In this document: one piece after another, positions 1-64,000 of the stretch
Layout: each line of letters starts with the position of its first letter
Numbering within the stretch: the stretch's first letter is position 1
DNA from: Paludisphaera borealis
GTDB taxonomy: Bacteria > Planctomycetota > Planctomycetia > Isosphaerales > Isosphaeraceae
Assembly: GCF_001956985.1 (NCBI RefSeq)
Contig: NZ_CP019082.1
Location: forward strand, 806,001 to 870,000
Direction: 5' to 3'
Length of the DNA stretch: 64,000 nucleotides
The notes under the pieces: generated by a model
Told to the model about the DNA's origin: nothing
The model's input: only the letters and a program-made list of their open reading frames with translations
The model's database searches: none
Position numbers and translations under genes: made by a program

Positions 1-323
1 TCTGGACCGCTTTTGGCTGGATCCTTCGACTCGACGCCAAGCGGGATGTCAAAATCTTCATCGTAGAGCCGTTGGTTGAGTCGGTCGGCATTGAGGGACC
101 GACTTGCGGCGTGGCACGCGACGAAGCGGGCTTGAAGGCTTCCCAGTCCGGCCCGCCAACCCTCGTGGGCGAAGATGTTCCGAGCGAACTCCGAGCAGGA
201 TTCGCCCCCATGCTTCACCCGGTGGGCGCAGGAATAACCCTTGCGCGGCGACAAGTGACGCTGATAGCCGCGAATCAAGACGACCATGAAACGGCCAAGC
301 GCGACGTCAATCGATCCGGTCAT
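1..323 (-). CDS. yidD: YidD-like membrane insertion efficiency factor (partial, runs off left edge)
   Basis: Reading the minus strand from an ATG at 321-323 gives an open frame to the window edge (107 codons, no stop seen). The N-terminal half carries the YidD signature: the stretch RGYQRHLSPRKGYSC, then a CAHRVKHGG segment and ESCSEFA, matching the arginine/proline-rich, cysteine-containing core of the YidD family, which assists insertion of proteins into the inner membrane. A GAGGATC ribosome site precedes the ATG. The remainder contains a conserved-looking Arg-Phe-x-x-Cys. The C-terminal part is cut off, so length cannot be judged. The family assignment comes from motif memory. An overlapping open frame on the plus strand (72-467) is much less protein-like. 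Confidence 0.72.
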   Translation of the reverse strand, partial: MTGSIDVALGRFMVVLIRGYQRHLSPRKGYSCAHRVKHGGESCSEFARNIFAHEGWRAGLGSLQARFVACHAASRSLNADRLNQRLYDEDFDIPLGVESKDPAKSGP

Positions 324-491
324 CTCTGCGATCCTCGTCACCCTCGACGTGAGTCCGAGAACACCGTATCAAAAGCCAACCCGCCGATCCACTCATGCAG
401 ATCGCGGGCCCCGCCGGTCTCGGCTCGCATCGGCGGGGTGAGGACGCTAGAATCCAGCCTGACTTGACGTTTTCAGGGAGGCTGTCGGTTC

Positions 492-1076
492 ATGAATTCG
501 GAAATCACCATCGTCTCGGGCCTGCCGCGCTCGGGCACGTCGCTCATGATGCAGATGCTCGCGCAGGGGGGCGTCGAGGTCGTCACCGACAACCTCCGGA
601 CGTCCGACATCGACAACCCGCGCGGGTATTACGAGTTCGAGCAGGTCAAGAAGATCAAGGAAGACGCCTCCTGGCTGCCCGACACCCGGGGCAAGGGCTT
701 CAAGATGGTCTCGCAGCTCCTGTACGAGCTGCCGCCGTCCGAGACGTACCGCATCGTTTTCATGCGCCGCGAGTTCGAGGAGATGCTGGCTTCCCAGGAG
801 AAGATGCTCGAACGCCTGGGCCGGCCCGCCGCTCCCCGCGACGAGATCCAGCGCGCGTTCACCGCGCATCTCGACCGGCTGTTCGCCTGGCTCAAGGAGC
901 AGCCGAACATGAACGTGCTGTTCGTCCGCTATCAAGACCTCGTCGCCAACCCTCGCGAACAGGCCGAGCAGGTCAACGCGTTCTTCGGCGGCCGGCTCGA
1001 CGTCGACAAGATGGCCGCCGCCGTCGATCCCTCGCTCTACCGCAACCGGAAGGCCGACGACGCGACGAGCCCTTGA
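492..1076 (+). CDS. Sulfotransferase family protein (short form)
   Basis: 194 residues. The N-terminus has the PAPS-binding P-loop of sulfotransferases, GLPRSGTSLM, at about residues 9-18. The middle holds an RIVFMRREFEEMLASQ segment typical of the 3'-phosphate-binding region of bacterial sulfotransferase-like proteins. Family members transfer sulfate from PAPS to hydroxyl or amino groups of carbohydrates or peptides; this one is shorter than the usual 250-300 residues and the acceptor is unknown. The ATG at 492 is preceded by CAGGGAGGCTG, an acceptable ribosome site. The gene is convergent with the YTV-like gene across a strong hairpin. Planctomycetes carry many sulfotransferase and sulfatase paralogues, so a role in sulfated polysaccharide handling is an inference only. 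Confidence 0.75.
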   Translation: MNSEITIVSGLPRSGTSLMMQMLAQGGVEVVTDNLRTSDIDNPRGYYEFEQVKKIKEDASWLPDTRGKGFKMVSQLLYELPPSETYRIVFMRREFEEMLASQEKMLERLGRPAAPRDEIQRAFTAHLDRLFAWLKEQPNMNVLFVRYQDLVANPREQAEQVNAFFGGRLDVDKMAAAVDPSLYRNRKADDATSP

Positions 1077-1116
1077 CTCGTCGTGGGACCGGCTGCAAGG
1101 CGGAAATCCGCTCTTC

Positions 1117-1179
1117 GAAAAAACGAAACGGGATGGAACCCAGGGCCGTCGCCGAGAGTTCCTGTCCCGTTTCTTTTTG
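1117..1179. terminator. Bidirectional intrinsic terminator
   Basis: Inverted repeat with left arm at 1125-1139 (GAAACGGGATGGAAC) and right arm at 1158-1173 (GTTCCTGTCCCGTTTC). The stem is nearly perfect with one bulge. It is flanked by an A-run on the left and TTTTT on the right, so it can end transcripts from both sides. It lies between the convergent sulfotransferase-like gene and the YTV-like gene. Confidence 0.8.
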
Positions 1180-1221
1180 CGGTCAGGATCGAGTCGGAGT
1201 CGAGTCGACTCGATCATCAGT

Positions 1222-2094
1222 TCAGATCTGTTTCGAGGGGGCGATCTGGCTGGTCGGAGCGGCCTGGATCGACGGGGCGACGGCCTGCGGGGCGGCGTAC
1301 TCGACCGGGGCGGCGTAGGTCACCGGGACGACCCGCTTGACCGGCTTGTAGCAGGTGACGGCGACCTGCTCGCAGACCTTGTGGGGGACCTGCTTGGTCA
1401 CGGTGCGGGGCTCGCACGTCCACGTCACGACCGGAACGCGCTCGGTGACCACTTCCTGAACCTGGCGGCGTTGCGTGACCTTCTGGACCTCGTTGACCAC
1501 TTCCTGGACGTAACGGGTGCGGGTCACAGGAACCTGGCGGGTCTGGGTTTCCTGGACCATCTGGGTCACGACCACGTCCTTCACCACCGGGACCGGCGTG
1601 AAGGTCGTCTGAACGACCGTCTTGCACTCGCCGCAGGCCGGCTTGTGGTGGAAGAGGCACTTCTTCTGAGTGACGGGGACCGTCACGAGCTGGGTCGACG
1701 GCTGCATGCAGTACTGCGTCACCTGCTGGGTCGTCTGGACCGGCTTGCAGACCGTGAAGTTCTGCGTGACGTAGTCGGTTTCGTGGATCGGCTTGCAGAC
1801 CACGCGCTGACGGGGGACGTCGACCGTGTCGCAGACCGTCTTGCAAACCACGCGCTGACGCTCGACGTAGTTCGTCACCGGAACCCGCGTCATCACCGTC
1901 TTGCTGACCGTCTCGTACTCGGTCCGCCACTGCTTCTTATAGACCGTGTACGGAACCATTTCCGTCACGCACTGGTAGGCGGGCTGAGGCGCAACCGCCA
2001 CGCAGGGGTTGCGATGGCACGTCGAACACGCCGACGCCGTTTCGACCGCCATCAACAGGCCAGCCGCCACCGCCAAACTCGCACGAATCCGCAT
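1222..2094 (-). CDS. Planctomycete YTV-like repeat exported protein
   Basis: 290 residues from the ATG at 2094, chosen because GGAGGAGA sits just upstream and because it puts a signal peptide first (MRIRASLAVAAGLLMAV, then ASA-CSTC). Reading starts further upstream would bury this signal. The rest is built of irregular 15-20 residue repeats rich in Val, Thr, Tyr and Arg with recurring VCK and VPV units (for example RVPVTNYVERQRVVCKTVC), close to the YTV repeat described in planctomycete exported proteins. Many cysteines recur in the VCK units, suggesting disulfide or cross-linked packing. Likely cell-surface or envelope located. Biochemical function unknown; the family call is moderately secure. 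Confidence 0.8.
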   Translation of the reverse strand: MRIRASLAVAAGLLMAVETASACSTCHRNPCVAVAPQPAYQCVTEMVPYTVYKKQWRTEYETVSKTVMTRVPVTNYVERQRVVCKTVCDTVDVPRQRVVCKPIHETDYVTQNFTVCKPVQTTQQVTQYCMQPSTQLVTVPVTQKKCLFHHKPACGECKTVVQTTFTPVPVVKDVVVTQMVQETQTRQVPVTRTRYVQEVVNEVQKVTQRRQVQEVVTERVPVVTWTCEPRTVTKQVPHKVCEQVAVTCYKPVKRVVPVTYAAPVEYAAPQAVAPSIQAAPTSQIAPSKQI

Positions 2095-2307
2095 CTCTGT
2101 TCTCCTCCGGTTGTCAGTCTGGCGCCTCTCCCGCCCCAGGCTGCTCGTCTCGGTGCTCGCTGAGAGGCTTCCCGAGAATTCTACAACATGGGAAAGAAGA
2201 GACAAATAGAAAATCTTTAACGGTTAGGGGTCGTGGGCGCACTGGTGCCATAGCCAAAGCAAAACGCGGACCAAACGCCATGGATCGGGCAACGACGCCC
2301 GATGAGG

Positions 2308-3549
2308 TCAAACGCGCAGGAACAGCCTGCGACGATACATCCAGAATAGGATCAACCAGAGAACCGACAAGACCGCTACACCTTGAACGAACGGTTGCCA
2401 GCCGGCTCCGAAGAGGTTGAAGACGTCTTTGCCGAGGTGGGTTTTGAAGCTGGAGTTGATGAAGCCTTCGATCAGGTGGCTGAGGCAGTAGGCGGCGATC
2501 GAGTTCATGCCGATCACCCGCAGCGGGAACGCCCAGGCTTTCAGGTTGAAGACGTCGAGCACGAGATAAAACGCGGCGAGGAACAGGAAGCTGATCCCGC
2601 CGGAGTAAAGCACCCAGCTCGGCGTCCAGATCCGCTTGACCACCGGGCAGACGCCCAGCTCGCCGAGACCCCAGCCCAGGCCCACGGTGATGACTCCGGC
2701 GATGGTCAGCCAGCGCGTCTTGGACCATCGAGAGCGGTCGCTCCGCAGCACGTCGCCGGCGATCAGGCCGAGGATCATGGTGGCGAGGGTCGGAATGAAG
2801 CTCAGCGTCGCGTAGCCGCCGCCGTTGTACCGGAACGGGTTCTCGCGAGGGAGCAGGTTGAGGAACCAGACGTCGAACGCCCAGGCGGGATTCGTGTTCT
2901 TGTTCCAATGGGCCGCGAACCCGTTCAGCAGGTGCGGCCAGTCGGCCGGAACGCCGTGCGCGGGGAAATCGAATGATGCGTCGGGCAGCGGATAGGCCGC
3001 GAACAGCCCCCAGTAGCCGACGAGGATCGCCGCCAGCGCAGCCCATTTTACGCGGGTGGATTGCCAGCCGAGGAGGAAGAGCAACGGATACCCGAGGCCG
3101 ATCTGCGAGAGCGTGTCCTCGAACGTCCAGTTCGTTTGCGAACGGCCGACCGACCGGAGGAAGACGCCGAGCAGCACGAGCACCAGCCCCCGCCAGAGCG
3201 CGTGAAGCGTCATCATCCCGCGGGTCTGCCCCTTGGCCGTCCGGCTCGCCAGCGAGAACGGCAGCGCGACGCCGACCAGAAACGAGAACGACGGCTGGAT
3301 CATGTCGTGAAGCACGCAGCCGACCCACTCGACGTGGTCCTGGTGCATGGCCAGGAATTTCCAGATCGGATTGTCCGGGTGCAGCTCGGCCATCCGGCCC
3401 AACCGCAGGACCTCGGCCATCATCAGGAACATCACCAGCCCGCGGTACGCGTCGATCGAGTCGAGGCGAGCCGGAACGGGAGCCGGAACCCCGACCGCCG
3501 GGCCGGATGCCTGCGAGACCTCTTCTGGAAGCGGGACGCTGGCGCTCAT
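2308..3549 (-). CDS. HGSNAT/DUF5009-type membrane acyltransferase
   Basis: 413 residues with about ten hydrophobic segments. The N-terminal motif RLDSIDAYRGLVMFLMM (from about residue 28) and the following HQDHVEWVGCVLHDMIQPSF segment are diagnostic of the COG4299 family that includes heparan-alpha-glucosaminide N-acetyltransferase; the histidine in HVEW is the conserved one in that family. The protein would acetylate sugars across the cytoplasmic membrane using acetyl-CoA; the bacterial substrate is not known. The C-terminus is a short basic cytosolic tail. It lies upstream of the YTV-like gene on the same strand and is divergent from the oxidoreductase gene at 3733. Confidence 0.82.
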   Translation of the reverse strand: MSASVPLPEEVSQASGPAVGVPAPVPARLDSIDAYRGLVMFLMMAEVLRLGRMAELHPDNPIWKFLAMHQDHVEWVGCVLHDMIQPSFSFLVGVALPFSLASRTAKGQTRGMMTLHALWRGLVLVLLGVFLRSVGRSQTNWTFEDTLSQIGLGYPLLFLLGWQSTRVKWAALAAILVGYWGLFAAYPLPDASFDFPAHGVPADWPHLLNGFAAHWNKNTNPAWAFDVWFLNLLPRENPFRYNGGGYATLSFIPTLATMILGLIAGDVLRSDRSRWSKTRWLTIAGVITVGLGWGLGELGVCPVVKRIWTPSWVLYSGGISFLFLAAFYLVLDVFNLKAWAFPLRVIGMNSIAAYCLSHLIEGFINSSFKTHLGKDVFNLFGAGWQPFVQGVAVLSVLWLILFWMYRRRLFLRV

Positions 3550-3732
3550 CGTGGATTCTCAGCTCGACGGAGACGTTCAAAAGCCCGACCGACGCTCGCA
3601 ACACCTTACCGCGCCCGGGCTAGCGAAGCGAGCACCAGCCGGCGGGCTAACCTCTCGCGGAGGGCTCGCGCACGCAATAGACTGGGAGGCGTGCGAGGTC
3701 GGCTGTCCCTTGGTCGAGAACGAGGTCGCGTC

Positions 3733-5091
3733 ATGGATCGTCGAGATTTTCTCAAGGCCGGCGTCGGCGCTGGTGCGTTGGGTCTGGCATGGCCGGCGTG
3801 GCGGGAAGTCGCGGCGATGGCCGCCGACCAGCCGGCGAAGCGAGTGGGGCTGATCGGCTGCGGCTGGTACGGCAAGGCCGACCTGTTCCGTCTGATCCAG
3901 GTCGCGCCCGTCGAGGTGGTTTCGCTCTGCGACGTCGACAAGAACATGCTCGCCGACGCCGCCGACACGACCGCCGTCCGGCAGGCGTCGAAGAAGCGGC
4001 CGAGGACCTACGGCGACTACCGCGAGATGCTCAAGGAGAAAGACCTCGACGTCGTCCTGATCGCCACGCCCGACCACTGGCACGCGCTGCCGATGATCGC
4101 CGCCGTCGAGGCCGGTGCCGACGTCTACGTCCAGAAGCCGATCAGCGTCGACGTCGCCGAGGGCCAGGCGATGCTCGCCGCTGCTCGCAGGCACGGCCGG
4201 GTCGTCCAGGTCGGCACCCAGCGCCGGAGCACGCCGCACCTGATCGAGGCCCGCGACACGATCATCAAGCCAGGCAAGCTCGGCAAGATCGGATTCGTCG
4301 AAACTTACTGCTATTATCACATGCGGAATCAGAGCAATCCGCCCGACACGGCTCCGCCCGAGAACCTCGACTACGAGATGTGGACCGGCCCGGCCCCGAT
4401 GCGGCCGTACAACTCCATCGTCCACCCGCGCGGCTGGCGGGCGTTCATGGAGTACGGCAACGGTATCGTCGGCGATATGTGCATTCATATGCTCGACATG
4501 GTGCGCTGGATGCTCGACCTGGGATGGCCCAAGCGGGTCTCGTCCACCGGCGGGATCTTGATGTCCAAGGGGGGCAAGGCGAACATCACCGACACCCAGA
4601 CCGCGGCTTTCGACTACGGCGACCTGAACGTCCTCTGGGAGCACCGCACCTGGGGCTCGACGCCCGACCCGGCCTATCCCTGGGGGGCGACGATCTACGG
4701 CGAAAACGGGACGCTCAAGCTCAGCGTCATGGGCTACGACTTCATCCCCAACACCGGTGCTCCGGTCCACCGCGACGTGACCTACGAGTTGGAGCAGTAC
4801 CCCGTCGACAAGACCGAGAAGGATCTCGAAAAGCACGTCGCGCCGGCGATCCGCTACCACATGCTCGACTTCCTGAAGGCCATCGCCGACCGCGGCAAGC
4901 CCGTCGCCGACATCGAGCAGGGCCACATCTCGACGGCCACCTGCATCCTCGCCAACATGTCGCAGCAGCTCGGCCGGTCGCTTACCTGGGACGCCGAGCA
5001 CCAGCGCGTCGTCGGCGACGACGAGGCCAACCAGCGGCTCCGCCGCCCCTACCGTCAACCCTGGGTCCATCCCGAACCACCGTCGGCCTGA
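3733..5091 (+). CDS. Tat-exported Gfo/Idh/MocA family oxidoreductase
   Basis: 452 residues from the ATG at 3733. The N-terminus is a twin-arginine signal (DRRDFLKAGVGAGALGLAW). It is followed at about residue 36 by a Rossmann dinucleotide fold, RVGLIGCGWYGKADL, and further on by the KP motif in the form VYVQKPISVD (Gln replaces the usual Glu, common in planctomycete paralogues). The C-terminal half matches the substrate-binding alpha/beta domain. Family members oxidise or epimerise sugars with bound NAD(P). The next gene, 27 bases downstream on the same strand, is a sugar-isomerase-like TIM barrel, so the two probably acted in one exported carbohydrate pathway. Confidence in the family is high; the substrate is unknown. 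Confidence 0.9.
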   Translation: MDRRDFLKAGVGAGALGLAWPAWREVAAMAADQPAKRVGLIGCGWYGKADLFRLIQVAPVEVVSLCDVDKNMLADAADTTAVRQASKKRPRTYGDYREMLKEKDLDVVLIATPDHWHALPMIAAVEAGADVYVQKPISVDVAEGQAMLAAARRHGRVVQVGTQRRSTPHLIEARDTIIKPGKLGKIGFVETYCYYHMRNQSNPPDTAPPENLDYEMWTGPAPMRPYNSIVHPRGWRAFMEYGNGIVGDMCIHMLDMVRWMLDLGWPKRVSSTGGILMSKGGKANITDTQTAAFDYGDLNVLWEHRTWGSTPDPAYPWGATIYGENGTLKLSVMGYDFIPNTGAPVHRDVTYELEQYPVDKTEKDLEKHVAPAIRYHMLDFLKAIADRGKPVADIEQGHISTATCILANMSQQLGRSLTWDAEHQRVVGDDEANQRLRRPYRQPWVHPEPPSA

Positions 5092-5118
5092 CTCCTTTTA
5101 TTCTCCAAGGAACACGTC

Positions 5119-6023
<905 letters not shown>

Positions 6024-6050
6024 GCGTTCTGGGAGCCGCGCGGCGAAGGT

Positions 6051-7388
6051 TCACGCCTTCGCCAGATCGGCCCCGTGCGCCTGGATCTTGCGGACGGCGG
6101 CGGCGATCTGCTCCATGTCGCCGCGCGTCCCCAGCAGCATGTTCTGCGTGAACCAGACGGCCTCTTCGCAGAGCCGGTCGTTGGCCGGGCATTGGTTGCG
6201 GTCGCGGTAGCCGTCGAGGACTTCCTTGGAGAAGACCCGCCGGAAGCCCTTGGAATCGAGGGCCGCTTGCAGGAACGATTCGCGGTTCAGCGGCGAATAG
6301 CCGCCCGACGCCGGGATTCCCTCGGCCTTCAACGCTTCGAGGAACCGGGCGCGCGGCAGACTCGCGAAGGCGTCGGGATGGTATCGGAACATATAAAGGT
6401 GATAGGCGTTCCGGGTGACGCCCTCGTGCATCTTCGCGGGGGCGATCCCGGGGATTTCGCGAAGCAGGCTCGTGAGATGCGCCGCGTTTTGCTCGCGGGT
6501 CGCCGACTGCTGTTCGAGCCGGGTGAGCTGCCCGAGCAAGAGCGCGCCCTGGAACTCGGTGAGCCGGAGGTTGGTCGCCCGGCCGCCGACGTACCGGAAG
6601 TTGTAGGAGTCGACGGCTCGGCCTCGGTTGTTGTTCTGGAACGCGTAGCAGCGTTCGGCGAGGTCGCCGTCGTTGGTGAGGATCGCGCCCCCCTCGCCCG
6701 AGCTGAGGTTCTTCGAGACCTGGAAGCTGAAGCACCCGGCCGTCCCCAGCGTGCCGACCTTCCGCCCGCGCCACTCGGCCAGATGCGCCTGACAGGCGTC
6801 TTCTACGACCGAAAGTTTGCGTTTCGAGGCGGTTTCGAGGATCGCGTCGAGGTTCGCCGGCGAGCCCCCGAGGTGGACCGGAACGACGGCCGTGGTGCGG
6901 TCGGTGACGGCGGCTTCGATCTTCGCGTGGTCGATCTGGAACGTCTCGGGGTCGACGTCCACGAAGACCGGCAAGGCGTACTGAAGCATCACGGCGTTGA
7001 CCGTGGCGATGAACGTATAGGGCGGGACGATCACCTCGTCGCCCGGCCCGACTCCGATCGCCGACAGCGTCGTCGTCAGCGCGCTGGTGCCGTTGGCGAC
7101 GGCCACGCAATGCTTGGCGCCGGTCAGCTCGGCGAAGGCCGTCTCGAACTGATTCACCTTGTCGCCGCCGCCGCGGAACCAGCGCCCGCTCCGCAAGACT
7201 TCGAGCAGGTTGTTCTCGTCGCGGGCGTCGGTCCGGGGCCAGCTCGAAAACGACGCGCGGCGGACCGGCTCGCCCCCCAACAAGGCCGGCTTGCCGGCTT
7301 CGCCCGCCCTCGCCGCGCGGCCCGCGAAAAAGGCCCCGGCCGTCGCGGCCGCGCCCAGAAAGGTCCGACGATCCGTTGGGTTCTTCAT
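6051..7388 (-). CDS. Tat-exported DegT/DnrJ/EryC1/StrS aminotransferase-like protein
   Basis: 445 residues. Start ATG 7388 chosen because it opens with a twin-arginine signal ([16 protein letters not shown]). The body has the DegT fold: a GTSAL segment after [10 protein letters not shown], the DVDPETF strand, VVEDACQAH, and the pyridoxal-phosphate lysine at about residue 226 in [14 protein letters not shown]. Family members aminate keto-sugars using PLP. Export by Tat of a PLP sugar aminotransferase is unusual outside planctomycetes, where DegT homologues with Tat signals are common. It is convergent with the isomerase-like gene (27 bases apart) and divergent from the methyltransferase gene. 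Sugar substrate unknown. Confidence 0.88.
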
Positions 7389-7519
7389 GGTCGTGCCGGC
7401 CCCCAGCCTGAGTCTCGACGTGTCGATGCTCGAACCGACGCCCAGCGTACCCCCTGGCGAGCCGCTCGGCAATCAGCCAAGGCTGCACGATTCCACGACG
7501 CCGACCGGAGTACCTCGCC

Positions 7520-8398
7520 ATGAACCGCCTGCAACACCTCTTCCCCGCCGGGCGGGTCGTCGTCGCCGACGGCGGCTGGGGCTCCGAACTGCTCCGCCGC
7601 GGACTCGTACTCGGCGAGTCGGCCGACCTCTGGAACCAGTCCCACCTCGACGTCGTCGAGGCCGTTGCGCGGTCGTACGTCGAGGCCGGCGCCGACGTCG
7701 TCCTGACCAACACCTTCCAGGCCAACCCGATCGCCCTCGGGCGGCTCGGAAAGGCGACCGAGGCCGTCAATCGCCGGGGCGCCGAGATCTCCCGCCGCGC
7801 CGCCGCATCGGCCGCCGATCGCGTCGTCCGTGTTTTCGGCTCGATCGGTCCGATCGGCGCGGGTCGCCTCGCGACCGACGCCTTCGCCCTCCAGGCCGGA
7901 GCGCTCGCCGAAGGGGGCGTCGACGCCCTGCTTTTCGAGACGTTCAGCGATCTCGACGAGGCCCGCCTGGCCGTCGCCGCCGCCCGGCCGACCGGCCTGC
8001 CGATCATCGTCTCGTTCCATTTCGACGACCGAACCGGCGAGCCCCTTACCCTCGCCGGCGCGACTCCCGAGGAGGTCGCGAACGCCATGTGTGACGCCGG
8101 CGCTGACGCCGTCGGGGCCAACTGCGGCGCCGGCCCTGAGCGGTTTCCAGACCTCTGCCGCCGCCTCAAAGCCGCGTCGGGCTTGCCCGTCTGGATCAAG
8201 CCCAACGCCGGCCTGCCGACGACCGAACAGGGCCGGGCGGTCTACCCGCTCGGCCCCGAGGCGTTCGCCGCGTTTCTCCCCGCCCTGACCGCCGCCGGGG
8301 CTGACTTCGTCGGCGGCTGCTGCGGCGCGGGGCCTGACTTCGTTCGCGCGCTGGTCGCGGCCCGGGATCAGACTCCGTACAACGCGCCGTACTTGTGA
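7520..8398 (+). CDS. Homocysteine S-methyltransferase family protein
   Basis: 292 residues, full length for the single-domain family (BHMT/MmuM-like). It starts with VVVADGGWGSELLRRG and has the zinc-binding cysteines expected for thiol activation: Cys202 in GANCGAG and Cys267-Cys268 in GGCCGAG. Substrate-loop residues (DVVLTNTFQANP) are present. The enzyme should transfer a methyl group from a small donor (betaine, S-methylmethionine or similar) to homocysteine; the donor cannot be told from sequence. The last 31 bases overlap the 3' end of the convergent carboxypeptidase gene. No cobalamin domain is present, so it is not a MetH. Confidence 0.88.
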   Translation: MNRLQHLFPAGRVVVADGGWGSELLRRGLVLGESADLWNQSHLDVVEAVARSYVEAGADVVLTNTFQANPIALGRLGKATEAVNRRGAEISRRAAASAADRVVRVFGSIGPIGAGRLATDAFALQAGALAEGGVDALLFETFSDLDEARLAVAAARPTGLPIIVSFHFDDRTGEPLTLAGATPEEVANAMCDAGADAVGANCGAGPERFPDLCRRLKAASGLPVWIKPNAGLPTTEQGRAVYPLGPEAFAAFLPALTAAGADFVGGCCGAGPDFVRALVAARDQTPYNAPYL

Positions 8399-9993
8399 CG
8401 AAGTGAAGCCATGAGCGGACGATGATCGATGGGCTCTCCCACCGCGCGTTCGATCAACTCGGTCGGCGTGTATCGTCGGCCGTGGCGATGGATCTTGTCG
8501 CGGAGCCAGGCCAGCAGCTCGGAGAACTCGCCCCGGGTGAAGGCGTCGTCGAGGCCCGGCAGATCGGCGTTCGCCTTGTGGAAAAGCTGGGCTGCGTACA
8601 GGTTGCCGAGCGTGTACGTCGGGAAATACCCGAACAGCCCCGCGCTCCAGTGGATGTCTTGCAGGCAGCCCTCGGCGTCGTTCGTCGGCGTCACGCCCAG
8701 CATTTCGGCGTACTTCGCGTTCCAGGCCGAAGGGAGGTCGGCGACCGGCAAATCGCCAGTCAAAAGGGCCTGCTCCAGCTCGAACCGGATCAGGATGTGC
8801 AGGTTGTACGTCACTTCGTCGGCCTGGACCCGGATCAGAGTCGGCTCGACATGGTTGACCGCCGCCAGGAAAGCGTCGAGCGGCACGTCGTGCAGCGCGT
8901 CCTGGAACACGCGGCGGGCGATCGGGAACCAGTAGTTCCAGAACGGCCGACTGCGGCCGACGGCGTTCTCCCAGAGCCGCGACTGCGACTCGTGAACCCC
9001 CAATGAGACCGCTTCGCCCCCCGGCGCGCCGTACTGCTCGACCGGCAGACCCTGCTCGTAGAGGCCGTGGCCGACCTCGTGAAGGACGCCGAAAAACGCG
9101 TCGCTGAACTGCCGCGCGTCGAACCGCGTGGTCGCCCGCACGTCGCCCGGCCCGATCCCGGTGCAAAACGGGTGCGCCGAGACGTCGAGCCGCCCGCGCT
9201 GGAAGTCGAAGCCCAAAGCCGCCGCCGCCGCTTCGCCGAACATCTTCTGCCGCTCAACCGGATACGACCGCTCCAGGATCGACGTCTTAACCCCCTCGCC
9301 CCGCGCTTCCCGTTTGCGGGATGCCTCGGCGATGTCCCGGACGAACGGCGCCAGCTCCTCGCGAAGCGCCTTGAACAAGATTCGCAGCCGTGACGTCTCC
9401 GCTCCCGGCTCGTACTGGTCGAGCAGCGGGTCGTAGATCGTGGCCCCGGCGTCCGGCTTGGGCTCGTCCTCCGGATGCGCCGGTTTGGCGGCGGCGCGGC
9501 GTTCCTTCACCAGGGTTTCATGAAGACATTGAGATTCTTGCCGCTTGAGTTCCAGCACCTGTTCGAGCCAGGGGCGGAAGCTGGCGAAATCCGAATTCTT
9601 GCGCGCGGTGATCCACTCTTGCTGAGCGAGCGAAGTCGTGCGGGCGAGCGCTTCGACCAGGCCGCGAGGAAGCTTGGTGCGACGGTCGTAGTCGCGCCGA
9701 AGCTGGCGGATGTTGGCCGCCTCGATCGAGTCGCGGTCGGCGGCGATCGACGAGTTTTCGAGAACCGACAGCAGCTCGCCGAGCCGCGACTCGGTGGCTC
9801 GGTCGTGTTGCAGGCCGGCGAGCAAGGCGAGCTGCTCGCCGCGATGGGCGGCGGCGCCGGCGGGCATGTACGTCTGCTCGTCCCAGCCCAGAACCGCAGA
9901 GCACGAGCCGAGCACGGTCAGCTCGCGCGATCTCCCGATCAGTTCGTCGTAGAGGGCGGTTTCCTTGGCGGCTTTCGACGTGGACGTCGGCAT
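8368..9993 (-). CDS. M32 family metallocarboxypeptidase
   Basis: 541 residues. The zinc motif HEVGH lies at about residues 305-309 within GVLHEVGHGLYEQGLP, and the third ligand region GVHESQSRLWENAVG follows about 30 residues later, exactly as in thermostable carboxypeptidase 1 (family M32). The N-terminus (LGWDEQTYMPAGAAAHRGEQLA) is also diagnostic. It cleaves C-terminal residues from peptides in the cytosol with a broad specificity. Slightly longer than the typical 500 residues because of an extra loop around residues 165-185 rich in Ala, Lys, Pro and Glu. No signal peptide. Convergent overlap with the methyltransferase gene. Confidence 0.92.
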   Translation of the reverse strand: MPTSTSKAAKETALYDELIGRSRELTVLGSCSAVLGWDEQTYMPAGAAAHRGEQLALLAGLQHDRATESRLGELLSVLENSSIAADRDSIEAANIRQLRRDYDRRTKLPRGLVEALARTTSLAQQEWITARKNSDFASFRPWLEQVLELKRQESQCLHETLVKERRAAAKPAHPEDEPKPDAGATIYDPLLDQYEPGAETSRLRILFKALREELAPFVRDIAEASRKREARGEGVKTSILERSYPVERQKMFGEAAAAALGFDFQRGRLDVSAHPFCTGIGPGDVRATTRFDARQFSDAFFGVLHEVGHGLYEQGLPVEQYGAPGGEAVSLGVHESQSRLWENAVGRSRPFWNYWFPIARRVFQDALHDVPLDAFLAAVNHVEPTLIRVQADEVTYNLHILIRFELEQALLTGDLPVADLPSAWNAKYAEMLGVTPTNDAEGCLQDIHWSAGLFGYFPTYTLGNLYAAQLFHKANADLPGLDDAFTRGEFSELLAWLRDKIHRHGRRYTPTELIERAVGEPIDHRPLMASLRHKYGALYGV

Positions 9994-10083
9994 GGACCCG
10001 GCTCGCGATCTTCTTCGGGAAGCGTCCCGAGCGCGCGGACCGCTCGACGCGAATCCAGAAGGACGCCGGCCCCGGGGACGCTT

Positions 10084-10119
10084 CGAAAATACAAACGGCC
10101 TGGACGTGGGTCCAGGCCG
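10084..10119 (-). terminator. Intrinsic terminator downstream of the PEP-CTERM gene
   Basis: Perfect 10-bp stem at 10096-10119 (CGGCCTGGAC, loop GTGG, GTCCAGGCCG). Read on the minus strand it is followed by a T-rich tract (TTTGTATTTT), the layout of a rho-independent terminator, about 97 bases beyond the PEP-CTERM stop codon. Confidence 0.7.
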
Positions 10120-10215
10120 AGAGGGTCGTCAGGGGATTTTCAGGGCCGTCGGCTGGAGCGAAACTCGGTCCGTCCGGCAACCCGCGCCGGGGGCAATCGT
10201 ATGAAGTAAACTTAA

Positions 10216-10470
10216 TCAGTAGAACAATTTGCGGAAGCGGCGAAGCGTAATGAAGCTGCTGATTCCAATCCCGAAGAGAGCCAGTGATGTCGGCTCGGGA
10301 ACGGGCGTCGGATCGTCCTGCACGACGGCGGCCGGTTGATCGGCCCCGATGACGATCTGGCTGGAGGCGAGGTCGGACGGAAGAGGCGAACCCGCCTGGC
10401 TCGTCGCCGCGGCGATGGCCAGGATCGTGGAAGCGGAGACGGCCAAGAGCTTGGCCCTGGATCGTTTCAT
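10216..10470 (-). CDS. Small PEP-CTERM sorting-domain protein
   Basis: 84 residues: an N-terminal signal peptide (KLLAVSASTILAIAAATSQA), a short mature part of about 30 residues, then a C-terminal PEP-CTERM signal, VPEPTSLALFGIG, a hydrophobic stretch and a basic tail (LRRFRKLF). Proteins with this signal are processed by exosortase and delivered to the cell surface or extracellular matrix. The mature region is very short, so it may be a surface micropeptide. A strong ribosome site (AGGAGGAAAG) precedes the ATG. No exosortase gene is in this window. The hairpin at 10096-10119 ends its transcript. Confidence 0.85.
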   Translation of the reverse strand: MKRSRAKLLAVSASTILAIAAATSQAGSPLPSDLASSQIVIGADQPAAVVQDDPTPVPEPTSLALFGIGISSFITLRRFRKLFY

Positions 10471-11069
10471 GGATGCTTTCCTCCTGATGTCTCGAACAGT
10501 CCAAGATCAGCCGGCTGGACGATCACGTATTCCATGACATCAGTCGATTTATACGAAAACATTCCTGAGTTGCGATGAAGTTCACGCGAGTCATCGAAGA
10601 AATTCGTCGATTGCCGCAGGATCATCGCCTTGAACGTAGAAATCGATGCAGCCTCCATGCCAAATCGTCCCGAAAGTTCACAAATCGCGAATTACTCGCC
10701 GTTTTCCGGCACGGTGGATTCGCTCGTGGGCAACCGACGGCCGCCATCATGAAACCCCTCGTCGACGCTCATGGTCGACGGCCCATCACCTCGCCAACCC
10801 CCGACCCCGAACGGTCGGAACAGCGCGAGCTTAGGCGGCTTTGATTTTGACCAAGCCAATCTCGATAGTCAACAATAAAGAACGAGGCTTTTCCAAAGGC
10901 TACTGCACGCCACAATGCTTGGGTCGAATTGCGAGCCGACACACTGTTTGCGCGAGCCCCGCTCAGAATTAAGCCGAAGACGGAGACCGGCGATTTTCGA
11001 GAATACCAATTCTTTAAGGGGAAGGCGACACCCCAGGCCGGCGTTCTGGCGCGAATCGACCGCGTCGGG
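10471..11069. other. Gene-free stretch at the left prophage border
   Basis: About 600 bases with no convincing gene. It is visibly less GC-rich in places (for example around 10850-10920) and short open frames here (such as 10575-10844) have no ribosome site or recognisable motif. It separates the PEP-CTERM gene from the last prophage gene. I could not identify a tRNA, att direct repeat or recombinase remnant in it. Confidence 0.5.
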
Positions 11070-13139
11070 CTACGGGGCGTCCATGTCGAGGATTGTTCGG
11101 AGCCGGAGGCCGTTGTAGTGGACGGTGCGGACGGCGCCGTCGCGGTGGCGGCTCTTGGTCAGGCCGGGGATCGCGGCGTGGAGGTCGCGGCCGAGCGATT
11201 GCTCCTCTCCGACGGCGTCGCGACCGTGCTCGCGGCACCAGGTCCGCCACGCCTCGTAGAGCGCGCCCGACGAGATCGTCGCGCCGGGTTCGAGCATGCA
11301 ACGATCGTCGAGGAACGTCGCGATCGGGCTGGCCATCTCATCCATCGATTCCATCAGGTCGCGGGCCGAGTCGGGCTGCAGGAACCGGCCGCGGAGCCGG
11401 AGCCGTCGCCAGCCCTCGAACGCCCAGAGCAAGATCCCCGGTAGCTCTCCGTTGAGCCGCTGAAACAGCGTCACGTCCTCGCGGTCGTAGAACGAACGTG
11501 TGAACCGGAGGATGACCAGCCGGCTCGACAGCGCCCGGCTCGAATCCTTCAGCCTCGGTAGTTCGTTCGAGATGAGTACGAACCGCGTCGGCAGCCGCCC
11601 GGTCCACGAGGGCAGGTGCTTGCGGTCGATCGACTGATCGTCCTCGCCGCTGATCGACAGCAGCGATTCGACGATCGCCGCGTTGTCGGGCCGGCTTGAC
11701 AGCCGCGCGTCGGGGAAAATCGCCACCGGCTTGTCGATCAACACCGACAGGCCGAACGGCCGCGCCAGCGTCGAGAGCGTCGGATTGACGACGTTGTTCG
11801 GCCCCGCGAGCGCCTTCAGCACCCGGCCGATCGTCCCCCGGCCCGACCGCTTCGGACCGATCATCATGAGGATCTTCTGAAGCCTTGTGTCGGTCGTCAG
11901 CAAATAGCCGAACCACTCTTGCAGGCTGTCGATGCTCGCCGGATCGTCGGGCCAGATCTGTTCCAGCAGATCGAGCCAGGCGCGCGGGGTCGGCGCCCAG
12001 GGGTCGAAATCGTAGTCAAGTGCGTGCGCATTGAAATACCGGGGCGTCGGCGCCATCATGCACCGGGCCCCGGTCACGAACGAAGGCGGATGCACGAGTG
12101 CGTTCCGCGCCGGAATCAGCTCGTCGGCCGGCCATTCCGAGAGGTCGCACTCCGAGTCCACGAACGTCGCCGCCTCATCGCCGTCCGGCTCGGGCGGACG
12201 CCAGTTGGGATCGCGGGCGAGGGTCTCGGGAACCGCGTCGATCCACGACGGCTGCGACCCGCACTCGTCGCCGCGGACGAGGACCAGGCCCGTGAGCGCC
12301 TGGACGACGTCGCCCACCAGCCGGCTCGTAACCGGGATCGGCCCCGCCGGCCGCCGCCCTCGGCCTCGGTCGTCGGGCTCGGCTCTCGCCAGCTCCAGGT
12401 GATGAAGCCGCCGGAACTCGTCGGCCAGGCATTGCGAAAGCTGGGCGCGAAGCTCGGGTGCGGAAACGACGCGGTAGACGCCGTCATCCCATCTATGAAA
12501 TCGTTCCCGCCAGAACCGCAAGCCTACGCCTCCCGCATGGGCGAACCGCTGCAGCAAGAACACGACCGCCAACCGGTGCGGATTCGACTCTGATCCCTCA
12601 ATCGCAATTGCCGGAACCTCGCTTGCGGTCTCGCAATGCAGCGCTGGCGCGGGGGCCGGAGGCTCGGGCCGTCGAGCCGCGCGCGCCTCGCGACGAGGCG
12701 CGCGCCCGCGCTCCGCCAGGTATCCGCGCGGTCGTTCGTCGGGGGCCTTATCGGCGCTTTGGAGCTTGTGCTCAAGCTCGGCGGCGGACCAGGGCGGGAC
12801 GCACGACCGGTTCCAGTCTTCGAGCAGCGGCCGGGCCTGATCGATGCTGAGCCCGAACCCCTTGACGAGCACGCAGGCTGCATGGAACGCCCGACCGTGC
12901 CCCCCCTGCCCCGAGATCGCCGGCGGCAGCTTGGCCACATAAGACGATGCGCGGGTCGCGACCGGCGTCGGGCCGCTCGCGGGCCGTGAGTTCGGATGCG
13001 GCGAATCGGGGCGCGAGGCCGTCTCGCGTCCCCGCCTTCGGGCCAGCCATCGCGCCAGGTCGACGGCCCCGGCCGCCCCCGGTGCGGGATCGGCGGCGGA
13101 AGGGGGCCAGGGATGCGAGCCGTCTTGGTTCCTGATCAT
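11070..13139 (-). CDS. Phage replication helicase/primase, D5/P4-like C-terminal domain
   Basis: 689 residues. The N-terminal 200 residues contain a primase-C-terminal-like segment (GHGRAFHAACVLVKGFGL) and a basic linker. The C-terminal half is the P4/D5-type superfamily 3 helicase: FGYLLTTDTRLQKILMMIG leads into the Walker A loop starting at Gly428. The loop reads GPKRSGRGT, with Arg434 where the catalytic lysine is normally found. Later the TRFVLISNELPRL segment fits the sensor region. It would unwind DNA at the phage origin, and it sits directly downstream of the AEP-type primase gene, 60 bases apart, forming a replication pair. The Lys-to-Arg change may weaken ATP hydrolysis. It is the terminal gene of the element. 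Confidence 0.78.
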   Translation of the reverse strand: MIRNQDGSHPWPPSAADPAPGAAGAVDLARWLARRRGRETASRPDSPHPNSRPASGPTPVATRASSYVAKLPPAISGQGGHGRAFHAACVLVKGFGLSIDQARPLLEDWNRSCVPPWSAAELEHKLQSADKAPDERPRGYLAERGRAPRREARAARRPEPPAPAPALHCETASEVPAIAIEGSESNPHRLAVVFLLQRFAHAGGVGLRFWRERFHRWDDGVYRVVSAPELRAQLSQCLADEFRRLHHLELARAEPDDRGRGRRPAGPIPVTSRLVGDVVQALTGLVLVRGDECGSQPSWIDAVPETLARDPNWRPPEPDGDEAATFVDSECDLSEWPADELIPARNALVHPPSFVTGARCMMAPTPRYFNAHALDYDFDPWAPTPRAWLDLLEQIWPDDPASIDSLQEWFGYLLTTDTRLQKILMMIGPKRSGRGTIGRVLKALAGPNNVVNPTLSTLARPFGLSVLIDKPVAIFPDARLSSRPDNAAIVESLLSISGEDDQSIDRKHLPSWTGRLPTRFVLISNELPRLKDSSRALSSRLVILRFTRSFYDREDVTLFQRLNGELPGILLWAFEGWRRLRLRGRFLQPDSARDLMESMDEMASPIATFLDDRCMLEPGATISSGALYEAWRTWCREHGRDAVGEEQSLGRDLHAAIPGLTKSRHRDGAVRTVHYNGLRLRTILDMDAP

Positions 13140-13199
13140 GCAACGATCACTTTATTATCCGTCGTGGCGATCGGAGGGGTGATGAGCCGTGCGTCGTCT

Positions 13200-13985
13200 T
13201 CAGCCGCCGAGGGTGGGGCCGGCACCGTCGAAGGTCGCCAGCCGCCAGGGGCGGTCGGGTCGAGGCGATCCCTTGGCCTTGAGCGTGCCCGGCAAGCCGA
13301 TGAGCCGCGACGGGTTGACGGTGGCCGTATCGATCACCACCGCGTCGTCGTCGTACTCACGGGCGAGGGTGCGGACCGTATCGGCGATCAGGCCTCGGTG
13401 TTCGGCGTCGTTCGGATAGTCGGGCAGCCGGACCAGAATCCAGGCGCCGTTGCCCGAGCGCCCCCATAGGGCCGAGGCCGCCAGCTCGGGCTGGCCAGCG
13501 AGCAATGCGTTGCGCCGCGCGACCGCCGCGGCCAGCTCGGCGTCGGTGCTGCTGACGTCGGGCGGCCGCTTGGGGTCGATGTCGAGATAGAGCCATCGCA
13601 GGCAAACGACGTCCTCGTCGCGGGTCGTGTGTCGAGTCCGGCCGAGCCGGTTGTCGGACCTCGCCAGCAAGTCGAGGCGGACAGGATTAATGGTGACGTA
13701 GCCCGAGACGGTCCGCAGCCGCTCGGACTGGGCGGCGAGCCGGTCGAGGTCGTCGTACCAGCCGGCGAGCGTCGAACCGCCGAAGCTAGTCCCCAGCCGA
13801 TCGGCCCGGTGGACGTCGCCCCGCCGGTCGAACGCTCCTCGCAGCACTCGAAGCTCGACGCAACCCACACAGGGCGCCGCCAGCGACGACAAGAACCGAC
13901 GGGCCACAGTCGGATCATTCGTCGGGATCGGCGGCTCGTAGGGAGCGCGGCGAAGGGTAGGTTCCCGGATCTGCATTGTGCTCAT
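13200..13985 (-). CDS. Archaeo-eukaryotic-type primase (RepB-like) domain protein
   Basis: 261 residues. Three AEP motifs are visible: the metal-binding DxD in LYLDIDPKRP (Asp135 and Asp137), the SGNGAWILVRLP segment, and NPSRLIGLPGTLKAKG near the C-terminus. This arrangement is typical of small bifunctional primase/polymerase domains in phages and plasmids, which make primers to start replication. A few cysteines near residues 40-45 (CVGCVEL) might bind metal. It precedes the helicase gene in the same direction, and the two together look like the split form of a primase-helicase replication protein. Confidence 0.8.
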   Translation of the reverse strand: MSTMQIREPTLRRAPYEPPIPTNDPTVARRFLSSLAAPCVGCVELRVLRGAFDRRGDVHRADRLGTSFGGSTLAGWYDDLDRLAAQSERLRTVSGYVTINPVRLDLLARSDNRLGRTRHTTRDEDVVCLRWLYLDIDPKRPPDVSSTDAELAAAVARRNALLAGQPELAASALWGRSGNGAWILVRLPDYPNDAEHRGLIADTVRTLAREYDDDAVVIDTATVNPSRLIGLPGTLKAKGSPRPDRPWRLATFDGAGPTLGG

Positions 13986-14022
13986 GACGGCCTCCCGTTC
14001 GTGCGAACGCTCCTCCTCCGCC

Positions 14023-15096
14023 TCAGGCCGACGCCCGCCGTGCGACGGGCCGAGGGGACCGAGCCGCCGGGAGCAGGAACGTCGGCGCAGGTGATTCGAC
14101 GAGGGTTTCTTGCAGCTTGTCGAGGGCCTTGCGCTCGATCTGTTTCAGGCGGTAGACGGCCAGACCGCATTCGCGCTCAAGCTCGCGGTATGGGCGAGGT
14201 TCGTCGGCCAGATCGTTCGCCCGCTTGATCCGCTTCGCCTCGCGATCATCATCCCGGCGCGATGCGGGGCGAGAGCGGGATTGGGAGCGAGGGCGTCTGT
14301 CGGCCTTGACGTCTTCGGCGCGGTCGTCGAGCCGGAAGCGACGCTTGACGAGCCAGGCCTCGAACGGAGTGAGCTGGTTGAACGCGGCGTACAATCGTTC
14401 CATCTCCTCGGCGGTTTCCAGCGGCTTTTCGGGCGGCCGTTCCTCGGAGAGCAGGTCTTCCGACGCGCCGGCTTCTTCGGCGTCGAGCGTCGACGCGGAG
14501 TACGACGAGCAATCGGCCTGCGCGTTTCGCAGGAACCGGAGGCGTCGGGCCTCGATTCCCATCTGCTCGGCGACGTCCTCCATGGTCGGCTCGCTCTGGT
14601 CGCCGCCGGGGTTTGAACGACGACGGCTCACCATCTCGGCTTTCACGCGGTCGAACCGTTTGCGGAGGATCACCAGGTAGTACGGGAAGTGAATCATCGA
14701 TCCGCCGCCGGACGTGGCTCGCATGATGTAGTTGCGGATCCAGCACGCCGCGTAGGTTGAGAACCGCGTCCCGTGCGTCTCCGGGTCGAAGTCTTCCGTG
14801 GCCCGCATCAGGCCGAGGTTCCCTTCCTGGATCAGGTCGTCGAGCTCCATGCCGCGGACCTTGAACTGGCTGGCGATGTTCACGACCAGCCGCATGTTGG
14901 CCAGAGTCAACTCCTCGCGGGCGGCGCGGTCCCCGGTCTTGATCCGGGCGGCCAGGTCCAACTCGGCCTCGGCCGACAGCAACGGGACGGACTGGGCGAA
15001 GAAGGCCGATTCGTCGCGTTCGGCCTCCGGTCCGTCGGCCTCGCATCCGTCCTGATTTCGACCCACCCGTGAGAGATCATTGGATGTATAGATCAT
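14023..15096 (-). CDS. Phage-encoded sigma-70 family RNA polymerase sigma factor
   Basis: 357 residues. Region 2 is excellent: LANMRLVVNIASQFKVRG, then MELDDLIQEGNLGLMRA and the -10-binding stretch FSTYAACWIRNYIMRA, roughly residues 85-150. Region 3-like helices (TMEDVAEQMGIEARRL) follow, then an acidic and Arg/Ser-rich linker (about residues 260-295) and a region-4 helix-turn-helix (YRELERECGLAVYRLKQIERKAL). The arrangement resembles RpoD/RpoH-type factors rather than compact ECF sigmas. As a gene inside the prophage it could redirect host RNA polymerase to phage promoters. A terminal Ala/Pro/Arg tail has no known role. Weak ribosome site at the chosen ATG. Confidence 0.88.
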   Translation of the reverse strand: MIYTSNDLSRVGRNQDGCEADGPEAERDESAFFAQSVPLLSAEAELDLAARIKTGDRAAREELTLANMRLVVNIASQFKVRGMELDDLIQEGNLGLMRATEDFDPETHGTRFSTYAACWIRNYIMRATSGGGSMIHFPYYLVILRKRFDRVKAEMVSRRRSNPGGDQSEPTMEDVAEQMGIEARRLRFLRNAQADCSSYSASTLDAEEAGASEDLLSEERPPEKPLETAEEMERLYAAFNQLTPFEAWLVKRRFRLDDRAEDVKADRRPRSQSRSRPASRRDDDREAKRIKRANDLADEPRPYRELERECGLAVYRLKQIERKALDKLQETLVESPAPTFLLPAARSPRPVARRASA

Positions 15097-15187
15097 CGCA
15101 TCAGTCTCGCTTAATCAAGATGTACGCCGCGGCGACTCGCCGCGACGGCGAAGGTTCAGAGCGAAGCAGAGCAGAGCGGAGCGGTCG

Positions 15188-15613
15188 TCAGCCGGCCGAC
15201 GCGAGGGCGCCGGGCTCGGGCCAGATCACGAGGAGCTTGTGCGTCGGCGAGGTCGGGGCGGGCCGCGCGGCCTGGAGTCCCCAGGCGCCTCGCCCCACGG
15301 CGTCGACCGCCGCGCGGGCGTTGGCGAAGTCGAGGCTCTGCGGCTGGCTGCCGACGTGCGTCAGCGACCGCACGTACCATCGCCCGGAGCGGTGGCCGGC
15401 GCGGAACTGGCTGGTGTAGCTCGGCGTGTAGACCAGCACGTACGTCCCCGTCGGTCGATCCAGGACTCGCAGGCCGCCGTCGGCCTGACGCGGCTCGACG
15501 TGCAAACGAGGGACGGCGAAGGCGTCGATCGGCGCCAGCCTGAGCATCGCCATGTCCCGCGCCGAGGACGGGGCCGTGGGACGCCTCACGAACTTGGGGG
15601 TCGCGTTGGACAT
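15188..15613 (-). CDS. Hypothetical prophage protein
   Basis: 141 residues from the ATG at 15613, chosen because GAGGAG lies 8 bases upstream and the sequence before it is not protein-like. Contains a segment rich in Tyr, Arg and Ser (TGTYVLVYTPSYTSQFRAG, then RSGRWYVRSL) that looks like a beta-sheet domain. No recognisable family, no membrane segment, no cysteine cluster. Lies between the sigma factor and the pentapeptide-repeat gene on the same strand. Confidence 0.6.
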   Translation of the reverse strand: MSNATPKFVRRPTAPSSARDMAMLRLAPIDAFAVPRLHVEPRQADGGLRVLDRPTGTYVLVYTPSYTSQFRAGHRSGRWYVRSLTHVGSQPQSLDFANARAAVDAVGRGAWGLQAARPAPTSPTHKLLVIWPEPGALASAG

Positions 15614-15699
15614 GAACAAGACTCCTCGATTTCGGTTGAAAACGACGATGAAATTCAAGATAAGAACAAAACGAGATGCGGAGAGGCGTGCAACGTCGC

Positions 15700-16422
15700 T
15701 CAGGTCAGGCTCTTTCGACGGGTCCACAAGTGTTGCGAAGCCGGCGGCCCGGCGGCGGTGGCGGCGTCGATCAGGGTGTCGGCCGCCAGCCGACGGAGCA
15801 GTTCGGGGGCGTTGTCGCCGGGGACGATCGCCCGGCCCAGCAAGGGGAAGGCCCATTCGATCACGCCGGCCTTGCGGACCAGAGTCCGGAGCCAGCCGAA
15901 CGGCCGGTCGTCGTCTTCAAAGGCCAGCTCCACGACGACGTGGAAGGCGTCGCCGCGACAATCGACATCACGTCTGAGCAGCTCGACGGCGAACGCGGAC
16001 CATCGCCAGTCGATCACCGCGCCGTCCAGCCGCGCCCCGGTCAACTGGACGCCTCGCAGATCAGCCCCGTTGAACCGGGCGTCGCGCAGATCGGCTCGCC
16101 GCAGGTCGGCGTCGCAGAGGTCGGCCTTACGCAAGTCGGCTTCGCGAATCGATGAGTTCGCGAGGTTCGCGCCGACGAGGTTCGCGGAACGGAGGTCGGC
16201 CTTGCGAAGGTAGGCGCCGGGCAGATCCGAGGCGGCCAGATCGACGCCTCGCAGATCGGCTCCGGGCAGGAAAGAGCGCGGGGCGACAAGCCCTCGCAGG
16301 TCGGCGTAAGTCAGGTCGACTCCGCCTCGTGAGGCCAGCTCGAGAGCCTGGGCGGGGCTCTCGGCCTCGACGAATGCAAAGGGCTTCGTCTTCCAGCGTC
16401 GGTACATCGGATGGATCGACAT
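15700..16422 (-). CDS. Pentapeptide-repeat protein
   Basis: 240 residues from the ATG at 16422; upstream in-frame starts (16458, GTG at 16497) are possible but lack ribosome sites. From about residue 35 to 115 it has A(D/N)LxX repeats in near-perfect register (GADLRGVDLAASDL, YLRKADLRSANLVGANL, EADLRKADLCDADLRRADL), forming a right-handed quadrilateral beta-helix. The C-terminal 120 residues are not repetitive and contain an acidic segment. Some pentapeptide proteins mimic DNA and inhibit gyrase, but many have unknown roles; the function here is not predictable. It lies in the accessory part of the prophage. Confidence 0.8.
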   Translation of the reverse strand: MSIHPMYRRWKTKPFAFVEAESPAQALELASRGGVDLTYADLRGLVAPRSFLPGADLRGVDLAASDLPGAYLRKADLRSANLVGANLANSSIREADLRKADLCDADLRRADLRDARFNGADLRGVQLTGARLDGAVIDWRWSAFAVELLRRDVDCRGDAFHVVVELAFEDDDRPFGWLRTLVRKAGVIEWAFPLLGRAIVPGDNAPELLRRLAADTLIDAATAAGPPASQHLWTRRKSLT

Positions 16423-16520
16423 GCCTGATCGTCCCGCGACAAAGAAGGAGGAATTCATGTCCGTGAGCAAGAGCGATGGGCCGCCCGATCGAGCCACGAC
16501 CGGGCGGCCGAAGCCTGGCG

Positions 16521-16763
16521 TCAGGCGGGGCCGACGGGGCCGCCCAGCGGCGGCGGCGGGTAGACGATCGGCGGGTTGGAGCCGGGGAACGGCCCCGGGC
16601 TGGGCTCGGGAGCCGGCACGGGGTCGCTCGGCGGGGTCGCCGGAGGACGGGGGATCGTCGGATCCGATGCGATGAGCGGACTGGAAAGCATGGCGCCCGG
16701 GCTCAGACGCTCTTCGAGCGACTCACCCCAGGTTCGGAAGCGGAATTCGGAGAAGCTTTGCAT
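16521..16763 (-). CDS. Small Pro-rich protein with planctomycete LEER-type motif
   Basis: 80 residues starting MQSFSEFRFRTWGESLEERL and continuing SPGAML. This resembles the short N-terminal signature (a form of LExRxxPG) that opens many planctomycete cell-surface proteins. The rest is a proline-rich tail (PPATPPSDPVPAPEPSPGP, then PPPPLGGPVG). A GAGGAAC ribosome site lies 7 bases upstream. No enzyme domain. Its location inside the prophage is unusual and suggests cargo taken from the host. A plus-strand ATG at 16457 with a good-looking ribosome site overlaps the region upstream but does not encode a plausible protein. Confidence 0.65.
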   Translation of the reverse strand: MQSFSEFRFRTWGESLEERLSPGAMLSSPLIASDPTIPRPPATPPSDPVPAPEPSPGPFPGSNPPIVYPPPPLGGPVGPA

Positions 16764-17063
16764 TGGTAGTTCCTCGTTCTTGAGTCGATGGTTCGTGTGG
16801 ACGAACCGGCCGATACCGCTGGAGCGACCGCGTCGCACCGTTGGTGTCCGCTGCCGTCGTCCACGCTTCAAAGAGATGATCCGCAAGTGCGAGGAGGAAG
16901 TTTCGGGAAAATGGGAAAGTTGTCCCAAATTCGCAAACTTCTTCGATCTCGGAGGGTTGCACGATCGGGATGCCTCTGCATGCGGGCCCGGCGTGGAACC
17001 GGTCCGCGAGGTGGGGCGGCGGGAGGGGAGAGGCGTCCCTTCCGGGCTGAGGGGGTGCTTCGG
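16764..17063. other. Intergenic region within the prophage cargo segment
   Basis: About 300 bases without a supported gene. A minus-strand open frame (to 16962) covers part of it but lacks a ribosome site and recognisable features. It may hold the promoter of the LEER-type gene; its sequence around 16880-16950 is less GC-rich than the surroundings. Confidence 0.4.
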
Positions 17064-17321
17064 TCAGGCGTCGACGGGCGGGAGGTCGGATGAGAGGATG
17101 CGCGTCAGCCGTTCGCAGGCCGCGATTTGAAGCCGGTCGAGGGCGTACTGGAGGCGGCCGTTGTGCTGGGCGTCGTGCATTCGAACCTGCAAGACAGGGA
17201 CGATCGCCTTGATCCAGAGCCGGTTCTGGGCCTCGAACGCCTCGTACTGGACGAAATCGTCGTCGGCGTTTTCCGTCTCGTCGGTGATCTGATCATCGTC
17301 GGGCGGGTTGTCGGTGGTCAT
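17064..17321 (-). CDS. Small hypothetical prophage protein
   Basis: 85 residues with an acidic N-terminus (DNPPDDDQITDETENADDDF), then a predicted helical part ending in ERLTRILSSDLPP. AGGAGAAGG lies upstream of the ATG at 17321. The ATG overlaps the stop of the preceding gene (17318-17740) by four bases, so they are translationally coupled. No recognised family. Confidence 0.65.
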   Translation of the reverse strand: MTTDNPPDDDQITDETENADDDFVQYEAFEAQNRLWIKAIVPVLQVRMHDAQHNGRLQYALDRLQIAACERLTRILSSDLPPVDA

Positions 17322-17740
17322 GGCGGGTTCCCTTCTCCTGGAGTTCGGTGCGGGAGGTTTCGCGGGACGTTTGCATCAAGGCAATCGAAGCAGTCGCCGG
17401 AGTGAACGACGCCGGCGCGGCCCTTCCCTGATGTGCAAGAAGCCAGTCCGCCACAGCCGCAGTCGGTCCGCTCGATCCGATGCGGGCAGGCTTTCATGGC
17501 GCTCAGTAGGGCCAGGGTCTCGGCCAACCCGCGCCGTCGTCGTCCCGGCGCGTGGTCGTCGGCGATCCCCGGGGGCCGCTCGGGGACTGGTCGGAGCACA
17601 TCGAGATAGGCGGGGTTGTAATCGGGGTGAGCCGGGTCGACCAGCTCGCAGAGCCGGACGACCGAGACCCCGGCGCACGACGATCCAGACGCGACCGGGC
17701 AGTGCCGGCAGCGCGGCGAGGCCGGGCTTGGGCCGATCAT
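17318..17740 (-). CDS. Cys-rich hypothetical prophage protein
   Basis: 140 residues with many cysteines in two clusters: N-terminal CRHCPVASGSSC and C-terminal ACPHRIERTDCGCGG, followed by SCTSGKGRAG and SGDCFDCL. The spacing suggests one or two zinc-binding or small treble-clef-like modules. No known family identified. Stop codon overlaps the start of the 85-residue gene. Genuine coding potential is supported by the Cys pattern and the coupling to the next gene. Confidence 0.65.
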   Translation of the reverse strand: MIGPSPASPRCRHCPVASGSSCAGVSVVRLCELVDPAHPDYNPAYLDVLRPVPERPPGIADDHAPGRRRRGLAETLALLSAMKACPHRIERTDCGCGGLASCTSGKGRAGVVHSGDCFDCLDANVPRNLPHRTPGEGNPP

Positions 17741-17788
17741 GGTATTGACCGCCTGAGAGTCAGGGAGGTGACGGTGCGGGGCGTCGCG

Positions 17789-18571
17789 CTATGAGCGACG
17801 GGCGACGGCGAACAGTGATGTGCCGGAGCCGAGCGAGCCGCGGAGGGCGGACTTTTCTTCGAGGCGGAAGGCGAGCGACAGGAGCCACGACGCGGCCTTC
17901 GGCGGCAGAGTCAGGTGGCGTTGGTAGATCTGTGCGGGCGTTTCGCCCGGTCGGGACAGCGTGCGGGCTCGCTGGCGACGGAGCAACGGGACCAGCCAGC
18001 GGCCCCACCAGAACGTACGATCGAGGCGGAGGCCCGAGTCGTCGAACGCGGCGGCCAGCGTATCGGGAAGGTAGCGGCGGCGGTGGCCTTGAACCGCGTC
18101 GAACTCGGAGAACATCGCGGGCAAGGCGGGGACGCTCACAACCAGCGCGCCTCCCGGTTCGAGCAGCGCGCCGAGCCGTCGAACAGCCTCGCGATCGTCG
18201 TCGAGATGTTCGATCACGTCCAGGGCCAGTACGGCGTCATACCGTGGCGCGTCGGCCCGAAGCGGCTGCGTCAGGTCGGCTTCGATGAGTGTGCGGCCGG
18301 GGCGGTCGAGGTGTTCGAGCGTGCGCCGCGAGACGTCCATGCCGACGGCCCGGTAGCCCTGAGCTTCGAGGGCGTCGAGCGTCACTCCCCAGCCGCAGCC
18401 AGCGTCTAGCACGTGCGCGGGCGGCTCAATTCCCAGGTCGGAGAGGAGCCGGAGCGTCAACGCGGCGCGGGCGCGCCACCACGGATGGCGGCGGACCACG
18501 TCGCCGAGCTCGACGAGGATGTCCTCGGCCATGTTGTCGTCGGCGATTCCCTCCGACCAGTGCTCGATCAT
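17789..18571 (-). CDS. Class I SAM-dependent methyltransferase
   Basis: 260 residues. The SAM-binding motif I is VLDAGCGWGVTLDAL (about residues 53-67), acidic motif II is in VGMDVSRRTLEHLD, and motif IV is DAVLALDVIEHLDDD, typical of the UbiE/Methyltransf_11 group. The C-terminal region has a hydrophobic stretch (FWWGRWLVPLLRRQR), suggesting membrane contact. The gene overlaps the glycosyltransferase gene by four bases (ATGA), so the two form a coupled unit. Together they could modify a lipid-linked sugar or surface glycan, as in phage serotype-conversion modules. Substrate unknown. Confidence 0.85.
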   Translation of the reverse strand: MIEHWSEGIADDNMAEDILVELGDVVRRHPWWRARAALTLRLLSDLGIEPPAHVLDAGCGWGVTLDALEAQGYRAVGMDVSRRTLEHLDRPGRTLIEADLTQPLRADAPRYDAVLALDVIEHLDDDREAVRRLGALLEPGGALVVSVPALPAMFSEFDAVQGHRRRYLPDTLAAAFDDSGLRLDRTFWWGRWLVPLLRRQRARTLSRPGETPAQIYQRHLTLPPKAASWLLSLAFRLEEKSALRGSLGSGTSLFAVARRS

Positions 18572-19569
18572 CGCCGTTCGGCCCCTGGTTCGTCGTCGTC
18601 CTTCGGGCGTTCGGATCGAGGCCCGGAATAATCGCGGACGATGTACGACGGCCGGCCCTTGGTTTCGAGGAAGATGAGCCGGATGTACTCGCCGATGATC
18701 CCCAGGCTGAAAAGCTGGATCGAGCCCATGAACAGCACGGTGACGACCATGCTGGCCCAGCCTCGTGGCGCCTTCCCGTTGGTGATCGCGTCAGTGAAGA
18801 CCCAGACGAGCAGCGCGATGGCGATCGAGATCGTGATCATGCCAAGATACGTAACCAGCCGCAGCGGGTAGCCGCTGAAACTGATCAGGCCGTCGACGGC
18901 CAAAGCCATCAGCCCGCGCATCGAGTACTTGGGGTCGCCTTCCTCGCGGGCCGATCGGTCGTAGGCCAGGCCGACCTGGCGGAAGCCGACGAACGATCGC
19001 AGGCCGCGGACGAACCGCATCCGTTCGGGAAGGTGGCGGAGCACGTCGACGACCTTACGATCCATCAGGCAGAAATCGCCGCTGTCGAGCGGGATGTCGA
19101 GGTCGCTGATCGCGCTCAACAACCGGTAGAAGGCGTGGTAGCCGAGGCGCTTGACCCAGCCTTCCTTGCGGCCCCGGCGAACAGCGTAGACGACTTCGTA
19201 GCCCTCGCGCCATTTGTCGACGAACGCGGCGATCAGCTCGGGCGGATCTTGAAGGTCGCCGTCGATGACGACGACGGCCGCGCCGCGCGCGTGGTCGAGG
19301 CCGGCGGAGACGGCCGCCTGGTGTCCGAAGTTGCGGCTCAGTCGCAAGACGACGACGCGCGGGTCGCGGCGGCGGAGGTCGTCGATCAGGTCGGGCGTCG
19401 CGTCCCGGCTGCCGTCGTCGACCAAGAGCATCTCGTAATCGAGGCCGATCGCCGCCAGGGCGGCCGACGTCCGCCGGTACAGCTCATCAACGTTCTCATG
19501 CTCGTTGTAGAGCGGAGCGACCACGCTCAGGGTCGGTCGGGGGTCGGTCGGTCGAGGCGGATCGCACAT
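18568..19569 (-). CDS. GtrB/DPM1-like family 2 glycosyltransferase
   Basis: 333 residues. The GT2 catalytic half has LSVVAPLYNEHENVDEL, the metal-binding DDGSRDAT and the VIDGDLQDPPEL motif. The C-terminal part has two hydrophobic segments (TYLGMITISIAIALLVWVF and MVVTVLFMGSIQLFSLGII), then EYIRLIFLETKGRPSY, the hallmark of GtrB-type polyprenyl-phosphate glycosyltransferases. Such enzymes load a sugar onto a membrane polyprenyl phosphate; phages use GtrB with other gtr genes to change host surface glycans and block superinfection. The flippase GtrA is not seen here. Translationally coupled to the downstream methyltransferase. Confidence 0.88.
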   Translation of the reverse strand: MCDPPRPTDPRPTLSVVAPLYNEHENVDELYRRTSAALAAIGLDYEMLLVDDGSRDATPDLIDDLRRRDPRVVVLRLSRNFGHQAAVSAGLDHARGAAVVVIDGDLQDPPELIAAFVDKWREGYEVVYAVRRGRKEGWVKRLGYHAFYRLLSAISDLDIPLDSGDFCLMDRKVVDVLRHLPERMRFVRGLRSFVGFRQVGLAYDRSAREEGDPKYSMRGLMALAVDGLISFSGYPLRLVTYLGMITISIAIALLVWVFTDAITNGKAPRGWASMVVTVLFMGSIQLFSLGIIGEYIRLIFLETKGRPSYIVRDYSGPRSERPKDDDEPGAERR

Positions 19570-19696
19570 GGGGCGGGCGTCTGCGTCAGTCGGAGTCGGA
19601 ATCGGGAGCGTCGTTCACATGAACGCGGCGACGCCTCATCTTGGACGCTCCACCGCGACGCGGCAAGGGGAATCCCTTGCGTTTCAGCCCGGTCCG

Positions 19697-20434
19697 TCAT
19701 TGGGTGATGGTGAACTGCCTGAAGCCCTGGGTCGCGAGGAACGGGCAGGTCGACGCGGACGCCGAATACGACAGAAGGAACGGATTGCAAACCTGCTGGA
19801 CGACAGCCAGCCCGTACGGCCCGGCGGCGGAGGTCGCGCAGCTCTGCGACGCGCCGTTGGGGCACCCGCCGGTCGGGAAATAGGTCGCCGAGAACACCAG
19901 CGAGCCTCCCTGGCAGGCCAGCGTGAGGACAAGCTGGTTGGCGCAGCCGCTTTGCCACTGATTCGACCCGTTGAATGTCATCAAGGCTGAGCCGCCGCTG
20001 GTCAGCACGTTGGTCCACGAGACGGTAAGGTTCCGTCGCGGAACGGCGCAGGGGGAGCAAGCGACGGGGCTCGCGGGCGTGCCGTTCAACTCGGCGACCC
20101 ATCGTCCGCCGATTGACTGTGCGACGACGAAATCGCCGATATTCGGTAAGAGTGTACCGACGATCACGACCGGGATCGTGCGGCCGGAGTCGACGAGCGT
20201 GGCGCTCGCCGCGCCCTCGGATTCGCCCCCCTCGATCCGGACGGGATGGACGAGGAAAACGTGGTCGAGGCTGTTCGGCATGGCTCCGCCGGAGGCGACC
20301 TGGCCGATGAATCGGGGGGTTCCACGGGGATTCTGGGCGTCGCGCCCGGGGGAGCGGAGCCGGTTGCGGTCGCGACCGGGATCGCGCGTGACGTCCCATT
20401 TCAGCCGCAGTGGTCGGAGCGGATCATGCGTCAT
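19697..20434 (-). CDS. Hypothetical virion-associated protein with Cys-rich C-terminus
   Basis: 245 residues from the ATG at 20434, where good coding begins. The N-terminal 90 residues contain HPVRIEGGESEGAASATLV and VVAQSIGGRWVAELNG, which match the adjacent 108-residue protein (PVRLDGPESEGAAAVYV and VIAQSCSGRWTFRFDG): the two are paralogues. The C-terminal part has a distinct beta-rich region with cysteines (GSNQWQSGCANQLVLTLAC; CPNGASQSC). Probably a tail-tip or decoration protein, judging from its place after the baseplate-like gene. Confidence 0.6.
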   Translation of the reverse strand: MTHDPLRPLRLKWDVTRDPGRDRNRLRSPGRDAQNPRGTPRFIGQVASGGAMPNSLDHVFLVHPVRIEGGESEGAASATLVDSGRTIPVVIVGTLLPNIGDFVVAQSIGGRWVAELNGTPASPVACSPCAVPRRNLTVSWTNVLTSGGSALMTFNGSNQWQSGCANQLVLTLACQGGSLVFSATYFPTGGCPNGASQSCATSAAGPYGLAVVQQVCNPFLLSYSASASTCPFLATQGFRQFTITQ

Positions 20435-20462
20435 AGTTTGTCTTCTTCGTCCGGTCGATCGG

Positions 20463-20789
20463 TCAGCCGTCGAAGCGGAACGTCCAGCGTCCCGAGCACG
20501 ATTGGGCGATGACCTTGGTTCCGATTGGCGGGACGTGCGTCCCCAGGTTGTAGACGAAGTAGGTGCGTGAGAGGTCGGTGACGTAGACCGCGGCGGCGCC
20601 CTCGGACTCGGGGCCGTCGAGCCGCACCGGCGAGCACGCGAAGAATGCGTTGGCCGACGACGGATAAACGATGGCGACCTTGGTCTGCACGAGCATGGCG
20701 ACCGAGCCGTCCTCGGCGAACCTCGCCGCCCGGCTGGTCGCGGCGAGGGCGTCCTCCTGGCGGTCGCGAAGGATGCGAGCATCGAACAT
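20463..20789 (-). CDS. Hypothetical virion-associated protein, paralogue of the next gene
   Basis: 108 residues. After an N-terminal helix (DARILRDRQEDALAATS) it contains PVRLDGPESEGAAAVYVTD and IAQSCSGRWTFRFDG, shared with the 245-residue protein encoded immediately downstream. The shared module of about 60 residues probably folds as a small beta-barrel. It lies next to the baseplate or tail-hub candidate, so a structural role is likely but not shown. Confidence 0.6.
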   Translation of the reverse strand: MFDARILRDRQEDALAATSRAARFAEDGSVAMLVQTKVAIVYPSSANAFFACSPVRLDGPESEGAAAVYVTDLSRTYFVYNLGTHVPPIGTKVIAQSCSGRWTFRFDG

Positions 20790-20837
20790 GATGATGCGAT
20801 TCCTCGTTGCTGGGTTGAGTCGGTCGAATCGGCGCGG

Positions 20838-22967
20838 TCAGACGCGGGCGTCGGCCAGCTCGATGACGGTGGCCTGGCGGTCGGCGGTGAACTCCCACGT
20901 GAGGGCCGAGATCACGGGGTAGACGGGCGACTCGCCCTGATCGGCGCCGACGTTGGTCTGCAAGCCGACGTCGCGGCCGTTGATCCGGGCGACCCGGTCG
21001 CCGACGCGGTACGACGTGATCAGGCTGGGGACGGTGACACTGCCGGCCATCGGGGGCAGCTCGTGGGCCGACCGAAGCTGCTCGGCCCAGGCCAGGGCGC
21101 GCGGAGTGTCGTCACGCAGGGTCACGGGGATGGCGGCGGCGTTGAAGGCCGAATGGGCGGCGACGGTCTCCATGCCGAAGTGGTCACGTGCGTCGACGCG
21201 GCGGCGGCGGGTGAACTTGGTCGGCGAGGCGGGCCGCGCGTCGACGGCGGCGGGGAGCATCAGGTCGTCGTCGACGACCGTGGTGAGCCGTAGGAAGAAG
21301 CGGGTGTTGGGCGCCGAAGGATTCGCCTGGCTGGTGACGCCGCGAAGCGTTCGGCTGGGCTCTTGCGCGGTCAAGCCGGTGAAGTCGCCGATCGGCCACG
21401 CCTCGGGGTCTTCGACGACGACGAACACGCCGAGCCGGTCCTCCAGCAGCTCCCAGCCGCCGGAGATCGGCTGCCAGTCGCCGGTGCCGTCCCAGACCGC
21501 CGGCGCGGCGCCGTTGTAGTTCCGCGAGAGCGCGAGTTGCGCCCGCAACCGCCGGCCCTGGGCGTCGCGCGTGACCAGCGAGGTCGAGCCGGGCCGCAGC
21601 CGCTTGACGTACGTCGAGCCCCCTTCGTCGTCGTTAGGGAAGACGGGCGAGAGGTCGAGCGCGGCGTTCGACCACGACGCGGCGGCCGGGTTCCAGTGGC
21701 CGTCGCCCGCCTCGTCGGCGACGTAGTAGCGATACTTGCGCTGGGAGTCGCCGGCGGCTGCGGCAAGGTTGGCGCGGAGGAACTGAATGCGGTTGGTCGC
21801 CGTCTCGTCGCCGGCCGTGGGAATGAAGCCCGGCGCGAGCACGACCGAAAGCTCGACCCGCCTCTGGTTGGTCTCGACGGTCACGGCGTTGACGATCGGG
21901 CGGGTGTCGCGGTGAAGGTGCATGGCGGCGACGTTGCAGCGGGCGGGGTTCAGATCGTCGCCGGCGTCGGGCAGCAAAAGCTCGCGGATCAGGCCGGCGT
22001 CGTCGGCGTCCTTGCGGTAGATCTCAATCTCGTTGCGGGGCGCTCCGACTCCGTCCTCGCCGGTGACGAACCGGAGGCCGAAGCCCGCGTGGTCGAGCTG
22101 CGCGGCCAGCGCCTCGGGCCACGGGGTGTTGGTCGCGTCGAAGTCGCGGACGACGACATCGGCGGCCGAATAGCCCTTGGCGTCGCCCGCATTCATATCA
22201 ACGAACGCCGATCCATTGATCGGGGGTCGCGATTGAAGCAGGGCGTCGAGCCGCTCGAAATCGGGGTTGTTGACATAAGTCTGATCGTTATAAACGCTGA
22301 GGACGTAGCGGACGAACTTGCCGAGGGTCCAGAAGGTGCGCGGGTCGGGGACGCGGTCGATGTGCGGGTCGAGGAAGACCGGGTAGCTTGCCGAGGCGTC
22401 GCCCTGGTTGACGTCGGCGCCGTCGGGCGTGCAGTTGGGACGGCCGTCGGGGTTGAACCGCGAGGGGAGCTCGACGTCGACGACGTTGCCGTTCCGGGGA
22501 TCGTCGGCGTTGCGCTGGCGACGGCCGCCGATCGGGACGTCCCAGCAGCGGACCGCCGCGCCGAGGGCGAGGAAGCTGACGCGCTGCGAGCGCGAGGTGA
22601 GGTCGACCTGCGGCGACTGCGCAAACCCGTCGAAGAGGATTCGCTGGGCGCCTGACGGGCTGGTCACAAGGACGACCAGGCGGTCGTCGTTGCGGACGAC
22701 ATACGGGCCGGATGCGTCGATCGGCCAGAGACCGCCGAAGTCGGCCGGGGCCGGAGCGTCGGCGGTCGCGTCGTCGAGCACGTACGAGAACCGGGCCGCG
22801 GGGGGCTCGGGGCCTTCGCGGTACTGGATCTGGTCGCACCGCACGTTGGGCAGCGTCTGGTACTGGGCGTCGCCGGCCTGCGAGGCGTCGTACCGGCAAA
22901 CGCAGACGGCCGCCGCCGGACTCGACAGCGGCGCGTCGTACGGATCGAAATCAAAAGATCCAGCCAT
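20838..22967 (-). CDS. Putative tail hub/baseplate protein
   Basis: 709 residues from the ATG at 22967, chosen for the AAGGGGATC ribosome site; an in-frame start at 23000 is less likely. The sequence is beta-rich and soluble with no signal peptide. It opens with a cysteine-containing region (VCVCRYDASQ; NVRCDQIQYREG). The end has VPSLITSYRVGDRVARINGRD, then YPVISALTWEF. The length, and position after the tail tube, chaperone and fibre genes, fit a tail hub or baseplate protein comparable to gp27-type proteins. This is positional and architectural inference; I recognise no diagnostic motif. Confidence 0.5.
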   Translation of the reverse strand: MAGSFDFDPYDAPLSSPAAAVCVCRYDASQAGDAQYQTLPNVRCDQIQYREGPEPPAARFSYVLDDATADAPAPADFGGLWPIDASGPYVVRNDDRLVVLVTSPSGAQRILFDGFAQSPQVDLTSRSQRVSFLALGAAVRCWDVPIGGRRQRNADDPRNGNVVDVELPSRFNPDGRPNCTPDGADVNQGDASASYPVFLDPHIDRVPDPRTFWTLGKFVRYVLSVYNDQTYVNNPDFERLDALLQSRPPINGSAFVDMNAGDAKGYSAADVVVRDFDATNTPWPEALAAQLDHAGFGLRFVTGEDGVGAPRNEIEIYRKDADDAGLIRELLLPDAGDDLNPARCNVAAMHLHRDTRPIVNAVTVETNQRRVELSVVLAPGFIPTAGDETATNRIQFLRANLAAAAGDSQRKYRYYVADEAGDGHWNPAAASWSNAALDLSPVFPNDDEGGSTYVKRLRPGSTSLVTRDAQGRRLRAQLALSRNYNGAAPAVWDGTGDWQPISGGWELLEDRLGVFVVVEDPEAWPIGDFTGLTAQEPSRTLRGVTSQANPSAPNTRFFLRLTTVVDDDLMLPAAVDARPASPTKFTRRRRVDARDHFGMETVAAHSAFNAAAIPVTLRDDTPRALAWAEQLRSAHELPPMAGSVTVPSLITSYRVGDRVARINGRDVGLQTNVGADQGESPVYPVISALTWEFTADRQATVIELADARV

Positions 22968-23027
22968 GCCGATCCCCTTGGAGCGTGTCGTATTTCGCAA
23001 GACCGAGAACGCCAGCCGCGCCGGCGA

Positions 23028-23819
23028 TCATCCGAGCAGTCCCATCGCCCTGAGATCGTTGACGAGGGCGTTGAGAAGCTGGGTCGTGTTCTCGGAGAAG
23101 ACCCGCAGATTCTCATACGCGGCCCGAAGGCTGTTGAGGTCGGCGGCTTGGGCGTAGGGTGTGCCGGTCTGACCGCTGGCGACGCCGGTATAGGCCGTCG
23201 ACGCCGGGGTGGACGTGTAGGCGCCGAGGGTCCGCGTATTGGTCGCGTACCCCTGGACGTACGTGCCGGGGCGGACGACGGGCGTGGCGTTCCAGAAACC
23301 GAGCTTCTGCGTGGTCGCGGTGCCGATCTTCGTGCCGGCGGTCGTTCCGAACGCGACGTTGGCGCCGTCGACGAGCGTCCCGCCGGCCAGCGGCATGTAC
23401 GGGAGGGCGTCGGTTCCGACGACGCCGCAGACGACGCGGTCATCGGTCAGGCCGAGGATGGTCGTCGCGCTGGTGACGACCGTCGCCAGTCGGACGTGGG
23501 CGGTCGTCGGGTAGCCGGTCGTCGAGATCGTAAGCGTGCCGGCGTCGGTCAGGTAGAGCGAGCACGTCTGATTTTGCGGCAAGGTCGTCAAGGCCGAACC
23601 GGCGAACGCGCCGACGGTCCCGTCGCGCTTCTGGAACCGTCCGGCCGCCGCCTGGACGTTCAGGCTGGCGCTGGGGATCTCGGCCGTGGTGACGCACAAG
23701 CCGCCGACCGGCGCCAGAGCGTCGATCGCGTCGGCGTTGGCGTTCAGCGGCAGGTTCCAGTTGCGGTCGGCCACGGCCGGCTTGCCGAGTTTCGCGTTGT
23801 TCGTGTAGATCGTCGACAT
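23028..23819 (-). CDS. Tail fibre/tip protein
   Basis: 263 residues. The N-terminus (YTNNAKLGKPAVADRNWNLP) is typical of phage fibre proteins that attach to the tail tip. About two thirds along there is the fibre-shaft motif GTKIGTATTQKLGFWNATPV, seen in many phage tail fibres. The C-terminal 45 residues form a predicted coiled coil (LNSLRAAYENLRVFSENTTQ and LLNALVNDLRAMG), likely a trimerisation element. Probably binds the host surface. Coding on the minus strand between the hub candidate and the FN3-like protein. Confidence 0.7.
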   Translation of the reverse strand: MSTIYTNNAKLGKPAVADRNWNLPLNANADAIDALAPVGGLCVTTAEIPSASLNVQAAAGRFQKRDGTVGAFAGSALTTLPQNQTCSLYLTDAGTLTISTTGYPTTAHVRLATVVTSATTILGLTDDRVVCGVVGTDALPYMPLAGGTLVDGANVAFGTTAGTKIGTATTQKLGFWNATPVVRPGTYVQGYATNTRTLGAYTSTPASTAYTGVASGQTGTPYAQAADLNSLRAAYENLRVFSENTTQLLNALVNDLRAMGLLG

Positions 23820-23868
23820 GAGTGAATTCGTTTCCGGATGACGGGGTGGAAGCGTCGGGGAAGGCTCG

Positions 23869-24564
23869 TCACGCGGGGCTGGGGGTCCACGAAAGGGTCG
23901 CGCGGCGGGTGGCCGGATCGTACGTGCACGACAGCCGCGAGCCGTCGGGGCCGGCGCCGGGGGGGCGTGGGGGCGACTGGATCACGGCCGAGGCGATGAA
24001 CGGGGCGGACTCGTTGCCGGCGGCGTCGAACGAGGCGACGGCGAACGTCCATGCGCCTCGCGAGAGGGCCGGACTGGTCCAGCGGTACGACGACGAGGCG
24101 CGGCCGAAGCTTCCCTGGCCGAAGCCGCCGAGGCCGTAGCCGTCGGTGAGCACGCCGGAGGGGTACGCCTGGATCTCGGCCAGCGGGCTGGAGTAATCGA
24201 CGCCGGCGCCGGGCAAGGGCGAGCCATAGACCCGGAACCCCTGGACGTCGTCGCGGCCCGACGGGTCGAGGTACGTCCCGCCCAGCCAGTCCAGTTCGAC
24301 GCGGTCGCTAGGGGCCGCCGGGAGCATGGTCGAGAAGTCTTGCGCGGCTTCGCCCGGCCCGACGGCGCCGACGTCGATCCGAACCCGCGAGCGCGGCATC
24401 GTGATCGCGGCCCAGCGGCTCGTGCCGTACCAGGCGAGCACCCGGCCGACGTACACCTGGAAGACCGTCCCCAGGGGCGCGGTCGAGGTCCACTCAAGCT
24501 GGAGCGTCGAGCCGTCCCAGACCGGCGGCCGGACCTCGGTGATCGTGCTTTGATCGAAGGGCAT
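23869..24564 (-). CDS. Fibronectin-type-III-like tail protein
   Basis: 231 residues with FN3-like features: an early strand pattern (PPVWDGSTLQLEWTSTAPLG) and a later ALSRGAWTFAVASFDAAGNE, the classic C-terminal strands of an FN3 domain. A central glycine-rich loop (GYGLGGFGQGSFGRAS) is prominent. FN3-like domains are frequent on phage tail and baseplate proteins, where they bind carbohydrates weakly. Located among tail genes. Confidence 0.6.
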   Translation of the reverse strand: MPFDQSTITEVRPPVWDGSTLQLEWTSTAPLGTVFQVYVGRVLAWYGTSRWAAITMPRSRVRIDVGAVGPGEAAQDFSTMLPAAPSDRVELDWLGGTYLDPSGRDDVQGFRVYGSPLPGAGVDYSSPLAEIQAYPSGVLTDGYGLGGFGQGSFGRASSSYRWTSPALSRGAWTFAVASFDAAGNESAPFIASAVIQSPPRPPGAGPDGSRLSCTYDPATRRATLSWTPSPA

Positions 24565-24611
24565 GATGAGCGTCGCCTTGTCGTCGTCGAGGGCGGAGAT
24601 TTCAACTCACG

Positions 24612-24983
24612 TCACGTCAGGCCGTGGAACACGGCGCGGTAGGGCATCGCCCAGCCGCCGCCGCAAGGTTGTGGACCGCGCGAATCGGGGACGAATTCGC
24701 CCTTGAAAACGACGTTCGACCACGCTCGCCCGCGCGGGTCGATCAGCGTCCGGGCGACGCCGTCGGCGTAGAACGCGAACTGGGCCTCGGCGGCGTTCAG
24801 GCCGGCGAACGTCGGGGCGGTGAGCATTCCCCGGATGAAGAACGATCGGCCCCGGCCGCCGCCGTCGAGCACCTGCGTGCCGCTGACGCCGAAGAACGCG
24901 TTGACCTGCTGCGCCCGGGGGTGGACGACGTGCTGAAACTGCACCGCCGATCCGAAAATATTGACGCCGTTGTATGTCATCAT
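24612..24983 (-). CDS. Small phage tail protein
   Basis: 123 residues. No known family recognised with confidence. The sequence contains RGMLTAPTFAGLNAAEAQFA and GRAWSNVVFKGEFVPD, resembling small phage tail or DNA-circularisation-type proteins. Lies between the FN3-like protein and the gene next to the tail chaperone. Confidence 0.5.
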   Translation of the reverse strand: MMTYNGVNIFGSAVQFQHVVHPRAQQVNAFFGVSGTQVLDGGGRGRSFFIRGMLTAPTFAGLNAAEAQFAFYADGVARTLIDPRGRAWSNVVFKGEFVPDSRGPQPCGGGWAMPYRAVFHGLT

Positions 24984-25004
24984 TGATGTGAATCCTCTTG
25001 ACGG

Positions 25005-25853
25005 TCAAGCGTCGATGCGGCCCCGGAACCCGCGTGGACGCGAGCCGAGCGGGGAAGGCCCCGGAGCCGACAGCGCCGCGACGGTCTCTTCCAGCTTCGC
25101 GACGGCCTGCGACAGCCGGCCCTCGATCCGCTCGAGCGCCTCGGAGCCGGCTGACGACCGGTCGTCGCCCCGCGCCCAGTCGTCGAGCGAGCCGGACCCC
25201 GACGGACCAGCGTTGAGTCCGTCTGGTCTGAACCGCGACACGGCCGCCGCCCGGTTCGACCAGGACGAATCCGCCGACCAGGGGGCGAACCGATCCGCCG
25301 AGCCGCCGTCATCGACGGCCGGGGTGGCGAGAGGAACGGCCGAGAGCAGGGCCGAAGGATCTGCGAGCAGGCCGTCGGCGAGCGGGTTCGCGGCCAGGGC
25401 CGAGAGGACGTCGCCCCCCCCGCCCTCGTCGATCCCGGCCGTGACCAGCGAGGCAAGCGACGCGCCCGGATCGGCGTCGTTCGGGAACACGACGTCGGGC
25501 GGCGCGATGAGCGAGGAGTCGTCGCCGCCGAGGCTGTCCACGACGGCCGGGGGGGCGGCTGTCTGCGGCGGGAAGCTCGTGAGGATCGGCAGATCGGCCG
25601 CCCGGATCGCTTCGCTCGGGACGAAGTTCGGCGTGGTTGATGTGAGTGCGGCGACCGTCGGAAGTTGGTGCGGCGCGGGAGCGGGTTGTACCGCGGCTTC
25701 GGATTCCGGAGCCGCCGGTTCGGCCGGGATCGGCGGGACGGCCAGGAAGTCGTCCAGGCCGGCGACGGACGGAAACGCGGCGGCCGGTGAAGCGGCGATC
25801 AGGAAGGGATCGAGCGGCCTGGACGATGCGGATGGATTTTCATGCAAGTTCAT
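25005..25853 (-). CDS. Ala/Pro/Ser-rich protein in the tape-measure position
   Basis: 282 residues. Preceded by AGGAGGTAG, and begins only 43 bases beyond the end of the chaperone frameshift extension, where tailed phages encode the tape measure. However it is far too short for a tape measure of a flexible tail (those are 600-1500 residues) and most of it is low-complexity Ala/Pro/Asp. Only the C-terminus, LERIEGRLSQAVAKLEETVA, is a clear coiled coil, as in tape measures. It could be a very short tape measure (short-tailed virion), a deletion remnant, or an unrelated protein. Confidence 0.55.
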   Translation of the reverse strand: MNLHENPSASSRPLDPFLIAASPAAAFPSVAGLDDFLAVPPIPAEPAAPESEAAVQPAPAPHQLPTVAALTSTTPNFVPSEAIRAADLPILTSFPPQTAAPPAVVDSLGGDDSSLIAPPDVVFPNDADPGASLASLVTAGIDEGGGGDVLSALAANPLADGLLADPSALLSAVPLATPAVDDGGSADRFAPWSADSSWSNRAAAVSRFRPDGLNAGPSGSGSLDDWARGDDRSSAGSEALERIEGRLSQAVAKLEETVAALSAPGPSPLGSRPRGFRGRIDA

Positions 25854-25896
25854 GACGATTGACTACCTCCTGGCTCTCGCCGCGGCTTTTGTTTAT

Positions 25897-26462
25897 TCAA
25901 AACAGCGACTCGCGGGCTGCGTCCTGGGCGCGGAGGTCGAGGTTGTCGATCCACCGCGAGGGGGGGACGGCGCGGCCGAGGGCGACGAGCATTTCGGAAA
26001 CGCCGATGGCGTCCTCCCAGGGAAGGTCCTGGTTCACTCCGTTGGCGATCAACGTGCAGCGGAGCCATCGGCTGAAGGTTTTGGGGAGCGGCCGGTCAAC
26101 ACCAAGTTGATCTTCGCCCAGCGGTCGCGGCAGTCTGGGTCTTCGGCGTCGACGACCAGCAGGCGGCGGAGGTCGCGGTCGGTCAGATCGTAGTTGCGGA
26201 GGAGTAGCGCTGCGGTCATGCGGAACTGGACGGCCAGACGGCCGGCGTGGTCGTCGGGGTCGCAGTCGGTCAACTCGTCGATCAGGTCTTCGAACTCGAC
26301 GCCGAAGCTGGGCCCGCCGCCGACGCCTATGCGGCCGTCGCCGTCGCGCGTCGGATAGAGCCGCAGCCAGGGGCGCGGAAGGGTCCAGATCTGGCCGTCG
26401 CCGAGGGCGACCTTGGGGCCGTCGGAAAAGTCGGGCCGGCGCGTCGAGGCTTCGTCAGGCAT
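25897..26462 (-). CDS. Tail assembly chaperone fusion (GT-like) made by -1 frameshifting
   Basis: The zero frame (26462 down to 26049) encodes a 137-residue protein. At codons TCC-CCA-AAA the sequence is C CCA AAA (26085-26079), a canonical X XXY YYZ slippery heptamer. Shifting by -1 there joins 128 residues to a second open frame of 60 residues (ending LDLRAQDAARESLF) that stops at 25897-25899, giving a 188-residue fusion. The second frame has strong coding character (C/G third positions, WEDAIGVSEMLVALG) and no start codon before its middle. In tailed phages the gene between the tail tube and the tape measure makes G and GT by the same -1 slippage, and the position here matches exactly. Confidence 0.82.
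26049..26462 (-). CDS. Tail assembly chaperone, zero-frame product (G-like)
   Basis: 137 residues, the unshifted product. It has an acidic middle (DLIDELTDCDPDDHAGRLAV) and a helical end (YDLTDRDLRRLLVVDAED). The last ten residues, after the slippery site, are not protein-like (PSADGSAAR), as expected for a zero-frame tail read past a frameshift site. The start overlaps the end of the preceding 104-residue gene by eight bases. In lambda, G and GT bind the tape measure and tail tube during assembly. Confidence 0.75.
   Translation of the reverse strand: MPDEASTRRPDFSDGPKVALGDGQIWTLPRPWLRLYPTRDGDGRIGVGGGPSFGVEFEDLIDELTDCDPDDHAGRLAVQFRMTAALLLRNYDLTDRDLRRLLVVDAEDPDCRDRWAKINLVLTGRSPKPSADGSAAR
26079..26085 (-). 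promoter_or_regulatory. Programmed -1 ribosomal frameshift site
   Basis: Minus-strand heptamer CCCAAAA read as C-CCA-AAA in the zero frame, which re-pairs as CCC-AAA after a one-base slip. The following -1 frame is open for 61 codons including the stop. A downstream stimulatory structure was not assessed. Confidence 0.8.
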
Positions 26463-26769
26463 CGTGGGCTCCCGCGACGAGGAGGCCCCGCTCCGATCCG
26501 TCGGGGCGGGACGTCCACTGGTAGCGCGTCTGGCCTTCCCGGGGGTGGCCGACGGGGAACAAGAGGGTGTCGCGCGGGTCGGCGGTGACGAACAGCCGTC
26601 CGCCGGGCTGGCGGCGGATGTACGCCCGCTCCCCGCGCGACCGGTCCACGCCCAGGAGCGGCTCGGCCGAGCGGAGGATCGAGTCGATCCGGTCGAGTTG
26701 GGTTTCGCCGCTCTTGAGCGACTCGGGCAGGATCAAGGCGTCGAACGTGTGATCCATCGTCGTATTCAC
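26455..26769 (-). CDS. Small hypothetical tail protein
   Basis: 104 residues. No family recognised; contains a helical stretch (RIDSILRSAEPLLGVDRSRG) and a terminal beta-like region (YQWTSRPDGSERGLLVAG). Lies between the major tail protein and the chaperone, overlapping the chaperone start by eight bases, so it is in the tail operon. It may be a minor tail or chaperone-associated protein. Confidence 0.5.
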   Translation of the reverse strand: MNTTMDHTFDALILPESLKSGETQLDRIDSILRSAEPLLGVDRSRGERAYIRRQPGGRLFVTADPRDTLLFPVGHPREGQTRYQWTSRPDGSERGLLVAGAHDA

Positions 26770-26818
26770 CTGTGAGGTTCCGTGGCTCGACCGGTCCGCC
26801 GGGTGAGGAGGACGCGGC

Positions 26819-27235
26819 TCAGGCCCGGGTGAAGCTCAATGGGTTGGTCGTGCCGTCGGTCGAGAACGCCAGCAGACTGAGCGTGGCCGAGCCGAACTGG
26901 CCGTGGGCTCCGCTGGTCTCGGCGTTCTCGGCCACCGCGTTGGCCAGGACGTAAAGGATGTCGCCGCCGGTCTCGCCCTTGGCGTCCTTGTGGGTCGCGC
27001 TGAACGAGGCCGTGGTGCCCGGCGCGACGGCCATCAGCGCGGCGGTGTCGGCGCTGGTGACGGCGGCCCGGGGCTTGTTCATCAGGTTGACGACGACGGT
27101 GGGGAAGTGGTCGCCGTCGGCGGAATAGGCCGCCAGCGAGCCCCCCTGGGTGAAGCTCACCTGGGAGACGCGTGAGATCGGCGTCGACCCGAACGACACG
27201 GCCGTCCAGTTCGCCTGGAGCTTGGTTGCAGCCAT
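26819..27235 (-). CDS. Putative major tail (tube) protein
   Basis: 138 residues. Excellent ribosome site (AAGGAG) before the ATG. The composition (small residues, Thr/Ser/Ala-rich, few charges) and an SFGSTPISRVSQVSFTQG segment fit a compact beta-sandwich tail-tube protein. Position fits: after the tail terminator and before the chaperone. The tube protein is normally the most abundant tail component. Family assignment is by position and composition, not by motif. Confidence 0.6.
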   Translation of the reverse strand: MAATKLQANWTAVSFGSTPISRVSQVSFTQGGSLAAYSADGDHFPTVVVNLMNKPRAAVTSADTAALMAVAPGTTASFSATHKDAKGETGGDILYVLANAVAENAETSGAHGQFGSATLSLLAFSTDGTTNPLSFTRA

Positions 27236-27289
27236 GAATCAACTCCTTTGCAAGGGATCAAAAGAAAACGTGAGCAGTCGTCGTCGACG

Positions 27290-27745
27290 TCATTCCGAGA
27301 GGTCGAGGCCGCTCCAGCCTTCGACGAGGTACTGGAAAGCGAGCTTGGCGACGATCCGCCGCTCGGGAGCGTTCGGCTTCAGCCAGGTCCACGAGCGGAT
27401 GCGGGTCGAGCCGGGGAGCGTCACGTCCGCCAGCGAACGACCGTTCAGGACGGCCGCCGCGGTGTTCAGCAGCAGCTCGACCGCCTCGTCGCGGAGCTGG
27501 GGGTCGTCGTCGCGAGCGAGGAAGGTCAGGGCCGCGGTGGCGGTCATCACCATCGCGCCGGTCGTGTCGTCCCAATGGTCCGCGGCGGTCGTCGCTTCGG
27601 GCTCGACCACCGCAGCGCGGCGGTCGCCGCTGCGTTCGCCCCGGTCTTCGGGAAGGCCCGAGAGATAGACGCCGTCGAACGCCCCGGAGACGTCGAGCAG
27701 TTCGTGGATCGCATTGCGGACGTCGCGCTCGCGATGACTCGCCAT
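27290..27745 (-). CDS. Tail terminator/completion-like protein
   Basis: 151 residues. N-terminus SHRERDVRNAIHELLDVSGA followed by FDGVYLSGLPED resembles tail terminator proteins (lambda U-type), which cap the tail tube. A middle region (GAMVMTATAALTFLARDDDP) and FQYLVEGWSGLDLSE at the end complete it. It precedes the major tail protein, the usual terminator-tube order. Confidence 0.6.
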   Translation of the reverse strand: MASHRERDVRNAIHELLDVSGAFDGVYLSGLPEDRGERSGDRRAAVVEPEATTAADHWDDTTGAMVMTATAALTFLARDDDPQLRDEAVELLLNTAAAVLNGRSLADVTLPGSTRIRSWTWLKPNAPERRIVAKLAFQYLVEGWSGLDLSE

Positions 27746-27757
27746 GATCGTTCACCC

Positions 27758-30700
27758 CTAACCGCGGTTTGAAGAAGGTGCGTATCTGGTTCGCGTCGGA
27801 AGCTTCCGGGCTGGTTGTTGCGTGGTCGTGGGGTTCGAGGGATTGCCGGTACCTGTGCCCGGACCTGTGCCCGGGTTGCTTCCGTTGAGTTGGGCGTAAA
27901 ACCCGATGTTTTGGTCGATGACCGACTGGAGCCGGACGGAGACGTTCGTCTCGTCCTGGTTGACGAGCGGGCCTTTCGAGTACGTGTTGCCGGGCTGGGC
28001 GAGGCAGAGTCGGTTGTCGGCCTTGCCGTCGCTGCCGTCGCCCCGTCCCGCCGGCTGGCCGTGCCAGGTCGTGACGCCCCACAAGGCCTCCGTGCCGCCC
28101 GTCCCCACGTTGGCGGGGTACGGGATCTGGCAGTGGTTGAAGAGGGCGGCTCCGTCCACGTCGCCGATCTTCTTCATCACCGGATAGAAGTCCTGGTCGA
28201 CGTTCCACCAGTTGGGGTTGTAGGCGACGTCCCGCTGCTTCTCTCGTCCGTAGTAGTACACGGCGGGGTCGGTGATCCCGTTGGCCGTGCCGGGCATGAC
28301 TGTGGTCAGGCCCCCCTCGTAGCAGATCAGCTCGATAGGGCGATTACCCGTGAGGCTGCGGTGGGTCGCCAGCGCGGCGGCGTCGGCCCGCAGCCGCCCT
28401 CCCGCGCCGCCGCGATAGAACTCCAGGTCGAAGATCCAGGCGTCGCCGCATTGCTCGTTGTCGGAAAGGTTGAAGGCGTCGATGTGTGCCTGGGTCTGAC
28501 CGGGGTCGACGTAGCAGGCGGTCGACGCCACGTCCACGTCCACGCCGAGAGCCCGGCATCGCGCCAGGGCGTCGCCGAGGTTGGACGCCTGGTAGGCGAT
28601 GCAGTGCAGGACTTCGCCCCCCCGCCCCTGGTCGTCGAAGATCGCCCGGACCCGATCCGTCACCGCCTTCGAGCGGAGCACCCACCAGTCGAGCCAGTTC
28701 GCGTATCCAAGCAGCCGACTGGCCCCCTGGATCGAGCTGGTGAACGGGAAGTAGTAGTTCCAAACTTCGTTGGCCAGTTCGACGACGACCTTGTGCTGCC
28801 CGGCCGGCAGCCCGTCGCGAATCTTGCGGGCGTAGGCGTCGACCAGATCGTCCGAGGCGGTGATGTTGATGTTGAGCCAGTGGTAGGCCCCCGGCGCCAG
28901 GGCCGTGACCCGCGCGGAGTACTCCATCGAATTGACCGAGTACGGGATGTGGGTCAGGCTCGCCCGCGTGTCGTTGCCGGCTCCGTCGAGTAACGTGGTC
29001 GTGTCCCACGTCTGGGACGGCCCGACCATCAGCGGGGTCTTGCCCGCGTCCGTGTAGGCGTACAGCCAGATCAGCAGCTTGTTCGGCCCGACCACGTGGC
29101 AGGGGCCTCCCCACCCGAGGCTCCAGGCGTAGCTCAGGCCGTCCTCGGAGATGCAGTAGACGCCCATCGAACTCGCGGCGCCCACGGTCCCGTTCGCGTG
29201 GTTGGCCGCGATCGGGCTCTTGGTCGTGACGATCCCCGTGGTCTTGTCCGCCGTGACGACCAGCATGACCTCGCCGTCGAACGTCAACCGCAGGTCGCGG
29301 ACGATGTAAGTCCACGAGGCGGGGTCGGCGGAGATGGTGATCGACTGGCTCCCCGCGACCACCGGCGCCGTGAGCGTCACGGGGAACCGGGCCATCGGAT
29401 TGAGGTCGGTCGACGTCGGCGCGACGGTCCACGCCCCCGACCGCATGTTGTGCGGCCTGTCGGTCGTGGCGACGACGGCCACCCCCGACGTGTAGCGGTA
29501 CTGCGCCGTGGACGTGATGGGGATTCGCCAGCCCGCCGTGATGGTCCCCGCCGCATGGGTCGCCGGCGTCGTGTCCTTGGCCCCCCGGACCACCGTGACG
29601 TTCGAGCCCGAGACCGCCGTCACGCGCATCCATTCGGAGCCCGCCAGCAGCCGCGTCCCCGCCATGACCGGGTTGTTCGTGTCGGGCGTGATTTGGATCG
29701 TCTCGGTCGTTCCGGCCGCCGGTGCGGTGGTGATGTCGGCCGCGAGCGCGACGCTGTAGGTCTGAGCGCCGGTGGGGACGTGCGTGTAGGTCCACGGCGT
29801 AGTCGCATAGTCCATCGGGACGAATGACGCGACCTTGTACGTGTTGATGTACTTGTTGAGCTGGCCCCAGTACAGGTCGGCGTCCTGCCGCGCGTCCTCC
29901 GGCTCGGACAGCGGGAAGAAGACGCCGCACGAGTCCATGTGGCGGACGACCCCGAGGCCGCCCACCAGGGAGTCGCGGATGAACTTGGTCGGCCCTACCT
30001 TGTTCAAGAACGAACGGTCGAGCACCACGGGCGCGGCGGGACTGGGGGGCGTCCAGTCGCTCGGCCCGTAGATGACGAGGTTCGAGTAGTTCGGCACCCC
30101 GCCGGTCCCCGTGATGCTGACGGTGACTCCGAAATTGTGCCGATACCATTGCCCCGTGCCCGCCGTGCCGGACGCGTGCGATGCGGCGGTCGAGCCGAGG
30201 TATCCGCGCGTCACCGTGATCTGGTTCAAGCCGGCGTTGACTGCAGTCACGTCCATGTACTCGCCGTCGAACAGCACCCACATCTTGCCGGCGGCGATGT
30301 GCGAGACCGAGGTCAAGGTCAGGACTGTGTCGCCGGCGGCGCAGGGCGCCGCGAGCGTGAAGGGCCACGTCGTCATCTGGAAGTCGTAGACGTAGGCGAC
30401 GCCGACGCCGTTCGCGTCGCCGGTGTTGCGGTAGGCGGGGAGTTCCGTGGCCACGCCCGCCTCGCTGGACGTGGTCAACACGATGGAGGTCGGCTTGGTC
30501 ACGTCGTTGTTGTCCCACGAGACGACGTATTTGCCGCGCTCGATGGGGTACGTGGTCCTGTCGATCTTGCTGTCGGCGGGCGACGCGAGCAGCGCGGCGC
30601 TGAAGTTCCGCATGAGGGTGCCGTCGGCCCTCACGGCGGGCGGGTTCGCGCCGTAGTTGATCACGGGGATCATCAGCGCCATGTTGCGCGGCCCCCGCTC

Positions 30701-31837
30701 GAAGCTCCAGTCCGTCATCGCGGGGTAGGTGTAGTTGAACCCGACCCGCGACGTTTTGGGAAGATCGCCGTACGTCGGCTTGTCGGCCTTGTTGACGCAC
30801 GTCACGTTGACGGCCGCCGCCGCCACGCCGAGCGCGGTGGCGAACCATCCCGCCGCCGCCGAAAACACGACCACGTCGCCGGAGTTGATCTTCGATCCAC
30901 GGGGCAGGAAGTAAAGGATGCCCTCGTGCGAACTCGTGTAGAACGGCCGCACCAAGGTGATCGGCGGGCCGCCGTTGATCGTGATCGTCGGCATGATCGT
31001 CGCGGAGCCGGCCGTCACGGTGGTCGAGGCGCCCGACCCGATGATGTTGGCGGTGACCTGAATCGACTTGCCGCTGGAGCGGACGACGGGCGTATTGAAT
31101 CCCGACTGCGAGACGAACGGCATCGCTGCGTCGTACAACAGTGAGCTTCCGGCGACGGCCCCGTTGACGGCCGGGACCAGCGGCAACGACCCGTCGACTG
31201 TGTTGGCCAGGGCCGCGTCGCCCAGCGTCGGCGTCGCGCCGATCGCGCCGTTCAGAGGGTAGTAGCCGCGCCACGTCGCCGTCAGGCCGATGTTGGTCGC
31301 GTCGGCGGTCCCATTCATTAAATTGATGGTTTCGGACGCCGTCGGAACGTAGCCGTTCCAGATCGACAAGGGGCCGAGCGACCAGTTCTTCTGGGTCGTC
31401 GTCGCGCCGCTGCTGCCGATCTCGAACGTCGTCGCGACGGCCAGCGTCGGGGCGGTCCCGGCCGGCGCCAGCAGGGTGGGGGCGCCGTTGACGTAGACCG
31501 CCTGGTTGCTCGGGTTGCTGGCGTCGTAGCCGACCAGGATGAAGTACGTGATGTTCGGCAGGATCGTCGCGGTCGTCGAGCACGACGTGCCGTTCGTCAG
31601 CTTCCAGAAGAACCGCAGGATGTACTTGCGGTTCACCTCGTCGATGTCGTACACCATGCCGGCGAAGCCGCTCTGGCCGCCGCGCTGGATGAAGCTGAAG
31701 TTCAACCAGTTGGCCTTCGTCGGCGTCGCGTCGTTGAAACGGATCGAGAACGCGACGGCCGCCTTGGTCTGATTCGCGAAGATGGAGTTGTTCGTCGCGA
31801 CGATGATCCGCGATGCGTTGTTGAAAGTCACCGACAT
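27758..31837 (-). CDS. Giant tail fibre with glycosidase-like domain
   Basis: 1359 residues from the ATG at 31837 (GGAG 9 bases upstream; a TTG two codons earlier is less likely). N-terminal 200 residues resemble a LamG/concanavalin-type carbohydrate-binding domain (FAGMVYDIDEVNRKYILRFF). The central part holds three copies of a small domain with a TVTRGYLGSTAASHASG-type end (about residues 496-562, 697-769 and 824-892). The C-terminal third is TIM-barrel-like: Glu1024 in ELANEVWNYYF fits the acid/base position of clan GH-A glycosidases and Glu1174 in LICYEGGLT fits the nucleophile. It probably degrades a host glycan during adsorption. Confidence 0.72.
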   Translation of the reverse strand: MSVTFNNASRIIVATNNSIFANQTKAAVAFSIRFNDATPTKANWLNFSFIQRGGQSGFAGMVYDIDEVNRKYILRFFWKLTNGTSCSTTATILPNITYFILVGYDASNPSNQAVYVNGAPTLLAPAGTAPTLAVATTFEIGSSGATTTQKNWSLGPLSIWNGYVPTASETINLMNGTADATNIGLTATWRGYYPLNGAIGATPTLGDAALANTVDGSLPLVPAVNGAVAGSSLLYDAAMPFVSQSGFNTPVVRSSGKSIQVTANIIGSGASTTVTAGSATIMPTITINGGPPITLVRPFYTSSHEGILYFLPRGSKINSGDVVVFSAAAGWFATALGVAAAAVNVTCVNKADKPTYGDLPKTSRVGFNYTYPAMTDWSFERGPRNMALMIPVINYGANPPAVRADGTLMRNFSAALLASPADSKIDRTTYPIERGKYVVSWDNNDVTKPTSIVLTTSSEAGVATELPAYRNTGDANGVGVAYVYDFQMTTWPFTLAAPCAAGDTVLTLTSVSHIAAGKMWVLFDGEYMDVTAVNAGLNQITVTRGYLGSTAASHASGTAGTGQWYRHNFGVTVSITGTGGVPNYSNLVIYGPSDWTPPSPAAPVVLDRSFLNKVGPTKFIRDSLVGGLGVVRHMDSCGVFFPLSEPEDARQDADLYWGQLNKYINTYKVASFVPMDYATTPWTYTHVPTGAQTYSVALAADITTAPAAGTTETIQITPDTNNPVMAGTRLLAGSEWMRVTAVSGSNVTVVRGAKDTTPATHAAGTITAGWRIPITSTAQYRYTSGVAVVATTDRPHNMRSGAWTVAPTSTDLNPMARFPVTLTAPVVAGSQSITISADPASWTYIVRDLRLTFDGEVMLVVTADKTTGIVTTKSPIAANHANGTVGAASSMGVYCISEDGLSYAWSLGWGGPCHVVGPNKLLIWLYAYTDAGKTPLMVGPSQTWDTTTLLDGAGNDTRASLTHIPYSVNSMEYSARVTALAPGAYHWLNINITASDDLVDAYARKIRDGLPAGQHKVVVELANEVWNYYFPFTSSIQGASRLLGYANWLDWWVLRSKAVTDRVRAIFDDQGRGGEVLHCIAYQASNLGDALARCRALGVDVDVASTACYVDPGQTQAHIDAFNLSDNEQCGDAWIFDLEFYRGGAGGRLRADAAALATHRSLTGNRPIELICYEGGLTTVMPGTANGITDPAVYYYGREKQRDVAYNPNWWNVDQDFYPVMKKIGDVDGAALFNHCQIPYPANVGTGGTEALWGVTTWHGQPAGRGDGSDGKADNRLCLAQPGNTYSKGPLVNQDETNVSVRLQSVIDQNIGFYAQLNGSNPGTGPGTGTGNPSNPTTTQQPARKLPTRTRYAPSSNRG

Positions 31838-31966
31838 GTTCAAGTAGCTCCGTAATCGCGAGGGCCGTCGACCCCCTCGCCGAGGGGGGGACGGCGAGTG
31901 CGGCCGGAAGTGGTCCGGCCGGGTGGGGTCGACGGCCTCGTGCGATGGGCGCGGGCGGTCGACGGA

Positions 31967-33499
31967 TCAACGCACGCGAGACAGGGGCGTCGCTTGGAGG
32001 AAGTCGAGCGGCGACGGAGGGAGTCCGTCGGCGCGGACCTGAACTGATGTGATGTTGTGTTCTTCGCCGGACGTGTTGTACGCCCGGACGCCGACGGCGT
32101 ACGTGACGCCGTCGACCAGCGGGCCGATCTCCACGGCGAACGTCCCGGAGAGATCGGTCGCATACGGCGCGACGGCCGCGGGGGTCGTGAAATCCGTCAA
32201 GACGCCCGCCTGGGCGTACACGTGGAATCCCGTCGGACGGCGGCGAGGATCAGTCGCCTGACTGGTCCACTCAATGCGGACCCGCCCGCCCGCGAGCGGC
32301 AGAGCGCGGACCCCGAGGGGAGGATGCGGAACCCAGGTGACGTCGGCGCCGCCGGCGTCGAGATCCAATTGCACCGACGCGTCGAGATTGCACTCTTCGA
32401 GGCCGGAGTCGGCGCCGAAGGCCCTCACGCCGAACTTGTACGACGAAGGAGCCGCGAGCGCCGGGCTGGTCCAGGAAGGGTCGTAGACCGTCGCCGCGGG
32501 CGTCGCGTAGTTGATGGGGCCGCCGTGCCCGTCGTTGACGTAGATGTTGTAGCCGAGTTCGATCATGATCACTCGGCCGCCGAACGTCGCGCCGCCGGAG
32601 GTTGCGAGTCCCGCCGACAGACTCGCGACGGACCGGCCGCCGAGGCCCCAGCCCCCAGAGGTCTTGAGAGTCCTTGACAGACCAGCGACGACTCGACCGC
32701 CGGCTGTGAAGCCGCCCGCGGCGACTGCCCGGTACGTGGCCTTGGCCGTCGCGATTCCGTGTGCGGAGAGGCCGCCGGTCGCGCTCGGCGACCAGGCGAC
32801 GGAGGTCTTCGAGAAGCCGCCGAACGTCACGACGACGCCGACCGCGTGCGTCGGGGTCGTATGCAACGAGACGGTGGACGACCCACCCGCGCCCAGGCCG
32901 CCCGAGGCGTGGGCCGAGGACGAACGGTGGATGCCGGCCGCGCCGCCGAGTCGCGAGCCGCCCGAGGCCGTCGCCGTAAACGAGGTGACCAGCGAGGGGT
33001 TGACGACCGGAACCCCGAGCCGGCCTCGGTAGGCATAATCGAAGTGGCCCGTCGCGGTCTTCGCGGTGCTTGAAACCGATACGCCGCGGCGCCAGTAGCG
33101 AAACGAGGCGGTCGTGGTCGTCGGCAGGAGCGAGCGGCTCGACCCGCCGAAGCGGGCGCCGCCGGAGGGCATCGCGGCGCGCGAGAGGCCCGCGCTACGC
33201 GAGCCGCCGGCCGAGAGGCCGCCGCCGACCAGGACGACGTGCGCGACGAAGGCCGCTGATCCGCCCCCCAGCCCGAGGGCAGAGGCCGTCGCGACCGTCG
33301 TCGCCTTGCGAACGGCGACCGACCCGCCCGCCCGCGCCCCTCCTGAGGCCGAGGCCGTCTGCGCCGTGCCGACGCGGACGACCGGCGTTCGGGCGACCCC
33401 GCGGTAGCTGTTGGCGAAGTGGCCGGTCGAGACGACGGCGGTGTTCGAGGTCGGCGTTCCGCGGAACCAGAATGCGAAGGAAGACGCCATGGCACCCAT
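31967..33499 (-). CDS. Repetitive SGG-rich tail protein with FN3-like C-terminus
   Basis: 510 residues. The first 310 are built of SGG(A/L/R)xxGG units spaced about 25-35 residues apart (for example SASGGARAGGSVAV and TSGGWGLGGRSVASL). A larger module is duplicated: TGHFANSYRGVARTPVV near the start matches TGHFDYAYRGRLGVPVV about 130 residues later. The C-terminal 190 residues are two FN3-like domains (VRALPLAGGRVRIEWTSQA; GPLVDGVTYAVGVRAYNTSG). The start overlaps the stop of the beta-helix gene by one base (TGATG), so translation is coupled. Likely an extended tail appendage. Confidence 0.65.
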   Translation of the reverse strand: MGAMASSFAFWFRGTPTSNTAVVSTGHFANSYRGVARTPVVRVGTAQTASASGGARAGGSVAVRKATTVATASALGLGGGSAAFVAHVVLVGGGLSAGGSRSAGLSRAAMPSGGARFGGSSRSLLPTTTTASFRYWRRGVSVSSTAKTATGHFDYAYRGRLGVPVVNPSLVTSFTATASGGSRLGGAAGIHRSSSAHASGGLGAGGSSTVSLHTTPTHAVGVVVTFGGFSKTSVAWSPSATGGLSAHGIATAKATYRAVAAGGFTAGGRVVAGLSRTLKTSGGWGLGGRSVASLSAGLATSGGATFGGRVIMIELGYNIYVNDGHGGPINYATPAATVYDPSWTSPALAAPSSYKFGVRAFGADSGLEECNLDASVQLDLDAGGADVTWVPHPPLGVRALPLAGGRVRIEWTSQATDPRRRPTGFHVYAQAGVLTDFTTPAAVAPYATDLSGTFAVEIGPLVDGVTYAVGVRAYNTSGEEHNITSVQVRADGLPPSPLDFLQATPLSRVR

Positions 33500-35010
33500 C
33501 AGGAAAGTGTGATGGTATCGAAATACGCCGCTCCGTTGCCGGCCGCCGCCCGCGACGCCATCCGCAGCATCACGACCCCGGCGGCCGTGGGGGTGATCGG
33601 GGCGAAGGTCAGGGTTTCATACCCGTTCGGCGTCGCGCCGACTCCGCCGGTCGACGCCGCCGTGATCGTCTGGGCCGCGACGCCGATCTCCGGGTTCGAC
33701 AGCAGAATCGCCTGGGGCTTCGCCGCGTCGCCGTGGTTGCCGTCCCAGCGGACCTTGATCGACAGCGTCGTCGATTGCGGGTTGACGAGGATCGGCCGCT
33801 CCTGCGACGACGGACCGACGAGCGCCAGGCAGGCGGGCGAGCCCGCGTCCTGGTGCGTCACGTCCTTCGCGCCGGTGTCGTGCCGCTCCAACGCGCCGGC
33901 CGCCGCTTTGATCGCGCCGAACCCTTCGGGCCGGGCCCGGTTCCAGAGATCGATCGCGGGAACCGTCCCCGAGCTGCCGAAGCCGCCGATCGCTCCGACG
34001 GCCGACGGCTCGCCGAACGGGCGGAGCGGGACGCCCGAAAGCCGGCCGTCGTTGAGGTCGAACGCGGGGGCGGCGTTGGTGATCGAATTCGGCCCGACGT
34101 TCACCAACGTCCGGGGCGTCGTCGCGTAAATGATGTTGTAGTCTTCGGCGATATGGGTCGTGTTGCCGCCTGACAGCCCTGTGACGGCCTGGTGGATGTA
34201 ACAGCCGCTGATGACGCACGGCGCGGCCAGATTGACGCCGGCCGGCGCCGTGACGCTGATGGGGGTGTTGGTCAGGAAGAACGAGCAGCTCTGGACCGTC
34301 ACGCCGGTCGCGAAGTACGAGCCCGTGCCGCTCGCGTTGGCGACGCGGACGCCTCCCGTGCCGCCCAGGAACCGACAGTTTTGGACGAGCACGTTGACGT
34401 TGTACTCGGCGCTGTACAGGCCGGCCCTGACGTCGATGCAGTAGCCTTGCCCCGTCAGGAAGTCACACCGCTTGACGGTCAAATTCATCGCGGCGCCCGG
34501 TGTGCCGACGGCGTAGATGATGTAAGGCTTGAGGATCGACCCAAGAAAGATGCAGTCCAGCAATGTGAGGTCCGACCACGCGCCGTTCAGATCGAGGCAT
34601 GACGCGCCGCCGCTGGAGCCGTGCGACCCGAGCATCTTGACGCCTTGAAGCGTAACGAACGATTTGCCCGAGATGACGAGGCAAGCCGACGTGGTGATCG
34701 GCGTCGTGTCGTTCGTCCAACCTCGCCAGTCCACGGTCCCGGTCGCTGGCGTGCCGTAGCCGCCCGCCAGATACCCCGCCCCGTCGCCGTCGCCGATGAT
34801 CGAGAGCGGGCCGGCGGACGTCGGCGCGAGGCCGAGCGTGACGACCTCGCGGTAGATTCCCGGCTCGATATAGAGGACGTCGCCCGTCCCCGAGAGGGTG
34901 ATCGCGGGCGTTGGTCCGATGGCCTTGCCGATGGTTTTCCACGGATTCGCCGCCGTGCCGACGCCGGTCGAGTCGCTGCCGCGATTCGCCGAGACGTAAT
35001 ATTTCGCCAT
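33499..35010 (-). CDS. Parallel beta-helix tailspike-like protein
   Basis: 503 residues. The start KYYVSANRGSDSTGVGTAAN, then PWKTIGKAIG, is the opening of right-handed beta-helix polysaccharide-active proteins; later turns repeat with the pattern LQGVKMLGS, LLDCIFLGS, VKRCDFLTG, VQNCRFLGG, VQSCSFFLT. The last 130 residues form a beta-sandwich-like cap. GAGGTGA precedes the ATG. Such proteins are phage tailspikes that bind or cleave surface polysaccharides. No catalytic residues could be assigned. Confidence 0.72.
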   Translation of the reverse strand: MAKYYVSANRGSDSTGVGTAANPWKTIGKAIGPTPAITLSGTGDVLYIEPGIYREVVTLGLAPTSAGPLSIIGDGDGAGYLAGGYGTPATGTVDWRGWTNDTTPITTSACLVISGKSFVTLQGVKMLGSHGSSGGASCLDLNGAWSDLTLLDCIFLGSILKPYIIYAVGTPGAAMNLTVKRCDFLTGQGYCIDVRAGLYSAEYNVNVLVQNCRFLGGTGGVRVANASGTGSYFATGVTVQSCSFFLTNTPISVTAPAGVNLAAPCVISGCYIHQAVTGLSGGNTTHIAEDYNIIYATTPRTLVNVGPNSITNAAPAFDLNDGRLSGVPLRPFGEPSAVGAIGGFGSSGTVPAIDLWNRARPEGFGAIKAAAGALERHDTGAKDVTHQDAGSPACLALVGPSSQERPILVNPQSTTLSIKVRWDGNHGDAAKPQAILLSNPEIGVAAQTITAASTGGVGATPNGYETLTFAPITPTAAGVVMLRMASRAAAGNGAAYFDTITLS

Positions 35011-35112
35011 GTCTTCACCTCAGCCTTGGTGGATCGTCGGACCGCGGCCGTCGCGGTACGGGTACGTCGGCCGCGGCCCGCAAGCCGCGCCGGATGCGGA
35101 ACGACGTCGTGG

Positions 35113-35568
35113 TCAGGCGGCCTCGAAGACGGGGGTCATCGACAGCGAATCGCCGTTGGCGAGCGTCCGGGGGGTTGCGAACAGCTCGGCGCAGATCAAC
35201 TTGCCGCTGGTCGCCCCGACGATGAAGTAGCCGAACACGGAGTCGCCCGCGCCCGAACATGTCCAGCTTTGCGGGGCCGAACCGTACTGCGCGTGGCCGA
35301 CCTGGGTGCGGCCCGACCAGGCGGGCGAGCCCGACGGGGCCTGCGAGACCGGGGTGTTCCAGGTGGCCGGCGACACCGTCCGACTGAGCGTCTTCCGCCC
35401 GTAGCCGGCGAAGGCCGCCTCGTGGGCTGTGTAGGTCGCCGCCGTGTCGGTCTCGGTGGGGGTGATCGCGGTGTTGTATAAACCGAGCGACCAGTCCTCG
35501 AGCGGACCGCCGCCCAGCAGATCGACGAGTAATTGAACGTCGCCTTCGCGGGGAACCAGGAAAGGCAT
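35113..35568 (-). CDS. Hypothetical virion protein
   Basis: 151 residues from the ATG at 35568 (GAGGTG just upstream). Begins PFLVPREGDVQLLVDLLGGG, with TAATYTAHEAAFAGYGRKTL further on and a hydrophobic core FGYFIVGATSGKLICAELF. No family recognised with confidence; probably a small head or head-tail structural protein given its neighbours (connector and tailspike). Confidence 0.55.
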   Translation of the reverse strand: MPFLVPREGDVQLLVDLLGGGPLEDWSLGLYNTAITPTETDTAATYTAHEAAFAGYGRKTLSRTVSPATWNTPVSQAPSGSPAWSGRTQVGHAQYGSAPQSWTCSGAGDSVFGYFIVGATSGKLICAELFATPRTLANGDSLSMTPVFEAA

Positions 35569-35573
35569 GGGAT

Positions 35574-36254
35574 TCACCTCACAATGCGGGTCGAGAAGAA
35601 AGAAGTCGATTGCCCGTCGGAGCCGCTCGCGCCCCAGCGAAGCTCGAGCCGCGCCAAGGTCTCGGAAAGCTCGCTCTGGACCTGCTGAAGCTTGAGGGCG
35701 AAGTCGCCCTGGTCGCCGCGAGTTTCGGCGGCGTATCGGCGGACGAGCACGCTCAGCACGCACGCCTGGCGAAGGTCGCGGAGGTCGTACAGATCGGCGG
35801 GCGTCCGGCCGGCGATGTTGGGATCGATGTTGAACCGCCGGTTCAAATCAAAGCTCGCTTCCTCGATCTGGGGGTCGAGGGTGGCGATCAGGAATTCGAC
35901 CCCGGTCAGGCCCGAGGCGGGGGCGGGGGGCGCCCCGGCACCGGCCTTCGCGCCGATCCGTCGGAGCGAAAGCGCGGCGCCCGAGGCCGATTCGACGGCC
36001 AGCAGCTCGCCCGCCCCCTTGAACGCCGAGGCCGGCTTGCGGAGCGAAACGACGTGACCGCTCCGAACTCCCGCCGCCTCGAAATCCACCGTGGCCGAGG
36101 TCAGCGTCCAGGGGGCCCCCGGCGCAAACGCGCCGTCGACCCCGTACGCCGCTTTCTGCCAGTCGGGCGCGAGAACCGGGAAGTCGCCGCTGCTCCGCAC
36201 CGCGACGTTCTCGTCGCTGGCGTAAACCGTCGAGAGGCTGTCTGGCTCGCTCAT
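35574..36254 (-). CDS. Putative head-tail connector protein
   Basis: 226 residues from the ATG at 36254. The C-terminal half is helical (LYDLRDLRQACVLSVLVRRY; DFALKLQQVQSELSETLARL) and the N-terminal half is a beta-domain with a VYASDENVAVRSSGDF opening, resembling head-tail connector or completion proteins. It lies after the capsid gene, before the tail genes. The call is positional. Confidence 0.5.
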   Translation of the reverse strand: MSEPDSLSTVYASDENVAVRSSGDFPVLAPDWQKAAYGVDGAFAPGAPWTLTSATVDFEAAGVRSGHVVSLRKPASAFKGAGELLAVESASGAALSLRRIGAKAGAGAPPAPASGLTGVEFLIATLDPQIEEASFDLNRRFNIDPNIAGRTPADLYDLRDLRQACVLSVLVRRYAAETRGDQGDFALKLQQVQSELSETLARLELRWGASGSDGQSTSFFSTRIVR

Positions 36255-36303
36255 GGAAGACTCGTGGAGGAGGGTGGCGGAAGCGGAAATGGATGCGTTC
36301 GGC

Positions 36304-36588
36304 TCAGCGGTCGCGCTTGCGGCGTGGTTCCAGCGGCGTGTCCGTGGCCTTGGCGGCCTCGGCGATCGCCAGGTCGACGCCCTCGACGACCGCCGCCAGC
36401 GAATCGCGCACCTGGACGACGTGGGCGAGCAGCGCCTTGCGGCTCTCGGGGTCGAGCCGGGGGAGCTGGCCGAGCGCGTCTTGAACCTGCTTCGAGTGCC
36501 ACAGTTCGCGAGCCCGGCCGAGCTGGTACAGCGTTCGGCCCTCGGCGGCGCGCTCGATGAACGGCCAGAGACCGGGGAACGTATACAT
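36304..36588 (-). CDS. Small helical hypothetical protein
   Basis: 94 residues, largely helical (ALLAHVVQVRDSLAAVVEGV; AAEGRTLYQLGRARELWH), with a basic C-terminus (EPRRKRDR). No family recognised. Lies between the major capsid gene and the connector-like gene in the same operon. Confidence 0.5.
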   Translation of the reverse strand: MYTFPGLWPFIERAAEGRTLYQLGRARELWHSKQVQDALGQLPRLDPESRKALLAHVVQVRDSLAAVVEGVDLAIAEAAKATDTPLEPRRKRDR

Positions 36589-36700
36589 GGTTGTGATAGT
36601 CCTGATCGGTCGAGGGGCGAGGGTCCGCCCGCTCGCGGCGACGCGCGGCGGACGGACCCCGGGGCGGGAGGAGGCGGAAGGGATCGGGAATCCGGAACGA

Positions 36701-37843
36701 TCAGGTCGCGGAGAAGGCGGTGATGCCCGAGACCCACGCGTGGTGCGCCTCGTTGTCGATCTCGATGGCGCCTTCCATGATGATGTCGCCCTCGAAGGCG
36801 TCGCCGCGCGAGCCGCGGGGCTTGTCGATCATCGACCGCTTGAGCCGGACGCGGGCCTCGTGAGCCGACAGGCAGATCGCGGTGCCCGGCCGCAGCAGCG
36901 GGGCGGGGATGATCGAAATGCCCGAAAGGAACGGCGCCTCGAACAGGTCGATCGGCACGCCGAACACATTCGACCCGGCGTTGATCCGCATGGCCGCGTG
37001 GCCCCACACGGCGAACGCGCTGAGGAAGTCGGTGCTGACGACCAGCAGGCTGGGGTTGCCGCCGCCGTTGAAGCAAGCCTGAAGCGTGTCGCGGATGAGG
37101 TCGCTGGGCTTGTAGGCCGCGGCGTTCGTCGGGGCGGTCGTGTTGTTGGTCGCCAGAATGCTCTGCACGCCCTTCATCAGCGGCCGGCTGGAGGCGGAGG
37201 TCAAGCCGACCCCCTTGCCGTAGTAACAGGCGCTCTCGAAGTCGTCCATCACATGCTGGACGGCCAGCATCCGGTCGCGGTCGAGCGGCGTAGCGTAGGC
37301 GCTGCCGTAGTTCGAGTCAGCCTGCAACGCACCGCCGACCTGGTAGGCGTGCTGCACGGTCTGGCAGTACTGGGTGGTCGCCTGGGGAATCCGGCTGACG
37401 CTGGCGATGTTCGTCTCGGAGCCCGTCCGCGAGTTGCTGATCAGGTAGACTGAAAGCAAGTCGTTGTGGGCGGCGGCCGTGGTGCCGGCGTAGCCGCGAG
37501 TCAGCGTCACCGTGTTCGTGGCGCTGCTGACGGCCGTGATCAGCAGATACTCCTGCTCGATCTGGACGACGTCGCCGGTGTCGAAGATCGATGCGTCGGC
37601 GACGATCGCCGTGGTCGCCGCGGCGGTGAGGGGGCCGCCGTTGGCCAGGGCGATCGATCGCGGCCGGTAGTTGTCGTTAGTGATCAAGAACTGCGGAGCG
37701 CCGGTGGGCAGCTTCGGCAGCCGCGAGACCAGCGGGTTGCGGTTCACGAACCAGTTGATCGCCACGCCGAACACGTCGTTCGGAAGGACCCCGGCGTTGA
37801 AGGCGGAGAACTGCGACAAGGGGCCGTTTTCGTAGGAAGGCAT
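36701..37843 (-). CDS. Major capsid protein, SU10-like
   Basis: 380 residues from the ATG at 37843. N-terminal FSAFNAGVLPNDVFGVAINW leads to a hinge and a small inserted domain at about residues 68-136 that ends VTLTRGYAGTTAAAHN, characteristic of SU10-type capsid proteins (DUF5309 family). The following 240 residues fit the HK97 fold: RMLAVQHVMDDFESACYYGK (spine helix region), then LLVVSTDFLSAFAVWG and a C-terminal domain with DIIMEGAIEIDNEAHHAWVS. It follows the scaffold-like gene as usual. High confidence for capsid, moderate for the exact family. Confidence 0.82.
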   Translation of the reverse strand: MPSYENGPLSQFSAFNAGVLPNDVFGVAINWFVNRNPLVSRLPKLPTGAPQFLITNDNYRPRSIALANGGPLTAAATTAIVADASIFDTGDVVQIEQEYLLITAVSSATNTVTLTRGYAGTTAAAHNDLLSVYLISNSRTGSETNIASVSRIPQATTQYCQTVQHAYQVGGALQADSNYGSAYATPLDRDRMLAVQHVMDDFESACYYGKGVGLTSASSRPLMKGVQSILATNNTTAPTNAAAYKPSDLIRDTLQACFNGGGNPSLLVVSTDFLSAFAVWGHAAMRINAGSNVFGVPIDLFEAPFLSGISIIPAPLLRPGTAICLSAHEARVRLKRSMIDKPRGSRGDAFEGDIIMEGAIEIDNEAHHAWVSGITAFSAT

Positions 37844-37940
37844 GGAAGCATGCTCCGGTCGGTGAGGAAGTGATGCGGGAGGCGGCGGTCGCGGCACATC
37901 GCGACAGGGGCCGCACGACGGGGGGGCTCGGGTGTTGCGA

Positions 37941-38612
37941 TCAGCTCAGCGGGTGCAGGCCGAACGACTGGTACTGGTTCTGGCGATCCCTGAACTGACT
38001 GGCGATGGACTCCAGCGAGCCCGGCTGGACCGAGTGCGGCAGGGCGGGCGCGCGGGTGCCGTCGCTGCCGGAACCTCCTCGCGAGGACGGAGCGAAGAAG
38101 ATCGCGAACTGCGCCGAATCGAGCCGCTCCCGGATCGCCTCGGCCGCCGGGCGACCGCTGACCTTGTCGCGGACCAGAAGCGCGCCCGAGGCGTCGCGGA
38201 CCGTCTCGAACTCGTCCTGAAGCAGTCGGCGGACCATCGCGGCGGCGGCCGTCTTCTGCTCGGGCGAGTCGCCGACGAACGACCGGCCGTGGAACGCCTC
38301 GGCGATCGCCGCCGTCTTCCGCTCCTCGTAAACCTGCCGCTCCAGGCTGGAATACCGCGACAGCGCCTCGGCGTGCTTCTGCTCCCACGCCTGCCGCTGC
38401 TGGCTCAGGGCCTCTTCGATCTGCCCCTTCTCCGCCAGGGCCCGCAGCCGCTCGGACTCCTTCTGCTCCAGCGTCGCCTCCTGCAACCGCTGGTATTCCT
38501 TCAACTGACTCTCCAAGGTCCGCAGCCGCTGCTGCTCCTCGGCCGTCAGCGCCGCCGGGCCCGGGGCCGTCGGGGGACTCGTGTTCGGATGGCCGTCGAT
38601 TGGGTCGTTCAC
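37941..38612 (-). CDS. Scaffolding-like coiled-coil protein
   Basis: 223 residues from a GTG at 38612 with GAGGATC upstream. A long charged coiled coil runs from residue 23 to about 100 (EEQQRLRTLESQLKEYQRLQ), followed by a mixed domain and a Ser/Gly-rich C-terminal segment. The architecture and the place just before the capsid gene match phage scaffolding proteins, which template capsid assembly and then leave. Confidence 0.68.
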   Translation of the reverse strand: MNDPIDGHPNTSPPTAPGPAALTAEEQQRLRTLESQLKEYQRLQEATLEQKESERLRALAEKGQIEEALSQQRQAWEQKHAEALSRYSSLERQVYEERKTAAIAEAFHGRSFVGDSPEQKTAAAAMVRRLLQDEFETVRDASGALLVRDKVSGRPAAEAIRERLDSAQFAIFFAPSSRGGSGSDGTRAPALPHSVQPGSLESIASQFRDRQNQYQSFGLHPLS

Positions 38613-38686
38613 GGATGATCCTCACTCAAGGACATGTCGATAGCTCTTGCTCGGGACGATGCCCGTCGCGCGAGCCGGCCTCATCC

Positions 38687-40318
38687 TTACTCGTTCGATT
38701 CGACTTCGAGGTAGGCGTCGATCTCGGCGTCGAACCGGGTGTAATCCTGATCGTCCAGACCGGGGAGCATCAGCCGGATCAGCCGGCTCAGCAGCTCACT
38801 CTCGGTCTCGGGGGCGTTGCCGGCCGCGGCGAGGATCGCCTGGAACTGGCCGACGGTCCGGGCCAGCTCCTCGCCGGTCGACAGGTCGAACGCGGTGGGA
38901 TACTGCACGCGGACGGCCTCGCGGTCATCGGTCGAAACCGCGCCGTCGCCGAGGACCGTCAGGACCAGCTCGGCGAGCTGCTTCTCGGCGTGGCCGAGCA
39001 CCGCGGCGATCTTGCTCAGCAGGTCGTTGCCCGCCGCCTGGTCGATTCGCTTCGACACGCCGCTCTGGCCGACCGTCGATCCCCCCGTTCCCGAAGCGCC
39101 GGCGGGCTTTGTCAGCAAGGCGGCGCGGTCGGCGGCGTCGCGGAGGTCGGCCTTGTTCAAGCGGATCGACTCGGCCCCGTCCTTCGGGAACGGCACCACG
39201 TCGAACCCCTCGTACGTCGCCGCGCCGCCGTGTGTATTCTTCTTCTTGGGCAGGAGCCAGTTGGGACCGATCGGCACCGTGCCGTCGGCCTTGACGAAGT
39301 CTTCCGGACCTTGCAGCAGCGGGTGCGCCTGCGTCGTGTCGGACAGGATCAACTCGCTGTCCCGGTTGTAATACTCGCGTTGAATTTCGGCGATGCTTTC
39401 ATATCTGGGCACGCCGATATTGCGGCAACGCGGCCGGCGGCGGTCGAAGACGCGGACGATCGGCACGCGGCCGTAACTGTGGGCGATCGGGCCCTTGACG
39501 ACCTCGCCCGAGCCGTCGTAAAGCGTCCACGACGACTCGTCCCAGAACCGCCAGAGGGCCGATCCGTCGTCGGTGACTTCACGGACGAGGCACTCGACGT
39601 AGCGGCCGAGGCGGTCGAGCCGCCACCACACCATGTTTTCGGGGAGGATGTACGAGGCGACGCAACCGTCGAGCCCCAACCGGATCTCGTCGGCCCGCGT
39701 GCGGATCTCCTCGCCGTCGGGCGTCGCCGGGTGGTCGACGATCAGGTCGAGCTGACCGAGGACCAGCAGCAACGGCGCGATCGAGCTGGCCATCCACTGG
39801 TCGATCGATGTGCCCCGGCCGTCGACGTCGCGCCACCAGGCGACCAGCTTCGACGGGCCCTCGCGCTTGACCTCGCGGCTGTAAATCCGGGCGAGGTGCG
39901 TCTCGGCGGCCTCGGCGACGAACGTCGGCACAGGCGTGCGCGCCCGCCGCAGCTCGTAGTCGTCGTCGGTCGCCTGGTTTGCCTGGTCGGACCCCGCCGG
40001 CCGTCCCGTCTGGGGCGAATAACCGGGGTCGAACGACGACGGATACTCGCGCTTGTGCCGCACGAGATTCCGCACCGGCATGCCGTGCATGTCGTAACCG
40101 TAAACGGCCGTGCGGTACGCCTCGCCCCCCTCCCACGAATCGAGCAGCCATCGCCACCGAAGCTGGTGCGAAAGCCACTCGGGGTGAGGATGGTCGAGCC
40201 GGCGGCCGTCCGGCAGCGCGATCCGCGGCATGCCCGCCGCCGGCGACGAAGGAACCAACGCGCCTGTCGTGGTCGAAAATGGCATGGTAGTCTTCGTGCT
40301 CGATGAGGAAGGAATCAT
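38687..40318 (-). CDS. Portal protein
   Basis: 543 residues from the ATG at 40318; an ATG 11 codons later (40285) is an alternative. The sequence is rich in Trp/Arg motifs early (HPEWLSHQLRWRWLLDSWEG), has a central wing-like region (EYYNRDSELILSDTTQAHPLL) and a helical C-terminus (LLSKIAAVLGHAEKQLAELV), as in portal proteins of the SPP1 gp6 type. It lies between the terminase and scaffold genes, the invariant portal position. Portals form the dodecameric DNA entry pore. Family inferred by architecture and position. Confidence 0.75.
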   Translation of the reverse strand: MIPSSSSTKTTMPFSTTTGALVPSSPAAGMPRIALPDGRRLDHPHPEWLSHQLRWRWLLDSWEGGEAYRTAVYGYDMHGMPVRNLVRHKREYPSSFDPGYSPQTGRPAGSDQANQATDDDYELRRARTPVPTFVAEAAETHLARIYSREVKREGPSKLVAWWRDVDGRGTSIDQWMASSIAPLLLVLGQLDLIVDHPATPDGEEIRTRADEIRLGLDGCVASYILPENMVWWRLDRLGRYVECLVREVTDDGSALWRFWDESSWTLYDGSGEVVKGPIAHSYGRVPIVRVFDRRRPRCRNIGVPRYESIAEIQREYYNRDSELILSDTTQAHPLLQGPEDFVKADGTVPIGPNWLLPKKKNTHGGAATYEGFDVVPFPKDGAESIRLNKADLRDAADRAALLTKPAGASGTGGSTVGQSGVSKRIDQAAGNDLLSKIAAVLGHAEKQLAELVLTVLGDGAVSTDDREAVRVQYPTAFDLSTGEELARTVGQFQAILAAAGNAPETESELLSRLIRLMLPGLDDQDYTRFDAEIDAYLEVESNE

Positions 40319-40334
40319 GTCGTGATACGGACGC

Positions 40335-41912
40335 TCAGAACACCCGCCCCGCCTTGGCGCGGCGGAGGGGTTCGGCGGGGCTGGCGCCATCGGGCAAGGC
40401 GACGCGGAGGCCGCCGCGGAGGGCGTCGATCAGGTCTTCCTGCGGGTGTTGCGGGTCGGCGGGATAGTCCATCCACTGGCCCGCGCGTCGAGCCCGGGCG
40501 TAGCTGAGGAAGGCGCTGGCGAGGTGCTTGCAACGTGGGTGGATCTTGAGGCGGACCGTGCCGTCGGCCGATCGCACCAGGCTCTCGATCAGGACCAGGC
40601 CCTCGGTCACGCATCCGGGATACTTCGGCCACTGCTGGATGCCCGTCTCGCCGACGAGGCCGCATCGCTGGTATTCGGAGATGACCGTGGGGCCGACCGG
40701 GTTGCGGGCGCCGCCGGCCGAGTCGGTCGAGACGTACCGCGTGGCGATCCCGCACATCTGATCGGCCAGAGCACGCAGGGCCAGGGCGCAGGCCTCGGCC
40801 GTTCGCCCCTCGGCCAGGAACTCGGCGAACACGTTCACCCGCAGCGGTTCGCGAACCGTCGCCCATTGCGAGCCCGGGTTCACCTGGAAGAACACGGCGC
40901 CCGTGAAAACGCCGCTGTCGACCGCGATATGAACCGGCAACGCCGGGTCGAACTCGGCCGCCTCGCACACGTTGTCGGCCAGGTCGAACTGAGTGAACCA
41001 GACGCCCTCGGCCTGCGGGCCGCGACACAGGTAGTCGCTGGCGAAGACCCGGGCCGACACCCCCTTGACCTTCTGGATCAAGGTTTCAATACCATAGTGA
41101 CCGTTGCTGCGTTTCGCCTTCGGCCGAAGCTTCGGGTCGAGGTGGCGGTCTTCATGGCACCAGGCCATCAACGGGCATTCGGGGCATTTTTCCAGCTTCC
41201 GGCCGCTCCGCGACGTCGGGCAACGCTCAAGGACTTCAAAGACGCAGTACGTGTGCACGGGAAACGCACCGGAGCGTCCTTGTTCGACCAATTCGGCCAT
41301 AGGGCCGGTCAGCTTGTGCCAGGTCGAGGTCATGAGGACGCTCGCCTTAACGCCGCGCAGGTCCATCGCCATGCCGAGCGCCGCTTCGCGGATGTCGGTG
41401 GCGATCTCGTCGACCTCGTCGAGCTTCAAGCTGGCGACGTGCGGGCCGCGGACGCTCGTGGGGCTGGCGGCGAGAATCGAGACCCGCGAGCCGTTGGTGT
41501 AAAGCGCCTCGGTTTTCAGCAGGCGGTCGAGCGTGTCGTCGTCGCCGCCGTAAACCCCCCTGCCCTCGATCACGAGCGCCTTGAGCGCCCGGTAGATCTG
41601 TTCGGACTGAGCCTTCGAGCCCCCCAGGATGTGGGTCTCGTGCCGGGGGTTGAACCGGCTGTTCAGGTGGGTGTCGAGGGCCGAGAGGAACGACTTGCCG
41701 CTGCCGCGCGGTCCGTGCCAGAGCGCCAGCGAGGGGCGGTCGAGCACCTGGCGGGCGAACATGTCGAATGGGGACGAGTGCCCCTGACAGACGGCCCGCG
41801 ACGGGATGCGGATGCCGGTGAACCCGCGAACCCAGTCGCTTAATTCGCCTCGCCCTTGGGGGCGTCGGCCGCGGACGGCATTAAGCAACGGAGCGATCCT
41901 TGACAGGTCCAC
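40335..41912 (-). CDS. terL: Terminase large subunit
   Basis: 525 residues from a GTG at 41912, chosen because GGAGGCC lies just upstream. The ATPase has Walker A GPRGSGKS (residues 67-74) and Walker B SLKLDEVDEI (Asp165, Glu166). The nuclease half shows VHIAVDSG and YVSTDSAGG strands with acidic residues. Between them is a cysteine-rich insertion (RCPTSRSGRKLEKCPECPLM, then CHEDRH) that could bind zinc. This motor packages DNA into the prohead and cuts concatemers. Its start overlaps the end of the small subunit gene by 32 bases and its stop precedes the portal by 16 bases. Confidence 0.9.
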   Translation of the reverse strand: MDLSRIAPLLNAVRGRRPQGRGELSDWVRGFTGIRIPSRAVCQGHSSPFDMFARQVLDRPSLALWHGPRGSGKSFLSALDTHLNSRFNPRHETHILGGSKAQSEQIYRALKALVIEGRGVYGGDDDTLDRLLKTEALYTNGSRVSILAASPTSVRGPHVASLKLDEVDEIATDIREAALGMAMDLRGVKASVLMTSTWHKLTGPMAELVEQGRSGAFPVHTYCVFEVLERCPTSRSGRKLEKCPECPLMAWCHEDRHLDPKLRPKAKRSNGHYGIETLIQKVKGVSARVFASDYLCRGPQAEGVWFTQFDLADNVCEAAEFDPALPVHIAVDSGVFTGAVFFQVNPGSQWATVREPLRVNVFAEFLAEGRTAEACALALRALADQMCGIATRYVSTDSAGGARNPVGPTVISEYQRCGLVGETGIQQWPKYPGCVTEGLVLIESLVRSADGTVRLKIHPRCKHLASAFLSYARARRAGQWMDYPADPQHPQEDLIDALRGGLRVALPDGASPAEPLRRAKAGRVF

Positions 41913-42222
41913 GAACGGCCTCCAGTACCTTGCGGGCGGTCGCGTCGTCGATGGAAAACGTCTCGACGGCTCGATGCGATGCCGGCGGCCCGCCGATTCG
42001 TCGGAACACCTCGTGCTGCGACCGGACGTCGCCGCGGACGGCCCCGGCCACGAGCGAGGAGAGGATGCGCTCGGCCCACGATCGACCCGGGTCGTCGCTC
42101 GACCGGATCACGAACGCGCGGAGCCGGTCGTCGAGACCGACCTGGGCGTCGGAGCCGAGGCCGTCGTCGAGGGGCGCCGGCTCGGCGTCGCCGGTCGGCG
42201 GCTTGCGAGTGGAATGGCCCAT
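41881..42222 (-). CDS. Putative terminase small subunit
   Basis: 113 residues from the ATG at 42222. A disordered acidic N-terminus (TGDAEPAPLDDGLGSD) precedes a helical domain (LSSLVAGAVRGDVRSQHEVF) and a C-terminal helix (IDDATARKVLEAVRGP). Size, helical content and 32-base overlap with the large subunit match small terminases, which recognise packaging sites. No diagnostic motif, so this rests on position. Confidence 0.6.
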   Translation of the reverse strand: MGHSTRKPPTGDAEPAPLDDGLGSDAQVGLDDRLRAFVIRSSDDPGRSWAERILSSLVAGAVRGDVRSQHEVFRRIGGPPASHRAVETFSIDDATARKVLEAVRGPVKDRSVA

Positions 42223-42236
42223 GTTCGCGGCCTCGT

Positions 42237-42584
42237 TCAATGGGAGGAGGAGAGCGGACCGGGAGTCGAGACCGACGTCGCCTGGCCTTCGGGGAGCCGG
42301 GCCAGAATCCGTTCCAGCAACTGAACGACTTCGGCCTGCCTGCGGGCTTCGACCCGGTCTCCGGCGATGTCGGGCGACCGCGCCGACTGGAGTCGTCCGG
42401 CTTGCTCCTGTCGATGAAACGACGCTTGCACGCGTGAATACAGAAGGTTGTACTGTCGCGTCGTCTGGGCCAGCCCAATGGTGAGCGCCACGACGACGCA
42501 GGTTGTAAAGAAGAAGGCCGAGAGCCGGCTCCACTGGTGCCAGACCCAGGCGCAGTAGGTTGTCGCCAGATGTCTAAACGTCAT
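42237..42584 (-). CDS. Small membrane protein with coiled coil (spanin-like)
   Basis: 115 residues: one transmembrane segment near residues 22-40 (AFFFTTCVVVALTIGLAQ), then a charged helical part (YSRVQASFHRQEQAGRLQS; RQAEVVQLLERILARLPEG). This is the outline of an i-spanin (Rz-like) or holin-associated protein. It overlaps the upstream 119-residue gene by 11 bases. Inferred from topology and cluster location. Confidence 0.5.
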   Translation of the reverse strand: MTFRHLATTYCAWVWHQWSRLSAFFFTTCVVVALTIGLAQTTRQYNLLYSRVQASFHRQEQAGRLQSARSPDIAGDRVEARRQAEVVQLLERILARLPEGQATSVSTPGPLSSSH

Positions 42585-42933
42585 GGTCGTCGTCCGCCTG
42601 TAGGCTGATTTCCGGTACGGGGGGCAGGGTCGAAACCGCCGCGCGGGCCGCTTTCGTCCAGGCGAGCAGGGCTTCGATCGCCTGGATCGACTTGTCGTTC
42701 CGGCTCTGAAGCCGCAGCTTGTCCAGCTCGTGATCGCGCTGCTTCTGGCGGTCGAGCCAGAAATCCTTGGTGAACGCCGATAGCGCGGCGACCAGCCCGG
42801 CGCCCCCCAGAAGGAACGATCCGGCGCCCATCGTCGGATCGGTCGAGACCGTCTCGGCGACCACCACCGCGCCCGCGGCCAAGATTCCTCCGGTCAGCGT
42901 GAGCGTCCGGGAGACGTCGGGGATGTAGCTCAT
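42574..42933 (-). CDS. Two-segment membrane protein (holin candidate)
   Basis: 119 residues from the ATG at 42933. Two hydrophobic segments (LTGGILAAGAVVVAETV and GSFLLGGAGLVAALSAF) are followed by a charged helix (DRQKQRDHELDKLRLQSRN) and an acidic tail. This topology is common for class II holins or lysis accessory proteins. Adjacent to the peptidase and other membrane proteins. Confidence 0.5.
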   Translation of the reverse strand: MSYIPDVSRTLTLTGGILAAGAVVVAETVSTDPTMGAGSFLLGGAGLVAALSAFTKDFWLDRQKQRDHELDKLRLQSRNDKSIQAIEALLAWTKAARAAVSTLPPVPEISLQADDDHDV

Positions 42934-43024
42934 GGCGTTCAACGTCCGTTCCCGTGTTGAGTGTCCATTCCTTGATCGAACCGACTGAGCCGGCGACGCG
43001 TCGGAACCGCGTCGCCGGTCCGCG

Positions 43025-43234
43025 TCACTTCGGGCTCGACTTCGCGACCGCGTTCTGAAGACTCACCACGGTGGCGCCGCTGAAGACCAGCGTGAGCGCC
43101 TGGAAGATCGTGTTGATCCCCCCGCTGTAGTTCTTCGACAGGATCATCCCGACCCCCGAAGCCACCGCCGCAATCACCGGCGCGTACTGCTTGGAGGCGT
43201 TGAGAAACTGAATGACAAGTGCGACTGTGCTCAT
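43025..43234 (-). CDS. Very small membrane protein (holin candidate)
   Basis: 69 residues from the ATG at 43234. Nearly the whole length is two hydrophobic helices (YAPVIAAVASGVGMILSKN; QALTLVFSGATVVSLQNAV). Size and layout fit a small phage holin. Just downstream of the C1 peptidase gene, supporting a lysis module. Confidence 0.55.
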   Translation of the reverse strand: MSTVALVIQFLNASKQYAPVIAAVASGVGMILSKNYSGGINTIFQALTLVFSGATVVSLQNAVAKSSPK

Positions 43235-43283
43235 GAGAATGCGCCTTGGAGTGAAAACACGATTGTCAACACGACTGCGCCGG

Positions 43284-43463
43284 TCAGAACGGCGTGAGGT
43301 TCCACACCTGTTCCGAATAGAGGAGGCCGGCGGCGACGACGATGAGGAGGGCGAGGGTGAGGCGGTCTTCGAGGCTGGCGAGGCGTCGGCGTCGGGGGCG
43401 GGAGGGAGGCTGGGGTCCGGGGCGGCTGGCGTACGCTCCGGGCCGTGACCGGGTCGAGATGCG
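43284..43463 (-). CDS. Start-less open frame encoding a possible transmembrane peptide
   Basis: A minus-strand frame ending at the TGA at 43284-43286 reads LASLEDRLTLALLIVVAAGL and then LYSEQVWNLTPF, a plausible single membrane segment with good codon use. No ATG, GTG or TTG is visible in this frame back to the peptidase stop, so it may need a non-standard start, be translated by coupling, or not be a gene. Confidence 0.25.
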   Translation of the reverse strand, partial: RISTRSRPGAYASRPGPQPPSRPRRRRLASLEDRLTLALLIVVAAGLLYSEQVWNLTPF

Positions 43464-43464
43464 G

Positions 43465-44367
43465 TCAGGCGGCCTGATGGTAGCTCCAGCTCGGCGGCAA
43501 GGCCCGGGCGACGAATTGCGGAGCCTTCGCCAGCGCCCAGGAGTCGCCCTGGGCGAGAATCCGCTCGACGACCGCCCTGTCGGCCCAGAAGCTGTAGCTC
43601 GGCTGGCCGAGGGCCGTCGGCCCCACCGGCTGGTCGGGGCCCCAGCTCTGGAGGATGCACGCCCCGGGGCGGTCGAACCGGACCCCGGCGATCACCATGC
43701 AGTGGCCCCAGCTCCCCTTCGCCTGGCAGAAGCCGTCCTTGTCGCGCTGAAGCGTGAAACCCTGGCCGGAACAGATCGACACCGGGTAGCCGTTGCGGAC
43801 CGCCGTCGTCAGCTCGTCCCAGGTTCCGACCCGGGCCGCCGAGCCGAGCTTGAACGCCGCGGCCTCCGCCTTGATCGCCGGCGGGACGCCGCTGTAGCCC
43901 CACTGCTTGGCGCGCTGGCCGCTGTAGGGGCCGTCGGCGCCGAGCATGTCGCGGCTCACCAGGCCGATCGACGTCATCGCCGTGACCGCCGCCGAACCGT
44001 ACGACCCGTCCTGACGGCCGAGGATGCCGGCCGCCTCGCGAGACGACGCGTATATGAACTCGGTGTCGGTCTCACGGTACTCCGCGGGCGCCCCGAGCGC
44101 GATCTCGACGCACTGAAGCAGGTCGACGCCGTGCCCGTGTCCGAAACCGACGCAATCGCCGATCTCTTGTGCGGGATAGGCGGGGAAATCGCCGAGGACG
44201 TCCTTGAACGCCTTGTAAAGCAGGATCGGCGAGCCGTCGGCGGGGACGTCTCGGAACAGGCCGGGGGCGGCGGCGGCGAGCGCCGGGTACTGGGCGGCGA
44301 AGGTCTGTTGAACTTCGTCGGCGCCGAGCCAGCCGGCCGTGAAGAACGGTGGGTTCGATTCGCTCAT
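43465..44367 (-). CDS. C1 (papain-like) family peptidase in lysis position
   Basis: 300 residues from the ATG at 44367 with GAGG upstream. Papain-type motifs: the nucleophile region AQEIGDCVGFGHGHG (Cys72), the His region KGSWGHCMVIAGV (His222) and the place of the NSWG motif, here ACILQSWGPD, with Gln240 in place of the usual Asn. No signal peptide. It may be a lysis enzyme, a virion maturation protease or an internal virion protein delivered with DNA. Neighbours are small membrane proteins typical of a lysis cluster. Confidence 0.72.
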   Translation of the reverse strand: MSESNPPFFTAGWLGADEVQQTFAAQYPALAAAAPGLFRDVPADGSPILLYKAFKDVLGDFPAYPAQEIGDCVGFGHGHGVDLLQCVEIALGAPAEYRETDTEFIYASSREAAGILGRQDGSYGSAAVTAMTSIGLVSRDMLGADGPYSGQRAKQWGYSGVPPAIKAEAAAFKLGSAARVGTWDELTTAVRNGYPVSICSGQGFTLQRDKDGFCQAKGSWGHCMVIAGVRFDRPGACILQSWGPDQPVGPTALGQPSYSFWADRAVVERILAQGDSWALAKAPQFVARALPPSWSYHQAA

Positions 44368-44430
44368 CGCGGGCCTCGTGGGATGGGTCGTGTTGTGCGG
44401 ATGCGATCGATGGGGTGGGCGGGCCGGCGG

Positions 44431-44880
44431 TTACTTCCCGGTTGCGGGGGATTTGAGGCCGGCGGCGAAGCTCCGCCAGGCGGCGGCGAGCGCGGTTTTG
44501 TTCTGGGCCGTGACGTCGGCGTCGGCCGTGTTCTCGGCGACGATCTTGGAGAACGCCGGCGCCGCGGTCTTGTCGAAGAGGGCGACCCGGCCGGCCTGCC
44601 ACGAGCCGGCGACGACGCCGAGCGCGTCGGCGACGCTCTTGCCCGATTCGAGGGCCGAGGCCCCTTCGATCCAGGCGCCGGCGTAGACGTCGCCCAGGCT
44701 CGCCACGTAGGTTCGTCCGATGGTCGTGAGCGGGTCGACGGCTGGCGCTTTGGCCCCCTCGCGGGTTTTCCACGCGAAGGCCGCCGCGGCCAGGGTCGCG
44801 ATCAGGACGATCGTCGGGGAGGCCTTCTTGAACGCCTGGACCGCCGAAGCCGCCGCACGTTGGATTTCGATCAGCGACAT
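44431..44880 (-). CDS. Membrane-anchored Ala-rich hypothetical protein
   Basis: 149 residues from the ATG at 44880; an upstream GTG at 44919 is possible. One transmembrane segment near the N-terminus (KASPTIVLIATLAAAAFAW) precedes a soluble Ala-rich helical domain with YAGAWIEGASALESGKSVAD. It may belong to the lysis or virion set. No family recognised. Confidence 0.55.
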   Translation of the reverse strand: MSLIEIQRAAASAVQAFKKASPTIVLIATLAAAAFAWKTREGAKAPAVDPLTTIGRTYVASLGDVYAGAWIEGASALESGKSVADALGVVAGSWQAGRVALFDKTAAPAFSKIVAENTADADVTAQNKTALAAAWRSFAAGLKSPATGK

Positions 44881-44940
44881 GGTTGCAACACCCTGATTGA
44901 CAAAGAGGATACGACGCACGATTCCCAGTGGCTTGCGGCC

Positions 44941-45540
44941 TTACGCCCCCTGCTCGCCCGCGACCGCACGATATTGACGCCGCCGACGCTCTTTTCGCGT
45001 CTCGCGGTCGGCGGTCGGGTCGAGGGGGGACGAAGATCGCGAGCCCGCCGGCGACTTCGTCGTCGCTTTCGAAGCCGTCGGAACGGGCTCGGGCTGGGGG
45101 GCGGTCAGCGGATCGAGCTGGAGGGCCGGGTGGTCGTCGATGCCGGAGGTCGAGCAGACCATGCAGCAGAACAACGAACCCGCCCGGATCGGCCCGTGGT
45201 GCGGGCACTTGGACGTCGGCGTGAACGCCCCGATCGGGAACAGCGGAACCAGCTCCAACCACCACGGCTGCCGCGGGGCGGGTGCCGAAGCGTCATCCCG
45301 GATCGGCAAACTGGCGTCGTCGTCGCATCCCGCACCGGCCGATTGCTCCGCGTCGCGGGCTCGGGCCAGGGCGAGCTGGACGGTCCGCTTGCTCACCCCC
45401 TCGGCCGTCGCAATGTCCGCAACCGTCTTTCCCTGACGGTGCTTGCGCATCCATTCGTGATCGAGCGCCTCGCGGACCTTGCCCCGCGCCTTGGTCTTGC
45501 TCAGCTTCGACTTCGCCTTCGCCCCGCCCATGATGCTCAT
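44941..45540 (-). CDS. HTH and zinc-ribbon protein at the head of the phage operon
   Basis: 199 residues. After a Lys/Ala-rich start there is a helix-turn-helix (TVADIATAEGVSKRTVQLAL, about residues 39-58). A middle cysteine/histidine cluster, KCPHHGPIRAGSLFCCMVCS, then SGIDDHPAL (about 111-140) likely binds zinc. The C-terminus is a basic tail (ETRKERRRRQYRAVAGE). It is the first gene of the long minus-strand block, so it is a candidate regulator of that operon or a packaging-site recognition protein. Recalled as a recurrent planctomycete gene type, but without a proven function. Confidence 0.6.
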   Translation of the reverse strand: MSIMGGAKAKSKLSKTKARGKVREALDHEWMRKHRQGKTVADIATAEGVSKRTVQLALARARDAEQSAGAGCDDDASLPIRDDASAPAPRQPWWLELVPLFPIGAFTPTSKCPHHGPIRAGSLFCCMVCSTSGIDDHPALQLDPLTAPQPEPVPTASKATTKSPAGSRSSSPLDPTADRETRKERRRRQYRAVAGEQGA

Positions 45541-45589
45541 CGCTTCGATCCCCCGCCATCGATCGATCGACTAACTAAGGGGATAATGC

Positions 45590-45617
45590 TACATAAAGCG
45601 GTATTGCGAAAAAGCAA
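45590..45617 (-). promoter_or_regulatory. Weak candidate promoter of the phage operon
   Basis: On the minus strand TTGCTT (45617-45612) and TATGTA (45595-45590) are spaced by 16 bases. The region is AT-rich compared with surroundings and lies directly upstream of the first phage gene. The -35 match is poor. Confidence 0.3.
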
Positions 45618-45756
45618 ACGGTCCGATGATTACGGGAATTCGTCGCAAGGCGTTGGCATGGAAGACGTTGCGGGTTTGGAAAAATCTCCGGCCTGCGCAA
45701 GATCGCGCGACGGGGCGATGTGTTTGGTGCGCGTCGTCACGCGCTCTCAAAAAAAC

Positions 45757-45826
45757 AAGCCCGAAGCGCCGGCGAGTGAACGGCTCCTACGGTCGGATGC
45801 CGATTCACTCGCTGGCGCTTCGGGCT
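45757..45826. repeat. Palindromic intergenic repeat, copy 1
   Basis: A hairpin whose arms are AAGCCCGAAGCGCCGGCGAG (left, from 45757) and GCTGGCGCTTCGGGCT (right, ending 45826), with a loop of about 22 bases. It belongs to a family of four copies in the window with the core GAAGCGCC(A/G)GCGAGTGAA. Confidence 0.85.
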
Positions 45827-45879
45827 CGTATATCCTTCTCTCGATGCGTGAAGGAATAAGCACGCGAAGAAATGTGGGT

Positions 45880-46422
45880 TCAGCTTATGCGGTTGGCCAG
45901 GGCCTGGAGCGTGTCGGCTTCGGCGGTGGCGTCGGTGGCGCGGAGGGCGGCGATCAGGCCGGCGAGGGCGTCGTGGAACGGGCGGTTGGCGACGCGGTTT
46001 TTGGGGAGGCGGCCGTTGAAGTCGGGGGGCAAGGAGCGCTGGACGAGTTCGACGGCGTAGCCGTAGTGGCCGCGCGCCAGGCGGTGGTCGCGGAACTCGC
46101 GGACGGCCAGGTCGCCGAGCGCGACGTGCACCCACAGGTTGTCGTGGCAGGCTTCGAGGGCGAACCGGAGGGCGTCGCGGGCCTCTTCGGGGTCGCCGGC
46201 CTTCCAGAGTTCGAGGCCCTCTTGATAGTCGAGCTCGGTCTCCTCGACGCATTTCGGATGGATCAGCTCGAAGACGTTGCCGTCGATCCGCCGCAGGCCG
46301 ATCGGCCCCAGGCGCGCGCTGAGGCCTTTGTCGCGGACGTTCCCTCGTCGCGGCTTGGCGGGCTTGCCCTGGCCGGGTTTGTCGGGGCCGGAAGGGTCGT
46401 GTCGTCCGTTGGGCTGGTTCAT
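45880..46422 (-). CDS. TPR-like helical protein
   Basis: 180 residues from the ATG at 46422. The middle part is helical with TPR-like spacing (YQEGLELWKAGDPEEARDAL; ALEACHDNLWVHVALGDLAV). The N-terminus is basic and Pro/Gly-rich. The ATG overlaps the stop of the HAD-like gene by four bases (ATGA), so the two are coupled. Probably a protein-interaction module; partner unknown. Confidence 0.65.
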   Translation of the reverse strand: MNQPNGRHDPSGPDKPGQGKPAKPRRGNVRDKGLSARLGPIGLRRIDGNVFELIHPKCVEETELDYQEGLELWKAGDPEEARDALRFALEACHDNLWVHVALGDLAVREFRDHRLARGHYGYAVELVQRSLPPDFNGRLPKNRVANRPFHDALAGLIAALRATDATAEADTLQALANRIS

Positions 46423-47081
46423 GGTTCTCTCGAAAAGCCGAGCTGGGCGAGGATGCCGGAGACGGGTTCGAAGCCGGAGACGTAGGGGGCGTCGCCGACC
46501 CATTCGCCGAACGGCCGGCGATGGCCGACGGCCATGCACGAAATCCCCGCGGCGCGGGCGGCGCGGAGGCCGGCGGGGGTCCCCTCGATGGCCAGGACGT
46601 GGCCGGCGGCGACCTTCAGCCGCTTGATCGCCAGGCGGAGGCCGTCGGGCTCGGGCCGGACCGCCTTGACGTCGTCGGCCGCGACGATCAGCTCGATCCG
46701 GTCGGCCAGGCCCGATCGCTCCAGCAGCGCCTCGACGTGGTCGCGAAGCGAGTCGGCGACCACCACCAGCCGGGCGTGGCCGGCGAGGCTCTTGACGAGG
46801 TCGGCGGCGCCCGGAAAGAGCCGGGGGGCGGAGCGGATCATCTCCAGGGTCAAGGCCTGCTTGCGGCGGACCCAGCCGTCGATGTCAGCCTGGACGATCC
46901 CGCGATGGGCGAAAATCTCGGCCGCGAACAGGGAATCGTCGATCTCGGCCGACCGCGCGGCGACATCGTCGGGGACGTCCCAGCCAAGCCTCGCCAGCGT
47001 CCGCTGCCAGGCGGCCACGTGGTAATTCTCGGTGTCGGCGAGGACGCCGTCGAAAGCGATCAGGACGGCGGATGGAGGCAT
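46419..47081 (-). CDS. HAD-superfamily fold protein lacking the catalytic nucleophile
   Basis: 220 residues from the ATG at 47081, preferred because a promoter-like sequence ends about 45 bases upstream and the HAD fold begins immediately. Motif I reads LIAFDGVLADTEN: the usual nucleophile Asp (DxDG) is Ala9, leaving only the second Asp. Motif III has VRPEPDG with Arg in place of Lys, and motif IV has VLAIEGTPAGLRAARAAG with Gly-Thr in place of the acidic pair. The cap domain resembles beta-phosphoglucomutase. The protein is therefore probably non-catalytic or has another activity. Confidence 0.75.
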   Translation of the reverse strand: MPPSAVLIAFDGVLADTENYHVAAWQRTLARLGWDVPDDVAARSAEIDDSLFAAEIFAHRGIVQADIDGWVRRKQALTLEMIRSAPRLFPGAADLVKSLAGHARLVVVADSLRDHVEALLERSGLADRIELIVAADDVKAVRPEPDGLRLAIKRLKVAAGHVLAIEGTPAGLRAARAAGISCMAVGHRRPFGEWVGDAPYVSGFEPVSGILAQLGFSREP

Positions 47082-47133
47082 GGAGGGTCGCACGCGAGTT
47101 GTCTGGAGAAACGAGGGCTGAGCAAGATCCTTC

Positions 47134-47162
47134 ATTATCATGATATCCGCCCGTCCCGTCAA
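47134..47162 (-). promoter_or_regulatory. Sigma-70-type promoter of the HAD-like gene
   Basis: On the minus strand TTGACG (47162-47157), a 17-base spacer, and GATAAT (47139-47134). The spacing and both boxes are close to consensus, and transcription would begin about 45 bases before the chosen ATG at 47081. Confidence 0.6.
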
Positions 47163-47407
47163 ATCGTTGACAACGGCCGGCCGCCGGTGCAATCTGGCCT
47201 TGGTCGTTGTCATCCGGCCCTGTCCGGCTCGAATCGCGTGGGGGCCACGGGTTCGGTCTCCGAACCCGTGCGGAAAAGCCTTGGCTTGCCCCCCTGGGTT
47301 CGGAAGCCGAACCTAGGCCACCCAACTGCGTCCTCGTCGCGCTCAACACTCGTGCCCCGTTCTTGTTTCCGTCCTCGCCCCGCCCTTTGCTTTTGGGAGA
47401 CTGCAAT

Positions 47408-48421
47408 ATGTCGCGTCCCGTGACGCTTTTCACCGGCCAGTGGGCCGACCTGCCCATCGAGTCGATCTGCGAGAAGGCCAGCAAGTGGGGCTACGACGGC
47501 ATCGAGCTGCCGTGCTGGGGCGACCATTTCAACGTCCAGCAGGCGCTCAAGGACGACAAGTACTGCCAGGGCCGCCACGACCTGCTGGCCAAGTACGGCC
47601 TGAAGGTCTGGGCGATCTCGAACCACCTGGTCGGCCAGGCGGTTTGCGACGTGATCGACGAGCGGCACAAGCTGATCCTGCCCGACCATGTCTGGGGCGA
47701 CGGCGACCCGAAGGGGGTCAAGGACCGCGCGGCGAAGGAGATGATCGACACCGCGCACGCCGCCGCCAAGCTCGGCGTGAAGGTGGTCAACGGGTTCACC
47801 GGGTCGTCGATCTGGCACCTGCTGTACTCGTTCCCGCCGGTCTCCGACGCCATGATCGCCGCCGGCTACAAGGACTTCGCCGACCGGTTCAACCCGATCC
47901 TCGACGTCTTCAAGAAGCTCGGCCTGAAGTTCGGCCTGGAGGTCCACCCGACCGAGATCGCGTTCGACATCTACTCGGCCGAAGCGGCGCTTGAGGCCGT
48001 GGGCCGCCGCCCCGAGTTCGGGTTCAACTTCGACCCCAGCCACCTGATCTGGCAGTTCGTCGACCCGGTCGCGTTCATCCGGGCGTTCCCGGACCGGATC
48101 TACCACATGCACGTCAAGGACGCCGCCCGGACGCTCGACGGCAAGTCGGGCATCCTCGGCTCGCACATCAACTTCGGCGACCCCCGCCGCGGCTGGGACT
48201 TCCGCTCGCCGGGCCGCGGCCAGGTCGACTTCCAGGCCATCGCCCGCGCCCTCAACGAGATCGGCTACACCGGCCCCCTGTCGGTCGAATGGGAAGACCC
48301 CGGCATGGATCGCGAATTCGGCGCGGCCGAAGCCGTCCAGTTCATCAAGACGAACATGAGCTTCCCCCCCGCCGGCCGCCTCTTCGACCAGGCCTTCGCC
48401 GAAGGCCAGGCGAAGAACTGA
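47408..48421 (+). CDS. Sugar phosphate isomerase/epimerase (TIM barrel)
   Basis: 337 residues from the ATG at 47408 (GGGAG upstream). It has the xylose-isomerase-like fold with metal-ligand positions in [13 protein letters not shown] (Glu), [10 protein letters not shown] (Asp/His), MHVKDAA (His) and [10 protein letters not shown] (Glu), typical of the IolE/UxaE-like planctomycete group. N-terminal [20 protein letters not shown] is also characteristic. It would interconvert keto- and aldo-sugars or epimers; the substrate is unknown. No signal peptide. The final 141 bases are duplicated at 50131-50272 as a broken copy. Confidence 0.88.
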
Positions 48422-48601
48422 GCACTGCCTCGCAAGGGTTGCAGCGAGCGACGCCCTGTTCCGTGGGATGGGCGTCGCTCGCCGGCTGAACGCCAAGCCA
48501 TCCTTTGCAGCGAACCATCAGGGCGTCGTTTGTGTCTGGACCACGTACATAACCGATGCCCCGCTGGCAGCTGAACGGTGTCGTTGGCTCTTGGAGGCCG
48601 T

Positions 48602-49222
48602 ATGCGAATCGCGGTGCTTACATTCGAAGGATTTAACGAGCTCGATTCGTTTGTCGCCGCGGCCATGCTCAATCGGGTCAAGAGACCAGAACTACAGGCC
48701 CTTATCGTGTGTCCCGCCCAACGGGTCACATCGATGAATGGGGTTGTCGTCCATTCCCAAGCTCCCCTGAGCTTTGCCCGCGAGGCCGAGGCGGTCATCG
48801 TCGGCAGTGGAAGGGACACGCGAGACCTGGTGCGCGACTCCGGCCTGATGGGAGAGCTCGGGCTGGACCCGTCGCGCCAGATCATCGGCGCCCAATGCTC
48901 CGGGGCGCTCGTACTCGCGAAGCTCGGACTTCTCGCGAATGTCCCGGCGTGCACCGATTCCAAGACAAAGCCGTGGGTCGAAGAAGCCGGAATCCAAGTC
49001 CTGGAACAGCCGTTTTTCGCTCAAGGGAACGTCGCTACAGCCGGAGGCTGCCTCGCCTCTCACTATCTCGCGGCGTGGGTGATCGCTCGCCTCGGGGGCT
49101 GGAGCGCCGCGGAAAGCGTCGTTCATTACATCGCCCCCGTCGGCCAGAAGCAGGAATACGTGGAGCGTGCTCGCGCGGTGGTCCAGCAGTACTTGCCAGA
49201 GCACGATTGCGTCGCGGTCTAA
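48602..49222 (+). CDS. DJ-1/PfpI family protein
   Basis: 206 residues from the ATG at 48602 (GGAGG upstream). It has the class I glutamine-amidotransferase-like fold: MRIAVLTFEGFNELDSF, VIVGSGRD, and the nucleophile elbow IIGAQCSGALVLAKLGLL with Cys99. A later ATAGGCLASHYLAAW segment gives the fold's C-terminal part. Closest to DJ-1/PfpI transcription-regulator-like or ThiJ-type proteins; activity not assignable. Separate from its neighbours. Confidence 0.82.
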   Translation: MRIAVLTFEGFNELDSFVAAAMLNRVKRPELQALIVCPAQRVTSMNGVVVHSQAPLSFAREAEAVIVGSGRDTRDLVRDSGLMGELGLDPSRQIIGAQCSGALVLAKLGLLANVPACTDSKTKPWVEEAGIQVLEQPFFAQGNVATAGGCLASHYLAAWVIARLGGWSAAESVVHYIAPVGQKQEYVERARAVVQQYLPEHDCVAV

Positions 49223-49354
49223 TCTCGGCGACCACCTAAATGACGCTGCGCGGAAGTGATGCGCGAAATTGAGGGCTTTCGATGACTCGAGCACCGCGGG
49301 TTCCGGCCTTTGGAACTCGCGGCGCCTGGCGTTCAAGAAGCAGAGCGGGCGAAA

Positions 49355-49705
49355 ATGGACCCCAAGAAGCAGGCGGCTCTCGAAGCGGCCGGCTACGTCT
49401 TCGGAGACGCCGAGGACTTTCTGGAACTTACCGAAGAGGAAAGCCGCCTTGTCGACATCCGGCTCGCCGTCAGCCGGGCGGTCCGCAACGCCCGATTGGC
49501 CCGGAACCCGACGCAGGCCCAAGCGGCTAAGATTCTCAACACGAGTCAGCCCAAGGTCTCCAAGATCGAGTCGGCGGCCGCCGAAGTGTCGCTGGACCTG
49601 ATGTTCCGCAGCCTCTTCGCACTCGGCGGCAACGCGGCCGACGTCTTCGGATCGGCTCCGCCGCCCAAGAGGTCTCCCAAGCGGAAGCCGCTCGCCACCG
49701 GCTGA
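49355..49705 (+). CDS. XRE-family helix-turn-helix protein (antitoxin-like)
   Basis: 116 residues from the ATG at 49355. Contains an XRE HTH (RLARNPTQAQAAKILNTSQP, then KVSKIESAAAE) of the HigA-like antitoxin group. The C-terminus is basic (PPPKRSPKRKPLATG). No intact HigB/RelE toxin is adjacent, so it is either a solitary regulator or a remnant of a toxin-antitoxin pair. An upstream TTG at 49310 is a less likely start. Confidence 0.7.
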   Translation: MDPKKQAALEAAGYVFGDAEDFLELTEEESRLVDIRLAVSRAVRNARLARNPTQAQAAKILNTSQPKVSKIESAAAEVSLDLMFRSLFALGGNAADVFGSAPPPKRSPKRKPLATG

Positions 49706-49757
49706 AGGCCGTTCCGACCGGGGCCAGGTCGACCAACTCGCCCGAATGGCGGAGTGA

Positions 49758-49952
49758 ATGCTTGAGATGGCCACTCGAGAGACCTGGTTCTGGGATCTGA
49801 CGCGCGAGCCCGACCGCGTCTCGCTCCGCTCTTGCATCAACACCGACGAGGTTTGCGCGGATTTCTTTGACGCGATCAGCCCCGGCGAGATTGCACTCGG
49901 CCTCACCAGCACCTCAAAGCGGCACGCGAAGTACGTTCCTCATTGGGCCTGA
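49758..49952 (+). CDS. Doubtful small open frame
   Basis: 64 codons starting MLEMATRETWFWDLTREPDR. No family, no clear ribosome site. Included because it falls in an otherwise gene-poor stretch (49706-50842), but it could be chance. Confidence 0.25.
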   Translation: MLEMATRETWFWDLTREPDRVSLRSCINTDEVCADFFDAISPGEIALGLTSTSKRHAKYVPHWA

Positions 49953-50130
49953 ATACTGGTGAAAATCGCCGTTCCGCATCGGCGTGCATAGGCTCGGAAT
50001 CACCCAGATGCAAATCCACCCAGACGCATTCTCCATTTAGACGCAAACCCACAGCTCGACGCAAGCTTATAAGAAACCACACGTTGCAATTTAGATGCTA
50101 ATCGGTTCCACTGGCGCCGTCGGCCTGGCC

Positions 50131-50272
50131 GGCTACACGGGCCCCCTGTCGGTCGAATGGGAAGACCCCGGCATGGACCGCGAATTCGGCGCGGCCGAAG
50201 CCGTCCAGTTCATCAAGAAGAACATGTGCTTCCCCCCCCGCCGGCCGCCTCTTCGACCAGGCCTTCGCCGAA
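50131..50272 (+). pseudogene. Duplicated 3' fragment of the sugar phosphate isomerase gene
   Basis: 142 bases nearly identical to 48263-48403 (the last part of the isomerase CDS, from GGCTACAC to the GAA of FAEG). Differences are few substitutions and one extra C in the C-run before GCCGG (8 instead of 7), which shifts the frame. No upstream part of the gene is present. After the match the sequence diverges into the repeat-rich intergenic region. A local duplication remnant. Confidence 0.85.
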
Positions 50273-50348
50273 TCGTCATGCCCCAGTTTGGGGTACCCGA
50301 CCTCATGAAAATGGACGCTGGGTCGTTCCGCGGGTACCCTCCGAATAC

Positions 50349-50419
50349 AAGCTCGAAGCGCCAGCGAGTGAATCTCCGTCGGGCCATTGGGAACATCCAC
50401 TCGCTGGCGCTTCGAGCTT
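50349..50419. repeat. Palindromic intergenic repeat, copy 2
   Basis: Hairpin with arms AAGCTCGAAGCGCCAGCGAG (left, from 50349) and CTCGCTGGCGCTTCGAGCTT (right, ending 50419). The loop is identical to that of copy 3. Preceded by CCTCATGAAAATG (50301-50313), also shared with copy 3. Confidence 0.88.
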
Positions 50420-50536
50420 CCATTTCGCCCCCTGATCATCCCACGGGTTGTTTTCAGAGCACATCATCATGGTGCCGTCGGGACACCAGGCCTCATGAAA
50501 ATGAGCTGACGAGAAGTCATGCGGGCGGCCTCCGAA

Positions 50537-50613
50537 TACAAGCTCGAAGCGCCAGCAAGTGAATCTCCGTCGGGCCATTGGGAACATCCACTCGCTGGCG
50601 CTTCGAGCTTGTA
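50537..50613. repeat. Palindromic intergenic repeat, copy 3
   Basis: Arms TACAAGCTCGAAGCGCCAGC (from 50537) and GCTGGCGCTTCGAGCTTGTA (ending 50613): a perfect 20-base complement, extending further with one mismatch. The loop is identical to copy 2. Together with the shared upstream CCTCATGAAAATG (50491-50503) this shows that a unit of at least 119 bases was duplicated about 190 bases apart. Confidence 0.88.
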
Positions 50614-50842
50614 TCGAGGCAGGCCTCCGCAAGGCTATTTTCAGATCAAGCCTTCCCTCCGTGTGCAGCCCGAGAGCAAGCTGCGCCAAATTAGGAAGTT
50701 TGGGCAAAATGAGTCGACTGCGCCGGTTCGCATGAATTAAACTGAATCCCGTGGCGGGGAGGATGGCTGATCGCATTCGCGGCGCCATTCCTCGTCTGAC
50801 GAATCGTCAGCCGTCGAATCTTGCGATAAGGGGTTCAGCCGT

Positions 50843-52885
50843 ATGCTCGCTCATGAGTCGTCGCGTGCTCGCCGTCGGGAGAAGCCAACAAGTCGGAGCC
50901 GATTTCGCCCATTGGCGGAACGGATGGAGAGCCGGATCTTGCTCTCCTTCGCGGACGGAAACGGCGCCGTGGTGACGGGCCTGGTCGAGCCGATCGATCG
51001 CGGGCGGTCGTCGATCGTCATCAGCTTCGACGGGCCCTTGAATCCGACGCAAGCCGTGGACCCGTCCTATTACCGGGTCAACGCGCTGGCCCCGGGCAAC
51101 ATCGAGGTCGTGACGAAGCCGGGCGCGGTCGACCCGATCCGTTCGGTTCGCTACGACGCCGCCACGCAACAGGTCACGCTCAACCTCGCTCATCCGCTGG
51201 CCACGGGGCAGTGCTACCGCGTCTGGGTCGACGGCAACCCCACGACGGGCCTGACCGACGCGAGCGGAACGACGATCGACGGCGACGCCGACGACACGGC
51301 CGCCGGCGATTTCTACGGCCTCGTCGCCGCGGGCAAGCGGCTCACGTTCAACGACATGAACGGCAACCGGGCCACGGTCGCGGTCTCGGGCGGCGGGCTC
51401 GTCGAGCTCTGGCGTGGGCTCAACGGGAACGTCAACCAGTTGACCATCGTCGGCGCGACGGCGAATTCGACCACGCTCACCGGCTCGATCCGGCCTGCCA
51501 AGGGGAGCGACGGCCAGGTGGTCATCCCCTCGATCCAGGGGCTCGACGGGGTCGACAACTTGCTCCCGGCCTCGTTCGTGACGCAGGCGACGCCGATCCA
51601 GTCGCCCACGCCCGTCGTGGCGACTCCGCAGAACCTACCGTATACGCTCCAGATCCAGGCGGTCGCGATGCCGGACGCGCCGACGATCCAGGCGGCCGTC
51701 CACGCCGAGTCGAACGGGCTCTGGCTCATCTTCGGCGGCCGGACCAACGGCATGCACTCGTTCGACCCGAGCGGACTCGTCAGCTTCCCGCCCATCTATC
51801 AGAACAACACCATCTACGTGATCAATCCCGCGACCGGACAGGTCTGGTCGAAGGACTGGAGCGCGACCGGGCTGCCCGCGTCGGCGACCGCGTCCCTGGC
51901 CTCGTCGAACCAGGAGTTCTACCAGAGCGGCGACCGCCTTTACACCGTCGGCGGCTACTCGTACGATTCCTCCACCGGCCAGTTCGTCACCTACGATACG
52001 CTGTCCGCGATCAGCGTCTCCGGCCTGATCGACGCGGTGGTCAACAACGGCGACGTCGCGGCCCAGGTGAAGCAGATCAGCGACCCCCGGCTCGCGGTGA
52101 CCGGCGGCGACATGAACGCGATCAACGGCCGGACGTTTCTCGTCTTCGGCCATGACTTCCAGGGGGGCTACAACGGAGGGGGCGCCGAGCTCAGCCAGGT
52201 CTACACCGACGAGGTCCGCAGCTTCCGGATCGTCGACAAGGGCCGTTCGCTGTCGATCGCCTATTACCAGGCCCAGCGCGATCCCGTGAACTTCCGCCGT
52301 CGCGACGGCAACCTCGGCGCCGTCGTCTTCCCGAACGGCCGTCCGGGGCTCGCCTCCTACGGCGGCGTTTTCACCCGCGCGGGGGGCGGTTACCTCAATC
52401 CGATCACGATCGGCACCGGCGGCACGGCCCGGGTCGACACGCAATACGACCAGTTCTTCTCCCAATACACTGCGCCGAACATCCCGCTGTTCGACGGCCG
52501 CGACGGCTCGATGACCACCATTTTCCTGGGCGGGATCAGCCTGTACGACTACAACTTCAGCACGGGGAAGTTGACGTCCGATCCCGAACTCCCGTTCGTA
52601 GACGACGTGACCTCGCTCGTCAAAAGCGCCGACGGGTCGTTCCAGGAATTCATCATGCCGAGCCAATTGCCCGGCCTGCTCGGCGCCGAGGCGGCGTACT
52701 TCCAATCGCCGGGCCTCCCCACGTATTCCAACGGCGTGATCAAGCTCGACCAGTTGAGCGGCCCGACGACGCTCGGCTACATCTACGGAGGGATCGTGTC
52801 GAGCGTTCCCAACACCACCACGCCGGCCGGACAAACCACGGCCTCGAATCGGGTGTTCAAGGTGACGCTCACGCCCGTCGTTTGA
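50843..52885 (+). CDS. LEPR-XLL-like exported protein with Kelch-like repeats
   Basis: 680 residues. The N-terminus FRPLAERMESRILLSFAD is close to the planctomycete LEPR-XLL signal-like motif that opens large surface proteins. The next 200 residues are Ig-like (SFDGPLNPTQAVDPSYYRVN). The C-terminal 400 residues have Kelch-like blades (LWLIFGGRTNGMHSFD; RLYTVGGYSYDSSTGQF; TFLVFGHDFQGGYNGG), suggesting a beta-propeller. Probably surface located and involved in adhesion or enzymatic scaffolding. The gene is convergent with the pyrophosphatase gene and is followed by repeat copy 4. Confidence 0.78.
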   Translation: MLAHESSRARRREKPTSRSRFRPLAERMESRILLSFADGNGAVVTGLVEPIDRGRSSIVISFDGPLNPTQAVDPSYYRVNALAPGNIEVVTKPGAVDPIRSVRYDAATQQVTLNLAHPLATGQCYRVWVDGNPTTGLTDASGTTIDGDADDTAAGDFYGLVAAGKRLTFNDMNGNRATVAVSGGGLVELWRGLNGNVNQLTIVGATANSTTLTGSIRPAKGSDGQVVIPSIQGLDGVDNLLPASFVTQATPIQSPTPVVATPQNLPYTLQIQAVAMPDAPTIQAAVHAESNGLWLIFGGRTNGMHSFDPSGLVSFPPIYQNNTIYVINPATGQVWSKDWSATGLPASATASLASSNQEFYQSGDRLYTVGGYSYDSSTGQFVTYDTLSAISVSGLIDAVVNNGDVAAQVKQISDPRLAVTGGDMNAINGRTFLVFGHDFQGGYNGGGAELSQVYTDEVRSFRIVDKGRSLSIAYYQAQRDPVNFRRRDGNLGAVVFPNGRPGLASYGGVFTRAGGGYLNPITIGTGGTARVDTQYDQFFSQYTAPNIPLFDGRDGSMTTIFLGGISLYDYNFSTGKLTSDPELPFVDDVTSLVKSADGSFQEFIMPSQLPGLLGAEAAYFQSPGLPTYSNGVIKLDQLSGPTTLGYIYGGIVSSVPNTTTPAGQTTASNRVFKVTLTPVV

Positions 52886-52927
52886 CGAGCGGGTCGCAGT
52901 CGCACGCGATAGCGTTCGGCTGGAACG

Positions 52928-52985
52928 TCGAAGCGCCAGCGAGTGAATCCGCGAGCCTCGGGAGATTCACTTGCCGGCGCTTCGA
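52928..52985. repeat. Palindromic intergenic repeat, copy 4 (possible bidirectional terminator)
   Basis: Arms TCGAAGCGCCAGCGAGTGAA (from 52928) and ATTCACTTGCCGGCGCTTCG (right arm, ending 52985 with one more base). It sits exactly between the 3' ends of two convergent genes (stops at 52885 and 53014), so it may also end transcription from both sides. Confidence 0.85.
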
Positions 52986-53013
52986 GAGAGCAACGGATCC
53001 ACGTGATACGGTA

Positions 53014-55557
<2,544 letters not shown>

Positions 55558-55887
55558 GGTGTTTTTCAGACGTCCGAGTGAGGGAATTCCGGCGGCGACG
55601 CCCGGTTGACGGAGAGTCGGGCTCGTCCGGCCGACAATAGAAGGAACGATTATGCCGACGACTTCGCCCTCGCACAAGCAATCTCAGAGGCATCTCGTCT
55701 GATCGGAGTCTAGCTCGCGATCCGGGGAGATTCGGCCGAATTTCGGCCGCCGCCGAACGCGTCGACGACGGCGACGGCAGCCGCGCGCACCGAGTTCTCG
55801 CTACCGATGGACAACCGATGGCGGACGCGTGTATACTACCTCGGGGTGGTCTTTATCGATGAGGGCGGTCGGGGGGGCTTTCCAGGG

Positions 55888-58800
55888 ATGGCTGCATCGG
55901 ACGTGGTGATCCGGGGCGCGCGCGAGCATAATTTGCGGGACGTGTCGCTCACGCTGCCGCGCGGAAGGTTGATCTGCCTGACGGGGGTGTCGGGCTCGGG
56001 GAAGAGTTCCTTGGCCTTCGACACGCTGTATGCCGAGGGGCAGCGGCGGTACGTCGAGAGCCTTTCGAGCTACGCGCGGCAGTTCCTGGGGCAGATGCCC
56101 AAGCCGCAGGTCGACCGGATCGAGGGGCTGTCGCCGTCGATCTCGATCCAGCAGAAGACCGGCGGCCGGAACCCCCGCTCGACGGTCGGCACCATCACCG
56201 AGATCAACGACTATCTCCGCGTTCTGTTCGCCCGGGTCGGCCAGGGGCACTGCCCGAACTGCGACCGCCCCGTCGCCGCGCAGACCCGCGAGCAGATCAT
56301 CGCGCGGATCCTCGACCTCCCGGCGGGCACGGCCTTCAGCGTCCTCGCCCCGGTCGTGCGCGGTCAGAAGGGCGAATATAAGGACCTGTTCGTCGACCTC
56401 GCCAAGGCCGGCTACGTGCGGGCGCGGGTCGACGGCGTGGTTCACGAGCTTTCGTCCAACCTGGCGCTCGACCGCCAGATCAAGCACGACATCGAGGTCG
56501 TGATCGACCGTCTCAAGGCGACGGCCGTCGAGACGGCCCGGGCGCGGCTGGCCGAGGCCGTCGAGCAGGCCTTGAAGCTCGGCGACGGCACGCTCGTCGT
56601 GGCGATCGAGGGGCGGCCCGACCTGATGCTTTCGGCCCACCACGCCTGCGCGCATTGCGGGATCGGCTTCGACCCGCCGAGCCCGCAGTTGTTCAGCTTC
56701 AACAGCCCGCAGGGGATGTGCCCGTCGTGCGACGGCCTGGGCGTGCGGCACGATTTCGACCCCGACCTGCTCGTCCCCGACCCGTCGTTGTCGGTCTGGG
56801 ACGGCGCGATCGTCCCGCTGGGCGCGGTCAAGGGGATCGGTAAGTGGCGTCGGCACATATTTGAAGGCGTCGCCGCGAACTTCGAGGCCGACGCCGACGG
56901 CCCGCCCAAGGGCGCGATGCTCAAGGGGCCGTGGGCCAAGCTCGACCCCCGGTGGCGCGACGTCTGGCTCCACGGCGCGGGAGACCGGCCGATCGTCTGC
57001 CGTTGGAGGAGTCGCGGGAAGGTGTCGTCGCACGTCGAGAAATGGGCCGGCGTGGGCGTCGACATGCTCGACCGCTACAAGAAGGCGACCGGCGGAATCG
57101 CCAAGGCCCAGCTTGAGCCGTACATGCGCAGCATGCCCTGCCCCGACTGCAAGGGGACCCGGCTGAACCCGCGCGCCCGGGCCGTCCGGGTCGGCGGCAA
57201 GACGCTCGTCGACCTCGGCGGCCAGCCGATCGGCCAGGTCAAGGGCTTCTTCGACGCCCTCGCGGGCTCGCCCGCCGCGGCCGGAGCGCCCGAGGGCTTC
57301 TCGCCCCTCGACGCCGTTTCGCGGACGATCGCCGACGAGCTGCTCAAGGAGATTCGCGGTCGGCTCGGGTTCCTCAACGACGTCGGCCTGCACTACCTCG
57401 CGCTCGACCGCTCGGCGCCGACCCTCTCCGGCGGCGAGGCCCAGCGCATCCGGCTGGCCAGCCAGGTCGGCGCGGGGCTCGTGGGGGTGCTCTACATCCT
57501 CGACGAGCCCTCGATCGGCCTCCACCCGCGCGACAACGACCGGCTGATCGCCACCTTGCAGCGGCTCCGCGACGTCGGCAACACGGTCATCGTCGTCGAG
57601 CACGACGAAGACACCATGCGCGCCGCTGACTGGCTCGTCGACTTCGGCCCCGGACCCGGGGTCAAAGGGGGCGAGGTTGTCGCGCAGGGCGACCTCGAAA
57701 CCGTCTCGAAATCGAAGGCCAGCCTCACCGGCGCCTACCTCTCGGGCGCGGCCCGGATCGAGGTCCCCGTCGACCGCAAAGCCCCCGACGGCCGCGCCGT
57801 GGTCGTCCGGGGCGCCTGGCATCACAATTTGAAAGGTATCGACGTCTCGATCCCGCTGGGGCTCTTGACGGTCGTCACCGGCGTGTCGGGCTCGGGCAAA
57901 AGCTCGCTCGTCAGCGACATCCTCCGCGACGCCCTCGCCCGCGATCTGAACGGAGCGCAGAGCGTCCCCGGCGCGCACGATCGGATCGACGGCGTCGACC
58001 AGCTCGACAAGGTCATCGACATCGATCAGTCGCCGATCGGTCGAACTCCGAGGTCGAATCCAGCGACGTACATCAAATTATGGGATCTGGTCCGCGACCT
58101 TTACGCCAAGCTGCCGGACTCGCGGGCGCGCGGCTACCAGCCGGGGCGGTTCAGCTTCAACGTCCCCGGCGGCCGGTGCGAGGCCTGCGAGGGGAACGGC
58201 TCGAACAAGCTGGAGATGGACTTCCTCGCCGACGTCTGGGTCGTCTGCCCGGTCTGCGACGGCAAGCGGTTCAGCCGCGAAACGCTGCACGTGCGCTATA
58301 AAGGAAAGAGCATCAGCGACGTCCTCGACATGGACGTGCAAGAGGCGCTCGAGCACTTCGCCAACGTCCCCAAGATCGCCCTGATGCTCCAGACCTTGCA
58401 CGACGTCGGGCTCGACTACCTCAAGCTCGGCCAGGCGTCGCCGACCCTCTCCGGCGGCGAGGCCCAGCGTATCAAGCTCGCCCGCGAACTCGTCCGCAGG
58501 GGGACCGGCAAGACCCTTTACATCCTCGACGAACCGACGACCGGCCTGCACTTCGACGACGTCCGCAAGCTGCTCGACGTGCTCCACGGCTTCAAGCGGC
58601 AGGGCAACACGGTCGTCGTCGTCGAGCACAACCTCGACGTCGTCAAGACCGCCGACTGGCTCATCGACCTCGGCCCCGAAGGGGGCGCCGGAGGGGGCCG
58701 GATCGTCGCCGAGGGGACGCCCGAAACCGTTGCCGCCGTCGCCGGAAGCCACACCGGCGCCGCCCTCCAGCGCGTGCTTCACCCCGACCCCTCGCGGCGC

Positions 58801-61800
58801 GTCGGCCAGATCGAGACGAAGACGAAGAAGTCGAAATCGAAGAAGTCGAAGTCGTCGGAAGAAGGGCTCGACGCGATCGCCGTGCGGGGCGCGCGGCAGC
58901 ACAATTTGAAGGGGATCGACGTCGACGTCCCGCGCCACAAGATGACCGTCTGCACCGGCCCGAGCGGCTCGGGCAAGAGCTCGCTGGCGATCGACACGCT
59001 GTACGCCGAAGGCCAAAGGCGGTACGTCGAGAGCCTGTCGAGCTACGCCCGGCAGTTCCTCGCGCCGTTGCAGAAGCCGCGCGTCGAGCGGATCAGCGGC
59101 CTCTCGCCGGCCGTGAGCATCGAGCAGAAGACGACCAGCAAGAGCCCGCGATCGACGGTCGGAACCGTGACCGAGATCCACGACTACTTGCGCATCTTGA
59201 TGGCCCGGCTCGGCCGCCCGTTCTGCCCCGACTGCGGCGCCGAGATCGGCACGCAGTCGGCCGACGAGGTCGTCGAGAAGATCCTCCACCTCCCCGAGGG
59301 GAGCCGCGTCTACGTCATGGCGCCGATCGAGCGCCGGGACAATGAGACGTATGAAGATCTGTGGGAAAGCTTGAAAGCCACGGGCTTCGCGCGGGTCCGG
59401 GTCGACGGCGCGTCGGTCGATCTCGATTCGCCGCCGAAGCTCAGCCGACGCCGCAAGCACAAGGTCGAGGTCGTCGTCGACCGCGCGATCGTCCGCCGGT
59501 CGACCCGCTCGCGGCTGGCCGACTCGGTCGAATCGGCGCTCGATCTGGGCAAGGGGGTGGTGCACGTCGCCCGCGTCGGCGACGAGGACGACGAGGCCCG
59601 CTGGCCCGTCGACCGCTACAGCCAGCACCGCTCGTGCGACGGCTGCGGGCGGAGCTTCGAGGAGCTTTCGCCCCACCACTTCTCGTTCAACAGCCCGCTC
59701 GGCTGGTGCCCGGTCTGCGAGGGGCTGGGCGTCCAGCACGGGGCGAACCCGGCGATCCTGATCCCCGACCCGTCTCGCAGCCTCCGCGCCGGGGCCGTCG
59801 CCGTCTGGCCGAAACTCGCGGAGAATCCGCTGTTCGCCCGGATGATCGAGGCGATGGCGAAGGCCGAGGCCATCGACCTCGACCTTCCGTTCGACGACCT
59901 CGAAGGCCGCCACCGCCGCACGATCCTCCACGGCAAGGAGAACGCCTGGTACGTCGTCCCCGCCGCCGGCCGCGAACCCGGCTTCTCATTCCAATATAAG
60001 GGATTGTTCCCGGCGATCGAGGAGGCGGCGCGGGTCTCGTTCGTGTACAGATATAAGTTGCAAGGCATGGTCGACGACGTGCCGTGCGCGTCGTGCATGG
60101 GGGCGAGGCTCCGCGACGACGCGGCGGCGGTTCGGTTCGAGAGCTGGACGCTCGACCAGATCAGCCGATGGCCGCTCGGCCAGTCGCTCCAGTTCTTCGA
60201 GGGGCTTTCGCTCACGGCCGACCAGCAGCACATCGCCGGCGACCTCGTCCGCGAGGTCCGCGAACGGCTGTCGTTCCTCGTCGAAGTCGGGCTCGACTAC
60301 CTCTCGCTCGGCCGGGGCACGCCCACGCTCTCCGGCGGCGAAAGCCAGCGCATCCGGCTCGCCAGCCAGATCGGCAGCGGCCTGACGGGCGTCTTGTACG
60401 TCCTCGACGAGCCGACAATCGGCCTCCACCCGCGCGACAACAACCGCCTGCTGGGCGCGCTCAAGCGGCTCCGCGACCTGGGCAACACGCTGGTCCTCGT
60501 CGAGCACGACCGCGAGATCATCGAGGCGGCCGACCACCTGATCGACTTCGGCCCCGGCTCGGGCCGGTTCGGCGGCGAAGTCACCGCCAGCGGCACGCCC
60601 AAGGCCGTCCGCGCCAACCCGGATTCGCTCACCGGCCGCTACCTCAGCGGCGCGACGGCCATCCCCGTGCCCACCAACCGCCGCCCCGCCGGTCCCGAGT
60701 CCGGCGTCGGCGCGATCACGATCCGGGGCGCGCGGCAGCACAATTTGAAGGACCTCGACGTCCGCATCCCGCTCGGCGTCGTGACGGTCGTCACCGGCGT
60801 GTCGGGCTCGGGCAAAAGCTCGCTCGTCGAGGACGTGCTCTGGAAGACCGCCGCCCGGCTCTTGCACCGGGCGCAGACGACCCCCGGCGCGGTCGAGTCG
60901 GTCGACGGCCTCGGTCAGGTCGACAAGGTCATCAGCGTCGATCAATCGCCCATCGGCGGCACGCCGAACTCGACCGCCGCGACCTACTCGGGCGTTTTCG
61001 ACCTGGTCCGCGACCTGTACACCAAGCTCCCCGAGGCCAAGGTGCGCGGGTACACGAGCCGGCGGTTCAGCTTCAACATGGCCGGCGGCCGGTGCGAGGC
61101 GTGCGAGGGCGCCGGCAAGAAACGCATCGAGATGCACTTCTTGCCCGATGTCTGGATCACCTGCGACTCGTGCGGCGGCAAGCGGTTCGTCCCCGAGGTG
61201 TTGGCCGTCCAGTTTCGCGGCAAGTCGATCGCCGACGTGCTCGACATGTCGGTCGACCAGGCCCTCGAACTGTTCGCGAACACGCCCCGGATCAAGAAGA
61301 TCTTGCAGACGTTGCACGACGTCGGCCTCGGCTACCTGCCCCTCGGCCAGTCGGCGCCGACGCTCTCCGGCGGCGAGGCCCAGCGCGTGAAGCTGGCCGC
61401 CGAACTCGCGCGGCCGGACACCGGCCGGACCCTTTACATCCTCGACGAGCCGACCACCGGCCTGCACCTCGACGACGTCCGCAAGCTGCTCGACGTGATC
61501 CACCGACTGTCGGACCTCGGCAACACCGTGGTCGTCATCGAGCACAACCTGGAGGTGATCAAGACGGCCGACTGGCTTCTCGACCTCGGCCCCGAAGCGG
61601 GCCACGGCGGCGGCGAACTGGTCGCCGAGGGGACGCCTGAAGACGTCTCGAAATGCAAGCGCGGATATACGTCGAAGTTCCTCCGCGAGCTGCTCGCAGC
61701 CGGCCCTCACGCCGAGCGACCCCGGTACGACCCCAAGGAGGCCGCCCGCAAGGCCGCCGAGGAAGCCAAGGCCGCCCGGCTCGCGGCCAGGGGGCCCGCG

Positions 61801-62418
61801 AAGGCCGCGCCGAAGGCGAAGGGGGCGGCGAAGTCGAAAGCAACCGCGTCGATTCACGTCGACGAGTCGACGACCACGGCCCTGGCGCCCTGGGAGCGCG
61901 ACGGCCGGAAGTGGCACACCGAGACGCGGACGGCCCGCACCGGCCGCCCCGCGCGGTGGGACGGCCGCATCCTGTCGCGGATCGTCGACAAGGTCGCCAA
62001 GCTCACCGGCGGCGACCTCGCGCCGGCCGACTGGAACGAGCGCGGGGTGGTCCGGATCGTCGCCGCCGATCCCGAAACGTCGCTCGGCGCCCCGTTCTTC
62101 CACGCCACGACCTCGGGCGAGTGGATCGTCACCCTGCGGTTCTGCATCCCGCGCCGGACGTTCAAGGAGAAGACCCTCGCCGGCCTGCTCGCCCTCGTCC
62201 CGTTCTCCGAGTGCGCCACTCCGGTCCTCTCCGACGCCCCCCGGATGCGGTTCGCCGAGCACCCCGGCTATCAGGAAATCACTCTCACCGGCCACGGACT
62301 CGACGACTTCCAGACCCCGGCCTTCGACGACTTCCTCACCCTCGCCGTCGCCGCCCACGCCCGCCGCGACCAGCCCGCCAAGCCGAAAGCCAAGCTCAAA
62401 CGCGCTGCGGATCTGTGA
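55888..62418 (+). CDS. uvrA: Tandem-fused UvrA (double UvrA) with extra C-terminal domain
   Basis: 2176 residues, more than twice the usual UvrA (about 950). Two complete UvrA units follow one another: unit 1 (about 1-975) and unit 2 (about 995-1935), joined by a Lys/Ser-rich linker (TKKSKSKKSKSSEEG). Four Walker A loops at Lys39, Lys670, Lys1030 and Lys1642, each in G-x-SGSGKSS form, and four ABC signature regions (LSGGEAQRI or LSGGESQRI). Both units keep the zinc-finger cysteines (CEACEGNG...CPVCDG and CEACEGAG...CDSCGG). Beyond about residue 1940 is an Ala/Lys linker and a 190-residue domain (WERDGRKWHTETRTARTGRP, later FFHATTSGEWIVTLRF) that I do not recognise. UvrA starts nucleotide excision repair. 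Confidence 0.93.
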   Translation: MAASDVVIRGAREHNLRDVSLTLPRGRLICLTGVSGSGKSSLAFDTLYAEGQRRYVESLSSYARQFLGQMPKPQVDRIEGLSPSISIQQKTGGRNPRSTVGTITEINDYLRVLFARVGQGHCPNCDRPVAAQTREQIIARILDLPAGTAFSVLAPVVRGQKGEYKDLFVDLAKAGYVRARVDGVVHELSSNLALDRQIKHDIEVVIDRLKATAVETARARLAEAVEQALKLGDGTLVVAIEGRPDLMLSAHHACAHCGIGFDPPSPQLFSFNSPQGMCPSCDGLGVRHDFDPDLLVPDPSLSVWDGAIVPLGAVKGIGKWRRHIFEGVAANFEADADGPPKGAMLKGPWAKLDPRWRDVWLHGAGDRPIVCRWRSRGKVSSHVEKWAGVGVDMLDRYKKATGGIAKAQLEPYMRSMPCPDCKGTRLNPRARAVRVGGKTLVDLGGQPIGQVKGFFDALAGSPAAAGAPEGFSPLDAVSRTIADELLKEIRGRLGFLNDVGLHYLALDRSAPTLSGGEAQRIRLASQVGAGLVGVLYILDEPSIGLHPRDNDRLIATLQRLRDVGNTVIVVEHDEDTMRAADWLVDFGPGPGVKGGEVVAQGDLETVSKSKASLTGAYLSGAARIEVPVDRKAPDGRAVVVRGAWHHNLKGIDVSIPLGLLTVVTGVSGSGKSSLVSDILRDALARDLNGAQSVPGAHDRIDGVDQLDKVIDIDQSPIGRTPRSNPATYIKLWDLVRDLYAKLPDSRARGYQPGRFSFNVPGGRCEACEGNGSNKLEMDFLADVWVVCPVCDGKRFSRETLHVRYKGKSISDVLDMDVQEALEHFANVPKIALMLQTLHDVGLDYLKLGQASPTLSGGEAQRIKLARELVRRGTGKTLYILDEPTTGLHFDDVRKLLDVLHGFKRQGNTVVVVEHNLDVVKTADWLIDLGPEGGAGGGRIVAEGTPETVAAVAGSHTGAALQRVLHPDPSRRVGQIETKTKKSKSKKSKSSEEGLDAIAVRGARQHNLKGIDVDVPRHKMTVCTGPSGSGKSSLAIDTLYAEGQRRYVESLSSYARQFLAPLQKPRVERISGLSPAVSIEQKTTSKSPRSTVGTVTEIHDYLRILMARLGRPFCPDCGAEIGTQSADEVVEKILHLPEGSRVYVMAPIERRDNETYEDLWESLKATGFARVRVDGASVDLDSPPKLSRRRKHKVEVVVDRAIVRRSTRSRLADSVESALDLGKGVVHVARVGDEDDEARWPVDRYSQHRSCDGCGRSFEELSPHHFSFNSPLGWCPVCEGLGVQHGANPAILIPDPSRSLRAGAVAVWPKLAENPLFARMIEAMAKAEAIDLDLPFDDLEGRHRRTILHGKENAWYVVPAAGREPGFSFQYKGLFPAIEEAARVSFVYRYKLQGMVDDVPCASCMGARLRDDAAAVRFESWTLDQISRWPLGQSLQFFEGLSLTADQQHIAGDLVREVRERLSFLVEVGLDYLSLGRGTPTLSGGESQRIRLASQIGSGLTGVLYVLDEPTIGLHPRDNNRLLGALKRLRDLGNTLVLVEHDREIIEAADHLIDFGPGSGRFGGEVTASGTPKAVRANPDSLTGRYLSGATAIPVPTNRRPAGPESGVGAITIRGARQHNLKDLDVRIPLGVVTVVTGVSGSGKSSLVEDVLWKTAARLLHRAQTTPGAVESVDGLGQVDKVISVDQSPIGGTPNSTAATYSGVFDLVRDLYTKLPEAKVRGYTSRRFSFNMAGGRCEACEGAGKKRIEMHFLPDVWITCDSCGGKRFVPEVLAVQFRGKSIADVLDMSVDQALELFANTPRIKKILQTLHDVGLGYLPLGQSAPTLSGGEAQRVKLAAELARPDTGRTLYILDEPTTGLHLDDVRKLLDVIHRLSDLGNTVVVIEHNLEVIKTADWLLDLGPEAGHGGGELVAEGTPEDVSKCKRGYTSKFLRELLAAGPHAERPRYDPKEAARKAAEEAKAARLAARGPAKAAPKAKGAAKSKATASIHVDESTTTALAPWERDGRKWHTETRTARTGRPARWDGRILSRIVDKVAKLTGGDLAPADWNERGVVRIVAADPETSLGAPFFHATTSGEWIVTLRFCIPRRTFKEKTLAGLLALVPFSECATPVLSDAPRMRFAEHPGYQEITLTGHGLDDFQTPAFDDFLTLAVAAHARRDQPAKPKAKLKRAADL

Positions 62419-62462
62419 AGCCGCCCCCCGTCGTTTGTTGATCTCGAAATGAGCGAGGAGCG

Positions 62463-63077
62463 ATGTCCGCCGATACCGTCCGCCAGCCTGAGCGACCGCC
62501 CAACGTGATCGTGCTGGCCGGGCCGAACGGGGCGGGGAAATCGACGACCGCCCCCGCGCTTTTGCACGGGAGGCTGGCCGTGAACGCGTTTGTCAACGCC
62601 GATGCGATCGCCCGGGGACTGGCCGGCTTCGCCCCCGAGACCGTGGCCATGCAGGCGGGCCGAATCATGCTCGCTCGGCTGAAAGAGCTGGCGGCCGACC
62701 GAGAAGATTTCGCGTTCGAGACGACGCTCGCCACCCGCTCGTTCGCCCCCTGGCTGAAATCGCTGATCGCCGACGGCTACGAGTTTCACCTCGTCTTCCT
62801 CTGGCTGCCGTCGGCCGACCTGGCCGTCGCGCGCGTCGCCGACCGGGTGCGTCAAGGCGGTCACGACGTGCCGGAAGAGACGATCCGAAGGCGATACGCC
62901 GCCGGAATCCAGAATTTCCAGACGCTCTACCGACCGATCGCGACGAGCTGGCAGGTCTATAATAATGCGAAGAGCCTGGAGCTACGGCTCGTCGCCCACG
63001 GCTCCGGCGCGAAGATCGAGGCCGTGAGGCTGCCGAAAGTGTGGCGTCGCATCGAGTGCGAAGCGGGAGGGAGCTGA
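62463..63077 (+). CDS. Zeta-toxin-like P-loop kinase
   Basis: 204 residues. P-loop LAGPNGAGKSTTAPALL (Lys26), then FVNADAIARGL with the substrate-binding Asp of zeta-toxin family proteins, and FAFETTLATRSFAPWL, followed by VADRVRQGGHDVPEETIRRR, which is the lid arginine region of this group. Zeta toxins phosphorylate UDP-GlcNAc; many genomic homologues are of unknown substrate. The stop overlaps the ATG of the next small gene (TGATG), making the pair translationally coupled. Confidence 0.82.
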   Translation: MSADTVRQPERPPNVIVLAGPNGAGKSTTAPALLHGRLAVNAFVNADAIARGLAGFAPETVAMQAGRIMLARLKELAADREDFAFETTLATRSFAPWLKSLIADGYEFHLVFLWLPSADLAVARVADRVRQGGHDVPEETIRRRYAAGIQNFQTLYRPIATSWQVYNNAKSLELRLVAHGSGAKIEAVRLPKVWRRIECEAGGS

Positions 63078-63310
63078 TGAGTGACAAGCCCAAGGTCGAT
63101 ATCGCCCGGATCTTCGCGGAAGTGACTCCGATCGAAGAGGCGCTCGAGGAAGCCGCTCGCGCCGCCGCGATCCAGCACAAGCGAGCCGGTTTGCCGCTGG
63201 TCGTCTGGAAGAACGGCAAGGTCGCGTACATCCCCGCCGAGGCGATCAACGACGACGGCACGGTCCGCGACGAGGACGAACCGGACGAGGACGACGAGCC
63301 GGATCGCTGA
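63077..63310 (+). CDS. Small acidic partner of the zeta-like kinase
   Basis: 77 residues: a helical part (IEEALEEAARAAAIQHKRAG), a conserved-looking LPLVVWKNGKVAYIPAEAI and an Asp/Glu-rich tail (EDEPDEDDEPDR). Starts at the base where the kinase stops. Small acidic proteins next to zeta-like kinases are often antitoxins or regulators. The order (toxin first) differs from classic epsilon-zeta modules. Function inferred only. Confidence 0.65.
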   Translation: MSDKPKVDIARIFAEVTPIEEALEEAARAAAIQHKRAGLPLVVWKNGKVAYIPAEAINDDGTVRDEDEPDEDDEPDR

Positions 63311-63365
63311 ACACGGGCGTCCTCTGATCGAGCGATCTGACGTCTTGACATCCCCGCACGAACCG

Positions 63366-63386
63366 CTACTGTGTATTGCGTTGTAG
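63366..63386. promoter_or_regulatory. Candidate PadR operator
   Basis: An imperfect palindrome with arms CTAC and GTAG around TGTGTATTGCGTT, directly upstream of the PadR gene. A TTGACA box lies at 63345-63350. PadR proteins often repress their own genes by binding such sites. Confidence 0.45.
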
Positions 63387-63412
63387 ATGTACGAAGGAGA
63401 GGATGGTTCGCG

Positions 63413-63745
63413 ATGAGTCCCTGGGAGACGCAGTTGCGGAAGGGGATCGTGGAGCTGGCGGTGCTGGCGACGATCGCCGAGGGGGAGGCGTACGGGTACG
63501 GGATCGTGGAGCGGCTTCAGGGGCTTTCGGGACTCCAGTTCTCGGAGAGCACGGTGTATCCGGTGCTGGCGCGGCTGGCCCGCGAGGGCCTGCTGGCGAT
63601 CCGGACCGAGCCGTCGCCGGCCGGCCCGACGCGGCGGTATTATCGGCTGACAGGCGAGGGACGACGGCGGCTCGACGCGATGGCAGGGAGCTGGCGGACG
63701 GTCACGGACAGCCTGTCGAATTTACTCAAAGGAGTGCGGGGATGA
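63413..63745 (+). CDS. PadR family transcriptional regulator
   Basis: 110 residues from the ATG at 63413. A winged-helix N-terminus: RKGIVELAVLATIAEGEAYG, then YGIVERLQG and FSESTVYPVLARLAREGLL, RRYYRLTGEGRRRLDAM, the classic PadR signature. The stop overlaps the start of the next gene by four bases (ATGA). PadR regulators paired with membrane HAAS-domain proteins are a common two-gene module. Confidence 0.92.
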   Translation: MSPWETQLRKGIVELAVLATIAEGEAYGYGIVERLQGLSGLQFSESTVYPVLARLAREGLLAIRTEPSPAGPTRRYYRLTGEGRRRLDAMAGSWRTVTDSLSNLLKGVRG

Positions 63746-64000
63746 GCACGATCGACATGACGGTGGTTTCGGGATCATTGCAGACGATGATCGACGCCCG
63801 GCTCGACGCGATCGACCGGGCGCTGCTGGGCCGGGTCTCGCGGCAGGAGCGGCTCAACGTCGTCGGCGAGGTCGAGGGCCGCATCCACGAGCTGCTGAAC
63901 GACCGCTGCGGCCCTGGCGTCGAGCCGTCGCGCGACGACGTCCTAGCCGTCCTCAGCCGCCTCGATCCGCCCGAAGCGTACTTGTCGGAAGGTCCGGAAG
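63742..64000 (+). CDS. HAAS/DUF1700-like membrane protein N-terminus (partial)
   Basis: 86 codons visible, running off the right edge. The sequence LQTMIDARLDAIDRALLGRV and VVGEVEGRIHELLNDRCG resembles the N-terminal HAAS-like helical domain that precedes membrane segments in proteins controlled by PadR. Overlaps the PadR stop by four bases. The rest of the protein is outside the window. Confidence 0.7.
   Translation, partial: MSTIDMTVVSGSLQTMIDARLDAIDRALLGRVSRQERLNVVGEVEGRIHELLNDRCGPGVEPSRDDVLAVLSRLDPPEAYLSEGPE

Follow-up and report, generated by a model that had tools for sequence, protein, structure and literature searches.

The window, a stretch of 64,000 nucleotides from Paludisphaera borealis (contig NZ_CP019082.1, positions 806,001 to 870,000), holds a short gene that very probably yields two forms of a tail assembly chaperone by programmed −1 ribosomal frameshifting, and does so within what appears to be a domesticated cluster of head and tail genes, passed on vertically in Paludisphaera and its sister genus. 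We infer the occurrence and efficiency of frameshifting, the binding partners of the products and the particle from the genes, which are arranged as follows.

26049 to 26462, minus strand: zero-frame open reading frame of the G-like product (ATG at 26462, TGA ending at 26049; 137 aa)
26085 to 26079, minus strand: slippery heptamer C_CCA_AAA (CCCAAAA), at the same junction in relatives
25897 to 26079, minus strand: T-like −1 frame extension (60 codons and a TGA; fusion of 188 aa)

According to the proposed mechanism, the majority of ribosomes would end at 26049 and release the 137-residue G-like chaperone, and a minority would slip one base back on the heptamer, both tRNAs re-pairing, on CCC and AAA, to produce the 188-residue G–T fusion. 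By analogy with lambda, G would coat the tape-measure protein, T would recruit the tail-tube protein, and the ratio of G to G–T would set tail assembly.

The heptamer precedes the zero-frame stop by 34 nt, and the −1 frame is open over 60 codons (26079–25900) up to a TGA ending at 25897. In the window, the 25 −1-frame codons preceding the slip contain no ATG, GTG or TTG, and the first −1-frame ATG past the slip is codon 31, in the middle of the T part. All of this agrees with the initial annotation, which had proposed the zero-frame heptamer, the coordinates and lengths of both products and the lack of a −1-frame start before the middle of the extension; the assignment to the minus strand is new. 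The two overlapping frames have a common N-terminal part and a −1 extension, the arrangement that characterizes lambda-type G/GT genes. Based on the codon use of 22 conserved same-strand stretches (8,504 codons, chaperone gene excluded), an in-frame C_CCA_AAA would be expected 0.00024 times by chance in the chaperone gene. In these stretches CCA accounts for 15 of 556 proline codons and AAA for 17 of 176 lysine codons, and the in-phase heptamer does not occur in them at all.

A search of 148 relatives returned chaperone matches in 24 genomes, the window's own counted, which were resolved into 34 distinct homologous places. Exactly C_CCA_AAA is found at the same junction in 18 of the 34 (window counted), down to about 30% protein identity, and in these places the −1 frame reaches 40–70 codons beyond the zero-frame stop. 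Three further places (L016, L036 and L038) carry the junction CGG TCT TTT CGC (TCT_TTT_C), where a −1 slip on T_TTT would connect the same two parts. In all, 21 places from 16 genomes share this −1 offset, with T residues conserved. G and T form one continuous open reading frame in six places, and the G-like part alone was found in seven. The absence of conservation in relatives, which the initial annotation had named as an outcome that would speak against it, was not observed; besides the 18 places, the heptamer is present on an environmental viral contig (L112).

Querying a collection of named genomes and a set of viral contigs with the single protein gave no match in either, and querying them with an alignment gave 11 and two loci, respectively. 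Ten of the 11 are contigs already found and provide names for them; the carriers include Aquisphaera insulae, Paludisphaera soli and the Singulisphaera acidiphila plasmid pSINAC02. The eleventh, from Tautonia (L111), matches over residues 1–31 only and was left out of the junction classes. The second viral contig (L113) has the T_TTT junction. In a sample of the phylum, two of 392 genomes matched, the window's own included, and the family therefore appears to be confined to Isosphaeraceae and environmental contigs.

The expectation that automatic annotation would miss the second frame was half right, as the pSINAC02 record does annotate both frames, each as a hypothetical protein of its own. 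There, the frameshifted chaperone (L114, 22009–22568) shares a 39-kb plasmid with genes for ParA/ParB, a P4-type primase and a sigma factor; another frameshifted chaperone (L060, G001:C9) is on a contig of 15.5 kb that has a weak match to a primase. Neither in L114 nor in L060 did the other tail genes of the window have a match. Around one of the seven places with a G-like protein and no T (L079, G000:C1:1748265–1748567; the others are L073–L078), several open reading frames are also kept in L074, L075, L077 and L078, which suggests that this neighbourhood is another conserved gene cluster, possibly phage-derived.

The position of the frame change is mirrored by constraint. Among the window and six close relatives (58–70% identical to the window in G), zero-frame third positions are 0.57–0.76 conserved up to about base 345, 0.81–0.89 in the segments before and over the slip and 0.90–0.99 from the slip to about base 510, a rise of the kind that a one-base shift of the coding frame should produce. 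T homology starts directly after the slip (alignment A1). Folding of the downstream RNA, which had been suggested as a check, was less uniform: in 70 nt starting 4 nt past the heptamer (100 shuffles per locus) the window has a weak z of −1.8, and 12 of the 21 loci have a z of −2 or lower. The RNAalifold consensus of 11 loci comprises three pairs, the register varies between subgroups and none is common to them, and a stimulatory hairpin is accordingly not claimed.

The G part up to the slip was modelled by AlphaFold2 with a pLDDT of 90.8 as strands followed by helices. Among predicted viral structures (BFVD) it has a full-length fold match to A0A6J5LCU1 of an uncultured Caudovirales phage (E 3.1e-9, TM 0.77, 26% identity), whose name “tail assembly chaperone” is a database annotation of what is itself a predicted model; the second-best match has an E-value of 0.11. 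A PDB Foldseek search with the G model gave no match below E 0.001. The HK97 chaperone (2ob9), although ranking second of 996 chains with VIA-align, shows a weak overall fold likeness over 78 of 107 residues (Z only 2.9, 4.0 Å, 9% identity), is tied with unrelated chains and is not a demonstrated relative. At the sequence level, the best PDB match to the chaperone has an E-value of 0.8, Pfam and PHROGs gave no useful E-value for the chaperone alone or for a 13-member alignment, and among the 13 members Pfam gave no meaningful match and one member reached E 0.007 to a PHROG family annotated as unknown. In 50,697 INPHARED phage records, no homologue of the chaperone (tblastn) or of the tube protein was found, and the capsid protein had weak matches in four. 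The match among predicted structures supports a tail assembly chaperone fold for G. Together, the conservation of the heptamer and of the −1 frame and the fold match to an annotated chaperone strongly support a G/GT-type frameshift, as had been proposed for this gene. The predicted system is of the lambda G/GT type, and its protein family is without a match in Pfam or in the 50,697 phage records.

The two overlapping frames could also be explained without ribosomal slippage. They might reflect an error of sequencing, or a frameshift that recently inactivated a gene with a single ORF, and six relatives do have an uninterrupted frame across both parts; however, an erroneous or decaying gene would keep neither the offset, which persists with conserved T residues in the 21 places, nor the heptamer, which persists in 18 of them, and conservation thus refutes this explanation and leaves it a negligible probability. 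Alternatively, T might be a separate protein made by internal initiation or stop–start coupling, with no G–T fusion at all. In favour of this, the pSINAC02 record gives T as a gene of its own, and 14 of the 21 loci have at least one −1-frame ATG, GTG or TTG among the 25 codons before the slip. These starts do not lie at one common place, though, and the remaining seven loci, including the window, have none between the last −1 stop (or over 25 codons) and the slip. A separate T would also explain neither the conserved heptamer nor the natural G–T fusions, and we regard it as very unlikely. Transcriptional slippage on the A run, which needs a homopolymer and would likewise give two products including the fusion, is extremely unlikely: the run consists of only four A, and known transcriptional slippage requires longer ones. 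The conserved unit is instead the phased heptamer CCCAAAA, which fits dual-tRNA slippage.

Programmed −1 frameshifting at the heptamer is not the only arrangement within the family. In a protein tree, the T_TTT loci group together (support 99) as the sister of a heptamer locus (support 94), and a single replacement of the heptamer by T_TTT is therefore probable. All six continuous loci also fall into one clade (support 100), and a midpoint root sets it against all others. We considered an ancestral frameshift that was later lost in the continuous clade, but midpoint rooting gives no direction.

In four loci with a continuous GT gene (L067, L068, L069 and L072), this gene is directly followed by a G-only paralogue without T, whose profile match stops at position 108–129 of 190 (E 7e-6 to 3e-11), and the G copy is followed by an open reading frame of 279–412 aa at the tape-measure position. 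As each of the four has a GT gene and a G-only paralogue, two genes would supply both forms without a slip. No G-only copy is detectable beside the continuous GT genes of L070, L071 and L122. Behind the GT gene of L070 there is too little space for a tape-measure gene, and L070 is the only continuous locus without one near the chaperone. L071 has a tape-measure-like open reading frame of 650 aa directly upstream of GT (E 7.6e-5 to its counterpart in L062), and L122 has an open reading frame of 697 aa at the same place. On the reverse strand of L071, the tape-measure-like frame occupies 7656–9605 and the continuous GT gene 9425–10168, and the order of GT, a small open reading frame and the tube protein is unlike that of other loci. 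We considered whether, among continuous loci, the G copy and the tape-measure gene are gained and lost as a pair, and dropped this idea, as the open reading frames of L071 and L122 contradict it. With GT, no detectable G copy and a long open reading frame upstream of GT, these two loci speak against a simple lambda logic; in L071, G may be dispensable or made in another way.

The chaperone gene belongs to a cluster of head and tail genes flanked by host genes, for which the following features were delineated.

8368 to 10125, minus strand: M32 carboxypeptidase, host flank (PF02074), near the cluster in two genera
14023 to 15111, minus strand: sigma-70 type factor at the tail end of the cluster (PF04542, E 8.9e-16)
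20838 to 23027 (stop to stop), minus strand: hub-like tail protein of about 720 aa, named from size and position, in 15 of 20 related loci
24612 to 25004 (stop to stop), minus strand: conserved tail gene with matches in 14 of 20 related loci
25005 to 25853, minus strand: gene at the tape-measure position, 282 aa, Ala/Pro rich, with a putative function taken from its position
26455 to 26769, minus strand: conserved small gene directly upstream of the chaperone gene, with matches in 14 of 20 related loci
26819 to 27235, minus strand: putative major tail (tube) protein of 138 aa, so named from position and conservation, in 17 of 20 related loci
36701 to 37945 (stop to stop), minus strand: major capsid protein of SU10 type (PF17236, E 9.5e-41)
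37941 to 38621 (stop to stop), minus strand: head scaffolding protein (phrog_206, E 3e-10)
38687 to 40429 (stop to stop), minus strand: portal protein (phrog_145, E 3.7e-36)
40335 to 42107 (stop to stop), minus strand: large terminase (phrog_2, E 7.7e-11)
55714 to 62415, plus strand: double-length UvrA, host flank (PF17760, PF17755)

The head genes (terminase, portal, scaffold and capsid) lie upstream of the chaperone gene, and the tail genes lie around and downstream of it. The initial annotation had placed the chaperone gene between the major tail protein and the tape measure: this gene order is kept across loci, but both neighbours are named by position, and the small gene at 26455–26769 intervenes before the tube gene. 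The tube protein of the window is without a PHROG match (one of 10 aligned members reaches E 0.16), and its model is unusable (pLDDT 35.6). An open reading frame of at least 215 aa lies behind the chaperone in all 17 intervals, those of the window and 16 loci. In the inherited cluster (window and six genomes), the gene at the tape-measure position has 215–352 aa from stop to stop and is Ala/Pro rich, and in the phage-like loci L105, L106, L107, L112 and L062 it has 532–777 aa. The shorter gene, assigned by position, is consistent with a short tail.

Several genes accompany the structural ones. The sigma-70 type factor, 32–52% identical between the window and seven genomes, evolves faster than the structural genes and is possibly a dedicated regulator. 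A D5-like primase gene sits between the cluster and M32 (window 11070–13148). It is present by the cluster in four of eight genomes (G000, G002, G003 and G005), has no match in the searched stretches of G001, G004, G028 and G037, and is possibly the remnant of a replication module. A pair of glycosyltransferase and methyltransferase genes is found at the tail end of the cluster in the window (17789–19614) and soon behind the chaperone in L051 (10739–12251). Across the family, a capsid match at E 0.001 or better is present in 33 of 44 genomes. In loci L123–L130 (G017, G013 and G042; G016 and G010), terminase, portal and capsid are about 46–63% identical. Downstream of the head-gene homologues of G013, G017 and G042, at least 19 kb contain no related tail genes, and in G010 and G016 the available downstream sequence is too short to judge. 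Other Isosphaeraceae genera therefore seem to pair this head module with different tails.

From terminase to tail, the cluster has M32, UvrA or both as neighbours in all six sampled Paludisphaera and in two of three sister-genus genomes. It is collinear in G001, G002, G004, G005, G028 and G037; the G003 assembly has it in two pieces on different contigs and yielded no close copy of the chaperone. The third sister-genus genome (G011; 600 contigs, 92% complete) gave neither a capsid nor a chaperone match. UvrA has about 2,230 aa, with matching open frames of 2,160–2,672 aa in 10 of 10 relatives searched, and its N-terminal part lies 13–18 kb from the capsid gene in all six Paludisphaera genomes. 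M32 adjoins the other cluster end in six of eight genomes and has no match in a whole-genome search of G001 and G004.

Compared to the window, the dN/dS ratios are 0.13–0.48 for eight cluster genes, 0.28–0.63 for the sigma factor and 0.15–0.33 for the host UvrA, ratios that are rough because the synonymous differences are large (pS 0.32–0.65). Judged from these substitutions, the cluster genes are under purifying selection. Trees of the head genes and of UvrA agree, at a support of at least 95, on G028 with G037, on G002 with G003 and on the five other Paludisphaera; they differ at nodes with supports of 33–86, and neither data set rejects the tree of the other (AU p 0.063 and 0.297). In the six genomes tested (G000, G001, G002, G004, G005 and G028), there is no match to the integrase and recombinase families PF00589 and PF00239 within the cluster. 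From the fixed locus, the purifying selection, the unrejected trees and the lack of an integrase match we judge the cluster to be vertically inherited: most likely, it is inherited with the chromosome and kept by selection.

The term “prophage” in the initial annotation is in this respect misleading, and it is unlikely that the cluster is an ordinary prophage that can still move and merely occupies one shared attachment site, although several observations would suit this. The primase lies beside the cluster in half of the eight genomes, and UvrA in the window is reversed relative to the cluster, unlike in the five other Paludisphaera. L112 and G005:C15 carry related copies in which the gene at the tape-measure position is longer, and G005:C15 has a PF00239 (serine) recombinase about 2.3 kb from its terminase. 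When added to the head tree, G005:C15 joins on a long branch (0.88), with the window's genome on one side and the other Paludisphaera on the other (support 97), and, as this placement is inside Paludisphaera, the head tree is not rooted between genera. A mobile prophage is opposed not only by the missing integrase matches but also by an M32 or UvrA neighbour that is constant in eight genomes of two genera, by a divergence similar to that of host genes and by head and UvrA trees that do not reject each other.

With vertical inheritance preferred, the cluster looks like an ancient domesticated, possibly gene-transfer-agent-like locus. Gene transfer agents (GTAs) are generally inherited vertically, evolve under purifying selection and have no integrase. 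Likewise, the cluster appears to be vertically inherited at a conserved locus (eight of nine sampled genomes), to be under purifying selection and to have no integration module. It resembles GTAs of the RcGTA type as a vertically inherited head-and-tail cluster in which no integrase was found. It differs from them in its SU10-type capsid protein, in tail genes so far found in Isosphaeraceae and environmental contigs, in the adjoining sigma factor and in the primase of four genomes. A Zavarzinella prophage TerL has been placed near RcGTA-like TerLs (PMC7947584). A tailocin was rejected, as the conservation of the terminase, portal and capsid genes equals that of the tail genes in strength. We hypothesize that the likeliest function of the cluster would be a tailed, DNA-packaging, GTA-like particle. 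More specifically, and tentatively, Paludisphaera and its sister genus may have a new, independently evolved GTA with SU10-type head genes, an Isosphaeraceae tail module, a shortened tape measure and tail assembly using programmed frameshifting, with related elements that have a fused gene and a separate G copy.

In lambda, G coats the tape measure and a minority G–T fusion brings the tube protein (PMC5009743, which cites the survey by Xu, Hendrix and Duda 2004). The Paludisphaera gene shares with lambda G/GT the short gene upstream of the tape-measure position, an X_XXY_YYZ heptamer late in G at which a −1 slip leads into T in the −1 frame, and the expectation of both a fusion and a short form. 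It differs from lambda G/GT in that sequence searches gave no match to phage tail chaperones already known, its heptamer is C_CCA_AAA with T_TTT or a continuous gene plus G copy in related loci, and its carrier is a chromosomally inherited cluster. Among the matches listed for CCCAAAA and frameshift in the literature, none concerns a phage tail by title, and a search combining tail assembly chaperone, frameshift and gene duplication gave no match.

Planctomycetota are a phylum with few known phages. The findings extend G/GT recoding to this phylum and to a protein family absent from Pfam. They also reveal a natural series in which most loci have C_CCA_AAA, the loci of one clade have T_TTT and those of another have continuous GT genes, accompanied in four of seven loci by a separate G copy (none was detectable in L070, L071 and L122), a series that permits direct tests of the need for two chaperone forms. 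Finally, the cluster is a concrete GTA candidate in Planctomycetota.
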